Positions 1 through 64,000 of a stretch of DNA of 64,000 bases are shown in pieces. Position 1 is the stretch's first letter. Each line of letters begins with the position of its first letter. Source of the stretch: Selaginella tamariscina. Taxonomy: Eukaryota > Streptophyta > Lycopodiopsida > Selaginellales > Selaginellaceae. The stretch is taken from assembly GCA_003024785.1 (NCBI GenBank), contig PUQB01000338.1, positions 124,001-188,000 on the forward strand, in the 5' to 3' direction. Position numbers and translations under genes: made by a program. The notes below the pieces were generated by a model. The model saw nothing but the letters and a program-made list of their open reading frames with translations, was not told the origin of the DNA and ran no database searches.

Positions 1-920
1 CTAGTGTTGAAAGCAGTTTTGTAGATATCTGCCTCCTTCACAGCAATCTGATGATACCCGCTACGCAAGTCTATCTTGGTGAACACTCTGGCTCCACCGA
101 GATGATCCATGATAGTATCCACACGTGGCATGGGCATCCTATCCTTCACTGTTTGCTTGTTGAGAGCTCTGTAGTCTATGCACATCCTCATGGTGCCATC
201 CTTCTTCCTGACAAGCAATACTGGTGCACCAAATGGAGACTTGCTCGGTTGTATGAAGCCATATTCCAATAGCTCCATCACTTGTCTCTTAACCTCTTGC
301 TCCTCAGCATGGCTCAGTCGGAACGGCTTACGGTAAATGGCTTTCGTACCCTGTTCCAACACAATCTCATGCTCCACACCTCTTGCAGGTGGTAAGCCAT
401 GAGGTAGCTCAGGAGGGAAGACATCAGCAAATTCCTCAAGGACAACTTGCACAGCAGCCTCGCCCAATGTGACATTAGAAGAATCTAACTCACGTATATA
501 CATCAGAAAGACTTGATCTTCTTTATTACGGAGATATTTCTTCAAAGACATAGTAGAAAGATACTTGTTTGGAGACTCAAGCCTTGTTCCAAACCAAGTG
601 TCTTTCACTCCACTGTACTCAAGCTTCACTCGCTTGATGCTCCACTTGATCTCAGGATCCACACGCTCCAGCCAGCTCATCCCAAGGATGAGGTCCACAC
701 GCGCTAACTCCGCAAGGAAGAAAGTCTCCACCAGCTGAGTTTTGCCAACCGTCAGCTGTAACTCCTCCACACAAGCATTCCAGCTCTGTGTGACAGTAGC
801 TGAGCCCTCAATCTCGTATTGAGGCACAGTCTTCATGGGCAAGCTGCACTCCTGCACTAACTTTGCTGATACAAAGTTATCGCTACTTCCGCTATCCAAG
901 AGGATTCGCACTGGACGTTC
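1..920 (-). pseudogene. RE1 pol: aspartic protease and start of reverse transcriptase
   Basis: Read on the minus strand after the frameshift near 920, the frame gives the retropepsin active site [10 protein letters not shown], a long protease/linker region ([25 protein letters not shown]), then reverse transcriptase motifs: [40 protein letters not shown] and [10 protein letters not shown]. The frame is still open at base 1, so the catalytic FLDD box, RNase H and integrase lie outside the window. It is more intact than RE2 over the same region and may be the younger copy. It is listed as a pseudogene because it depends on correcting the gag-pol frame. Confidence 0.82.
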
Positions 921-2028
921 ACCAAGTCTCCCTCCACCACAATAGCACGTGTGTGTGGCTCCTCCCGTGCCATGCAGTTTACCTGTCGAGCAAGAACAGA
1001 CAAAAATTTACCTCGTGGTTTAGAACTATCTCCCTTGTGTTCCTCTCCACGCTCCATCTCCTGAAGCTTCTTAGGTGTCTCCTTGTCCTTGTCACCATTG
1101 AACCCCTTGCCCTTGGGCTTGTTCCTCCTTGGACAATTGGCCTTCCAGTGTCCCACCTCTCCACACAGGTGGCAACGTTCACTATCAAACACCTTGACAA
1201 TCTTCTTAGGCCGATTGTCGGTGCGATAAGAACTAGAAGCTACCAGCTTGGACTTCGGCCTAGCACGATGGCTATTCCCTCTATACTCCTGGTGCTCACG
1301 AGGACTTGGAGAGGTGCTCCTACCACGCTTCTTGCCATGTCGCTCATTCTCCTTAAACACCTTATCCTCCTCATTTAGCAAGCGAGCATATTCGAACAGC
1401 TCCTCTAAAGTCTTGGACTGAATTACCGAGTTAAGATGTCTGCGCAAGTTAGCACTTCGCAGCCCATCTACAAAATAATCCTTCTGCTGGTTGACAGACA
1501 CGTCAGGTACACGGCAAAGTAATTGACTCAATTTCTCAATGTAATCGTCCAAGGTCATCTTCCCTTGCTCTAAATGTCGCAATTCACGCCTTGCATGAGA
1601 CACATCGAACCGAGGAGCATACTCCTTCTTAAATAGCTCAGAGAACTCCTCCCAAGTTGCAATCATCTCCTGGTGAGCTAACTGGCGCTGATTTCGAATG
1701 CGTGTCCACCACCTCGCAGCTTTATCCTTTAAGGCTACTGATACAGCTATCATAGCCTGTCGGTAGTTACTCCCTGTGCAGTGAGCAAGTTCGCTGCTAT
1801 CTCAAGCCAACTCATAGCCTCATCCGCAGATTCTTTACCGGTAAAAGGTGGAACGCGAAGACGATCTAGCACCCTGCTCTTACCAGTCACGGTTCCTTGA
1901 GCAAGTTGATCTTCAATAGTATCCAACCGCTCACGAATCACCTCCAAGGAACCAGTCACGTACTCTTGAAATTGCTTGGAATCCTTGCCATAGCATATAA
2001 TTCGAGCACGATTTCCTAGTTCGTCCAC
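857..2028 (-). pseudogene. RE1 gag: capsid and zinc-knuckle nucleocapsid
   Basis: This encodes the structural Gag protein that forms the retrotransposon particle. The reading starts at 2028 (MDELGNRARII), passes a capsid-type region (KAARWWTRI, then FSELFKKEYAP) and reaches a CCHC zinc knuckle, CHLCGEVGHWKANC, near 1145-1190. Two single-base losses relative to RE2 break it. One at about 1750 splits it into overlapping frames (2028-1750 and 1753-857). The second, near 920, shifts the frame just before the protease, so the last ~20 residues of the open frame are spurious. Basic and glutamate-rich linkers flank the knuckle. The family call is secure. The start is the first Met after the primer site in a frame matching RE2. 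Confidence 0.85.
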
Positions 2029-2080
2029 TCCTCATTGGTGTTGTCTTCTCCTTCCCATCGGTCACTCATCTCGAACCTCC

Positions 2081-2091
2081 CTCCGATACCA
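2081..2091 (-). other. Primer binding site of RE1
   Basis: Three bases inside the LTR the minus strand reads TGGTATCGGAG, close to the complement of the 3' end of initiator Met-tRNA (TGGTATCAGAGC is usual in plant gypsy elements). This marks the start of minus-strand DNA synthesis and fixes the LTR boundary. Confidence 0.8.
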
Positions 2092-2094
2092 AAT

Positions 2095-2329
2095 TGTTAG
2101 GCACCTCTACATAAAATTGTTAGGCACCTCTACGTACAATCTAGAGACCCTCACAATACCCCCGACCTCCCCCGAGCTGTCTCTAGTCTCCACACGCTAC
2201 TCTCCAAGAAAAGCTTCCAATAATAGTGTGCCCTTAATTCTCTCTTAGATCTAGGTATAGCTCCTTAAGAATATTCTAGCTTATACCTTTCTGGGGAATA
2301 TTCTTTGATTCGTTATATGGGTCATAACA
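2095..2329 (-). repeat. 5' LTR of RE1
   Basis: The LTR runs from TGTTATGACCC (minus strand, at 2329) to GCCTAACA (2095) and matches the LTRs of RE2 along its length. It is 235 bp, longer than the 208-212 bp of RE2, because the last ~16 bases (TGTTAGGCACCTCTAC on the plus strand) occur twice, at 2095 and about 2117. Ends are TG...CA. Confidence 0.88.
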
Positions 2330-2628
2330 TATGCACCTTTCATTACTAACATGAATACAAGAGATAAAGTGTAGAGAACCTTTATCTCCTGCTGGAACTT
2401 CAAATGGAGACCCCTCCTTCGTTGCCCTAACTCCCCTTAACTACTCTTCCTCTCGCCACGTCATCCTTTACCTTTTCCTTTTCCTTACTCACCTTTTCCT
2501 CTCGGTAAGGATTTTCCTTCTTCACAACCTTTCCTTCCATGCTTACTACAAACCTTCCTACCCTTATTTCTCTACAGTAGGATGTCCTATGCTCCTAATA
2601 TTTTACCTTTAACAGAGACCGAGAAGGG
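2330..2628. other. Non-coding stretch, pyrimidine-rich
   Basis: There is no coding signal. From about 2400 to 2570 the plus strand is strongly C/T-rich with repeated CCTTTTCC motifs. It lies between RE1 and the first palindrome array and is taken as internal sequence of TIR transposon copy 1. I see no counterpart for it in copy 2. Confidence 0.4.
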
Positions 2629-2828
2629 TGGCGGGATTAATCCCGCACACTCGTTCAGGGCCTCTAGAAAGGTGGCGAGATTAATCCCGCACACTCGTTC
2701 AGGGCCTCCAGAAAGGTGGCGAGATTAATCCCGCCCACTCTTTCAAGAGGCATTGAAGGGGTGGCGAGATTAATCCCGCCCACTCTTTTAGGAGGCATTG
2801 AAGGGGTGGCGAGATTAATCCCGCCACA
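2625..2828. repeat. Palindrome array 1 (5 units) in TIR transposon copy 1
   Basis: There are five units of GGCGGGATTAATCCCGC or GGCGAGATTAATCCCGCC centred near 2638, 2682, 2726, 2771 and 2817, spaced 44-46 bp. The spacers are related to each other (ACTCGTTCAGGGCCTC, AGGCATTGAAGGGG). Most units have GAG in place of GGG in the left half, so these palindromes are less perfect than those in arrays 2 and 3. The array sits about 400 bp upstream of the ParB-like gene. Confidence 0.9.
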
Positions 2829-2939
2829 CCTTCCATGTGAATATATGTGTATTAGTATATATAAGTTGCATATCTCATTTTATTTACTTTTATCATCTTA
2901 CTATAATATTTCGAGTAAAAGCTAGGAAATTATGTAAAA

Positions 2940-3021
2940 CTGTCCAGAGCTCACATTTGTGGTGGTTCTAAAACGAAATGTTATTTTTCTTTTTACTAGC
3001 ACAAATGTGAGCTTTGGACAG
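2940..3021. repeat. Hairpin: 22-bp inverted repeat with 38-bp loop
   Basis: The arms at 2940-2961 and 3000-3021 are inverted repeats with one mismatch (CTGTCCAGAGC against GCTTTGGACAG). The loop is AT-rich. The right arm is followed directly by a GTTAATCCCGTCC half-palindrome. It may be a small foldback element or a transcribed hairpin. Confidence 0.8.
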
Positions 3022-3224
3022 TTAATCCCGTCCACTTCTCTCTGTGTATTATTTTTGTATATTCGGGTTTATACAAGTGTGTGTGCGTTTTTATATGATT
3101 TGTATTTATAGTGTATTATTTTGTAGAAGGACAATTTAATTAAACAAGGATATTGAGTCATTAGTATGGAGTCGTTGTCAAATTCTGGGTAAGAATTAAA
3201 ATAAAATCTGTTATACTCGGATAT

Positions 3225-4541
3225 GTGCTTGAAGAATTAATCATTTTTGTATTCAGATGTGGAATTGAGGTGACATTGAAGACGAGCAGGAGAAGAGATG
3301 GGCAGGGGATTCTGGAATCAACTTGGCCATATTTTAAACTAAACGGGAAGCGCATTGGAACAACCATAGTTGCTGTCAAACTAACATTTGTCACATCGCA
3401 TGGACAAGCAAAACAATGGAAAGTGGGTGTGCTAGTCAAGCATCTGAAAGCATGCTATGAACCCAGATTGAACGATGCTCGACACACATGCCTTGTTCCA
3501 TCTAATGTCACGTTCTCGATCCAGAGGTCGCCAGTTACAACATTAATTTCGGGTGGTCTTGTCGACTTGTGGATAATGACGTTCATGTTTACTAATGATG
3601 TTGACCGTGGAGTTCTTCTTCAACTCAACGAAAGCCCATCTATGGAGGGGATCCAATTAATGTCTACTTCGAAGATCTTCAGACTCATCGAGTAGGTGTA
3701 TTCTCAACAGATTACTTCACAATACAGAAAATCCACAAGTGGAGCAATCGTCCCTCTTCACATTGAAGAAGAACACAGCGACATCATAAGGGAGATTGAG
3801 AGGTGGCTCGGTCTCAGGTTCTTTATAGATCACGTTCAATTTGCTTAGAAAATTTGGGAGCTGGAAGAGTGTGCAGAACATTAGAACAGCATCAATCGGG
3901 GATTACACATGTTGATTTGGATCGTACAAGAAAATCATCAGTCGTTTTGTCAGCTGCACCTGTGGCATCCCATGCTGCAATAAGCCACAAGGAAATGATG
4001 TTGGATGATAGGATTTACAGTGTAGGGTTAAGTATTGCAGCGTGAACCCAAACTTCAATTACAGGCCACTCAACTAGGAACGTGTAGCTGAGCTCATGAA
4101 GAAGATGAAGGACGACAATTCTTATACCTTTCCACATAATGCTGTTTTGTGTCCATACTACGAGAGAAACAAAGGTGCTGACAAAGTGTGGATCACAACA
4201 CCGGAACAAATGAGGAAGATTCAGATGGAGAATAAAAATCAATCAAGTACTACATCATTAGTGGCCAGCACACAATAACGGCAGCCCAACGACTTCTCGA
4301 TGAACACAACAAAGGAACGATGGCAACAAAACTTTCCGAGCATACCCGTGAGAAGCTGACGAAAAGATCGGCATTTTTAGCGAAGCGAATTCACAATCGA
4401 GCAGTACCATAAGTTATCGGCGAATGGGACGCTGCAGACACCAACCACTACAACAGCAAAATATGGGAGAAGTTCAAACACACGCGAGCCGTGTGGGAAT
4501 CTCTTCAGCTACACACAGGGAATACACAATATGCAATACCG
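3225..4541 (+). pseudogene. ParB-like gene copy 1, 5' part (unknown N-terminal region + ParB-like domain)
   Basis: The N-terminal part (open frame 3225-3695, then other frames to about 4040) is not recognised; it contains VGVFSTDYFTIQKIHKWSN and EEEHSDIIREIERWLG. From about 4035 a ParB-like nuclease/N-terminal domain can be read across frames: CSVNPNFNYRPLN, ERVAELMKKM, NAVLCPYYERN, VWITTPEQMRKIQ, then YYIISGQHTITAAQ-type motif (clear in copy 2). The pattern of an R-P-L loop, an E-R-x-x-E-L helix and a final I-S-G-x-H...A-A is that of ParB/Srx folds. Frameshifts and stops (about 3695, 3770, 4045, a TAG near 4075, about 4278) make this a pseudogene. A splice donor GTAAGC follows at 4542. The start is uncertain: a possible acceptor TTCAG at about 3255 suggests an upstream exon. 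Confidence 0.5.
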
Positions 4542-4603
4542 GGTAAGCAAATTGTTGGGTGGGATTTATCTCGCCGGTATATTAATCTGTCTTTTTTTTA
4601 GAG

Positions 4604-6053
4604 AGTTGAAGAAATTGTAGCAGTTGATTTTGCCCAGGTGGGCGGGAAGGAAACATCCTTTTTGATGATGTTGATTTCTTGTCCCGAGGATAGGATCTTT
4701 GCCAAATGGTTGGGGATTATGGAATCCTTTTGCAAAAGGAACACTGAAGAAGAAGCAGACAAGTGAAGAGGAGCCCTCAGAGAAGTCTGCAAAGAAACCT
4801 AGTAAGACGCCGAAGGCTAAGTCTGTTCAATCTACAAAGGATGTAGACAACGATTTCAAGCTCACATGGTTGAAGCCTTTAAATGGAACAACGATGGAGG
4901 AGATGGAAGTCTTGGCTGATTTGGTGATTGATGGCAAACTACAGATTAACAACAGCAGCCCCACCTCTCCTTTTCATCTCAAGGCAATGGAGTTGAAGAG
5001 GTCAGGCACTTCAAGGAGTGGTTGGGAATACACTGCCACAAACTGGGTTGGACCTCGGCTTCAACATACAAAGAGGTCAGGAAATATTTGCATGTGACAA
5101 ACGATGATATGCTTGTCGAATGGGTGAATCAATCGGAAGATCTGGGCAAGAATCTATTGCACGCCAACGCCAAGAAGGAGAACATTGATGACGCCTTCTC
5201 TTATGGCAGTCCTTCAGCATCGGAGAACCGAGTTGAACCTTATAAAGGAGGATGCTACGAATCACGACAAGCCCTACAATATTGTTTGTTGTGGATTCGG
5301 AGACTTTATGGGGTAACATCACTGCTTGTAGGAAACTTTTCAATTGTTCGTGATGGATCGGCGGGTGTCAAAAAATCCTTCGACAAATAGGACACTAAGG
5401 ATTTGGTGGAGAAACTTAGTTGCAAGCATGTACAAAGAAGGTATTTATTATTGAATTCATGCTTGCACTCTTGACTGATATCTACGTTTTCAGGTATTTA
5501 TTTCTTGATTCTTGCTCATGTCACGATACTTTTCCTTCGCCTTTGCCAAGAGGAATAAACATCGTTGGACAGGATTTTATATGAATGATGCTATCCGAAG
5601 TGCATTGATTCGGTTGTTCACTTGGTTGTTAGGAATGCGCCAAACAATTTCAAACTTCCAAATGACTGAACAGGCATCTGTTTGCACTCCAACGGCCCTG
5701 AACCTCCATCCGATACACCAATAGCTGAGAGTGACATTTTGGCAATGTACGTTATCCAAACATTACAAGTCAAGCGGCACGGAGCATCGTCAACTTGATT
5801 AGGGGTCCTCACAGTGATGCGTGGGTTTTTGACTACTGCACTAGGGGGTCCGTCTTGAAGGAGTGTTACCTTCGGGATACATGTGTGTTTGCCATTGAAA
5901 CGGATAAGACCATGGTTGAGGACCTGAACAAGTGGATAGAGAGGTTCTCAACTGACTACCCAACAAACCCATACATGAGTATTTGAGAAAGTTTCCTCCC
6001 GATAAGTGTGATAGTTCTGGAGACGAATCTGGTTCAATGTGGTAGTCTGAGGA
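4604..6053 (+). pseudogene. ParB-like gene copy 1, methyltransferase-like part, cut by RE2
   Basis: This is the second half of the same gene. After an intron (about 4542-4603) the frame reads RVEEIVAVDFAQVGGKETSF, a lysine-rich linker (KKQTSEEEPSEKSAKKPSK), and LTWLKPLNGTTMEEMEVL. A 53-bp intron (5441-5493) follows, then NLIRGPHSDAWVFDYCTRGS and CYLRDTCVFAIE. The last region resembles the SAM-binding part of N6-adenine DNA methyltransferases (D-x-F/C-x-G-S followed by I/A-I-E-x-D), but the usual FxGxG is CTRGS and I see no DPPY motif. Many frameshifts are present. RE2 is inserted after 6053; the C-terminus resumes at 10839. The methyltransferase reading is tentative. Confidence 0.42.
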
Positions 6054-6265
6054 TGTTATGACCCATATAACAAATCAAAGAATATTCCCCAAAAAGGTAT
6101 AAGCTAGAATATTCCCAAGGAGCTATACCTAGATCTAAGGGAGAATTAAGAGCACACTATTATTGGAAGCCTTTCTTGGAGAGCAGCGTGTGAGACTAGA
6201 GACAGCTTGGGGGAGGTCGGGTGGTTTTGTGAGGGTCTCTAGATTGTATGTAGGGGTGCCTAACA
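6054..6265 (+). repeat. RE2 5' LTR
   Basis: It is 212 bp, starts TGTTATGACCCATATAAC and ends GTGCCTAACA. It differs from the 3' LTR by a handful of indels and substitutions, several in G or A runs, so the insertion is not brand new. Confidence 0.93.
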
Positions 6266-6268
6266 ATT

Positions 6269-6274
6269 TGGTAT
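6269..6274 (+). other. RE2 primer binding site (degraded)
   Basis: TGGTAT follows the LTR by three bases, as in RE1, but the rest of the site is not preserved (TTGTTC here, CGGAGG in RE1). Confidence 0.6.
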
Positions 6275-6294
6275 TGTTCAAGATGGTGACCGAT

Positions 6295-7400
6295 GGGAAG
6301 GAGAGGAGGAGTGGACAAACCAGGAAATCGTGCTCGAACTATACGCTATGGCAAAGGATTCCAAGCAATTTCAAGAGTACGTGACTGGTTCCTTGGAGGT
6401 GATTCGTGAGCGGTTGGATACTATTGAAGATCAATTGCTCAAGGAACCGTGACTGGTAAGAGCAGGGTGCTAGATCGTCTTGCGTTCCACCTTTTACCGG
6501 TAAATAATCTGCAGATGAGGCTATGAGTTGGCTTGAGATAGCAGCGAACTTGCTCACTGCACAGGGAGTGACTACCGAGCAGGCTATGATAGTTGTATCA
6601 GTAGCCTTAAAGGATAAAGCTGCGAGGTGGTGGACACGCATTCGAAATCAACGCCAGTTAGCTCACCAGGAGATGATTGCAACTTGGGAGGAGTTCTCTG
6701 AGCTATTTAAGGAGTATGCTCCTCGGTTCGATGTGTCTCATGCAAGGCGTGAATTGCGATTTAGAGCAAGGGAAGATGACCTTGGACGATTACATTGAGA
6801 AATTGAGTCAATTACTTTGCCGTGTACTTGACGTGTCTATCAACCAGCAGAAGGATTATTTTGTAGATGGGCTGCGAAGTGCTAACTTGCGCAGACATCT
6901 TAACTTGGTGATTCAGTTCAAGACTTTAGAGGAGTGTTCGAATAGCTCGCTTACTAAATGAGGAGGATAAGGTGTTTAAGGAGAATGAGCGACATGGCAA
7001 GAAGCGTGGTAGGAGCACCTCTCCAAGTCCTCGTGAGCACCAGAGTATAAAGGGAATAGCCATCGTGCTAGGCCGAAGTCCAAGCTGGTAGCTTCTAGTT
7101 CTTTCGCATTGACAATCGGCCTAAGAAGATTGTCAAGGTGTTTGATAGTGAACGTTGCCACCTGTGTGGAGAGGTGGGACACTGGAAGGCCAATTGTCCA
7201 AGGAGGAACAAGCCCAAGGGCAAGGGTTCAATGGTGACAAGGACAAGGAGACACCTAAGAAGCTTCAGGAGATGGAGCGTGGAGAGGAACACAAGGGAGA
7301 TAGTTCTAAGCCACGAGGTAAATTTCTTTTTGTTCTTGCTCGACAGGTAAACTGCACGGCACGGGAGGAGCCACACACACGTGCTATTGTGGTGGAGGGA
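6295..7400 (+). pseudogene. RE2 gag
   Basis: This is a Gag homologous to that of RE1 on the opposite strand: MSWLEIAANLLTAQGVTTEQ from 6523, the capsid motif KAARWWTRI, then EQGKMTLDDYIEKLSQLL in a second frame from 6677. The zinc knuckle CHLCGEVGHWKANC is near 7157-7198. At least three frame changes (about 6760, 6940, 7200) split it. The region before 6523 (QFQEYV-like) is also frame-shifted. It forms the particle shell in active relatives. Confidence 0.8.
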
Positions 7401-10400
7401 CGACTTGGTGAACGTCTAGTGCGAATCCTCTTGGATAGCGGAAGTAGCGATAATTTTGTATCAGCATAGTTAGTGCAGGAGTGCAGTTTGCCCATGAAGA
7501 CTGTGCCTCAATACGAGATTGAGGGCTCAGCTACTGTCACATAGAGCTGGAATGCTTGTGTGGAGGAGTTACAGCTGACGGTTGGCAAAACTCAGCTGGT
7601 GGAGACTTTCTTCCTTGCGGAGCTAGTGCGTGTGGACCTCATCCTTGGGATGAGCTGGCTGGAGCGTGGGATCCTGAGATCAAGTGGAGCATCAAGTGAG
7701 TGAAGCTTGAGTACAGTGGAGTGAAAGACACTTGGTTTGGAACAAGGCTTGAGTCTCCAAACAAGTATCTTTCTACTATGTCTTTGAAGAAATATCTCCG
7801 TAATAAAGAAGATCAAGTCTTTCTGATGTATATACGTGAGTTAGATTCTTCTAATGTCACATTGGGCGAAGCTGATGTGCAAGTTGTCCTTGAGGAATTT
7901 GCTGATGTCTTCCCTCCTGAGCTACCTCATGGCTTACCACTTGCAAGAGGTGTGAGCATGAGATTGTGTTGGAAACAGGGGTACGAAAGCCATTTACCGT
8001 AAGCCGTTCCGACTGAGCCATGCTGAGGAGCAAGAGGTTAAGAGACAAGTGATGGAGCTATTGGAATATGGCTTCATACAACCGAGCAAGTCTCCATTTG
8101 GTGCACCAGTATTGCTTGTCAGGAAGAAGGATGGCACCATGAGGATGTGCATAGACTACAGAGCTCTCAACAAGCAAACAGTGAAGGACAGGATGCCCAT
8201 GCCACGTGTGGATACTATCATGGATCATCTCGGTGGAGCCAGAGTGTTCACCAAGATAGATTTGCGTAGCGGGTATCATCAGATTGCTGTGAAGGAGGCA
8301 ATATCTACAAAACTGCTTTCAACACTAGCTTCGGGCATTTTGAGTTCACTGTTATGCCATTTGGCTTAACAAATGCCCCAGCCACATTCACTTGATGATG
8401 ACTGGTGTTTGGTGACTACTTGCATGACTTTGTGGAGATCTTCCTCGACGATATTCTTATTTACAGTAAGAATATGAAGGAGCATGTGGAGCATTTGCGG
8501 AGAGTTCTTCAATTGCTGAGGAAAACAAGCTCTATGCAAAGAAGAGCAAATGTGCATTTGCTCAGTGCGAAGTGGAGTATTTGGGTCACATTGTGACGCC
8601 AAGTGGAGTGAAGACTGATCCACAGAAGGTGGCAGTGGTGGAGCAATGGCCAGTTCCTAGCAATGCACAAGAGTTACGGAGTTTCTTGGGCATGGCTGGT
8701 TATTACCGGCGGTATGTCAAGGATTATGCCAAGAAAGCTTCTCCGTTAACTAGGTTGCTAAGGAAGGACGTTCCCTTTGCATGGAGTGCTTCAGAGGAGA
8801 GCAGTTTCCAAGCTTTGAAACAAGCTTTGGTACGTGCACCAGTTTTATGTATTGCAGATCCCTCTAAGCCTTATGAGGTATCGTGTGATGCAAGTGGAGT
8901 GGCCATTGGAGCTGTACTTATGCAAGAGGGAAGGCCTATTGCTTATGAGAGTCGTACTTTGAATCCTGCAGAGCAACGGTACTCAACGTATGAGCAAGAA
9001 CTACTGGCTATTGTTAATGCATTACGAGTTTGGAGGCACTATCTTTATGGTGCAAGTTTCAAGGTGTTTACAGATCACAAGCCTTTGGTGTATCTGTTCA
9101 CACAGAAAGAGTTAAACTCTCGGCAAGCTCGCTGGATGGTTAAGCTCATGGAGTTTGGCGAATTTCCTATTGAGCATCGCGCAGGAAAGACTAACGTGGT
9201 GGCAGATGCTTTGTCACGCGTTAGGAGAGCCACAGTAGTGGGAGAATTCCAAACACGCTTATGTAATGCATTAACAAGGACGGTCAGTGAGTTTAGCCAA
9301 GTAGTTCAACATGCTCAAGCACAAGACGCCGAGGTGCAGGAGCTCAGAGGACAGCTAGAGCCACCATTCTCATTTCAGGATGGGGTTTTGTACTACAATG
9401 GCCGTGTGTACCTTCCTCGTGTGGACCATTTGATCAACCAGGTACTATATTTTCATCATGATCGCCCGGAGGCTGGTCATTTTGGGGGGAGGAAAACGTA
9501 TGAGTTGATCAAGAGGAGGTTCTACTGGAGGAATATGAAAGCTGATATCATAGAGTACTGCAGGACTTGTGACAAGTGTCAGCAAGTAAAGGTGCCAGGG
9601 AGAAACCAGGTGGGCTATTAGTACCATTGCCTATTCCAGACAGGCGATGGGGCAGTATCTCTATGGACTTTGTCACCCATTTGCCAAGGACACAGAGGCA
9701 GAATGAACAGGTGTGGGTCATTGTGGACAGGTTGACAAAGTTTGTCAAGTTAGTTCCCTTGGGGAAGAATGTGAATGCATCCGAGCTGGCTACGATGTAT
9801 TTACAACATGTATTTCCTATCCACGGATTTCCAGATGATATTGTAAGTGATAGGGACTCCAAGTTCACTTCTAGCTTTTGGAGAGGCTTTTCTAAGTGCA
9901 TAGAAGTGAAGCTTAAGCTGTGTAGTGGAGATCATCCCGAAACAGATGGGCAAACAGAGAGGGTGAACCAAGTTCTGGAAGATATGCTAAGGTGCACTAT
10001 TAACCAGAAGGAAGGTCAGTGGGATAAGTATATTCCATTACTCGAGTTTGCTTATAATAACAGCCAGCACAGTGGCATTGGAATGAGTCCATACTATGCT
10101 ATGTTTGGACGACATCCCAAGACAGCTTTTGAGCTCGGTTTAGCAAGTAAGAAGGCTCAAGGCAACATGGATGAGGAAGCTAAAGATCTGAGTGTTGAAC
10201 TTGAAAACATTCAGAGTTTGTGCAAGAAGAACTTACAAGCAGCTCAGAGCCGAGCTATCAAGTTTGCTAATGAGCACAGAAGCTTCCGAGAGTTCCAGGT
10301 GGGGGATTATGTATATCTCCGAGTGGTATTTGCCACACATGTAAGGCGGAACACAGTTGTGGCCTTACGGAAGGGACGCAATGATAAGTTGTCTCCCAGG

Positions 10401-10586
10401 TACTCAGGTCCTTATGAGATTCTGGAGCGTATCGGTAAGGTGGCATATCGACTACGGCTGCCAGAAGGAGTGAGGGTGCACCCAGTGTTTCATGTTAGCC
10501 AGTTAAAGAGAGTACTCACAAGGAACGAGTCCCGGGTAGATTCTTTGTGGATGTACGAGGCTAATGATACAGGACCAATTGAGTAA
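7401..10586 (+). pseudogene. RE2 pol: protease, reverse transcriptase, RNase H, integrase
   Basis: This Pol polyprotein would copy RNA to DNA and insert it. The protease active site [13 protein letters not shown] is at about 7429. Reverse transcriptase has [15 protein letters not shown] and [10 protein letters not shown] (8049-8300), and the catalytic box reads FLDDILIY at 8441. RNase H starts at CDASGVAIGAVL (8883) and includes TDHKPLVYL. Integrase has the HHCC zinc finger (HHDRPEAGH, CRTCDKC, 9454-9585) and the DDE residues in SMDFV (9664), SDRDSKF (about 9850) and GQTERVNQ (about 9950). The C-terminus has a GPY module (RYSGPYEIL). Frames break near 7690, 7960, 8330, 8390, 8540 and 9600; the long frames 8572-9621 and 9576-10586 are the best preserved. 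Confidence 0.9.
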
Positions 10587-10617
10587 GTTATACTGCCCTT
10601 GAGGACAAGGACTTGCT

Positions 10618-10630
10618 AATGGGGGAGGAT
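10618..10630 (+). other. RE2 polypurine tract
   Basis: AATGGGGGAGGAT lies directly before the 3' LTR, the expected primer for plus-strand DNA synthesis. Confidence 0.75.
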
Positions 10631-10838
10631 TGTTATGACCCATATAACGAATCAAAGAATATTCCCAAAAAGGTATAAGCTAGAATATTCCAAGGAGCTA
10701 TACCTAAATCTAAGGAGAATTAAGAGCACACTATTATTGGAAGCCTTTCTTGGAGAGCAGCGTGTGGAGACTAGAGACAGCTTGGGGAGGTCGGGTGGTT
10801 TTGTGAGGGTCTCTAGATTGTACGTAGGGTGCCTAACA
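10631..10838 (+). repeat. RE2 3' LTR
   Basis: It is 208 bp from TGTTATGACCCATATAAC to GTGCCTAACA and nearly identical to the 5' LTR. It is followed by the target duplication GAGGA. Confidence 0.93.
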
Positions 10839-11027
10839 GAGGACGAACTTCAATCAAATATTAGACCGGAAGTTATCTCGAGGAGTACAGAACATTCACA
10901 CACTCCATTACCCATAGAAACATTAATAGAAGATACGGAAGATCTTGAACCATCTCACAAGCGGCCTAGACCTTCTTCGCCTCACTCAGAAGGTAATAGC
11001 AAAGAAGAATTGTTAATGAGTTCTTAG
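10839..11027 (+). pseudogene. ParB-like gene copy 1, C-terminal end beyond RE2
   Basis: This resumes the gene after RE2 with the duplicated GAGGA and reads DELQSNIRPEVISRSTEHSH, then SHKRPRPSSPHSEGNSKEE and LLMSS stop. It is an acidic/serine-rich low-complexity tail. It lines up with 30915-31103 of copy 2, where the gene is uninterrupted. Confidence 0.8.
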
Positions 11028-11325
11028 AGTGACGAATAGTTATAAATGAGTGTAACATAAGGCATTTTTGTATATTTCGTTATATTTGTACAGAAAATAA
11101 ATTCTCAAGGATTAATGAAGCTTTTAGTTCAAACATGGGTCACACATTAACAAGGTAAATAATATACCTTGATAATTATAAGGTCAGCTAATTATCATTT
11201 TGCAGATGTAATGAAACAGTTGAGAACATGGATTTTCAGCATTGCCATGTGGTAAGAGAGGGGTTTGGCGAAAATTTCTTGTGCCACATGTTAGAATGAT
11301 AGAGTTCATGTAGGAAATGGATAAT

Positions 11326-12480
11326 AATGCAGCTCAAAACATCGTTACCATGGGGACCACTTCAGTTTTTCATCACCATTTCTATTAGCTTCAGTTCCGA
11401 AATCAATTTCTTCAGCGCCTGCAATATCTGAATCTTGTAAGGATGATGTACAATTAAATGATAAAGGGATAGGTAACGAGATAGTGTCAACAAATAAATG
11501 TGAAAGGGAGCAAACAAGTGATTTGCAAAGTATTCAAGAGGCAATGCTATTCTATGTTACTCATGGCCATATTGTGTTGTTGGATGTCTGGTGTTCTGCT
11601 TCATCGATAAAGGCCTGAGGATAGGAAAAAAGAAATCAAACAAGGAGATTTCATTCCTTGTCATGGTAAATTTCGATATGATATTATTTTTCGTCCAGGG
11701 TTGAACCGTCTCTTTCAAAAGCTTAAGGAGATGGGTGCGCTTGTGGGGATTTGGTCATGCATGCAGATTCACAACTTAACACCGCTGTTGAATTTGCTTA
11801 AGAAACATTGTAGTGTTGCAGAAGAGGTGATTCATAAATATTGGATTTTTGACCAACGAGTATGTTATAAACCTCTTGAATTTTACAATATAAAAAAAGA
11901 AAGCAAGCCATACTTCTTCAAGAATGAAAGAATAATTGGACTCATAAGGAGATCAGTCGCTTAAAGATAATAAGAACGCACATATGTTAGTGGTAGATGA
12001 CTCTCCTCAGAAGGTTATCTTCAACCAAAACATTGCTTGTATTTATCCAATCACTTTCGACCCATATTTTGATATCGATATCATGGATGAACTAGTGAAC
12101 TACTTGGATACGTGCCTCAGAAAGAAGAATCTCAAAACTTTTGTGAGCAGTATCCACCATATCAAACATTTCTAAAGCTTTTCTTTCTCGTGATTTTGAA
12201 TTTTATAAAATGAAGGATAGCAACCGGGCGCTTTATAATATTATTCTTAAGGAACGTCAATTTTTAGATGAGTCTTTATGCAGACCTTCTCTTATCATAT
12301 CTTATGTATTAATAAGGATGACAACTCCCAATTGCATTCGTGAGAGTGTTAGGTGGTGGCAACAACATCAAGATATTAACCAAAATGATTCAATTAATCC
12401 GGAGAGTGATGATTTAGACAAAAATGAGAAGATTTCTCTACATGATAGGAAGAAAGTATTTATAAAAAAATTAACATGTT
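11326..12480 (+). pseudogene. FCP1-like HAD phosphatase gene, copy 1
   Basis: This matches the gene at 31322-32521, about 300 bp downstream of the ParB-like gene. It has an N-terminal serine-rich region, then the FCP1/NIF phosphatase fold: phosphate-pocket motif near 11580, RPGLNRLFQKLKEMGALVG (11695 onward), YFFKNERIIG, and the distal acid motif LVVDDSPQK (about 11985). Here the catalytic DVNGVLL motif is destroyed by a deletion near 11590. Copy 1 also has CAA to TAA in the following HRQRPE segment, a TAG where copy 2 has a Gln codon near the start, a frameshift at about 11940 and another after 12130. At the corresponding nonsense sites of copy 2 this copy keeps TGG (W) and CAG (Q), so the two copies decayed independently. 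Probable family role: Ser/Thr phosphatase; substrate unknown. Confidence 0.75.
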
Positions 12481-12727
12481 GATAAGAAAATGATTTCATT
12501 TATAATTATGTTTGATAGTATTTTTTAATTATTATAAACTATTTTTAAAATAATATGAATATTCTAAGATATTTTAGGAATATTCCTTACTAAGTAAGGT
12601 TATTGAAGGATTAATTTATTAATTAATTAATATTTAAGGATTAATTATATATTAATTAAATAATTAATTAATAATTAAAACTTAAGTATTAATTAGTAAT
12701 TTATTCTATATTCCCATTTTCACGTAT
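12481..12727. other. AT-rich 3' region of TIR transposon copy 1
   Basis: This is very AT-rich with many TTAATTAA motifs. It is collinear with 32522-32763 of copy 2. It contains the self-complementary stretch GAATATTCTAAGATATTTTA. No coding signal. Confidence 0.6.
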
Positions 12728-12753
12728 CATGCCCACTTAGTTACAACGTGCAT
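12728..12753 (-). repeat. Right terminal inverted repeat of TIR transposon copy 1
   Basis: Read on the minus strand it begins ATGCACGTTGTAACTAAGTG and ends GGGCATG, 26 bp. It agrees closely with both TIRs of copy 2. The outside bases TATT (12754-12757) are the predicted 4-bp target duplication. Confidence 0.8.
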
Positions 12754-13321
12754 TATTTCATGGGGATATATAATGGGAAAAACACCAAAAATAGTATATA
12801 TTGTGAAAAAATCGAGAGTGGGAGGGATATAACGGAGTACGAGTCACTAGCGCAATACAGGCGAGTCAGTACCGCAATATAATTTAAGGCAGAGTATGGC
12901 ATACTTGGATAAGGATAAGAAGGAGTTGCAGTAACTGAATGGATAAGGCTAAGAGTAGTTACTATAACTGCTAGTACGGAACCAAGAGTACAGGTATAAA
13001 TAGACCAGATTAGGACTAAAAAGGTATCCAAGTATACTATTATTTTGTACCATGTGCCGTGCGCGGACATAATATAAGTTTCCTTTCACTCTCCATATGA
13101 CTATCTCTTACTCGTATTTCTACTTTGATGTATACTATTCATTTCTCAGTACTGTTGACGGGATCCGTAGTACTTCTACCTGCTACATACCTTGCCATCC
13201 TTACCCTTTCCCGACCTTCTGAATTCTGATTTCTTCTCTATCATAGTCTGACTGACCTTTAGTACGGGTTTGTCTGTGGCGACCACTGCATGTTTTAGAC
13301 TGTAGAATTTTCTATGTTCAA
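12754..13321 (+). repeat. LTR-like repeat with TATA box, copy a
   Basis: This is a non-coding segment related to 14330-14900: both have the phrase GGGAAAAACACCAAAAA or close, then GGTATAAATAGA (12993 onward) followed ~50 bp later by a TTGTAC(C/T)ATG motif and a long C/T-rich tract with repeated TACTACTTGCTA-like words. The spacing looks like a promoter and 5' leader of an LTR. Family not recognised. Confidence 0.45.
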
Positions 13322-14283
13322 CAGCATAAGACGTTGGCTTTGTTGAAACAGGGATTCTATTGGCCGGGTATGATAAACGATGTTGCCAACCCACATATCA
13401 ACAAGTGAAGAGCCGATCGCAAAAACGAGCTAGTGTATACTGATTCTAGAGCGGCCATTTCAAGTGTTACTTTGGACTTTATCACGAGATTGCCAAAACC
13501 TTGTGGTTTTAACGCACTCATGGTGGTAGTCAATCGGTTTTCAAAGGTTCTCATTTCATTCCAACTATAAAGACAATGAATGCAATTCAAGCAGCAAAAT
13601 TGTTCTTCCATGAAGTCATAAAACAAAAAATTAATAACATTATAAAAGTAGAAATTATTAAGTTATATAATATATTAATTTAAGATTGTATAGGCCTAAT
13701 ATAAAAATTAAGGAAGAGCATAAAAGGTACATTATATAAATAATGATGTTGTTATTAAAATTTAATATTTAATTATAACATTAATTAAAAATTTGTACTA
13801 GTAATAATATATATATCATATACAAAATCCTATAATAATATAGTCAATCTTCCATATCTTTTTATAAATTTATATAGTTAAGTAAACAATTTGGTACTAT
13901 TATTAAAGAGTAGTGCGCGGGCTACCGAAAACGATGATCTCAGATTAGGATCCTCAATTTACGGGCAAATTTTGGGGGACATTGTTTAAGCAATTTGGTA
14001 TGATGCTGAAGTTCAGTAGAACCTAACATCCACAAACTGATGGTCAAATGGAGAGGGTGAACCAATAAGTCGAGGACTATCTCAGATGCTATGTTGAAGG
14101 TGATCAACTTGATTGGGCTAAACACTTGGATATGGCTGAGATATGTTACAATAACTCGACACACACTGCGATCAGATGTAGCTCGATGGAAGTGTTAACT
14201 GGGAATAAGGGTGGTATTCCTTAGAGTATGGTGTTACCGAAAGACAATGTCAATCGAGTTCCCTCTATAGCTATTAGAGTAGT
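13322..14283 (+). pseudogene. Chromovirus integrase fragment (G1 family) with a 290-bp insertion
   Basis: The fragment reads ALLKQGFYWPGMINDVAN (integrase zinc finger), then TLDFITRLPKPCGFNALMVV, FFHEVIK and, after the insertion, ISD-type and GQMERVNQ motifs, ending near VLPKDN. It is clearly homologous to 38700-39360 of G1 and 61550-62200 of G1'. An AT-rich segment of about 290 bp (13621-13911) splits it. Many substitutions mark it as older than G1. It lacks LTRs here. Confidence 0.8.
13621..13911 (+). repeat. 290-bp AT-rich segment shared with the TIR transposon
   Basis: It interrupts the integrase fragment between GAAGTCATA and AGTGCGCGG, which are almost adjacent in the intact relative at 61850-61870. 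The same segment, from AACAAAAATTAATAACATT to ATTATTAAAGAGT, occurs at 21003-21277 inside TIR transposon copy 2, just 3' of the DUF7869 gene. It may be a small mobile AT-rich element or a piece of the TIR family. Confidence 0.65.
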
Positions 14284-14329
14284 ACTTAGGCATCATAGAA
14301 TTTCTAAGTTTACACGTGTTTCATTAGGA

Positions 14330-15087
14330 AAGTATAACGGGGAAAATACCAAAAACAATATATATGGTGAAAAATACAAGAGTTAGAGAAGAACATAGAA
14401 CATACATGATTCAGGTATTAGCGGAATACGACAATTCCAGAGGGAACTGGAATACGGCAGTTCCAAAGAGAACTAGAATATGGCAGTTCCAGAGAGAACC
14501 AGAATACGGCAGTTCCAGAGAGAACCAGAATACGGCAGTTCCAGAGAGAACCAGAATACTGCAGTTCCAAATTTCAACGTATTACATCTAAGGGAGCAGT
14601 TATCATAACGACATTACAACCAACTGGATAAGATTCAAAGGAAGTTACGATAACTGAATGTACTGGACTGGAAGTGTGGGTATAAATAGATGAAGTTAGG
14701 GGTAGGAAAGTATCCTGGGGTATACTGAATATTGTACTATGTTTTGACAATATATACTCTCCTCTTACTCTCACTCTTCAGTATCTTATTTGATTTCTAC
14801 TTCTCATTTCTACTGCGTTCAGGATCTGTAGTCCAACTTGCTATATCTATTCTCTTTCTACTATCTTTGGTATCTTACTTGATTATTTGATTTCTACTGC
14901 GTCGAGATCTACAGTACTACATGCTATATCTTTACTCTTCTTACTTTCTCTATGGTATCTTACTTGATTCTTTGATTCTACTTCTCATTTCTACTGCATC
15001 GAGATTGCAGTACTACTTGCTATATCTTTTCTTTTCTCACTCCCGTTTGACCATCTGAGGATCGGTTTCTAGTCTGTGAGTCTGTCA
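14330..15087 (+). repeat. LTR-like repeat with TATA box, copy b
   Basis: This is related to 12754-13180. It contains GGTATAAATAGATGAAG (about 14680), a TTGTACTATG motif, then a pyrimidine-rich region in which TTTGATTCTACTTCTCATTTCTACTGC-like phrases recur three or four times (14790-15010). No coding signal. Confidence 0.45.
14425..14572 (+). repeat. 26-bp tandem repeat, about five units
   Basis: The unit reads AGTTCCAGAGAGAACCAGAA plus TACGGC. Units are nearly identical, the first two slightly diverged. Each unit contains a short inverted repeat GTTCCAGAGAGAAC, so the tract could form a run of small hairpins. Confidence 0.85.
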
Positions 15088-16170
15088 CCCTAGTTATGAG
15101 ACCTAACCTCCCTTGAGCAAATGCCCAAGGCTTAGTACCCTAGTGTGAGCACAAGCATGTTTTTTTGTCAGAGTATCCAACTCCTTGGCGACAAGCCCAT
15201 GACATAACCCCAAACGGCGTGCCTCAGGCATTGTATTGTGTGACGTTTAGCCCAGTGTCACATCTCCATGTGACACTGCCTTCCCGATGTGGGCTATCAT
15301 GCCATAGCCCTTAAATTCAAGATATGCACCAAGTGCCACAAACGTGGCTCCTAAATGTCAACTCTAGAACCTCTTAGTGAACCCTCAGGAATGTAAACTT
15401 GTCAAATAAGATCCCACACCCACAGTTGGTCAAGGACACGGATGTGCCTTGCTTGGCCATGAGTGTTACACCTAGCTTGACATGGAGTAGGAGGCTGGAG
15501 ACAAGCCTCAACCTCTGCCTCTTGGAACGTCATCCTGACAAGACCTCCCAGGCATGGATTCGCCAACATTAAGGGTAAGCTACCCCGAAGGTGGGACGTA
15601 CCCCTGTCATCTGGAAGTTAGGGCGGCACAACAAAGGTTGTACCTTAACGACACAAGCTAAAGTTTGCACCGGTAGAAGAGCAACGAACTCAATCATGAA
15701 CTCAGGAGCTCTCCTACGTTTACTCTACCTTATTTATGTGACGGAGCCCCCCCCTCTTTTCCTGTATGTGTAAGTGGGCTGGCACTGAATGCCAGCCCCT
15801 TAGTTAATGAGATGAGTTTGCACACTAACCCCTACCCCTAAACCCTAACCAAGGGGGATGGGGGTTTTAGGGCGTGGGTTAGGGCAACCCTAGGTTAGGT
15901 CAACCCTAGGGGTGTTTCTAACCCTATTTAACATGCCAAACTCATCTTAACTAGGACGTCAAAATTGGGGTGGGTTTTCTAGAAGGTAAGTGCTACCTTC
16001 GCTTAGAGTTTCTCACGACATCTAAAGATAGCTGGCCGGACTACCCCTAAACACCTAAGTGCACTAAGCAGGGCTGTTTCTCATTATATCTAGGGTCCGT
16101 CAACATAGTACAGTAGGTAACAACAATCAACCTCCAAAGTAAAGGTCGAGTCATAGTAAAAACTATGACA
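15088..16170 (-). repeat. LARD1 3' LTR (truncated)
   Basis: This matches LARD LTRs from the segment GAGACCTAACCTCCCTTGAG to the end at CTATGACA (16170). About 640 bp of the other end are missing; the break at 15088 joins unrelated sequence. It includes the C-run (about 15750) next to a reversed CATAAATAA TATA-like motif. Confidence 0.85.
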
Positions 16171-19100
16171 AACTTCCCGCCTTTGAAAATGTCAACGTCC
16201 TCGTTGACGTCTAACTCCAAGACTAGATAATGTTAGAAAAAACTAACCAAAACTAACATATCACTCTAAGTGGAGTCAACCAAAAGTTCACATAAATTTT
16301 ATTACCCCCGTTGCATTACGCAAAGCCAAGTACTTCAGAACCGTCATTCACTGAGTCATAAACCCAGCTGCCGGAGGCACTATCTGCGACATGAAGTCAC
16401 TTGGAGACCTTTTGCACGTCTGTAAAGTCTATCACCGACGCACACAACACTGGTTAATTTCTTTACTTAACTAGAATTTATATTGGAGGCCTCTAGTTAG
16501 TGTTGTTGCCGGCCCCTTGGTTAATAAGAAATAAAGACTTGCTTTATTCCTTTATATTAAACGCTGTTGATGACCTTTGTCATCTAGTGCACAACAAGCA
16601 CTTCTCAAATGCTTGACCAACTGCCTTCACGTTTCTCCAATTGTTCCACATTTCCACATGTCACAGTATTATAGCCTCACTTTTCTGTATCCCTCGGTGT
16701 TTCTCATTACCCCTTTACGTAAGGGTCTATTACTATACCTATCCCTTGTTAGTATATAGTTATGTCAGATTAGGTATGAGACTTTATCGGAATCAAGCTC
16801 TTTTCTGATATTAGAGTACTATTCCCGAAACCCTGTTCTTTGTAGACATGTCAATCTGGCCAGAGGTGATCACAGAGGCGCATGCTGTACACATGTATAA
16901 AACAAGGTCATACCAATCTGCCAAATGCCATCCACTTGGTGTGTCATTAACATAATTTATTCCTAATAAGAACCAAATTGAGTCAAATCTAAACCAAAGT
17001 GTGGTAGCTCTACCATTCGTCTTTCGCAACCTAGCTTGTACTCTTTTATAACACTGACCAGTTCAGGGACCAGATAAGCTAATATACCTTTCTTACAGAC
17101 TTGTGTGGAAACCAGGAAATTCAACCCATCTCTGGCGCCTCAATCGATGACCTTAGATAACACGTCCCTTAATTATCACTTTCATTGTACTCATTCCCCA
17201 AAGAGCACATCATACTAGATGCCATTCATTACTTCCCAACTCTTTATCTCATTAAGTTTAAAAATACCAAATTTTAAAACTTAGTTTCCATGATAAGAGT
17301 CTCTCTAAACTCAGAATACTGCACGCCTTCGTAACATTATATTTATTCCAACTCTTAAACTGATTTCGTAAATGTTTCTCAACACTATACCGAAGTATAG
17401 CATTTCACTAATTCGAGCAATTAGTGTTTTGACAAACATCTTTTTAAATTAATCCTTATTCTATAAACAGTTGCAATTTCGATATTGATACTTTCAAATG
17501 GATAATGATCGTTTCAACGTTCAAATCCTAAGCTTATCAATTAGCTGTTATACTAGTAGATATAAACTTATAATCACATTAATTTATCGAAATGCTACAA
17601 CTATAATATAGACATGGTTTTAGTTTACATGAACCGAACTTCAGTTTTGAGATGGAATTATAATGTTCTAACAGTATTTTGAGGAACTTGTTCAGAGACT
17701 AAGAGGAATCATGAACTAGTGTCTGGTTCATTTAACTAATTTAGCAAGATATTATTTTCCACACTAATGTTATCATGACACCAAAGTGCTACCATAACTT
17801 CATGTTTCAGTTATATCTCATAATTCAGTAGATCTCCCCAAACATGAATAAAATATCTAGTTCAATACATCGAACTAAGATCCATTATTCATTGTAGACA
17901 CCTAGCAATCATCAAAGTACCACATTGCTCCTCAAGCAATGTATTGAGAAACTCCTCATTTCTTAATTAACTTGAAAACACGTTTCAAGTTATAACACTA
18001 AGGTAGTGCCTTGCCAACGTGTCAAACTCAAGTCTGCTTGAGTCTTTTTATTATATGATTATGGCCACCTCATGTGATCATAACCAAGTTTCAATATTGA
18101 GCGCTCCAAACTCAATATTGAAGAGATTTCATACCATACTTTGATAACTCATTTATAACTATTACTATTTAATCCTGAAAAGATTGTCACAAATTTTGCC
18201 AAAGTTTAGAATATAAATATCTCAACAAATGAAGTGATAGGAAACCTCATATTCTCGAACTAGATTTTGGACCATACGTTAGGAATCTTGAACTATGATC
18301 ATCAAGAAGGGAGACCATCTTCTTGAGCTAATCCCGCTACTGGATATCTCACTTTTAAGGATTTTTACCCAGACTCAAGGAACACCATTAAACCTTGAGA
18401 TAGAACCGATAACTAACCTAAGGAATACAATCAAAGCTTGAGTCAAGAATAGTTCTATTTTTCGATATTCTAAAGAACTGAAGATACTTACTTTATAAGT
18501 TCTTGGAGTGCCCACATTTGCGACCATGATGCAAAGTCAAGAAACCATCTTTTTGAACAATCGTATTCAACTCAAAAATAATTTGATATTAAAAACCAAT
18601 ACCAACTTCTAATTCTTATTTGAGTACATACTATTTTAAGGAGGTACATGCACTTAAACATCCAATGGAAATCTGACTGTTACTGGTCATTGATAATTCT
18701 CAACATAAGTTATCAAACTTAGCAAGTTTCCTTACTTAGTTGATAAACTAAGTGGAGAATCCCAAATCATGCTCTTCTTAAGCAAGGAATCACCCTTGTT
18801 CAAGAGCTTATCCCCTCATTGCAAACAACGTTACAGATTCTAAGATTAAAGAGTTAACAATGAAAATGCACAAGTGTGCGCCGAACGCCTTCACTATGCA
18901 AGTCCTTCATTACTCAGTAACCTGAAAATGTAAATGTATGTTTCAACATTGCTTTTTATGATAGATCACGCCATCATCCAAAAGCTGCATTGATAGGGAT
19001 GCAACATTAAATTCGTCTACTGCCAAAATCTATTATTCTATTTCATTCTTATGATCCCACATAAGATAACTTCATAATCAAGTTAGTCAAGCTAGCTAAC

Positions 19101-19958
19101 TTGAATACAAAGTGCACGCTTACAACTAACCAAGGTTTCAAGTTGTACTTTGTTCAAATCAGGGTACTTGAACTTAGTAAACTATTTCACCTAATGTTAC
19201 TTATAGCTAGCATCATCAAAAATATTGCAAACGTCGGACAATACTTTGATTACGTTGGATCTTCGAACCAACTGCTTAACATATTTATCATATGTTAATA
19301 TCGACATTTCATTATATTATAAGTTCATCACCATAATCTGCTTCTAGAGTTACACTCTCGAAAACATGCACTATAATGAGAGCTTATTTTACACTTTATG
19401 TCAAAATGTAGTGTTCATTCTTATGTTGAATATGCCCCTGCTCTCGAAGTCAAAGATGCACATTTAACATAAGCCTTTCCCCATTTGAACACTATTCGCC
19501 GAACTCGATATTGAATCTCAACCTAAGCCAAACTCAATGGACATAGTCATGTTCTCAAATCATGTGTTATTCCAAATTCAAACACCTTAAAAGGAAAAAA
19601 AAAAATTTCAATAATGTGTAGACTTAGGATATTACAAGACCCACCTCACAAGACTTAGTTTGTAAGCCAGAGCAACTAACATGCCACGTCTTGGGAAGTA
19701 TATGATAAAGTAACTTGACCTACAACTTAGAAGTTGCATTCCAAGTGGTACCTTCAACATTGGAGTCCATAACCCACACCCACTTGTGGAGTAGGTGTAC
19801 TTTGAAGAGTTATAGATCTCAGGACCATCTCTCCACGCAGAATTCAGACGTTAGCCGAAAGTGATAGAGTACTTCAAGAATTTAGAACTAACTAAACCCT
19901 AAAATACACCACACTTTAGGCAGTCCTACTGACTGTAGAGAATGGCTCTAATACCAAT
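16171..19958 (-). other. LARD1 internal region, non-coding
   Basis: It runs from the reversed polypurine tract (TTCCCGCCTTTG at 16174) to the reversed primer site (CTAATACCAAT, 19948-19958). No frame exceeds about 70 residues and none looks coding. It is collinear with 50167-53556 (LARD4), the reverse of 42616-46388 (LARD3), and parts of 57220-60342 (LARD2). The last part, 16174-16450, is the 3' untranslated region shared with G1. Confidence 0.8.
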
Positions 19959-20833
19959 TGTCAAAGTTTTAACCCAAAGGGGCAACACGTGGCAACACAT
20001 GGCTGCCAAGTGGCCATTCAACGTCATCACCCTGTGTGAGCAACGCTAAGTCTTCCAAGATAACCCTAAGAGTCTGACTCAGGGGCCCAATTAGGCAAAA
20101 GACTTAGAGTCCTACCTTAAGTCCCCTAGAATGACCATCCCCTAAACCCTAGAGGATAACCTGAGTAGACTTTAAGATCCTGTCCCAGTAGACCTAGACA
20201 GGCTCATGCCCTAACCCCACAAAGGAGATGTGTCTCACACATACCCCCATGATAGAGCTAAGGCATCGTCACTTACCCCTCGAGGAATCACCCTCATTTG
20301 GGAGTATAACCCCTTTAGGGTGACAAGGGTACCTTGAACCACGACTAACCCCTAAGGGTTTGGGTGGCTAAGTCATACCCTAGACCTAGTACTTAGTAAG
20401 GACACGAGTGTGCGCCGTAGGCGGACACGAGTGTTCTACTAAGCAAACTCCCTAATGCTAGGTTTGAAAACCCTAAGTACATGACTTTGCAAGTGCTTCA
20501 CAAAAAGGCTCTTGCTAAACAAGCTTAGGTTGTTCAACCCTAGATTCCAAGGAGAACACTCCTCTAGCCAAGTGTGCTTAAGCACACCTAGTTAGAAAAC
20601 CTAACCTCCCTTGAGCAAATGCCCAAGGCTTAGCACCCTAGTGCGAGCACAAGTATGTTTGTTTGTCAAAGTATCCAACCCCTTGGCGACAAGCCCATGA
20701 CATAACCCCAAAGGGCGTGCCTCAGGCATTGTATTGTGTGACGTTTAGCCCAGTGTCACATCTCCATGTGACACTGCCTTCCCCGATGTGGGCTATCATG
20801 CCATAGCCCTTAGATTCAAGAGATGCACCAAGT
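19959..20833 (-). repeat. LARD1 5' LTR, first segment
   Basis: The segment starts TGTCAAAGTTTTAACCC and stops at the transposon insertion (AAGT at 20830-20833). Joined to 32794-33629 it makes a ~1.71 kb LTR, the usual LARD length. Confidence 0.88.
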
Positions 20834-20860
20834 ATGCAAGTTGTAACTAAAATGGGCATG
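20834..20860 (+). repeat. Left terminal inverted repeat of TIR transposon copy 2
   Basis: It is 27 bp, beginning ATGCAAGTTGTAACTAAAAT and ending GGGCATG. It pairs with 32764-32789, with one length difference and a few substitutions. Confidence 0.9.
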
Positions 20861-21002
20861 GCTATAGTCCCATTTCCTAATAATTAGCAATTTTAGCTAT
20901 TTAATTAGCATTTTCTAATATTAAAGGAATATTCTTTAGAATATATGTTTGAAAATAAAATATTCTATTTTGTATTCTACCCTTTAATAAATTATAGCAT
21001 TC

Positions 21003-21277
21003 ATTGAACAAAAATTAATAACATTATAAAAGTAGAAGGTATTAAATTATATAATATATTGCCTAATATAACAATTAAGGAAGAGCATAAGAGGTACATT
21101 ATATAAATATTGATGTTGTTATTAAAATATTAATATTTAAATATAACATTATTAATTAAAAATTTGTAGTAGTAATATATATATATATAAATCCTATAAT
21201 AATATAGTCAATCTTCCATATCATTTTTTAAATTTATATAGTTAAGTAAACAATTTGGTACTATTATTAAAGAGTTT
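21003..21277 (+). repeat. AT-rich segment shared with 13621-13911
   Basis: This copy lies inside the TIR transposon between the left end and the DUF7869 gene. It is very AT-rich with a (TA)n run near 21180 and no coding signal. Confidence 0.65.
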
Positions 21278-21335
21278 ATAATAATTATGAATATTAAATA
21301 TATGATATTTTATAATTTTATAATTGCTTTAAGCT

Positions 21336-24300
21336 TCAGAAAATACATTCCCTTGCAGTTTTGTTAATCGTGACTTTATCAACGCTTCTTGACATCCACC
21401 CATATCGAATGGATTTAACATTTATAAAACATGCTAGTTCTTTTTGATTGGGAGACCATGTTTTCTCTAGGCATCCATTATATCTTTCGCTCTCCTTCTC
21501 GTGTCGCCTTTTTTGTGGTTTGAACCATGCAACCTTAACAATACTATTTTTTGTGATTACTTCAGGTGTGTCGATAATTTGACCCATCCAAATAGGCTGA
21601 TTATATGACGCATCTGGAGTAATGAGAACCATCATTAATTTTTGAAGATCCTGGCAGCAATCAAAGTATGCTTTAGGTTTTTGGTTCCTTTGTTCAACAA
21701 AGTGTGGGGTTGCACTTCCACATCACTACTGGCTTCTATGTCGTCTATGCTCAGTGATGTCATTTCAATCTCCTCTTGCCACCTTGATTTAGGCCAAAAA
21801 GGGTGTTGCAATTCTGTACTTGTGACAGTAGGCCCTTCCAACTCTCGAACAACAGTCTCCCAATAGTCAACCACATGCTTATATAGTTCTGAGTAACCAG
21901 TTGCCTTATCAGAATTCTTTGGCATCGATTTTTGAACCCATGCCACATATTTTTTGATGCCATCAATAATAACCTCTTGTTCCTTGAGCTGGGCACTCAA
22001 TGGAATAGGGTCTGGTTGTCCTTCTGGGAGAAGTGGCTTTCCATTCTCTCCACTTTTGAAGAGCATTAACCCCTCTTTTGGTAACCACTCTTGCTCTGAT
22101 GGCCGTAACTTGTACTGCATAATAGGTATACCATCTCATATGGAGAAAAAGAATTGTAGCGGCACAAGGTGACCAACTAAAGAATCACTCCCCTCTTTTA
22201 TATACTCCTTGAGAAATTTTTTGAAGTCTGGCACCTCGGTCACAAGCAAAGCACAACTTTTTTTGGAGATGCAATTTTCAAAAAGATTCATCATATGCGG
22301 TAAGGTAAGTGCACTTGTCCTTTTTGTAGAGTTGGAGACCTTGCTGAAGAACGCATCAATATCTTCATGAGTGTGACCAACCATAAGAAAACTGAGCGTG
22401 ATTGTTTCAAACACACCTTTGGCAACAAGCATTGACAAGTATGCTAGCACATATCTAGAAAATAAAAGTAAGTATGAGCTTGAGAAACCCTTAAGTAAAA
22501 TGATTTACCTATTTTTGTTCTCGCCTGCACAATTATCCATCTGTAAAAGCAAATGACGAGGAAGCTTATTTGATGTTGAGGACACATGTACACTATTTGA
22601 GCTAGATCCCTCCACTGAACCTGAACTCTCAACAGGGCCATCTGTTTTTTGTGTAGGTTGCTGACAATGCCTCTCATATTCCCAAGTAGCCTCAAGTGCA
22701 GACGTGTTCATGAGAGCATTATGTAAAGGTTGAAGGTGTTGTTTTTCACTTTAAGATCACCGATAGGACTTGTCTGTGAGTGGGCTTCAAGGTTTCTGAA
22801 ACACATGGCCAACGACCCAATAGTGAAATTGGAGTCGCTAGACCAATGTGGAAGTGAAAAGTGTCCATATGATTCACAACCGTGTCCATGTGTTAGCACA
22901 CCTGTCAATGAAATCGGAAGTTTCATGACATTTCCAAGGCACTTTGGTGTTGCAACGAGCTTTGGAATGCTGGTCTTTGAATGATCCATCTTGTCATGGA
23001 TCAAGCACAAGTACTCTGATGGGTGTGACATAGAAAGCATGCGGTGTGCATAGTACTGAGACCGGCAAGTTTGTTGCGCAATCATGTGGACCTCCATCTT
23101 CTTTTGAATGGCAGTGATCTCCACCAAAGGTTTTTTGCACAAGCCTCTGCAGCCTTCAATGATGTACAAGTGTCACACTTGGAAAAGCTAGAGTGTTTTG
23201 CAATCTCCACATCCTTAAAATGAGTATTCCATATGTTGTTGAAGGTACCAGTGCAGATTGCTTGCAGCCCCATCAAGCTGAGGCACTTGTTCACATGTTC
23301 ACACAGCTTCAATTGAGTGTAGATCAAAGGCAAAACCTTGAGATTTTCCCTGACCCCTGCATTTGTGGTTCGGCATTTGTGAGGCATCCTGTCTGCATTT
23401 GCTTCCACAAAAGCCTTGAGTATCTCTATGGCTGCCATAATGTGAGAGCGGGTTTTGACCAAGCCAGTGTTCCCATGTACTGAGGTTCGCGCTCCATCTA
23501 ACCACTCATCCCTCTGACGGTAGAACGTGGTCTTTGGGATCCCATATATACTGTACCAAGCTTTGAAGCAGATGGCCACCTTATTAAATACCATGGATGT
23601 ACTCTGATAACCTGTGTCCGAAGCCATTCCATCAATACACCCAGTTAGTGCAGCAATATACAAACTCATGCCTTTGCTTTTTGGGTGAGCGTACGAAAGA
23701 CATGTCTACATTGGGTAATTTCATTCCGGTCTGCCATCTGACAACACTTCTTCTTGCAGCAGTCAATCGTGGAAATGCTCGTAACACTTTCGGAAGATGT
23801 AGGATCCATCTTCATCCTCTTGCTGAAACATGTAGGGGAAGATCTGCAACCCATGAATCGCCTTTTTCTTATAATAGGACCAATGCAAGGAACCTCTTCA
23901 AATATGAGTTGTTCTTCCGGGTTGTTATTATTGAAATCCAACCCAGAATATGTTGAACCATCTTGCCGTCTTAATTCAGATGTTCGCCACCTCACGAGGG
24001 ATCCAGGATGCAAAGTGCCATTAGGTGAAACCTCTGTCACAACTACACCCACGAAGTCGGACCCTAGTTTCTCTTCTGACACTGCTTCCATTGGATTTAT
24101 AGCTGTGATGATGCCTCTCCCAACCTCAATCTCATGAAGAAAGAGAATCACCTCATCCATCACAGCAGGCAAGCCATCATCTGGAAAACTCGTGCTACTG
24201 TTTGTTTGTGACTCTGTATATTCTGTGTCAGCCTTGACTTCATCCAAATTCCACAATACAGGAGAACCCTCCTCAAATTCCATTCCAGGAACCTCAACAT

Positions 24301-24460
24301 GCTTGAAAATGGTGTTCACCCATACGTACACACAAGATCCTTGGGCAATATTGTGACATGATGCATTATCATCTCGAACTTCCACAGTTCCAGTGCCAAC
24401 TATCTCGTTGTTCCGAAGAAGACATACTTTATCTCCAGTATTATACATATTGTCCTGCAC
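21336..24460 (-). pseudogene. DUF7869-type gene, candidate transposase of the TIR transposon
   Basis: It is read on the minus strand. The N-terminal part (24460-23666) has GDKVCLLRNNEIVGTGTVEV and DFVGVVVTEVSPNGTLHPGS, small beta-rich modules of unknown role. A middle part includes SIYGIPKTTFYRQRDEW and a CDTC motif (about 23165). The core, recognised as the DUF7869 family, has an acidic motif in LIHDKMDHSK (about 22985), LLQMDNCAGENKNR (about 22510-22550) and FLMVGHTHEDIDAFF (about 22360). Their order suggests an RNase H-like DDE/D enzyme, which I infer rather than know. A 54-bp GT-AG intron (22508-22455) sits right after ENKNR. The C-terminal end has QPIWMGQIID, a chromo/Tudor-like phrase. 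Lesions: frame changes near 23669, 23125, 22720 and 21640, and an in-frame TGA at 22136-22138. It is the best candidate for the gene that moved this element. Confidence 0.68.
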
Positions 24461-24601
24461 ATAAATAATTGTGTTATTTATGATATCTGTTTATGCAATA
24501 TTTGTAAGAAATCATAACTGCAGTTGCTTAATAATATGCATGTGCAATAATACATAATTATATATAAAAATAATATCTCATGCTTTATTAATATAACTGA
24601 T

Positions 24602-25398
24602 GGGCGGGATTAATCCCGCCGCAGACTCTACCCCTTCAGAGTGAGTCGGCGGGATTAATCCCGCCGCGACTCTACCCCATCGGAGAGAGTCGGCGGGATT
24701 AATCCCGCCGCCGACTCTACCCCGTGGAGAGAGCGGCGGGATTAATCCGCCGCGGGCTCCCTCCGACGAGGAAGTACCGGCGGGATTAATCCCGCGGGCT
24801 CCCTCCGACGAGGAAGTAGCGGCGGGATTAATCCCGCCGCGGGCTCCCTCCGACTAGGAAGTACCGGGGATTAATCCCGCGCCGGATCTTCCTCGTCTGT
24901 GAGAGTCGGCGGGATTAATCCCGCCGCAAATTCCTCCGACGAGGAAGAGGGGGCGGGATTAATCCCGCCCACAACACTGACGACGGAGAATAGGCGGCGG
25001 GATTAATCCCGCCCACAACTCTGACGACGGGGAATAAGCGGCGGGATTAATCCCGCCCACAACTCTCTCCGAAACTATGATTTCAAAGAGATTCGGGATG
25101 AATTCTGCCCACAAATATTTAAAACAGGGTAGTGGCGAGATTAATCCCGCCACCCCTTCTCTGCCTCCTAAAATGGTTGGCGAGATTAATCCCGCCGACA
25201 ACTCTTTCTAATAAATTCAAGTAAATCATTATCAGTTGAGAGAGTTATCGGCGGGATTAATCTCGCCGCTCTTTTTAAGAGGCGGAGAAGCATTGCCCGA
25301 ACTAATTCTGCCATAGCTATGAAAGAGATGGTGGCGGGATTAATCCCGCCACCTCTTCAAAGAGGCGAAAAAAAATGGCCGGATTAATCCCGCCGCCC
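24602..25398. repeat. Palindrome array 2 (about 18 units)
   Basis: There are about 18 units of GGCGGGATTAATCCCGCC, two of them degenerate (near 25092 and 25300), spaced 40-70 bp. The spacers form three types: GACTCTACCCC...GGAGAGAGTC, GGGCTCCCTCCGACGAGGAAG, and CACAACTCTGACGACGG. Several spacers are themselves self-complementary. The array begins ~140 bp upstream of the DUF7869 start codon on the far side of its 5' end. Confidence 0.93.
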
Positions 25399-26560
25399 CG
25401 GCTAACCGAGAATATTAAGTTAAAAGTATATTTAAACGGGATAAATCCCTAACAGAATATATTGTAATCCTAATGCATTCCTAAATCCCTAAATTCTAAA
25501 ATTTAAGAGAGAATGTAAGAGAGTGAATCTTTATAAATATATCTAAATTTTTTATAATACTTACTTGTAAACAGCACTGAAGGCGCCGTGCTTTCCTATA
25601 AACAATAGCGCACCCAATTTAATGTCGCTCCTGAGCTGATCACTAAGAAGAAAAAAGAAAATCTGAAGAGTGAAAATGAAGAAACCCTTGCCGGAGAAAG
25701 AACCAGATCTGAATTTGAGTGGGAAATTAAATGTATTTTCAAATTTACATGTCAGACTGATAATACTTATGTCAGAAATTCAAAAAATAACAGAAAAAAA
25801 ATTTAAGATGAGTTGAAACAAATAACCGACAGTCTGACATATATACTCTCCAATTCCAATGAGTGTTTTAAAATTGCATTTAATGTCATTCAAGTGCTTC
25901 AAGCTGTTTAATATTACGAAATTTTTGTAATTATTCTACATTCTTAATATTCAAGTATATATTATTAAGTTTATATTATATATATATATACACTAATACA
26001 ATAAATAAATTGATATATTATTATGTATCATTTAAAATATATTCATAGTCTGTTTATTATTATTATTTTCTTAATTACTCGAGTAATTAATTTACATTTC
26101 CTACTATTAATGGGATATTCTTTTATTTTCTTAATATTCAAAGAATATTCCAATATTAAACATGATTATCATAATTAAATTAGTCTTATTCTTAATTATC
26201 TCAGTAATTATTCTACATTTGTATATATTAATGGGATTTTCTCAATTAATTTGTTATTATTTCAAGAATATTCTAGTGTTAAACCTTATTATCAATATTA
26301 AATTAATATATATTATTAAAACTATATATGGCTATATATTAGATAAAATCATATATTATTATGTATAATTTAAAATATGTTCATAGTGTGTATATTAATA
26401 TTATTTTCTTAATTATTCGATGTTTGTTTTGCACATATTATATATAAACACAATCATAAATTTATATATACATGTGCACACGCATTAGAAGCACTTACAG
26501 AGACACATATGCACACACATGCACATTGCCCTAAACCAAACTTGAGAAATTATATGTTGC
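25399..26560. other. AT-rich non-coding core of the TIR transposon
   Basis: This is strongly AT-rich with (TA)n runs and repeated words such as TTCTTAATTA and TGGGATATTCTTTT. A related pair of ~180-bp stretches starts near 25980 and 26270 (both contain TATATTATTATGTAT followed by TTTAAAATAT). No convincing coding frame. Confidence 0.5.
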
Positions 26561-27260
26561 TTCTTTATTGAAAAACATCATGTTCAACGCATGTATGATC
26601 TATATGTACTCAGTGTGTGTGTATGTAACACATTGAATTTACACATGTAATATATATGTATGTCTGTGTGTATACACGTGTGTATGTATATATGTGTACT
26701 AATATAATATATGCAATGTGTACGATTTTCATTTGTTAACACTCTATCTCTTCTCTCATACATACACAGTGTCACCATGCATAATCCCTTCTCTCATACA
26801 TACACACCATGCATGATCATGATCCATAATATGTAGCCTGTCTCTTCTCTCATACATACACACCATGCATGATCCATAATATGTACTGATGTTACAATAT
26901 TATGTAATATGTATAATGTATATCTGTGTATAACACTCACTCCTCTCATACATAAACACCATGCATGATCCATCCTAACCCTAAACCCTAAACCCTACAT
27001 TGAATTTACACATGTAATATGTATGTATGTCTGTGTGTATGTGTATATGTGTGTACTAATATATCCAATGTGTATGAATTTAATTTGTTAACACTCTCAC
27101 TCTTCTCTCATACATACACACATGCATGATCCATGTAAATATGTACTGTCTCTTTCTCTCAAACATACACACCATGCATGATCCATAATATGTATTGTCA
27201 CTCTTCTCTCATACATACACACCATAATCTTGTACTATGTGTGTATATATGTATCGCTGC
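26561..27260. repeat. Dispersed short repeats around CATACATACACACCATGCAT
   Basis: The phrase TCTTCTCTCATACATACACA, usually followed by CCATGCATGATCCATAATATG, occurs about seven times between 26750 and 27230. Spacers include TGTGTGTATATATGTGT-type runs. The tract at 26974-26998 is telomere-like. Confidence 0.75.
26974..26998 (+). repeat. Interstitial telomere-like tract
   Basis: There are about three and a half units of CCCTAAA (CCTAACCCTAAACCCTAAAC then CCTA). Further single TTTAGGG units in a ~60-bp repeat follow at 27384-27500. This plant-type repeat supports a streptophyte origin. Confidence 0.75.
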
Positions 27261-27509
27261 ATGTGAAACTTTAACACTCTCATGGACACACACGTGTTAA
27301 ACCCTTGCATGATATTTATTCTTGGGGTGTATGTGATACACCCACGCACACGCACACGCTGATAATATAATGAAAAATATTCGTTTAGGGCGAATCTATA
27401 GTTTATTCTTTTTAGGGTTTAAGTATATTTTAGAAGGAATATTCGATTAGGGTTAATATATATTCTATTCCTTTTAGGGTTTAAGTATATTCCTAGGGTT
27501 TGTAAGCGG

Positions 27510-27946
27510 CGGCGTGGAAATCTCCTTCTCTCTCTCACACAGGTGAGATCTCTCTCTCTCTCTCTCTCACACGCACACTCCTCTGAGTTTATTTATTTAT
27601 TTTTATTCACATATATATTTATATGTGTGTGTATCTTAATAATATAATTTAGATCTCTATCTCTCGCACACACACGCACACTCGTATACATATATACACA
27701 CAGATATATATATATATATATATATATAATCTCTCTCTCTCTCTCTTCTCTATAGATCTCTATCTCTTGCACACACACGCACACTCGTATACATATACAC
27801 ACACAAATATATTATATATTATATCTGTATATATATATATATATATATATCTGTATATATATATATATATATCTCCTTCTCTCTCTCTCTTCTCTATAGA
27901 TCTCTATCTCTCGCACACACGCACACTCGTATACATATACACACAC

Positions 27947-27982
<36 letters not shown>

Positions 27983-28310
27983 TATTTATTTATCTATATA
28001 TATGTGTGTGTGTGTTTGTTTATCTGTATGATTTTATTTGTTTCACACACGCATACACACGATATACATATACACATATATATATATATATACCTAAGTA
28101 TACATACATATATTATGTGTACCAGTATCTGTATAATTTTATTTATTTATCTATCTCTCACACACACACGTGTATATACATATACATATACATATATATG
28201 TTGTGTGTGTATCTGTATAATTTTATCTGATTTGACTATCTCTGGCACACACACGCACTCTCCTACACAACACATATACATATATATATCTGTGTGTGTG
28301 TGTGTGTGTA
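27510..28310. repeat. Microsatellite block (TC)n, (AC)n, (TA)n, (TG)n
   Basis: A larger unit repeats: CTCTCTCT tract, TATAGATCTCTATCTCTCGC, ACACACGCACACTCGTATAC, then (TA)n. At least four copies run from 27655 to 28000, then degenerate ones to 28310. Long frames across it are repeat artefacts. Confidence 0.9.
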
Positions 28311-29048
28311 GCGGCGGGATTAATCCCGCCGCTATATGGTGAGACGTGTGTAGCGGCAGGATTAACCCCGCCGCTATATAATTAGCCACTCGGCGGCGAG
28401 ATTAATCCCGCCGCCATTTCAGGCCCGAGTGAAGGGCCTGGGCGGCAGGATTAATCCCGCAACCTACGCATGCCTTGTGCGGAATTGGGCAGGATTTATC
28501 CCGCCGCCATTGGCCTGCCTGAAGGGCCTGGGCGGCGGGATTATCCCGTCGAATTCCGCACAGGGCATTGGCGTCCGGCGGGATTAATCCTGCCGACTAA
28601 GGCCGAGTGAAGGGCCTGGGCGGCGGGATTAATCCCGCCACCTACGCATGCCCTGCGCGGAATCGGACGGGATTTATCCCGCCGCCATTGGCCTGCCTGA
28701 AGGGCCTAGCGGCGGGATTAATCCCGCCGAATTCCGCACAGGGCATTGGCGTCCGGCGGGATTAATCCCGCCGCCCTGCACGAAATCCAGCGGGATTAAT
28801 CCCGCCCGATTCCGCGCAGGGCATTGGAGCGGGATTAATCCCGCCGCCTAGGGCCCAAGTGAAGGGCTGGGCGGCGGGATTAATCCCGCTACCCTGTGCG
28901 GAATCGGGCGGGATTAATCCCGCCGCCAAAGGCCTGCCTAAAGGGCCTAGGCGGCGGGATTAATCCCGCCCGATTTTGAACAGAAAATTGGCGTCCGGCG
29001 GGATTAATCCCGCCGCATAGGGACCGAGTGAAAGCCCTGGGCGGCGGG
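28311..29048. repeat. Palindrome array 3 (about 17 units plus a half) in TIR transposon copy 2
   Basis: There are about 17 units of GGCGGGATTAATCCCGCC, a few with GGATTTATCCC or one-base losses. A higher-order unit of roughly 150-180 bp recurs, containing CACCTACGCATGCCCTGCG, CATTGGCCTGCCTGAAGGGC and GCACAGGGCATTGGCGTCC between palindromes. The last unit stops after GGCGGGA and joins directly to the body of the ParB-like gene at 29049. Confidence 0.93.
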
Positions 29049-29401
29049 AACAAATGAGGAAGATTCAGATGGAGAATAGAAAATCAATCAAGTACTACAT
29101 CATTAGTGGCCAGCACACAATAACAGCAGCCCAATGACTTCTCGATGAACACAACAAGGAACGATGGCAACACAAAACTTTCCGAGCATACCTGTGAGAA
29201 GCTGACGAAAAGATCGGCGTTTTTAGCGAAGCCGAATCTCACAATCGAGCAATACCATAAGTTATCGGCGGAATGGAACGCTGCAGACACCAACCACTAC
29301 AACAGCAAAATATGAGAGAAGTTCAAACACACGCGAGCCGTGTGGGAATCTCTTCAGCAACCACAAAGAGCTAGCAGGAATACACAATCTGCGGACTACC
29401 G
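29049..29401 (+). pseudogene. ParB-like gene copy 2, truncated 5' part
   Basis: The sequence starts inside the gene, at a point matching 4202 of copy 1; everything upstream of it there is absent here. It reads EQMRKIQMENRKSIK, then YYIISGQHTITAAQ, the hallmark end of a ParB-like domain, then DEHNKERWQHKTFRAY and LTIEQYHKLSAEWNAADTNH. A TGA after TAAQ, a frameshift at about 29190 and another stop at about 29313 break it. A GTAAGC donor follows at 29402 and the intron ends CTCAG at 29462. The intron carries a decayed palindrome, GCGGGATTTATCTCGTCGG. Confidence 0.6.
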
Positions 29402-29462
29402 GTAAGCAAATTGTTTGGGCGGGATTTATCTCGTCGGTATATTAATCTGTCTTTTTTCTCAG

Positions 29463-31103
29463 AGAGTTGAAGAAATTGTAGCAGTTGATTTTGCCCAGGT
29501 GGGCGGGAAGGAAACATCCTTTTTAATGATGTTGATTTCTTGTCCCGAGGATAGGATCTTTGCGAAATGGTTAGGGATTATGGAATCCTTTGCAAAAGGA
29601 ACACTGAAGAAGAAGTAGACAAGTGAAGTGGAGCCCTCAGATAAGTCTGCAAAGAAACCCAGTAAGACGCCGAAGTCTAAGTCTGTTCAATCTATAAAGG
29701 ATGTAGACAACGATTTCAAGCTCACATGGTTGAAGCCTTTAAATGGAACAACGATGGAGGAGATGGAAGTCTTGGCTGATTTGGTGATTAATGGCAAATT
29801 ACAGATTAACAACAGCAGCCCCACCTCTCCTTTTCATCTCAAGGCAATGGAGTTGAAGACGGTCAGGCACTTCAAGGAGTGGTTGGGAATACACTACCAC
29901 AAACTGGGTTGGATTTCGACTTCAACATACGAAGAGGTCAACAAATATTTGCATGTGACAAATGATGATATGCTTGTCAAATGGGTGAATCAATCGGAAG
30001 ATTTGGGCAAGAATCTATTGCACGCCAACGCCAAAAAGGAGAACATATGATGCCTTCTCTTATGGCAGTCCTTCAGCAGCGGAGAACGAGTTGAACCTTA
30101 TAAAGGAGGATGCTACGAATCACGACAAGCCCTACAGATGTTTGTTGTTGGATTCAGAGACTTTATGGGGTACCATCACTGCTTGTAGGAAACCGTTTCA
30201 ATTGTTTGTGATGGATCGGCGGGTGTCAAAAAATCCTTCAACAGACAGGACACTAGAGGATTTGGTGGAGAAACTTAGTCGTGCAAGTATGTACAAAGAA
30301 GGTATTTATTATTGAATTCATACTTGTACTCTTGACTGATATCTACGTTTTCAGGTATTTATTTCTTGATTCTTGCTCATGTCACCGATACCTTTGCCTT
30401 CTCCTTTGCCAAGAGGAATAAACATCGTTGGACAGGATTTTATATGAATAATGCTGATCCGAAGTGCATTGATTCGGTTGTTCACTTGGTTATTAAGAAT
30501 GCGCCAAACAGTTTCAAACTTCCAAATGATTGGCCAGGCATCTGTTTGCACTCCAACGGCCCTGAACCTCCATCCGATACACCGATAGGACAGAGTGACG
30601 TATTCTGCAATGTACGTTATTCAAACATCACAAGTCAAGCGGCACAGAGCATCGTCAACTTGATCAGGGGTCCTCACAGTGATGCGTGGGTTTTTGACTA
30701 CTGCACTAGGGGGTCCGTCTTGAAGGAGTGTTACCTTCGGGATACATGTGTGTTTGCCATTGAAAAGGATAAGACCATGGTTGAGGACCTGAACAAGTGG
30801 ATAGATAGGTTCTCAACTGACTACCCCAACGAATCCACAAAGGAGTATTTGAGAAAGTTCCCTCCCGATAAGTGCGATAGCTCTGAAGATGAATCTGGTT
30901 CAATGTTGGAGTCTGAGGACGAACTTCAATCAGATATTAGACCGGAAGTTATCTCGAGGAGTACAGAACATTTGCACACTCCATTACCCATGGAAACATC
31001 AATAGAAGATACAGAAGATCATGAACCATCTCACAAGCGGCTTAGACCTTCTTCGCCTCACTCAGAAGGTAATAGCGAAGAAGAATTGTTAATGAGTTCT
31101 TAG
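29463..31103 (+). pseudogene. ParB-like gene copy 2, linker and methyltransferase-like part
   Basis: The first exon (29463-30301) has RVEEIVAVDFAQVGG, a lysine-rich linker, FHLKAMELKTVRHFKEWLG and FQLFVMDRRVSKNPSTDRTL. A 53-bp intron (30302-30354) splits the codon of EG/IYFLILAHV. The second exon (30355-31103) has FAFSFAKRNKHRWTGFYMN, NLIRGPHSDAWVFDYCTRGS, CYLRDTCVFAIEKD and an acidic tail ending LLMSS. The D-x-C-x-x-G-S and A-I-E-K-D pair resembles the SAM-binding half of N6/N4 DNA methyltransferases, and ParB-like plus methyltransferase is a pairing known from phage and bacteria. No DPPY-like catalytic motif is seen, so activity is doubtful. A TAG at about 29617 and a one-base change near 30047 disrupt exon 1. 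The FCP1-like gene follows 218 bp downstream. Confidence 0.5.
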
Positions 31104-31321
31104 AGTGACGAATAGTTGTAAATGAGTATAACATAAGGCATTTTTGTATATTTCGTTTATATTTGTACAGAAAATAAATTCTCAAGGATTAATGAAGCTT
31201 TTAGTTCAAACATGGGTCACACATTAACAAGGTAAATAATATACCTTGATAATTTTAAGGTCAGTTAATTATCATTTTGCAGATGTAATGAGGTAAGAGA
31301 GGGGTTTGGCGACAATTTCTT

Positions 31322-32521
31322 GTGCCACATGTAGAGTTCATGCAAGAAATGGATAATAATGCAGCTCAAAACATCATTACCATGAGGGCCACTTCAGTTT
31401 TTTCATCATCATTTTTATTGGCTTCAGTTCCAAAATCAATTTCTTCATCGCATGCAATATCTGAATCTTGTAAGGATGATGTACAATTAAATGATGAAGG
31501 GATAGGCAACGAGATAGTGGCAACGGATAAATGTGAAAGGGAGCAAACAAGTGATTTGCAAAGTATTCAAGAGGCAACGCTATCTCATGTTACTCATGGC
31601 CATATTGTGTTGTTAGATGTCAATGGTGTTCTGCTTCATCGACAAAGGCCCGAGGATAGGAAAAAAGAAATCAAACAAGGAGATTTCATTCCTTGTCATG
31701 GTAAATTTCGATATGATATTATTTTTCGTCCAGGGTTGGATCGTCTCTTTCAAAAGCTTAAGGAGATGGGTGCGCTTGTGGGGATTTGATTATGCATGCA
31801 GATTCATAACTTAACACCGCTGTTGAATTTGCTTAAGAAACATTGTAGTGTTGCAGAAGAGGTGATTCGTAAAGATTGGATTTTTGACCAGCGAATGTGT
31901 TATAAACCTCTCGAATTTCACAATATAAGAAAGGAAAGCAAGCCATACTTCTTCAAGAATGAAAGAATAATTGGGACTCATGGGGAGATCAATCGCTTAA
32001 GGATAATGAAGAATGCACATATCTTAGTAATAGACGACTCTCCTCAGAAGGCTATGCTCAACCAAAACATTGCTTGTATTTATCCAATCACTTTTGATCC
32101 ATATTTTGATACCAATATCATGGATGAGCTAGTGAACTACTTGGATATGTGCCTCAGAAAGAAGAATCTCAAAAATTTTTGTAAGTAGTATCCACCGTAT
32201 CATACATTTCCTAAAGCTTTTCTTTCTCGTGATTTTGAATTTTATAAAATGAAGGATAGCAACCGGGCGCTTTATAATATTATTCTTAAAGAATGTCATT
32301 TTTTAGATGAGCCTTTATGCAGACCTGGTTTTATTACATCTTATGTATTAATAAGGATGGCAACTCCCAATTGCATTTGTGAGAGTGTTAGGTGGTGGCA
32401 ACAACATCAATATATTAACCAAAATGATTTGATTAATCCGGAGAGTGATGATTTAAACAAAATGAGGAGATTTCTCTGTATGGTTAGGAAGAAAGTATTT
32501 ATAAATAAATTAACATGTTGA
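31322..32521 (+). pseudogene. FCP1-like HAD phosphatase gene, copy 2
   Basis: This is one collinear frame of 400 codons with two nonsense changes. The N-terminal ~85 residues are serine-rich and acidic. The FCP1/NIF homology domain then gives HIVLLDVNGVLLHRQRP (catalytic Asp; Asn replaces the second Asp, as in plant FCP1-like proteins with an LDLNG motif), FRPGLDRLFQKLKEMGALVG, YFFKNERIIGTHGEINRL and ILVIDDSPQKAMLNQ, and ends with a helical tail and KLTC. TGA at 31787-31789 replaces the TGG of copy 1, and TAG at 32186-32188 replaces CAG. Known relatives dephosphorylate Ser/Thr residues, for example on RNA polymerase II; the target here is unknown. It lies within the transposon, 218 bp after the ParB-like gene and about 240 bp before the right TIR. 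Confidence 0.82.
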
Positions 32522-32763
32522 TAAGGAAATGATTTCATTTGTAATTATGTTTGATAGTATTTCTTCATTATTGTAAACTATTTTTAGAATAATATGAATA
32601 TTCTAAGATATTTTAGGAATATTCCTTACTAAGTAAGGTTATTGAAGGATTAATTAATTAATTTATTTATTTAAGGCTTAATTACATATTAATTAAATGA
32701 TTAATTAATAATTAAAACTTAAGTATTAATTAGTAATTTATTTATATTCCCATTTTCATGTAT
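32522..32763. other. AT-rich 3' region of TIR transposon copy 2
   Basis: It is collinear with 12481-12727 of copy 1, rich in TTAATTAA, with no coding signal. Confidence 0.6.
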
Positions 32764-32789
32764 CATGCCCACTTTAGTTAAAAGTGCAT
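32764..32789 (-). repeat. Right terminal inverted repeat of TIR transposon copy 2
   Basis: On the minus strand it begins ATGCACTTTTAACTAAAGTG and ends GGGCATG, 26 bp. It matches the left TIR at 20834-20860 and copy 1's right TIR at 12728-12753. AAGT follows outside. Confidence 0.9.
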
Positions 32790-32793
32790 AAGT

Positions 32794-33629
32794 GCCACAA
32801 ATGTGGCTCCTAAATGTCAACTCTAGAACCCCTTAGTGAACCCTCAGGAATGTAAACCTGTCAAATAAGATCCCACACCCATAGTTGGTCAAGGACACAG
32901 ATGTGCCTTGCTTGGCCATGAGTGTTACACCTAGCTTGATGTGGAGGAGGAGGCTGGAGATAAGCCTCAACCTCTGCCTCTTGGAACGTGCATCCCGACA
33001 AGACCTCCCAAGCATGGATTCGCCAACGTTAAGGGTAAGCTACCCCAAAGGTGGGATGTACCCCTGTCATCTAGAAGTTAGGGCGACACAATAGAGGGTT
33101 GTACCTTAACGACACAAGCTAAAGCTTGCATCGGTAGAAAAGCAATGAACTCAGTCATGAACCCAGGAGCTCTCCTTACGTTTACTCTACCTTATTTATG
33201 TGACGAAGCACCCCTCCCCCCCCCCCCTCTTTTCCTGTATGTGTAAGTGGGATGGCACTGAATGCCAGCCCCTTAGTTAATGAGATGAGTTTGCACACTA
33301 ACCCCTACCCCTAAACCCTAACCAAGGGGCGTGGGTTAGGGCAACCCAAGGGTTAGGTCAACCCTAGGGGTGTTCCTAACCCTATTTAACATGCCAAACT
33401 CATCTTAATTAAGATGTCAAAATTGGGGGTGGGTTTTCTAGAAGGTAAGTGCTACTTTCGCTTAGAGTTTCTCACGACATCTAAGATAGCCGGCCGGACT
33501 ACCCCTAAACACCTAAGTGCACTAAGAAGGCCTATTTCTCACTACATCTAGGGTCCGTCAACATAGTACAGTAGGTAACAACAATTAACCTCCAAAGTAA
33601 AGGGTTAAGTCATAGTAAAAACTATGATA
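32794..33629 (-). repeat. LARD1 5' LTR, second segment
   Basis: The LTR resumes with GCCACAAATGTGGCTCC and ends ACTATGATA, a one-base change from the usual ACTATGACA. Confidence 0.88.
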
Positions 33630-34015
33630 GAAACATTTATGGACAGCGAAAATGTAAATGTGAATATCTTGTTAAGTGAAAAGGGTACTCGGCATGCGAG
33701 TCGACATGGGAACCATTGGAGAATCTGCAAAAAGCGATGGAGTTGGTGAATGAGTTTGAGGCAAGGTCTCAAACTAATTAAGAAATAAAGTTATTTCTTT
33801 TTAACCTAGGGGCCAACAGACAACAATAACTAAAGGCTTCCGATATAAATTCTAGTTAACTAAAAGAAATTAACTAACTTGTTATTTGTGTCGGGTGACA
33901 GACTTTGCAGACGTGCAAAAGGTCTCCAAATGACTTCTTGTCACAAGTGGTACCTCCGACAGCTGAGTTCTCGGTCAGTGAATGACGGTTCTGAAGTATC
34001 TGGCTTCACGTAATG
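33630..34015 (+). pseudogene. G0: chromodomain end of an older chromovirus
   Basis: The fragment reads KCEYLVK-type chromodomain residues followed by a frame change, then CESTWEPLENL-like and ELVNEFEARSQTN at the end of pol, and 3' untranslated sequence with GTCGGGTGACAGACTTTGCAG. A chromodomain at the integrase C-terminus directs insertion to marked chromatin in chromoviruses. The upstream part of G0 is cut off by LARD1 and the downstream part is separated by G1, resuming at 47809. Confidence 0.75.
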
Positions 34016-34960
34016 TGTCATAGTTTTTATATGACTCGACTCTTTACTTTGGGTTTGACTGTTGTTACCTACCGAGTTGTGTGGCAAACCCTAGTTGTAA
34101 TGAGAAACACCCCCACTTAGTGCACTTAGGTGTTTAGGGATAGTCCGGCCGGCTGTCACTAGGTACCTCGAGAAACTCTAGCTGAAGGTAGTACTAAAAC
34201 TCTCCCCCAGTTTGACGTTACAAAGATAGATTTTCCATTAATTATAGCTTGTCAAAAAGGGTTAGGGACACCCCTAGGGTTGACCTAACCCTAGGGTTTC
34301 CCTAACCCCACGCCCTAATACCCCCCCTAGGGGTTAGGTTTAGGGTTAGGTCAGGACAACCGTTTTCTCTAAGGGCTGGCATTTCCGTGCCAACCCACTT
34401 ACTCACTTAGGTAAACTGGGGGGGGGGTCCATCACATAAATATGGTAGAGTATATGTAGTGAGGCTTCCTGGATTCAAAAGAGAGCTCGTTAACCTCCTA
34501 CCGGTCCAAGGTAAGCCAAGGTGCAACCCTCCGTTGTGCCGCCCTAACTTCCACACGACAAGGGTACCCTAGGTTAGACTATCCTTATGTTGGCAGGATC
34601 TTGCCTTTGAGATAGGGGCACGTCATTTCCAAGGAATTAGTCAGATTCCTTGGTCCAAAAACCTGCTCACAAGCTCAAAGGTATTGCCCGAGTTCACATT
34701 CCATAAAACTAGTGGTTGAGGCCTTGCTCCGGCCGCCTCAACCACGCCAAGCTAGGAACGACACCTAAGGCTCGGCTAGTCTATGTATCCTGATTTATAA
34801 GGTGAGTCTCATTCGTGGACTTAGTAGTTAGGGGTTTGAGTTCTTAAGGCTTGGGTTCCTAATACGGGTTATATTACCAGATTCTGTGGGTTTCCAGAGA
34901 GGGGATTCCAGGGTTGGCACCTAGCAAGCCGCCTTGTGGCACTAGGTAAAAACTCTGACA
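34016..34960 (+). repeat. G1 5' LTR
   Basis: It is 945 bp, from TGTCATAGTTTTTATATGAC to AAACTCTGACA. It has a G-run (about 34420-34429) 10 bp before CATAAATATGG, a likely TATA region. The first ~20 and last ~12 bases match LARD LTR ends, so both can use the same integrase. Confidence 0.9.
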
Positions 34961-34962
34961 AT

Positions 34963-34974
34963 TGGTACCGGAGC
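34963..34974 (+). other. G1 primer binding site
   Basis: TGGTACCGGAGC starts two bases after the LTR, one or two changes from the usual initiator Met-tRNA site TGGTATCAGAGC (perfect in LARD3 at 42618). Confidence 0.8.
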
Positions 34975-35290
34975 AAGTTCTCTGCTGTCAGTAGGACTAC
35001 CTTAAGTCGTAGGGTGTTTCAGTGTTTAGATGACTCTAAATTCTTGATATACTCTATTACTTTCGGTTGACATGTCTATATTCTACGCAAAGAGTTTGAT
35101 CCTGTTGAGTTGTCAAACTTCGGAGAACACTTGCTCAGTGAGTCAGCATAAGATTCTAGGTATGTCCGAAACTCTTATGCTGGTTTAAGTTGATGTGTGT
35201 GGGTGTACAACCTGTGCAGGGTGTTTCCAATTTCACATTGGGAATATTCCAAGCATATTCTCCGAGTGTTGAAACAAGGGTTCAATACAA

Positions 35291-36924
35291 TGAGCAAAAG
35301 AAAGTAACCAGAGCTTGAGGCAGAGAGGGTTGTCGCAGAGGCTCAAAATGAGGAGATGGATGAGGCTAATCCAGGTCTACCCCCTAGAGTTAGACAACGA
35401 CTTGGTTGGCGAGAAATAATGATGGATGCCCTAAACAAACTTCAAGGGGATGTTTTGGGGTTGAACGACCGAATCGATAATGTTGCCGTTCGGATTCCGA
35501 CAAATACTGTAGTGCCAGATGTTTCACAACCTAGACACACGGAAAAAGAAGAAGAAGCATGACTCAGAGTCAGGTTCCTCTGAATTAGATTCTTCAACAG
35601 AAGTAGGTGGTGGAGGTCCTAGTAAATTCAAATCGGTAAAGCCTTCGAATTTCATGGGTTTAAAGGATTACAAGGTTTTGGATGACTAGTTGTATGATAT
35701 GGAAAGCTACTTCGAGGCTGCTTCCGTGAGAAAGACAAAAAAGGTTGCATGTGCTAAGCAGTTTCTTAAAGAAGAAGCTAAGACTTGGTGGCGAATTGTT
35801 GAAGGTGAACGTGGATACCGAAACAGCTGGAAGCACATGAAAAAGGAGATCAAAAAGCAGTATATGCCGGATGATCTCGGTTTGCGATTGCGTGCTGACC
35901 TGGCACTTTGTCAACAGGGAGTTCGGGGAAGTCCTATGGACCACGTTTATCGATTCGAAAGTGTGATGAGCGATGATGAAGCTCGAAGTTGCTTCATGGC
36001 TAGCTTGAATGAGAAGACGCGAAGAAAATCTTAAGGTACAAGCCAACAAGCTATCGGGAATGTCAAGAGGCAGCTCAAAAGGTTGCTTATGGCATGTCGT
36101 TAGAAGACTTGTACAAAGGGGAGGAAGCAAAACCTAAAAGGAAGTTTCCTCCAAAGTCTGGGTTCAGAAGGTTTGATAGGCGACCAGATCAATCGCCATC
36201 AATTCGAAGTGCAAGTCCCTTTGTCGGCAGTTCCAAGTTTTCGGACACATCAAGACCCACCGGATTTCGGAAACCATTGGCGTTACCACCTCCTCAGCAG
36301 GCCAAAGGATCGGCTCCAAAGTCTGCTCCCCCGCGTTCCGCACGGGGTGTGAAATGTTATAATTGTAACAAGCCTGGTCATTTTGCTAAAGAGTGTCAGG
36401 CACCCTCACAACAATCAGGACATTTCAAGGCGATGGTAGAAGAGGAAGTTGCTGAACCAGAAACGCTTGAAGATCCGGAAGATGAGTCAGAAGAGGTAAT
36501 GTTGTGCCAGACACAACCTGCCTTATTCGCTATTCAAGACAAAACTGACCCTTTGCTATATTTGACAGGAAGGATACGAGGGGACCGAGTCCGAATGATG
36601 ATCGATACTGGAGCAACATACAACTTCATATCGACTAGTCTAGCTCGTCGATTGAATTTGGATGTAATAAAGATGTGTGAAATAAAGATCAATTTTGGCA
36701 AAGGTTCTCAAAATACTAATAATATAGCAAGGGCAGTTCCTGTCCAAATCAAAGATTGGAAGGCTAAGCTAGACTTAGTTGTCTTGAATATGACGGGGTT
36801 TGATTTTTTGGGTATGGAATGGTTCCATAAACATGTAATCGAAATGAGGGGTTCCGGAGATAATCGAATCACGCTTGCAGCAGATAAAGAGGACATTAAA
36901 AACAACGCTCAATGGAAACGCTAA
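35291..36924 (+). pseudogene. G1 gag and protease
   Basis: The likely start ATG at 35291 is followed at once by MSKRK and a TAA, then an open frame to 35562 (NPGLPPRVRQRLGWREIM). The capsid region (35690-36034) has FLKEEAKTWWRIVEGERG and KKQYMPDDLGLRL. The third frame (36094-36924) has a basic, proline-rich stretch, the zinc knuckle CYNCNKPGHFAKEC (about 36355) and the retropepsin site MMIDTGATYNFIS (about 36597). Frames break near 35562, 35688 and 36034. The order is standard for plant chromoviruses. Confidence 0.88.
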
Positions 36925-39905
36925 CTGATAAGGATTGGAATCCTATGTTCCTTACCTTAACTCAGTTGCGTAAGGCAGTTAGACATCAGAACGTGTGTTT
37001 CTTGCAATGGTTTTGGATACTGGTGAAGTCAAAATAGGAGATGGTCAAGAATCTGTTCCTGAACCTATTTTGGAAGTCTTGAACATGTTTAAGGATGTGT
37101 TGCCAGAAGACTTGCCGCCCGAGTTACCTCCACGTCGAGTTGTGGACCACAGATAGAGATTTTGCCAGGTTCGTCTCCACCGGCAAGAGCCCCATATCGG
37201 TTGAATCCTCAAGAGTTAGTAGAATTGAAGAGACAGCTGACAGAATTGATTGGTCGAGGACACATTCGACCTAGTCGATCACCGTATGGTGCACCTATCT
37301 TGTTCGTAATGAAAAAGGATGGTACGATGCGAATGTGTGTGGACTATCGAGCGCTGAACGCGATAACTATCAAAAATAAGTATCCTCTTCCACGAGTGGA
37401 CGACTTATTTGATAGGCTATCAAAAGCAAAGTATTTTTCAAGAATAGACTTGAGATCGGGTACCATCAGATTCGGGTAGCAGAGAATGACATTGAGAAGA
37501 CCGCTTTTCGAACGCGTTATGGATCATTTGAGTTTCTAGTCTTGCCATTCGGGTTGTGCAATGCTCCAGCAACTTTTTGCACAATGATGGATGATGTGTT
37601 TAGAGACTATCTAGACGAGTTCGTAGTGGTGTATATTGATGACATTCTGATTTTCAGTTCGACAATTGAGGAACATGTGGAACACTTAGAAAAAGTGTTT
37701 CAGAGGTTGAGAGAGAACCAGTTGTATGCTAAAGAAAGCAAGTGCGCATTTGGTCAAACCAAGATAGATTTCTTGGGACACTTGATCTCAGGTGGGGAGG
37801 TTGCCATGGACCCAAAGAAAATTCAAGCTATTACTGAGTGGATGACTTTAAAAGATGTGCAAAGTTGGTCATTATTGAAGATTCATAAAGGGTTACTCGG
37901 AAATAGCGGCCCATTGACAGATCTTACGAAAAACATTCCATGGCATTGGACTCCAGAGTGCCAACGTGCGTTCGTCAAACTCAAAGAGGCTATCTCTTCT
38001 GAGCCAGTTTTTGCAGTTGCCCATCTTTGAAGATCCCTTTGAAGTAGAATGTGACGCTTCCGACTTTGCAATTGGTGGTGTATTGCAACAGAAAGGACAT
38101 CCAGTGTCCTTTTTCTCGAAGAAGTTAGATGCCGCGCAAACTCGATGGCCTACTCACGAAAAGGAGATGTATGCTATTGTTGCTTCCTTGGAGTATTGGC
38201 GTCATTATCTTCCAAGTCATGGTACTGTGGTTTGGACAGATAGTGTAACTCTAAGATATTTTGAAACGCAGCCGAAGCTATCGTCGAAGTATGCTAGATG
38301 GCAGCAGAAGTTGGCACGATTTCAGCCTGAAATCAAACATAAAGGGAAAGGACAATGTGGTAGCTGATGCACTCAGTAGAAAGGGTCATTCGGATTATGT
38401 CAGCACCCATGTCAACTTTGGTGGATGAATTTGTGACGGCGTATCCTCAGGACAAGTTTGCTAAGGAGGCTTTGAGCCTGGTGGCAAAGAGGAAACAAGT
38501 TCATCAGTTACGAAGAGATGGTAATATTCCAGCAGGAATAGAAAGTCGAATGGATGCACTCAAACAGGCGCATTTTGTGGTACGAGATGGAGTTCTTTAT
38601 TATAAAGAAAAGAGACTCTATGTTCCAGAAGGGACATGGAGGGAGAGGCTGTTAAGAGAGCATCACGATGTTCCTTTGGCAGGACATGGTGGAAGGCATA
38701 AGACGTTGGCTTTGTTGAAACAGGGATTCTATTGGCCGGGTATGATAGACGATGTTGCCAAGTATGTCAAGACATGCCCCACTAACAAGTGAAGTGCCGA
38801 TTCGCAAAAACGAGCTGGGAAGTTGCAGTGTATACCGATTCCAGAGCGGCCATTTCAAAGTGTTACTTTGGACTTTATCATGGGATTGCCAAAATCTTGT
38901 GGTTTTAATGCGCTCATGGTGGTAGTCGATCGATTTTCAAAGGTTGCTCATTTCATTCCAACTGTAGAGACAGTGAATGCAATTCAAGCAGCAAAGTTGT
39001 TCTTCCACGAAGTCATAAGAGTGCACGGACTACCGGAAACCATGATCTCAGATCGGGATCCTCGGTTTACGGGGAATTTTGGGGGACGTTTTTAAGCAAT
39101 TTGGTACGATGTTGAAGTTCAGTACAGCTTACCATCCCAAATAGATGGTCAAACAGAGAGAGTGAACCGACAAGTCGAGGACTATCTCAGATGCTATGTT
39201 CAAGGTGATCAACTTGATTGGGCTGAACACTTAATATGGCTGAGATATGTTACAATAACTCGACACACTGCAATCGGATGTAGCCCGATGGAAGTGTTAA
39301 CTGGGAATAAGGGTGGTATTCCTCAGAGTATGGTGTTACCGAAAGACGATAGCAATCGTTCCATCTGTAGCAGAGTTCATGGGACAATTGTATCGGACAT
39401 GGGAAGCTGCTCGTCAAGCGATGGCTGTAGCACAGGAAAGGTATCATCAGCAGTACGATAAGCATCGGCGGGATGTAGAGTATCAGGTTGGGGATATGGT
39501 ATTGTTGAGTACCAAAAACCTGAAGGTTCCAACGAGGAAGTTTCTATTGCACTACATAGGTCCATACAAGGTGGTGAAGCAAGTAGGGAAAGTGGCTTAT
39601 GAGTTAGATCTTCCTCTGGAGTTGGGAACAATACACAATGTGTTTCATGTCAATTTACTCGAGCCATTCCACAAAGATGAGAAACATCTACAGAGATATG
39701 AAAACTTACGTCCGCTTCCTGAGCTGGTGGCGATACGAAGAGTTCGAAGTTGAGTTGATTTTGGATGCAAAGGATATTAAACCGAGGGACGGAAACGTAA
39801 ACGAGAATATCTTGTTAAGTGGAAGGGTTACCGGCATGCGAGTCGACATGGGAACCATTGGATAATCTACAGAACGCGATGGAGATAGTGAAGGAGTTTG
39901 AGGCA
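36925..39905 (+). pseudogene. G1 pol: reverse transcriptase, RNase H, integrase, chromodomain
   Basis: Reverse transcriptase starts after [12 protein letters not shown] (about 37100) with [20 protein letters not shown] and the catalytic YIDDILIFS at 37632. RNase H has CDASDFAIGGVL (38050) and WTDSVTLRYF. Integrase has HHDVPLAGHGG and CPTNK (38660-38790); the second Cys pair is lost by a small deletion that G1' keeps (CPTCQQ). DDE residues lie in TLDFIMGLPKS (about 38868), ISDRDPRF (about 39044) and QTERVNRQ (about 39150). The GPY module reads HYIGPYKVVKQVGKVAYEL (39552 on). A chromodomain REYLVKWKGY starts near 39805 and a one-base loss breaks it. Frames also shift near 37470, 38020, 38350, 38790, 39090 and 39350. 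Confidence 0.9.
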
Positions 39906-40273
39906 AGGTCTCAAACTGTTAGTCTTATTTCTTATTAACCTAGGGCCGATAGACAACCTTAACTAGAGGCCTCCGATATAAATTCTAGTTAACTTAAAGA
40001 AATTAACTAACTTGTTGTCTGTGTCGGGTGACAGACTTTGCAGACGTGCAAAAGGTCTCCAAGTGACTTCTTGTCGCAGGTGGTGCCTCCAACAGCTGAG
40101 TTGTCGCTCAGTGAATGATAGTTCTAAGTACTTGGTTTCGCGTAATGCAAGGGGGTAATAAAACTTGTGAACTTTTTGCTGACTCCGCATAGAGTGATTG
40201 TTAGTTTTCAGTTAATTTTTCCTAACCTAGTCTAGTCTTGGAGTTAGACGTCAACGAGGACGTTGACATTTCC

Positions 40274-40287
40274 AAAGGCAGGGAGTG
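40274..40287 (+). other. G1 polypurine tract
   Basis: AAAGGCAGGGAGTG precedes the 3' LTR directly. The same tract, AAAGGCGGGGAGTG, precedes the LTRs of LARD3 (46389) and G0 (47961). Confidence 0.75.
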
Positions 40288-40786
40288 TGTCATAGTTTTT
40301 ACTATGACTCGACCCTTTACTTTGGGTTTGACTGTTGTTACCTACCGAGTTGTGTGGCGAACCCTAGTTGTAGTGAGAAACAGCCCCGCTTAGTGCACTT
40401 AGGTGTTTAGGGGTAGTTTGGCGGATGTCACTAGGTACCTGAGAAACTCTAGGCGAAGGTAGTACTTACCCTCTAGAAAACTCTCCCCCAGTTTGATTAC
40501 AAAGATAGGTTTTCCATTAAATATAGCTTGTCAAAAAGGGTTAGGGACACCCCTAGGGTTGACCTAACCCTAGGGTTGCCCTAACCCCACGCCCTAATAC
40601 CCCCCCTAGGGGTTAGGTTTAGGGTTAGGTTAGGACAACCGTTTTCTCTAAGGGCTGGCATTTTTGTGCCAGCCCACTTACTCACTTAGGTAAACGGGGG
40701 GGGGGGGGGGGGTCCGTTATATAATAAGGTAGAGTATATGTAGTGAGGCTTCCTGGGTTCAAAAGAGAGCTCGTTAACCTCCTACC
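40288..40786 (+). repeat. G1 3' LTR, first segment
   Basis: It starts TGTCATAGTTTTTACTATG and runs to CTCCTACC, where LARD3 is inserted. A long G-run of about 17 lies at 40696, just before TCCGTTATATAATAAGG. Confidence 0.88.
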
Positions 40787-42615
40787 TGTCATAGTTTTTA
40801 CTATGACTCAACCCTTTACTTTGGACGTTGACTGTTGTTACCTACTGTACTATGTTGATAAGCCCTAGGTGTAGAAGAAACATGCCCACTTAGTGCACTT
40901 GGATATCTAGTGATGGTCCAGCCGGGTGTCATTAGGTATTTGCAAGAAACTCTAGGCGAAGCTAGCACTTCCTTGGTTTTCCGTGTCCCGGTTGGATTAA
41001 TGGCTAGTTCCAATGAGTTCGGCATGTCGGATATGCTTAGAAATACCCCCAGGTTTGATAGGTTAGGGTTTAGGGGTCGATGGATAACTCACCAAGTATG
41101 TTCCCTCTGGGAATGAGATTTCAGTGCTAGCCCACTTATGTAAATAGGAAAACAGGGGGGGGGCTCTGTCACATAAATAAGGTAGTATATAGGAGTGAGG
41201 GTTCCTGGGTTCATGACTGAGCTCGTTACTCTTCTCCCAGTGCAAGCTCTAGCTTGTGTCGTCAAGGCACAACCCTCTGTTGTGCCGCCCTAACTTCCAG
41301 ATGCCAGGGGTATGTCCCACCTTCGGGGTAGCTTACCCTTAACGTTAACGAATCCATGCCTGGGAGGTCTTGTCGGAATGCACGTTTCAAGAGGCAGAGG
41401 TTGAGGCTTGTCTCTTAGCCTCCTCCTCCATGTCAAGCTAGGTGTAGCACTCACAACCAAGCAAGGCACATCCGTGTCCTTGTCCAACTATGAGCGTGGG
41501 ATCTTGTTTGACAGGTTCATGTTACTTGGTTCCTGAGGGTTCATTGAGGGTTCTAGAGTCGGCATTTAGGAGCCATGTTTGTGGCACTTGGTGCAACTCT
41601 TGAATCTAAGGGCTATGGCATGATAGCCCACATCGGGGAAGGCAGTGTCACATGGAGATGTGACACTAGGCTAAACATCACATGGTACAACGCCTGAGGC
41701 ACGCCCTTTGGTGTTATGTCATGGGCTTGTCGCCAAAGGGTTGGATACTTTAACAAATAGACATGCTTGTGCTTGCACTAGGGTGCTAAGCCTTGGGCAT
41801 TTGCTCAAGGGAGGTTAGGTCTCATAACTAGGTTTGCTTTGGCACACTTGGCTAGGGGAGTGTTCTCCTTGGAATTCAAGGGTTGAACAACCTAAACATG
41901 TCAGCATGAGCCCTTTCGTGAGGCACTCGCAAGGTCATGTGCTTAGGGTTATCCCAAACCTAGCCTTAGGGAGTTTGCTTAGCATAACACTCGTGTTCGC
42001 CTACGGTGCACACTCGTGTCCTCACTAAGTACTAGTCCTAGGTCTAGGGTATAACTTGGCCACTCAAACCCTTAGGGGTTAGTCGTGGTTCAGGGTACTC
42101 CTTGTCGCCTTAAAGGGGTTGTACTCCCGGATGAGGGTGATTCCTCAAGGGGGAAGTGACAATGCCTTAGCTCTGTCCAGGGGTATGTGTGGAACACACG
42201 TCTCCTTGATGGGGGTTAGGGCATGAGCCTGTCTAGGTCTTCTAGGGCAAGACCCTAAGTTAACTAGGGTTATCCCTCAAGAGTTTTGGGGTAGACACTC
42301 TAGGGAGACTTAGGCTAAACCCTAAGTCAACTAGGGTTATTCCTCAAGGGTTTTGGGGGTAGACACTCTAGGGAGACTTAGGCTAAACCCTAAGTCAACT
42401 AGGGTTATCCCTCAAGGGTTCTGGGGGCAGACATTCTAGGGAGACTTAGGCTAAACCTTAAGTCTCCTGTCCACTTGGACATTAGAGTCTAACCCTAGGG
42501 GTTGTTGGGGTTGTTCTAGGAAACTTAGTGTTGCTCACACAGGGTGATGACACCAAATGGTCACCTGGCAACCACGTGTTGCCACGTGTTGACCCTTTGG
42601 GTCAAAACTCTGACA
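40787..42615 (+). repeat. LARD3 5' LTR
   Basis: It runs from TGTCATAGTTTTTACTATGA to CAAAACTCTGACA. It contains a G-run (41155-41164) then CTCTGTCACATAAATAAGG, the likely core promoter, and three 67-68-bp tandem units at 42259-42461. Confidence 0.9.
42259..42461 (+). repeat. Three tandem 68-bp units in the LARD3 5' LTR
   Basis: Units start at 42259, 42326 and 42394 with GT(C/T)AACTAGGGTTAT and end with GACTTAGGCTAAACC-type sequence. Other LARD LTRs (reverse strand near 55690-55770 and 60490-60570) have a single unit. Confidence 0.88.
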
Positions 42616-45600
42616 ATTGGTATCAGAGCTATTCTCTGCGGTCAGTAGGACTGCCTAAAGTTGTAGTGTGTTTCAGGGTTTAGTTAGTTCTAAATTTTTG
42701 ATGTACTTTATCACTTTTGGCTAACGTATGAATTCTGCGCAGAGAGTTGGTCTTAAGATCTATAACTCTTCAAAGAACATCTACTTAATAAGTAGGTGTG
42801 GGTTATGGACTCCAATGTCGAAGACGCTTGGAAGACAACTTCCAAGTTGTATGCTAGGTGACTTTACCTTATAAATGTTTGGGTTACTTTACCATATACT
42901 TCCACAAGACGTGGCGTGTTAGTTTGTTCTGGCTTACAAACTAAGTCTTGGAAATGGGTCTTGTGATATCCTAAGTCTACACATTATTGAAAATTTTTCT
43001 TTTTCTTTAAAGTGTTTGAATTTGGGATAACACATGATTTGGAAACAGACAGTGTCCATTGAGTTTTGGCTTAGGGCAAGATTCAATATCAAGTTCAGCA
43101 ATAGTGTTCAAACGGGGAAAGACTTATGTTCAGAAGTGCATCTTTGACTTCGAAAGAAGGGGCATATTCAAACATAAGAGTGAACACTACATTTTTGACA
43201 TAAAAGTGTAAATAAGCTATCATTATAGTGCATGTTTCCGAGAGTGTAACTCTAGAAGCAGACTATGGTGTTGAACTTGTAATACAACAAAATGTCAAAT
43301 ATTAACATATAATGAATATGTTAAGCAGCTGGTTCGAACATCCAATTTAATTAAAGTATTGTTCGATGTTCGCAATATTTTAATAACGCTAGCTACAAGT
43401 AACATTAGGTGAAATAGTTTACTAAGTTCAAGTCGTCTGATTTGAACAAAGTATAACTTGAAACCTTAGTTGGTTGTAGGCGCGCACTTTGTATTCAAGT
43501 TAGCTAACTCAACTAACTTGATTATGAAGTTATCTCATGTGGGATCTTAAGAATGAGATAGAATAATAGATTTTGGTAGTAGACGGATTTAATGTTGCAT
43601 CCCTATCAATGCAGCTTTTGGATGGATGGCGTGATCTATCAGAAAGAGTAATGTTGGAAACATAGGTTTACATTTTTAGTTTACTGAGTAATGAAGAACT
43701 TGCATAGTGAAGGCGTTCGGCGCACACTTGTGCATTTTCATTATTAACTCTTTAATCTTGAAAACTGTAACGTTGTTTGTAATGTCGAGAGAAGTTCTTG
43801 AACAAGGGTGAGTCCTTGGTTAAGAAGAGCATGATTTGGGATTCTTCACTTTGTTTATCGACTAAGTAAAGAAAACTTGCTAAGTTTGATAACTTATGTT
43901 GAGAATTATCAATGAGCTAGTAATAGTCGGATTTTCATTGGAGGTTTAAGTGCATCTACCTCCTCAGAGAGTCGGTGTTCGATGAGAATTAGAAATTGAT
44001 ATTGATTTTCAATATTAATTTCATTTTAGAGTCGAATACGATTATTTAAAAGACGGTTTGTTGACTCTGCATCATGGTCGCAAATGTGGGCACTTAAAGA
44101 ACAAATAAAGTATGTATCTTTAATCTTTCGGAATATTGAAAAATAGAACTATTCTTGACTCAAAGTTTGATTGTATTCCTTGGGTTAGTTGTTAGTTCTA
44201 TCTCAAGGTTTGATGGTGTTCCTTGAGTTGGTTCAATATTCTTGTAAGTATGATATTGTGTAGCGGGATTAGCTCAAGAAGATGGTGTCCCTTCTTAATG
44301 ATTGTAGTTCAAGGTTCGTCCAATATCCGGTTCGAGAATATGAGGTTTCCTATCACCTCATCTGTTGAGATATTTATATTCTACACTTTGGCAGAATTTG
44401 TGACAATCTTTTCAAGATTGATTATAAATGACTTGTCAAAATATGGTATAATATCTCTTCAATATTGAGTTTGAAGCGCTTAATATCAAAACTTGGTTAT
44501 GATCACATGAGGTGGCCATAATCATATAATAGAAAGACTCAAGCACACTTGAGTTTGACACTTTGATAAGGCACTACCTTAGTGTTATAACTTGAAACAT
44601 GTTCTCAAGTTTGTTGAGAAATGAGGCATTTCTCAATACGTTGCTTGAGGGGCAATGTAGTACTTTCTGGATTACAAGGTGTCTAGAGTGAATAATGTAT
44701 CTTAATTCGACATACTGAACTAGATATCTTATTCATGTTTGGGAAGATTTGCTGAAGTATAAGATATAACTGAAACATGAAGTTGTTATGGCACTTTGGT
44801 GTCATGATAACATTAGTGTGAAAATAATATCTTACTAACTCAGTTAGATGAACCAGACACTAGTTCATGATTCCTCTTGGTCTCTGAATAAAGTTCCTCA
44901 AAATACTGTCATAACATTGTAGTTTCGTCTCAAAACTAAAGTTCGATTCATGTAAACTAACACTATATCTATATTAGTCATAGCATTTCGATAAATTGAT
45001 ACAATTGTAAGGTTATATCTGTTAGTATAACAACTAGTGGGTAAACTTAGGATTTGAACATTAAAAAAAAAATTATCATTATCCATTCAAGAGTATTAAT
45101 ATCAATTGCTTGAATTAGTGTTTTGATAAACATCTTTTTAAACTAATCCTTATTCCATAAACAGTTGTACTTCGGTATAGTGTTGAGAAACATTTACATA
45201 ATCAATTTCAAAGTTAAAAATTATATATAAAGGCGTGCAGTATTACAAATTCAGAGGGACTCTTATCGTGGAAACTGAGTCTTAAAATTTGGTATTTTGA
45301 ACTTAGTGGGATAAAGAGTTAGGAAGTATTGAACGGCATCTAGTATGATGTGCTCATGGGGGAATGAGTACAATGAGAGTGACAATTAAGAGACGTGTTA
45401 TTTAAAGATTGCCGATTGAGGCACTAGAGATGGTTGAATTTCCTGGTTTCCACATTAGTTTGTAAGAAAAGTATGTTAGCTTATCTGGTCCCTAAACTGG
45501 TCAGTGTTATGAAAGAGTACAAAGATGGTTGCGAATGACGAATGGTAAGGCTATCACACTTGGTCGCAGATTTGACTGAATTTGATTCCTATCGGGAATA

Positions 45601-46388
45601 AATTTATGTTAATAACACACCAAGTGAATGGCATTGGTAGATTGGCAAGACCTTGTTGTACATGTGTACAGCCATGCACCTCTGTGATCGCTTTTGGCCA
45701 GATTGACATGTTTACAAAGAACAGGGTTTTACGACTTGTACTCTTATATCGGAAAAGAGCTTGATTCCGATAAAAGTCTCATACTTAGTCTTGCGTAGCT
45801 ATATAATAATGAGAGATAGGTATAGTAGCAGACCCTTATGAAAAGGGGTAATGAGAAGCACCGAGGGATGCAGACATGTAAGTTATAATATTGTAACATG
45901 TGGAGATGTGGGACCATTAGAAAATCAAAAGAAATGCAAAGGTGTTTGGTCAAGCATTTGAGAAGTGCTTGTTGTGTGTTAGACGACAGCAGTCGTCAAC
46001 AGCATTTAATATTAAGGAATAAAGCAAGTCTTTATTTCTTTACTTAACTAGAACTATATTGGAGGCCTCTAGTTAGTTTTTGCCGGCCCTTGGTTAAAAG
46101 AAATTAACCATTGTGTTGTGTGCGTCGGTGACAGACATTGCAGACGTGCAAAAGGTCTCAAGTGACTTCATGTCGCAGTGGTGCCTCCGGTAGCTAGGTT
46201 TACGATTTAGTGAACGACGGTTCTGAAGTACTTGGTTTCGCGTAATGCAGGGGGTAATAAAAATTATGTGAACTTTTGGCTGACTCCGCATAGAGTGATA
46301 TGTTAGTTTTGGTTAGTTTTCTCTAACATTATCTAGTCTTGGAGTTGGACGTCAACGAGGACGTTGACATTTTCAAAGGCGGGGAGTG
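42616..46388 (+). other. LARD3 internal region, non-coding
   Basis: It begins with the primer site TGGTATCAGAGC (42618-42629) and ends with the polypurine tract GGCGGGGAGTG. No frame longer than ~80 residues and none with recognisable domains. It is the reverse complement of the LARD1, LARD2 and LARD4 interiors. The final ~270 bp (46110 on) match the 3' untranslated region of G1. Confidence 0.82.
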
Positions 46389-47603
46389 TGTCATAGTTTT
46401 TACTATGACTCAACCCTTTACTTTGGACGTTGACTGTTGTTACCTACTGTACTATGTTGATAAGCCCTAGGTGTAGAAGAAACAGGCCCGCTTAGTGCAC
46501 TTGGATATCTAGTGATGGTCCGGCCGGGTGTCATTAGGTATTTGCAAGAAACTCTAGGCGAAGCTAGCACTTCCATCTAGAAAACTCTTACCTTGGTTTT
46601 CCGTGTCCAGTTAGATTAATGATTAGTTCCAATGAGTTCGGCATGTCGGATATGCTTAGAAATACCCCCAGGTTTGATAGGTTAGGGTTTAGGGGTCGAT
46701 GGATAACTCACCAAGTATGTTCCCTCTGGGAATGAGATTTCAGTGCTAGCCCACTTATGTAAACAGGAAACAGGGGGGGGGCTCTGTCACATAAATAAGG
46801 TAGTATATAGGAGTGAGGGTTCCTGGGTTCATGACTGAGCTCGTTACTCTTCTCCCAGTGCAAGCTCTAGCTTGTGTCGTCAAGGCACAACCCTCTGTTG
46901 TGCCGCCCTAACTTCCAGATGCCAGGGGTATGTCCCACCTTCGGGGTAGCTTACCCTTAACGTTACCAAATCCATGCCTGGGAGGTCTTGTCGGAATGCA
47001 CGTTCAAGAGGCAGAGGTTGAGGCTTGTCTCTAGCCTCCTCCTCCATGTCAAGCTAAGTGTAGCACTCACAACCAAGCAAGGCACATCCGTGTCCTTGTC
47101 CAACTGTGAGCGTGGGATCTTGTTTAATAGGTTCATGTTACTTGGTTCCTGAGGGTTCATTGAGGGGTTCTAGAGTCGGCATTTAGGAGCCACGTTTGTG
47201 GCACTTGGTGCAACTCTTGAATCTAAGGGCTATGGCATGATAGCCCACATCGGGGAAGGCAGTGTCACATGGAAATGTGACACTAGGCTAAAATCACATG
47301 GTACAACGCCTGAGGCACGCCCTTTGGGGTTATGTCATGGGCTTGTCGCCAAGGGGTTGGATACTTTAGCAAATAGACATGCTTGTGCTTGCACTAGGGT
47401 GCTAAGCCTTGGGCATTTGCTCAAGGGAGGTTAGGTCTCATAACTAGGTGTGCTTTGGCACACTTGGCTAGGGGAGTGTTCTCCTTGGAATTCAAGGGTT
47501 GAACAACCTAAACATGTTAGCATGAGCCCTTTCGTGAGGCACTCGCAAGGTCATGTGCTTAGGGTTATTCCAAAGCTAGCCTTAGGGAGTTTGCTTAGCA
47601 TAA
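46389..47603 (+). repeat. LARD3 3' LTR (truncated)
   Basis: It matches the 5' LTR from TGTCATAG to GAGTTTGCTTAGCATAAC, then joins G1 LTR sequence (GACACCTAAGGCTCGG). The junction shares AAC, pointing to a microhomology deletion. Confidence 0.86.
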
Positions 47604-47808
47604 CGACACCTAAGGCTCGGCTAATCTGTGTATCCTGATTCATAAGGTGAGTCTCATTTGTGGACTTAGTTAGTTAGGGGTTTGAGTTCCTAAGGCTTGG
47701 GTTCCTAATACGGGTTATTTTACTAGATTTTGTGAGGTTTCCAGAGAGGGGATTCCAAGGTTGGCACCTGGCAAGCCGCCTTTGTGGCACCAGGTAAAAA
47801 CTCTGACA
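47604..47808 (+). repeat. G1 3' LTR, last segment
   Basis: This matches the end of the G1 5' LTR (34750-34960) and ends AAAAACTCTGACA, followed by the target duplication TAATG. Confidence 0.88.
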
Positions 47809-48621
47809 TAATGCAAGGGGGGTAATAAAACTTATGAACTTTTTGCTGACTCCGCATAGAGTGATTAGTGTTAGTTTTTGGTTAATTTTTCCTAACCTAG
47901 TCTAGTAGTCTTGGAGTTAGACGTCAACGAGGACATTGACATTTTCAAAGGCGGGGAGTGTGTCATAGTTTTTATTATGACTCGACCCTTTACTTTGGGG
48001 TTTGACTGTTGTTACTTACTGAGTTGTGTGACAAACCTTAGATGTAGTAGGAAACAGGCCCATTTAGTGCACTTGGGTATCTAGTGATGTCCGGCCGGTG
48101 TCATTAGGTATTTGCAGGAAACTCTAGGCGAAGCTAGAACTTACCTTCTAGAAACTCTCCCCCGTTTTGACATTCCAAGTTAGGGTTCTTCACAAGTATA
48201 GCTTGTTAAAATAAGGGTTAGGGCCACCCTAGGGTTGCCCTAAACCCCCCCTAGGGGTTAGGTTTAGGGTTAGGTTAGGACAACTCATTTTCTCTAAGGG
48301 TTGGCATTTCCGTGCCAGTCCACTTACTCACTTAAGAAAACAGAGGGGGCGGGATCCATCACATAAATAAGGTAGAGTATATGTAGTGAGGCTTCCTGGG
48401 TTCAAAAGAGAGCTTGTTAATCTCCTATTGGTGCAAGCTAAGCTTGTGTCATTAAGGCGCAACCCTCTATTGTGCCGCCCTAACTTCCACACGACAGGGG
48501 TACATTCCACCTTTGGCTTAGACTATCCTTATCGTTGGCAATCATGCCTTTGTGAAGGAGTACATTCTTCCAAGGAGTTAGTCAGATTCCTTGACTCGAA
48601 AATCTACTCACACGCTCAAAA
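47809..48621 (+). repeat. G0: 3' untranslated end and 3' LTR (truncated by LARD4)
   Basis: G0 resumes at TAATGCAAGGGG and runs to a polypurine tract. Its 3' LTR starts at 47961 (TGTCATAGTTTTTATTATG) and is cut by LARD4 at 48621. It is closely related to G1's LTR but differs by indels throughout. Confidence 0.82.
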
Positions 48622-50166
48622 TGTCAAAGTTTTAACCCAAAGGGCCATCAAGTGGTAACATGTGGCTGCCAAGTGGCCATTTGACGTCGTCACCCTATGT
48701 GAGCAATACTAAGTCTTCCAAGATAACCCTAAGAGTCTGACTCAGGGGCCCAATTAGGCAAAAGACTTAGAGTCCCACCCTAAGTCCCCTAGAATGACCA
48801 TCCCCTGAACCCTAGAGGATAACCTGAGTAGACTTTAGGATCCTGTTCCAATAGACCTAGATAGGCTCATGCCCTAACCCCACAAAGGAGATGTGTTCAC
48901 ACATACCCCCATGACTAAGCTAAAGCATCATCACTTATCCCTTGAGGAATCACCCTCATCTAGGAGTACAACCCCTTTAGGGCGTCAAGGGGTACCTTGA
49001 ACCATGACTAGCCCCTAAGGGTTTGGGTGGCCAAGGCATACCCTAGACCTAGGGCTAGTACTTAGTAAGGACACGAGTGTGAGCCATAGGTGGACACGAG
49101 TTTCTACTAAGCAAACTCCCTAAGGCTAGGATTAGAAAACCCTAAGTACATGACCTTGCGAGTGCTTCATGAAAAGGCTCATGCTAACAAGCTTAGGTTG
49201 TTCAACAACTAGATTCCAAGGAGGACACTCCCCTAGCCAAGTGTGCTTAAGCACACCTGGTTACGAGACCTAACCTCCCTCAAGCGATGCCCAGCTTAGC
49301 ACCCTAGTGTGAGCACAAGCATGCATGTTTGTCAAAGTATCCAACCCCTTGGCAACAAGGCCACGACACAACCCCAAAGGGCATGCCTCAGGCCTTGTAT
49401 CATGTGACATCTAGTCCAGTGTCACATCTCCATGTGACACTGCCTTCCTCGTTGTGGGCTATCATGCCATAGCCCCTAGATTCAAGAGTTGCACCAAGTG
49501 CCACAAATGTGGCTCCTAAATGCCAACTCTAGAACCCCTCAATTATCCCTCAGGACTCGTAAGGAAACCTTATCAATCAAGAACCCACGACCACAGTTGG
49601 ACAAGGACAGGAACGTGCCCTGCTTAGCTGTGAGTGTTGCTCTTAGCTTGACGTGGAGGAGGAGGCTAGAGACAAGCCTCAACCTCTGCCTCTTGAAACG
49701 TGCATTCCCACAAGACCTCCCAGGCATGGATTCACAGGTAAGCTACCCCGTCATTTGGAAGTTAGGGCGGCACAACAGAGGTTGTGCCTTGACGACACAA
49801 GCTAGAGCTTGCACCGAGAGAAGAGTAACGAGCTCAGTCATGAACCTAGGAACCCTCACTCCTATACACTACCTTATTTATGTGATAGAGGCCCCCCCCT
49901 ATTTTACTATTTACATAAGTGGGCTAGCACGGAATCTCATTCTCAAAGGAAATATACTTGGTGAGTTAATTAATGACTCATTAACCCCTAAACCTTAACC
50001 TAGGCATGGGGTTAAGTCAACCCTAAGGGTATTTCTACCATATCTGACATGCCGAATTCACCAAAACCACCCAAAAACCTAATTGGGACACAGAAAACCA
50101 GGGTAAGAGTTTTTTTAAATGGAAGTGCTAGCTTCGCCTAGAGTTTCTTGCAAATACCTAATGACT
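48622..50166 (-). repeat. LARD4 3' LTR (one end deleted)
   Basis: It starts TGTCAAAGTTTTAACCC and follows the LARD LTR to AAATACCTAATGAC. The remaining ~150 bp up to CTATGACA are missing. Confidence 0.84.
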
Positions 50167-53100
50167 GGTTTAGGGTTAACCTTGTTATCTTAGCACACAA
50201 CAAGCACTTTGATGTCCATCTCAAGTGCTTAACCAATCGCCTTCTCATTTCTTTGATTCCCAATGGTTCCACATTTCTATATGTTACGTTTTTATAACTT
50301 CACATTTCTACATCCCTTGGTGTTTCTCATTACCCCTTTTACATAAGGGTCTGCTACTATACCTATCCCCTTTAGTATATAGTTACGCCAGACTAGGTGT
50401 GAGACTTTTATCGGAATCAAGCTCTTTTCCGATGCTAGAGTACTTTTCTCGAAACCCTATTCTTGTAGACATGTCAACCTGGCCAAAGGCGATCACAGAG
50501 GCGCATGGTTGTACACATGTATACAACAAGGTCATGCCAACTTGAAATTAGCCCATCCACTTGATGTGTCATTGACATAACTTCAATCCCAATGGAAATT
50601 AAATTTAAGTCAAATCTATTACCAAGTGTAATAGCACTAATATTCACTTTTCCGCAACCGACTTTGTACTCTTTCATAACACGACTAGTTCAGGGACCAG
50701 ATAAGCTAACATACCTTTCTTTAAAAACCAATGTGGAAACTAGAAATTCAACTCATTTCTAAGATAGTACGTGTCTTAACTGACACATTTATTGTACTCA
50801 TTCTCCAAAGAGCACAACATACTAGATGCCATTCCATAATTCCTAACTCTCATCTCACTAAGTTTAAAAATACCATATTTCAAAACTTAGTTTCCACGAT
50901 AAGAGTCTCCCTGAACTCAGAATACTGCACGTCTTCATAACATTATATTCATGTCCAACTCTCAAACTGATTATGTAAATGTTTCTCAACACTATACTAA
51001 AGTATAGCATTTTCACTAATTGGAGCAATTATTGTTTCGATAAACATCTCTTAAAACTAATCTTTATTCTATAAATAGTTACAATTTTGATATTGATACT
51101 CTCGAATGGATAATAATCGTTTTAACGTTCAAATCCTAAGCTCATCAACTAGTTACAATCATATCAATTTATTAAAATGCTACAACTATAATATAAACAT
51201 GGTCTTAGTTTATATAAACCAAACTTCAGTTTTGAGATGGAAATATAATGTTATGACAGTATTCCGAGGAACTTTGTTTAGAGACTAAGAGGAATCATGA
51301 ACTAGTGTCTGGTTCATCTAACTGATTTAGTAAGATATCAACCTTCACATAAATGTTATCATAACACTGAAGTGTTATATCAATTTCATGTTTCAGTCAT
51401 ACCTTATAACTTAATAGATCTCCCCAAACATAAATAAAATATCTAGTTCAGTACATCAAACTAAGATACATTATTCACTCTAGACACTAGCAATCATCAA
51501 TGTACCATATTGCTCCTCAAGCAATGTATTGAGAAACTCTTCATTTCTTAACTAACTTGAAAACACGTTTCAAGTTATTACACTAAGGTACCTTACCAAA
51601 GTGTCAAACTCAAATCCGCTTGAGTCTTTATATTTCATGATTATGGCCACTTCATGTGATCATAACCCAATTTTGATATTGAGCGCTCCAAACTCAATAT
51701 TAAGGAGATATCATACCATACTTTGACAAGTCATTTATAATCAATCTTAAAAAGATTGTCAAAATACTTCTAAAGTTTAGAATATAAATATCTTAACAAA
51801 TGAGGTGATAGGAAACCTCATATTTTCATACCGAATATTGGACCATACGTTATGGACATTGTATCACAATCATCAAGAAGGGAGACCATCTTTTTGAACT
51901 AATCTAACCACTGGATATCTCACTTTCAAGGATTTTGAACCAGACTCAAGGAACACCATCAAACCTTGAGATAGAACCAATAATTAACCCAAGGACTACA
52001 ATCAAACCTTGAGTCAAGAATAGTTCCATTTTTCGATATTCTAAAGAACTGAAGATATGTACTTTATAAGTTCTCGGAATGCCCACATTTGCGACCATGA
52101 TGCAAAGTCAAGAAACCATCTTTTTGAACAATCGTATTCGACTCAAAAATAATATTAATATTGAAAACCAATACCAACTTCTAATTCTTATCGGGTACAT
52201 ACTATTTTAAGGAGGTACATGCACTTAAACATCCAATGGAAATCCGACTATTACTAGCTCATTGATAATTCTCAACATAAGTTATCAAACTTAGCAAGTT
52301 TCCTTACTTAGTTGATAAACTAAGTGGAGAATCCCAAATCATGCTCTTCTTAAGCAAGGAATCACCCTTGTTCAAGAGCTTATCCCCTTATTACAAACAA
52401 CATTACAGATTCTAAGATTAAAGAGTTAATAATGAAAATGCACAAGTGTGCGCCGAATGCCTTCACTATGCAAGTCCTTCATTACTCAGTAACCTGAAAA
52501 TATAAATGTATGTGTCCAACATTACTTTTATGATAGATCACGCCATCCATCCAAAAGCTGCATTGATAGGGATGCAACATTAAATTCGTCTACTGCCAAA
52601 ATCTATTATTCTATTTCATTCTTATGATCCCACATAAGATAACTTCATAATCAAGTTAGTCAAGCTAGTTAACTTGAATACAAAGTGCACGCTTACAACT
52701 AACCAAGGTTTCAAGTTGTACTTTGTTCAAATCAAGGTACTTGAACTTAGTAAACTATTTCACCTAATGTTACTTATAGCTAGCATCATCAAAATATTGC
52801 AAACGTCGGACAATACTTTGATTACGTTGGATCTTCGAATCAACTGCTTAACATATTTATCATATGTTAATATTTGACATTTCATTGTATTATAAGTTCA
52901 TCACCATAGTCTGTTTCTAGAGTTACACTCTCGAAAACATGCACTATAATGAGAGCTTATTTTACACTTTATGTCAAAATGTAGTGTTCATTCTTATGTT
53001 TGAATATGCCCCTCCTCCCGAAGTTAAAGACACACATTTAACATAAGCCTTTCCCCATTTGAACACTATTGCCGAACCCAATATTGAATCTCGACCTCAG

Positions 53101-53556
53101 CCAAAACTTAATGGACATAGTCACGTTCTCAAATCATGTGTTATTCCAAATTCAAACACCTTAAAGAAAAAGAAAAATTTTCAATAATGTGTAGACTTAG
53201 GATATTACAAGACCCACCTCACAAAACTTAGTTTGTAAGCCAGAGCAACTAACATGCCACGTCTTGGGAAGTATATGGTAAAGTAACCTGAACATCCATA
53301 AGGCAAAGTAACCTAACTTACAACTTAGAAGTTGCCTTCCAAGTGGTACTTTCAACATTAGAGTCCATAACCCACACCCACTTGTGGAGTAAGTGTACTT
53401 TGAAGAGTTATAGATCTCAGGACCATCTCTCCACGCAGAATTTAGACGTTAGCCGAAAGTGATAGAGTACTTCAAGAATTTAGAACTAACTAAACCCTAA
53501 AACACACCACACTTTAGGCAGTCCTACTGATCATAGAGAATGGCTCTGATACCAAT
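50167..53556 (-). other. LARD4 internal region, non-coding
   Basis: This is collinear with 16570-19958 of LARD1 with high similarity. No coding frame. The first ~400 bp of the LARD interior (polypurine side) are missing. Confidence 0.8.
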
Positions 53557-55246
53557 TGTCAGAGTTTTAACCCAAAGGGCCAACACGTGGCAACACGTGG
53601 CTGCCAAGTGGCCATTCAGCATCATCACCCTGTGTGAGCAACGCTAAGTCTTCCAAGATAACCCTAAGAGTCTAACTCAGGGGCCTAATTAGGCAAAAGA
53701 CTTAGAGTCCCACCCTAAGTCCCCTGGAATGACCATCCCCTGAACCCTAGAGGATAACTCGAGTAGACTTTAGGATCCTATCCCAGTAGACCTAGACAGG
53801 CTCATGCCCTAACCCCACAAAGGAGATGTGTCTCACACATACCCCCGTGATAGAGCTAAGGCATCGTCACTTACCCTTTGAGGAATCACCCTCATCCGGG
53901 AGTACAACCCCTTTAGGGCGACAAGGGGTACCCTGAACCACGACTAACCCTAAGGGTTTGGGTGGCCAAGTCATACCCTAAACTAGGGCTAGTACTTAAT
54001 GAGGACACGAGTGTTCTACTAAGCAAACTCCCTAAGGCTAGGTTTGGAAAACCCTAAGTACATGACTTTGCGAGTGCTTCACGAAAAGGCTCTTAACAAG
54101 CTTAGGTTGTTCAACCCCTAGATTCAAAGGAGAACACTCCCCTAGCCAAGTGTGCTTAAGCACACCTAGTTACAAGACCTAACCTCCCTTGAGCAAATGC
54201 CCAAGGCTTAGCACCCTAGTGTGAGCACAAGCATGTTTGTTTGTCAAAGTATCCAACCACTTGGCGACAAGCCCATGACATAACCCCAAAGGGCGTGCCT
54301 TAGGCGTTGTATTATGTGACGTTTAGCCCAGTGTCACATCTCCATGTGACACTACCTTCCCCGATGTGGGCTATCATGCCATAGCCCTTAGATTCAAGAG
54401 ATGCACCAAGTGCCACAAATGTGGCTCCTAAATGTCAACTCTAGAACCCCTTAGTGAACCCTTAGGAATTTGAACTTGTCAAATAGATCCCACACCCACA
54501 GTTGGTCAAGGACACGGATGTGCCTTGCTTGGCCATGAGTGTTACACCTAGCTTGACGTGGAGGAGGAGGCTAGAGATAAGCCTCAACCTCTGCCACTTG
54601 GAACGTGCATCTCGACAAGACCTCCCACGCATGGATTCGCCAACGTTAAGGGTAAGCTACCCCGAAGGTGGGACGTACCCCTGTCATCTGAAAGTTAGGG
54701 CGACACAACAGAGGGTTGTACCTTAACGACACAAGCTAAAGCTTGCACCGGTAAAAGAGCAACGAACTCAGTCATGAACCTAGTAGCTCTCCTACGTTTA
54801 CTCTATCTTATTTATGTGACAGAGCGCCCCCCCCACCCCCCATATGTGAAAGTGGGCTGGCACTGAATGCCAGCCCCTTAGTTAATGAGATGAGTTTGCA
54901 CACTAACCCCTACCCCTAAAACCCTAACCAAGGAGGGTGGGGTTTTAGGGCATGGGTTAGGGCAACCCTAGGGTTAGGTCAACCCTAGGGGTGTTCCTAA
55001 CCCTATTTAACATGCCAAACTCATCTTAACTAGGACGTCAAAATCGGGGGTGGGTTTTCTAGAAGGTAAGTGCTACCTTCGCTTAGAGTTTCTCGCAACA
55101 TCTAAAGATAGCCGGCCGGACTACCCCTAAACACCTAAGTGCACTAAGCGGGGCTGTTTCTCACTACATCTAGGGTCTGTCGACATAGTACAATAGGTAA
55201 CAACAATCAACCTCCAAAGTAAAGGGTCGAGTCAAAAACTATGACA
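53557..55246 (-). repeat. LARD4 5' LTR with unoccupied transposon target
   Basis: It is 1,690 bp, from TGTCAGAGTTTTAACCC to AAACTATGACA. At 54408-54411 it has AAGT within GCACCAAGTGCCAC, the exact site that is split by the TIR transposon in LARD1. Confidence 0.9.
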
Positions 55247-55536
55247 AAAACATTCATGGACGGCGAAAACGTAAACGTGAATATCTTGTTAAGTGGAAAG
55301 GGTACTTGGCATGTGAGTCGACATGGGAAACATTGGAGAATCTACAAAAAGCGATGGAGTTGGTGAATGAGTTTGAGGCAAGGTCTCAAACTAATTAAGA
55401 AATAAAGTTATTTCTTCCTAACCTAGGGGCCGACAGACAACAATAACTAAAAGAAATTAACTAACTTGTTATTTGTGTCGGGTGACAGACTTGGAGACGT
55501 GCAAAAGGTCTCCAAATGACTTCTTGTCGCAGGTGG
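55247..55536 (+). pseudogene. G0': second copy of the chromodomain end of G0
   Basis: This matches 33630-33950 (VNVNILLSGKGTWHVSRHGK region in one frame; chromodomain in another), then the 3' untranslated part up to GTCGCAGGTGG. A ~30-bp block near 55447 present in G0 is deleted here. LARD2 is inserted at its end. Confidence 0.72.
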
Positions 55537-57219
55537 TGTCAGAGTTTTAACCCAAAGGGCCAACACGTGGCAACACGTGGCTGCCAGGTGGCCATTTGGC
55601 GTCATCACCCTGTGTGAGCAACGCTAAGTTTCCTAGAACAACCCCAACGACCCCTAGGGTTAGACTCTAATGCCCAAGTGGACAGGAGACTTAGGGTTTA
55701 GCCCAAGTCTCCCTAGAGTGTCTACCCCCAAAACCCTTGAGGGATAACCCTAGTTGACTTAGGGTCTTGCCCTAGAAGACCTAGACAGGCTCATGCCCTA
55801 ACCCTCATTAAGGAGACGTGTGTTCACACATCCCCCTGTACATAGCTAAGGCATCATCACTTACCCCTTGAGGAATCACCCTCATCCGGGAGTACAACCC
55901 CTTTAGGGCGACAAGGGGTACCCTGAACCACGACTAACCCCTAAGGGTTTGAGTGGCCAAGTTATACCCTAGACCTAGGGCTAGTACTTAGTGAGGACAC
56001 GAGTGTTCTACTAAGCAAACTCCCTAAGGCTAGGTTTGGGATAACCCTAAACACATGACCTTGCGAGTGCCTCACGAAAGGGCTCCTGCTGACATGTTTA
56101 GGTTGTTCAACCCTTGAATTCCAAGGAGAACACTCCCCTAGCCAAGTGTGCCAAAGCACACCTAGTTATGAGACCTAACCTCCCTTGAGCAAATGCCCAA
56201 GGCTTAGCACCCTAGTGCAAGTACAAGCATGCCTATTTGCTAAAGTATCCAACCCCTTGGCGACAAGCCCATGACATAACCCCAAAGGGCGTGCCTCAGG
56301 CGTTGTACCATGTGAGGTTTAGCCCAGTGTCACATCTCCATGTGACATTGCCTTCCCCAATGTGGGCTATCATGCTATAGCCCTTAGATTCAAGAGTTGC
56401 ACCAAGTGCCACAAACGTGACTCCTAAATGCCGACTCTAGAACCCCTCAATGAACCTCAGGAACCAAGTAACATGAACCTGTCAAACAGGATCCCACGCT
56501 CACAGCTGGACAAGGACACGGATGTGCCTTGCTTGGCCGTTAGTGCTACACCTAGCTTGACGTGGAGGAGGAGGCTGGAGATAAACCTCAACCTCTGCCT
56601 CTTGGAACGTGCATTCCGACAAGACCTCCCATGCATGGATTCGCCAACGTTAAAGGTAAGCTACCCCGAAGGTGGGACGTACCCCTGACATATGGAAGTT
56701 AGGGCGGCACAACAGAGGGTGTGCCTTGACGACACAAGCTAGAGCTTGCACCGGGAGAAGAGTAACGAGCTCAGTCATGAACCCAGGAACCCTCACTCCT
56801 ATATACTACCTTATTTATGTGACAGGCCCCCCCCTGTTTTCCTGTTTACATAAGTGGGCTAGCACTGAAATCTCATTCCCAGAGGGACATACTTGGTGAG
56901 TTATCCATCGACCCATAAACCCTAACCTGTCAAACCTAGGGGTATTTCTAAGCATATCCGACATGCCGAACTCACCGGAACTAGCCATTAATCCAACCGG
57001 GACACAGAAAACCAAGGTAAGAGTTTTCTAGATGGAAGTGCTAGCTTCGCCTAGAGTTTCTTGCAAATACCTAATGACACCCGGCCGGACCATCACTAGA
57101 TATCCAAGTGCACTAAGCGGGCCTGTTTCTTCTACACCTAGGGCTTATCAACATAGTACAGTAGGTAACAACAGTCAACGTCCAAAGTAAAGGGTTGAGT
57201 CATAGTAAAAACTATGACA
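55537..57219 (-). repeat. LARD2 3' LTR
   Basis: It is 1,683 bp from TGTCAGAGTTTTAACCC to AAACTATGACA. A C-run at about 56825 lies beside the reversed TATA-like TTATTTATGTGAC. Confidence 0.9.
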
Positions 57220-60200
57220 CACTCCCCGCCTTTGAAAATGTCAACATCCTCGTTGACGTCCAACTCCAAGACTAGATAATTTTAAAGAAAACTAACCAAA
57301 ACTAACATATCACTCTATGCGGAGTCAGCCAAAAGTTCACATAATTTTTATTACCCCCCTGCATACGCGAAACCAAGTACTTCAGAACCGTCGTTCACTA
57401 AGTCGTAAACTTAGCTACCGGAGGCACCACCTGCGACATGAAGTCACTTGGAGATTTTTTGCACGTCTGCAATGTCTGTCACCCGACCCACACAACACAA
57501 TGGTTAATTTCTTTACTTAACTAGAATTTATATTGGAGGCCTCTAGTTAGTGTTGTTGCCGGCCCCTTGGTTAACAAGAAATAAAGACTTGCTTTATTCC
57601 TTAATATTAAATGCTGTTGACGACTGCTGTCGTCTAACACACAAACAAGCACTTCTCAAATGCTTGACCAAACCACCTTTGCATTTCTTTTGATTTTCAA
57701 TGGTCCCACATCTCCACATGTTATGATATTATAGCTTACATCTCTGCATCCCTCGGTGCTTCTCATTACCCTTTTCATAAGGGTCTGCTACTATACCCAT
57801 CTCTCATTATTATATAGCTACGCAAGACTAAGTATGAGACTTTTATCGGAATCAAGCTCTTTTCCGATATAAGAGTACAAGTCGTAAACCCTGTTCTTTG
57901 TAAACATGTCAATCTGGCCAGAGGTGATCACAGAGGCGCATGGCTGTACACATGTATACAACAAGGTCTTGCTAATCTACCAACTACCATTCACTTGGTG
58001 TGTTATTAACATAAATTTATTCTCATAGGAATCAAATTCAGTCAAATCCACGACCAAGTGTGATAGCCTTACGATTTGTCCTTCGCAACCATCTTTGTAC
58101 TCTTTCATAACACCGACCAGTTTAGGGACCAGATAAGCTAATATACCTTTCTTACAAACTAATGTGGAAACCAGGAAATTCAACCCATCTCTAGTGCCTC
58201 AATCGATAATCTTTAGATAACACGTCTCTTAATTGTCACTCTCATTGTACTCATTCCCCAAAGAGCACATCATACAAATGCCGTTTAATACTTTCTAACT
58301 CTTTATCTCACTAAGTTTAAAATACCAAAATTTTAAGACTTATTCCACGATAAGAGTCTCTCTAAATTCAGAATACTGCACGCCTCCATAACATTATAAT
58401 TATTTTTAACTCTTAAAACTGATTTTGTAAATGTTTCTCAACACTATACCGAAGTATAGCATTTCCACTAATTGAAGCAACTAGTGTTTTTGATAAACAT
58501 CTTTTAAAACTAATCCTTATTCTATAAATAGTCACAATTTCGATATTGATACTCTCGAATGGATAATGATCGTTTTAACGTTCAAATCCTAAGCTTATCA
58601 ACTAGTTTTATATTAGTGGATATAAACTTACAATCATATCAATTTATCGAAATGCTACAACTACATTATAGATATGGTTTTACTTTACATTGAACTGAAC
58701 TTCAATTTTGAAACGAAAATATAATGTTACGACAGTATTTTCGAGGAACTTTGTTCAGAGACTAAGAGGATCATGAACTAGTGTCTGGTTTATCTAACTG
58801 ATTTAGTAAGATATCCACCTCCACATAAATGTTATCATAACATTAAAGTGTTATATCAACTTCATGTTTCCATCATACCTTATAATTCAATAGATTCTCC
58901 CCAAACATGAATAAGATATCTAATTCAGTATGTCGAACTAAGATACATTATTCATTCTAGACACCTAGTAATCCAGAAAGTACTACATTGCCCCTCAAGT
59001 AATGTATTGAGAAATGCCTCATTTCTCAACTAACTTGAAAACACATTTCAAGTTATAACACTAAGGTAGTGCCTTTACCAAGTGTAACTCAAGTCCGCTT
59101 GAGTCTTTATATTTCATGATTATGGCCACCTCATGTGATCATAATCAAGTCTTAATATTGAGCGCTCCAAACTCAATATTCAAAAGATACCATACTCTAC
59201 TTTGACAAGTCATTTATAATCAATCTTAAAAGACTGTCATAAAATACTTTCAAAATTTAAGATATGAATATCTCAATGAATGAGGTGATAGGAAACCTCA
59301 TATTTATACCGATATTGGACCATACGTTATGGTCATTGTATTCACAATCATCAAGAAGGGAGACCATCTTCTTGAATTAATCCCGCTACTTCACTTTCAA
59401 GAATATTGAACCAAGGTCAAGGAACACCATCAAACCTTGAGATAGAAATCTTCCTTGGGTTAGTCTTTGGTTCTATCTCAAGGTTTGATGGTGTTCCTTG
59501 ACCTTGGTTCAATATTCTTGAAAGTGAAGTAGCGGATTAATTCAAGAAGATGGTCTCCTTCTTGATGATTGTGATACAATGACCATAACGTATGGTCCAA
59601 TATTCGGTATAAAAATATGAGGTTTCCTATCACCTCATTCATTGAGATATTCATATCTTAAATTTTGAAAGTATTTATGACAGTCTTTTAAGATTGATTA
59701 TAAATGACTTGTCAAAGTAGAGTATGGTATCTTTTGAATATTGAGTTTGGAGCGCTCAATATTAAGACTTGATTATGATCACATGAGGTGGCCATAATCA
59801 TGAAATATAAAGACTCAAGCGGACTTGAGTTCAACACTTTGGTAAGGCACTACCTTAGTGTTATAACTTGAAATGTGTTTTCAAGTTAGTTGAGAAATGA
59901 GGCATTTCTCAATACATTACTTGAGGGGCAATGTAGTACTTTCTGGATAGAACCAAAGACAAACTAAGTCTAAAAATTAGACCCACTTCCAAGACTTAGT
60001 TTGTAAGCCAGAACAAACTAACATGCCACGTCTTGTGGAAGTATATGGTAAAGTAACCTGGACAACCTTAAGGTCAAGTAACCTAGAGAAAACGTAACCT
60101 GGCGTGCAACTTGGAAGTGCCTTCCGAGTGCCACCTTCGATATTGGAGTCCATAACCACACCCACTTATTAAGTAGATGTTCTTTGAAGAGTTATAGATC

Positions 60201-60342
60201 TCAGGACCATCTCTCCGGCAGAATTCAGACATTAGCCGAAAGTGATACAGTACTTCAAAAATTTACAATTAACTAAACCCTGAAACACACACTACAACTT
60301 TAGGCAGTCCTGCTGACCGCAGAGAATGGCTCCGATACCAAT
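57220..60342 (-). other. LARD2 internal region, non-coding, rearranged
   Basis: It starts with the reversed polypurine tract CACTCCCCGCC and is collinear with LARD1 to about 59447. There an inverted duplication begins and ~1.3 kb of the normal interior (equivalent to 51900-53190) is missing. Normal sequence returns at 59949. No coding frame. Confidence 0.82.
58971..59948. repeat. Large inverted repeat, ~478-bp arms, 23-bp spacer
   Basis: The arms at 58971-59447 and 59471-59948 are near-perfect reverse complements, from ATCCAGAAAG to GAGATAGAA and TTCTATCTC to CTTTCTGGAT. Only scattered differences are visible (for example ACCATACGTTATGG present in both; CTTTGAC/GTCAAAG pairs preserved). Confidence 0.9.
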
Positions 60343-61272
60343 TGTCTGAGTTTTTAACCCAAAGGGCCAACACATGGCAACATGTGGCTGCCAGGTGGCC
60401 ATTTGGTGTCATCACCCTGTGTAAGCAACGCTAAGTTTCCCAGAACAACCTCAACGACCCTAGGTTAGACTCTAATGCCCAAGTGGACAGGAGACTTAGG
60501 GTTTAGCCCAAGTCTCCCTAGAGTGTCTACCCCAAAACCCTTGAGGGATAACCCTATTTGACTTAGGGTCTTGCCCTAGAAGACCTAGACAGGCTCATGC
60601 CCTAACCCCATCAAGGAGACGTGTGTTCCACACATCCCCTGGACAGAGCTAAGGCATCATCACTTACCCCTTGAGGAATCACCCTCATCCAGGAGTACAA
60701 CCCCTTTAGGGCGACAAGGGGTACCCTGAACCACGACTAACCCCTAAAGGTTTAAGTGGCCAAGTTATACCTAGACTAGGGCTAGACTTAGTGAGGACAT
60801 GAGTGTTTTGCTAAGCAAACTCCATAAGGCTAGGTTTGGGATAACCCTAAGCACATGACCTTGCGAGTGCCTCACGAAAGGCTCTGCTAACATGTTTAGG
60901 TTGTTCAACCCTTGAATTCCAAGGAGAATACTCTCCTAGCCAAGTGTGCCAAAGCACACCTAGTTATGAGACCTAACCTCCCTTATCAAACCTGGGGTAT
61001 TTCTAAGCATATTCGACATGCCGAACTCACTGGAACTAGCCATTAATCCAATCGGGACACGGAAAACCAAGGTAAGAGTTTTCTAAATGGAAGTGCTAGC
61101 TTCGCCCAGAGTTTTTGCAAATACCTAATGACACCCGGCCGGACCATCACTAGATATCCAAGTGCACTAAGCGGACCTGTTTCTTCTACACCTAGGGCTT
61201 ATCAACATAGTATAGTAGGTAACAACAATCAATGTCCAAAGTAAAGGGTTGAGTCATAGTAAAACTATGACA
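60343..61272 (-). repeat. LARD2 5' LTR with internal deletion
   Basis: It is 930 bp. It follows the LARD LTR to CCTAACCTCCCTT and then jumps to ATCAAACCTGGGGTATTTC, losing ~750 bp that contain the C-run and TATA-like region. The LTR would lack its promoter. Confidence 0.88.
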
Positions 61273-61277
61273 GGTGG

Positions 61278-61342
61278 TACCTTTGGTAGCTGAGTTCTCG
61301 GTCAATGAATGACGGTTCTGAAGTATTTGGCTTCACGTAATG
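61278..61342 (+). repeat. G0' 3' untranslated remnant
   Basis: G0' continues after LARD2 with TACCTTTGGTAGCTGAG and ends at TAATG (61338-61342), the G1' target duplication, matching 33951-34015. Confidence 0.8.
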
Positions 61343-61358
61343 TGTCATAATTTTTACT

Positions 61359-62770
61359 ATGGTAATATTCTAGCAAGAATAGAAAGTCGAATAGATACAC
61401 TCAAACATGCGCATTTTGTGGTACGAGATGGAGTTCTTTATTATAAAGAAAAGAGACTCTATGTTCTAGAAGGGACATGGAGGGAGAGACTGTTAAGAGA
61501 GCATCACGACGTTCCTTTGGCAGGACATGGTGGAAGGCATAAGACGTTGGCTTTGTTGAAACAGGGATTCTATTGGCCGAGTATGATAGACGATGTTGCC
61601 AAGTATGTCAAGACATGCCCCACCTGCCAACAAGGAAGAGCCAATCGCAAAAATGAGCTGAGAAGTTGTAGTGTATACCGATTCCAGATCGGCCATTTCT
61701 AAGTGTTACTTTGGACTTTATCATGGGATTGCCAAAATCTTGTGGTTTTAATGTGCTCATGGTGGTAGTCGATCGGTTTTCAAAGGTTGCTAATTTCATT
61801 CCAACTGTAAAGATAGTGAATGCAATTCAAGCAGCGAAGTTGTTCTTCCACGAAGTCATAAGAGTGCGCGGACTACCGAAAACCATGGGATCCTCGGTTT
61901 ACGGGGAAATTTTGGGGGACATTGTTTAAGCAGTTTGGTACGATGCTGAAGTTCAGTACGGCTTACCATCCACAAACAGATGGTCAAATGGAGAGAGTGA
62001 ACCGACAAGTCGAGGACTATCTCAGATGCTATGTTTAAGGTGATCAACTTGATTGGGCTGAACACTTGGATATGGCTGAGATATGTTACAATAACTCAAC
62101 ACACACTACAATTGGATGTAGCCCGATGGAAGTGTTAACTGGGAATAAGGGTGGTATTCCTCAGAGTATGGTGTTACCGAAAGACAATAGCAATTGAGTT
62201 CCATCTGTAGCAGAGTTCACAGGACAATTGTATCGGACATGGGAAGCTACTCGTCAAGCGATGGCTGCAGCACAAGAAAGGTATCATCAGCAGTACGATA
62301 AGCATTGGCAGGATGTAGAGTATCAGGTTGGGGATATGGTATTGTTGAGTACAATTCGAGGAAGTTTCTATCGCATTACATAGGTCCATACAAGGTGGTG
62401 AAGCAAGTAGGGAAAGTGGCTTATGAGTTAGATCTTCCTCTGGAGTTGGGAACAATACACAATGTGTTTCATGTCAATTTATTCAAGCCATTCCACAAGG
62501 ATGAGAAACATCCGCAGAAATATGAAAACTTACGTCCGTTTCCTGAGCTGGTCGGCATACGAAGGAGTTCGAATTTGAGTCGATTTTGGATACAAAGATA
62601 TTAAACACCGAGGAACGCGAAAACATAAACGAGAATATCTTGTTAAGTGGAAGGGTTACCCAGCATGTGAGTCAACATGGGAACCATTGGATAATCTACA
62701 GAATGCAATGGAGATAGTGAAGGAGTTTGAGGCAAGGTCTCAAACTGCTAGTCTTATTTTATTAACCTAG
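61359..62770 (+). pseudogene. G1' integrase and chromodomain fragment
   Basis: It reads ARIESRIDTLKHAHFVVRDG, the integrase zinc finger with intact HHCC (HHDVPLAGHGG, TCPTCQQ near 61615), [26 protein letters not shown], then a small deletion that removes the second catalytic Asp region (ISDRDP is absent after 61885), and [11 protein letters not shown] module HYIGPYKVVKQVGKVAYEL (62370 on). The chromodomain is better kept than in G1: KREYLVKWKGYPACESTWEP at about 62620, ending EFEARSQTAS. A stop (AGG to TAA-type) near 62037 and frame changes disable it. Confidence 0.86.
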
Positions 62771-63115
62771 GGGCCGACAAACAACCTTAACTAGAGGCCT
62801 CCGATATAAATTCTACTTAACTTAAAGAATTTAACTAACTTGTTGTTTGTGTCGGGTGACAGACTTTGCAGACGTGCAAAAGGTCTCCAAATGATTCTTG
62901 TCGCAGGTGGTGCCTCCAACAGCTGAGTTGTCACTCAGTGAACGATAGTTCTGAAGTACTTGGCTTCGTGTAATGCAAGGGGGTAAAAAACTTGTGAACT
63001 TTTGTTAACTCCGCATAGAGTGATTAGCATTAGTTTTCAGTTAATTTTTCCTAACCTAGTCTAGTCTTGAATTAGACATCAACGAGGACGTTGACATTTC
63101 CAAAAGCGAGGAGTG

Positions 63116-64000
63116 TGTCATAGTTTTTACTATGACTCAACCCTTTAATTTGGGGTTTGATTGTTGTTATCTACCCAGTTGTGTGGCGAACCCTAGTTGT
63201 AGTGAGAAACAGCCCCACTTAGTGCACTTAGGTGTTTAGGGGTAGTCCGGCCGGCTATCACTAGGTACCTCGAAAACTCTAGGCGAAGGTACTACTTACC
63301 CTCTAGAAAACTCTCCCCAGTTTGACGTTACAAAGATGTTAACTATAGCTTGTCAAAAAGGGTTAGGGACACCCCTAGGGTTTCCCTAACCCCACACCCT
63401 AATACCCCCCCTAGGGGTTAGGTTTAGGTTTAGGTTAGGTTAGGACAATCATTTTCTCTAAGGGCTGACATTTTCATGCCAGCCCACTTACTCACTTAGG
63501 TAAACAGGGGGGGGGGGGGGGTTCATCACATAAATAAGGTAGAGTATATGTAGTGAGGCTTCTTGGGTTCAAAAGAGAGCTCGTTAACCTCCTACCGTGC
63601 AAGGTAAGCTTGTGTCGTCAAGGTGCAACCCTCCGTTGTGCCTCCCTAACTTCCACACGACAGGGTACAACCCACCCTAGGGTTAGACTATCCTTATCGT
63701 TGGCAGAATCTTGCCTTTGAGATAGGGGCACGTCATTTCCAAGGAATTAGTCAGATTCCTTGGTCCGAAAACCTGCTCGCACGTTCCGCAAAACTAGTGG
63801 TTGAGGCCTTGCTCCGGCCACCTCAACCACGCCAAGCTAGGAACGACACCTAAGGCTTGGCTAGTCTGTGTATCCTGATTCATAAGGTGAGTCTCATTCG
63901 TGGACTTAGTCAGTTAGGGGTTTGAGTTCTTAAGGCTTGGGTTCCTAATACGGGTTATTTTACCAGATTCCATGGGGTTTTCAGAGAGGGGATTCCAGGG
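63116..64000 (+). repeat. G1' 3' LTR (cut by window end)
   Basis: It starts TGTCATAGTTTTTACTATG and is followed for 885 bp. It has a G-run at 63507-63521 and CATCACATAAATAAGG. At 63592-63596 CTACC is followed by GTGCAAGG with no insertion, the empty site for LARD3. About 60 bp of LTR should remain beyond the window. Confidence 0.88.

Follow-up and report, generated by a model that had tools for sequence, protein, structure and literature searches.

The analysed window, 64,000 nucleotides of the Selaginella tamariscina genome (contig PUQB01000338.1, positions 124,001 to 188,000), contains a 12-kb insertion in a long terminal repeat (LTR), with three genes and two palindrome arrays between its ends, and the question is what kind of element this is and what the arrays do in it. 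Probably it is a large cut-and-paste transposon of the Sola kind, in which gene A would code for a DDD transposase, genes B and C are constrained accessory genes, and the arrays are most likely binding sites. In the scheme we propose, the gene A protein would bind the 26–27-bp ends and cut the element out, and a staggered cut at insertion would give the 4-bp duplications. Genes B and C would be inherited as accessory genes under constraint, and the arrays would be candidate binding sites for an element protein (the ParB-like product of gene B or the transposase), marking and regulating the element's own copies.

The original prediction defined a DNA transposon by terminal inverted repeats (TIRs), a target-site duplication (TSD) and an empty site, and all of these are found: inverted ends of 27 and 26 bp, AAGT on both sides, and empty sites in paralogous LTRs. 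The same site without the element, said to lie at 54408, is indeed there, but it is not alone, as the uninterrupted TGCACCAAGTGCCACAAA occurs at six places in the window (15325, 49490, 54402 and 56398 on the forward strand, 41578 and 47195 on the reverse). The predicted contents are also present, namely a DUF7869 gene (A), gene B, a NIF/FCP1-like gene (C) and several kinds of repeat. An Rfam scan of the window at gathering scores gave no match.

Table 1. Features of the element, its target site and the second copy ("copy 1") in the window.
Feature	Position	Strand	Remarks
Element	20834-32789		12 kb, inserted in an LTR
TSD, left copy	20830-20833		AAGT, 4 bp
TSD, right copy	32790-32793		AAGT, 4 bp
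Left TIR	20834-20860	+	27 bp, ATGCAAGTTGTAACTAAAATGGGCATG
Right TIR	32764-32789	-	26 bp, other-strand reading ATGCACTTTTAACTAAAGTGGGCATG
Gene A	21336-24490	-	DUF7869 (PF25273), predicted transposase; several exons/frames
Array 1	24603-25449		17 units GGGATTAATCCC, at most 1 mismatch; 12/16 steps 42-45 bp; directly upstream of gene A
Spacer	25450-28310		Largely AT-rich, microsatellites, CTCTCATACATACACACCATGCATGATC repeats
Array 2	28313-29014		14 units; 7/13 steps 44-46 bp; upstream of gene B, by its start deletion
Gene B	29047-31103	+	ParB-like and beta-class methyltransferase-like, both by motif; 5' part deleted here
Gene C	31349-32188	+	Putative NIF/FCP1-like HAD phosphatase (PF03031)
Empty target site	54408-54411	+	AAGT once, in paralogous LTR
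Further empty sites	15331, 49496, 56404	+	Single AAGT
Further empty sites	inside 47195-47212 and 41578-41595	-	Single AAGT
Copy 1, array 2 remainder	2630-2825		5 units, 44-45 bp apart; gypsy element to its left
Copy 1, gene B	3165-6053	+	More of the 5' part than in the window copy
Gypsy LTR retrotransposon	6054-10838	+	Nested in copy 1 gene B; 5-bp duplication GAGGA
Copy 1, gene B end, gene C, right TIR	10839-12753	+	TIR at about 12728-12753

Many further copies are present in the host assembly (300.7 Mb), where the first 201 bp of the element score at 40 places with 93–100% identity; this genome-wide search used the left end, and right ends were observed in the copy stretches retrieved. Both ends were found in 13 of the 19 copies examined, and 7 of the 13 testable copies have an exact 4-bp TSD (AAGT, AATT, GTAT, CTAT, TCTT, ATAT and CTAT). 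Left out of the TSD count were C1304b, where the right end is that of a second, inverted copy, and C815, C224, C528, C1270b and C948, whose retrieved stretches lack the right end. Genes B and C lie beside the right end, in the same order, in all 13 testable copies (one with only a piece of B), and thus travel with the element, as had been proposed from copy 1. There the two genes do follow the same order, with 29047–30919 matching 4203–6053 (93.5%) and 30915–32789 matching 10839–12753 (91.3%). Rather than lacking common termini or never holding the genes together, the other copies show both the termini and the gene linkage. The window copy has an internal deletion. Aligned with the 15.0-kb copy on contig C728, its sequence passes straight from array 2 to position 11255 of the C728 element, and it therefore lacks the beginning of gene B.

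Gene A has one intron, between ..NCAGENKNR and YVLAYL.., and DUF7869 is the only family above the cut-off in its profile search; its relatives carry PF25273, some also PF26133. The structure model of a close homologue, P0002, has an RNase H fold, with DDE/DDD transposases and integrases as the best matches; Foldseek on its own gave no significant match for this model. The candidate triad, assigned by place on the strands and helix, is D192 (or D195), D353, and D393 or D395. From this modelled fold and the conserved acidic residues, gene A is predicted to be the element's transposase, which links DUF7869, a domain of unknown function with no mention found in the literature searched, to the RNase H transposase fold. 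PDB sequence searches gave nothing meaningful. DUF7869 was absent from IMG/VR, and its four loci in genome_contigs, all in bacterial MAG bins, are taken for presumed eukaryotic contamination.

Gene B lies on the opposite strand and is roughly 1000 aa long by the sum of its reading frames. Methyltransferases have a SAM-binding motif I of the form V.D.F.GSGT..A....R....E.D and the catalytic motif (D/N/S)PP(Y/F/W). The earlier label "ParB/methyltransferase" holds as a resemblance by eye, both in a ParB-like stretch, NFNYRPLNQERVAELM..YYIISGQHTITAAQRLL, and in a SAM-motif-I-like stretch, WVFDYCTRGSVLKECYLR-TCVFA-EKD, but not in the profile libraries: Pfam, NCBIfam and PHROGs gave no ParB match, and the second stretch had no profile match. 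The catalytic motif is absent wherever its place was read, with DRRV, not DPPY, in ten in-frame copies (window, C728, C213, C508, C877, C984, C1304a, C1145, C1280 and C615) and DRRC beside a frame break in C1270a. An AlphaFold model of the second, methyltransferase-like half was discarded (pLDDT 43). An NCBIfam P-type ATPase model on the first part (17.7 bits, cut-off 431) and weak matches to phrog_6044, of unknown function (E 0.015 and 0.032), were taken as chance. Gene B had no match in IMG/VR or in phages, nor did its first part in plasmids.

The arrays, which are apparently new, are built from an 18-bp palindrome, GGCGGGATTAATCCCGCC, that recurs mostly at intervals of about 44 bp; one array lies upstream of gene A and the other upstream of gene B. 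Array 1 stands ahead of gene A in all 11 stretches read (with only three units in C815, which has long N runs), and array 2 ahead of gene B in 9 of 11, the exceptions being C815 and C1112. Leaving aside the bases fixed by the search filter (GGC..GCC), conservation within the palindrome is 85–96% (141 and 130 units), against 26–70% at linker positions. The substitution rates of the aligned arrays (0.053 in the palindrome versus 0.188 in the linker) were kept out of the main evidence because a one-unit slip inflates the linker rate. The arrays have observed-to-expected CpG ratios of 1.26 and 1.09, compared with 0.39 for gene A and 0.57 for the window.

Palindrome families also occur by three of four distant DUF7869 genes; they differ from the element's palindrome and are apparently new. 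Near-copies of one palindrome number seven at L001, three at L002 and four at L004, with none at L003. The observed number of perfect palindromes was reached by 18, 0 and 2 of 200 shuffles at L001, L002 and L004, and by all 200 at L003, while six 5-kb host stretches outside the element, taken as a control, hold 1–3 each. Palindrome numbers alone therefore say little at the distant loci, where it is the repetition of one palindrome that seems to stand out. An earlier count with other limits, now superseded, gave 1, 4, 0 and 0 for L001 to L004, 22 for the element and 4 for the control 32790–44745.

Our best inference is that a protein encoded by the element would use the arrays to recognise its own copies, perhaps to counter silencing in the manner of VANC. 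VANDAL elements are Mutator-like, thus of another superfamily, their VANC is a different protein from that of gene B, and the motif here is an 18-bp palindrome, for which binding and anti-silencing are candidate functions. VANC proteins of Arabidopsis VANDALs are described as binding tandem-repeat targets that differ among related elements (PMC5735166, PMC10398659), and by these descriptions the two systems share a DNA transposon, an accessory gene and family-specific tandem arrays of a short motif in non-coding regions. In a specific version of this reading, the gene B protein would bind the arrays of its own copies and remove or block silencing marks, thereby allowing transcription of A and B, and each DUF7869 family would co-evolve its palindrome and its own binding protein. 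The position, conservation and CpG content of the arrays point this way, as do the other palindromes at L001, L002 and L004; however, the microsatellite spacer at 27500–28310, outside the arrays, also has a CpG ratio of 1.05, array turnover could hold CpG high, and the L004 array lies downstream of its DUF7869 match. We hold this version to be possible, and put it forward tentatively.

More doubtful is the generalisation that DUF7869/Sola transposons may carry centromere- or operator-like, family-specific palindrome arrays, read by the element's ParB-like protein with the phosphatase as a third partner. If true, it would amount to sequence-specific self-recognition on the lines of ParB/parS or VANC targets, by which the element would hold its own promoters open or mark its copies. 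For the ParB-methyltransferase accessory genes of eukaryotic transposons, a role in binding and modifying the element that carries them has been proposed, with no binding site named in the passages describing them (PMC12477816). The 18-bp palindrome, mostly in steps of about 44 bp before both transcription units, is a concrete candidate for such a site. Since the palindromes are conserved against drifting linkers, and distant relatives have other palindromes, self-recognition could be tested with one protein and one DNA probe.

Alternatively, the arrays could be targets of a host transcription factor, timing the element's genes to S phase through an E2F-like site: the GGCGGGA of the palindrome presumably resembles an E2F half site, and conserved palindromes upstream of both genes would suit such a role. 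One conserved host factor, however, leaves the unrelated palindromes of L001, L002 and L004 unexplained, and the TTAA centre, outside the half site, is altered in 12–14% of cases in aligned copies versus 13–25% for the arms (in units picked by a pattern containing the centre). We retain this reading as a rival, an unlikely one, because the distant relatives have other palindromes.

The preferred reading, a Sola-kind transposon with self-recognition sites, takes its superfamily from published descriptions. Sola elements have a DDD transposase, 4-bp TSDs and TIRs of 11–1124 bp (PMC10741241, PMC9033089); the modelled RNase H/DDD fold of the gene A homologue and the 4-bp TSDs agree with this, and the TIR length and the size are in range, even if 12–15 kb is large beside the mean of 5445 bp given for curated bivalve Sola1 (PMC10294476). 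The element, first thought to fit no nameable superfamily, is thus likely a Sola, and within Sola most likely a Sola1. Sola1 is on record from Physcomitrella (PMC10741241, PMC9033089, PMC10294476), and the DUF7869 matches include a protein of Physcomitrium. A giant Sola-1 described in 2025 from the brown alga Ectocarpus, Sola1-1_Ec32, has a ParB-methyltransferase gene of 1104 aa opposite the transposase (PMC12477816). Compared by description, both elements are giant and have a long opposite-strand gene with ParB-like and methyltransferase features, in the Selaginella gene as a resemblance by eye. The three genes had been called unrelated; gene A, as the predicted transposase, would belong to the element proper, and the set as a whole agrees with these descriptions. 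For its part, the Selaginella element has a NIF/FCP1-like gene and palindrome arrays, and a gene B with DRRV at the catalytic place and no profile match; the word "phosphatase" does not occur in the main text of the Ectocarpus paper (PMC12477816).

The TTAA-specific duplication of Kolobok and piggyBac is not seen here, as the exact TSDs vary and none is TTAA. Several superfamilies make 4-bp TSDs, so TSD length alone does not decide, and a weak Transposase_23 (TNP1/EN/SPM) match in the first ORF of gene A (E 0.12, below the cut-off) could hint at another of them (Chapaev/EnSpm-like, Academ or Ginger). We consider this improbable, as DUF7869 is the sole family above the cut-off in gene A.

Finally, the catalytic motif of NIF/FCP1-like HAD phosphatases is DxDx(T/V), from which gene C departs with DVNGV. 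Its PF03031 match scores 47.2 bits (cut-off 21.8) in C1304a, where it is open for about 300 codons; the window copy, with one internal stop, scores 44.1 bits as a joined read and 18.9, below the cut-off, in its first ORF alone. Gene C is thus a putative NIF/FCP1-like phosphatase whose activity cannot be assumed. It is very improbable that B and C are pieces of host sequence caught by chance and without function. In favour of that reading, gene B has frame breaks in the copies read, neither gene has homologues in the protein collection at E <= 1e-3, and constraint on gene C is weaker in its two most diverged pairs (dN/dS 0.37–0.56). Against it, dN/dS is 0.09–0.22 for gene B in pairs with dS above 0.08 and 0.15–0.56 for gene C, and both genes stay linked to the right end. 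The dN/dS values cover the copies with a gene match, none dropped for length; little was made of ratios from pairs with few changes, such as those of gene B in C508 (0.70 from 11 changes) or in C213 and C877 (0 from 2). The presence of the third gene in such an element is apparently new, as is the purifying selection on all three genes, for each of which dN/dS is low among the copies.

The limits of the element, at 20834–32789 of the window, are borne out exactly: its left end reads ATGCAAGTTGTAACTAAAATGGGCATG, its right end, on the other strand, reads ATGCACTTTTAACTAAAGTGGGCATG, and AAGT flanks both. The empty site proposed alongside these ends stands in kind, the LTR without the element carrying AAGT once, and has to be corrected in number, there being six such places in the window and not one. 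A query of the element's first 201 bp matches no fewer than 40 places in the 300.7-Mb host assembly at 93–100% identity (478 first-look candidates, 40 scored), 19 of which were examined: the window copy, ten as 20-kb stretches and eight as two end regions. A right end in correct orientation was found in 13 of these 19 copies, named here by host contig; six copies, namely C1304b (a second, inverted copy), C815, C224, C528, C1270b and C948, stand outside the count of target site duplications (TSDs). The 4-bp TSDs expected of copies elsewhere in the genome are exact in 7 of the 13 copies with both ends (AAGT, AATT, GTAT, CTAT, TCTT, ATAT and CTAT), one base off in two and without a match in four, including C1304a, in which a one-base shift would give a match. 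At a match rate of 0.0081, seven or more exact duplications would arise by chance with a probability of 4e-12, and mismatched pairs of left and right flanks agreed in 3/156. The element has been inserted repeatedly, with 4-bp duplications; eight copies compared measure 9.3–16.9 kb.

Sola transposons, according to a plant transposon guide, have a DDD transposase, a 4-bp TSD and terminal inverted repeats (TIRs) of 11–1124 bp (PMC10741241), are mostly 2–9 kb and in some cases >15 kb long, and are known in the moss Physcomitrella (PMC10741241; PMC9033089). The original prediction that no superfamily could be named is not upheld, as TSD and TIRs fit this description, and the gene layout is that published for a Sola1 element with a ParB-methyltransferase gene in Ectocarpus (PMC12477816); judged by description, membership in Sola is likely.

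Gene A (the DUF7869 putative transposase) lies on the minus strand and adjoins the left end; the plus strand carries genes B and C, of which C adjoins the right end. That the genes travel with the element is confirmed by the A–B–C layout in 8/8 copies read end to end, one of which (C1112) retains only a piece of gene B, and by linkage of B and C in 5/5 further copies for which the right part was fetched and the A region was not; the window copy is without the first part of gene B. Copy C877 (loci L031–L032) has two tandem B–C cassettes, which suggests recombination between elements. Reading frames are often broken, yet codon alignments hold at most two in-frame stops per gene and copy; with breaks so common despite few stops and low dN/dS, some of them may be assembly indels.

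For cargo without function, a dN/dS of about 1 is expected. The linked genes are constrained: dN/dS for gene A is 0.18–0.34 in 8 of the 10 copies compared with the reference copy (the other two, C728 and C213, show three differences and one), for gene B 0.09–0.12 in the middle and 0.13–0.22 in the ParB-like part (four pairs with dS > 0.08 in each, the other three pairs holding few changes), and for gene C, the least constrained of the three, 0.15–0.56 (eight copies against the reference copy), all of these being non-independent estimates from related, partly decayed copies. When the host assembly was searched for the DUF7869 family, at least 300 matches were obtained (150 candidates scored out of 4249 at first look), a count of every DUF7869 element and not of this one alone; 14 control genomes gave no match. 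Open frames that include a match reach 1092 codons. An RNase H fold is predicted in the model of a gene A homologue.

The identity of gene B is less firm. One part appears ParB-like from stretches such as NFNYRPLNQERVAELM...YYIISGQHTITAAQRLL, and another methyltransferase-like from a motif-I-like WVFDYCTRGSVLKECYLR.TCVFA.EKD and the order of motifs, in both cases by likeness to known motifs; profile searches of gene B supported neither ParB nor methyltransferase. The catalytic position is DRRV in 10/10 copies readable in frame (window, C728, C213 and seven others) and DRRC, with an adjoining frame break, in C1270a. Should gene B encode a methyltransferase fold, its product is unlikely to be catalytically active here and may be a binding protein. 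Gene C is above the Pfam cut-off for NIF/FCP1-like phosphatases and is open over ~300 codons in C1304a. The usual catalytic motif of these enzymes is DxDx(T/V); because gene C has DVNGV, in which the second aspartate is missing, activity of this putative phosphatase cannot be assumed.

Rows of near-identical 18-bp palindromes in the element
Feature	Window position	Units	Location
Array 1	24603–25449	17	upstream of gene A
Array 2	28313–29014	14	upstream of gene B

The arrays are conserved among copies, array 1 in 11/11 stretches read (with only three units in C815, which contains 2934 N) and array 2 in 9/11, C815 and C1112 being without it. Steps between units are 42–46 bp in 19/29 and 34 to 133 bp in the others. 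Across pooled copies (141 units of array 1 and 130 of array 2), the outer GGC/GCC of the palindrome, which lies outside the unit-picking pattern, is 85–96% conserved and the linker positions 26–70%. The same palindrome precedes the gene in another three copies whose DUF7869 frames are long: the 2.7 kb upstream hold 10, 5 and 14 perfect units, a count reached by 0/100 shuffles in each.

Of four distantly related DUF7869 loci in MAG bins, three also have a repeated palindrome: at L001 the gene is flanked on either side by near-copies of TTTAGCTCGAnTCGAGCTAAA, seven in all, at L002 it is preceded by three copies 51 bp apart, and at L004 four near-copies lie downstream, with no repeated palindrome at L003. 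The perfect-palindrome count was reached by 18/200, 0/200 and 2/200 shuffles, respectively, and by 200/200 for L003. By palindrome number alone, only the element exceeds host DNA, with 6.7 perfect palindromes per 5 kb against 1 to 3 in each of six 5-kb host stretches outside it. The contigs of L001–L004 are binned as cyanobacteria or Bacteroidetes, and these loci are probably eukaryotic contamination of the MAGs.

Mechanistically, gene A would cut and insert the element, and gene B, or gene A, would bind the palindrome arrays. The closest working model for the arrays is VANC, the anti-silencing protein of Arabidopsis VANDAL elements, whose targets are tandem repeats that vary from one related element to another and which acts by removing methylation (PMC5735166; PMC10398659). 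By analogy, gene B might act in a VANC-like manner on its own arrays, a possibility that we put forward only tentatively: the high CpG observed/expected ratio of the arrays (1.26 and 1.09; gene A 0.39, gene B 0.71) agrees with it, but high CpG is not confined to them, as the microsatellite-rich spacer at 27500–28310 reaches 1.05, against 0.57 for the entire window. A self-recognition system common to DUF7869/Sola transposons as a class, in which an element-encoded ParB-like protein would read family-specific palindrome arrays with the phosphatase as third partner, is a reading that we consider improbable.

Both the Sola elements and the ParB-methyltransferase genes that they carry have already been published. 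Judged from narrow literature searches, gene C, the palindrome arrays and the tie between DUF7869 and an RNase H transposase are apparently new: these searches found no paper joining a Sola transposon with FCP1/phosphatase accessory genes and no mention of DUF7869, and, among the matches listed for Sola and palindromes, the sole one with a Sola term is a review.

Elsewhere in the window, a fragment at 13616–13911, within a gypsy-like stretch, shares 86% identity with the element's left subterminal region (21001–21275) and has no terminal repeat. The remains of copy 1, a partial copy of the element, are flanked by two gypsy elements (1–2100 and 6054–10838) in opposite orientation and 95–99% complementary in stretches, one nested in gene B and the other to the left of array 2. 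At 14424–14569, 5.6 copies of a 26-bp tandem unit, GAATACGGCAGTTCCAGAGAGAACCA, lie within another repeat.
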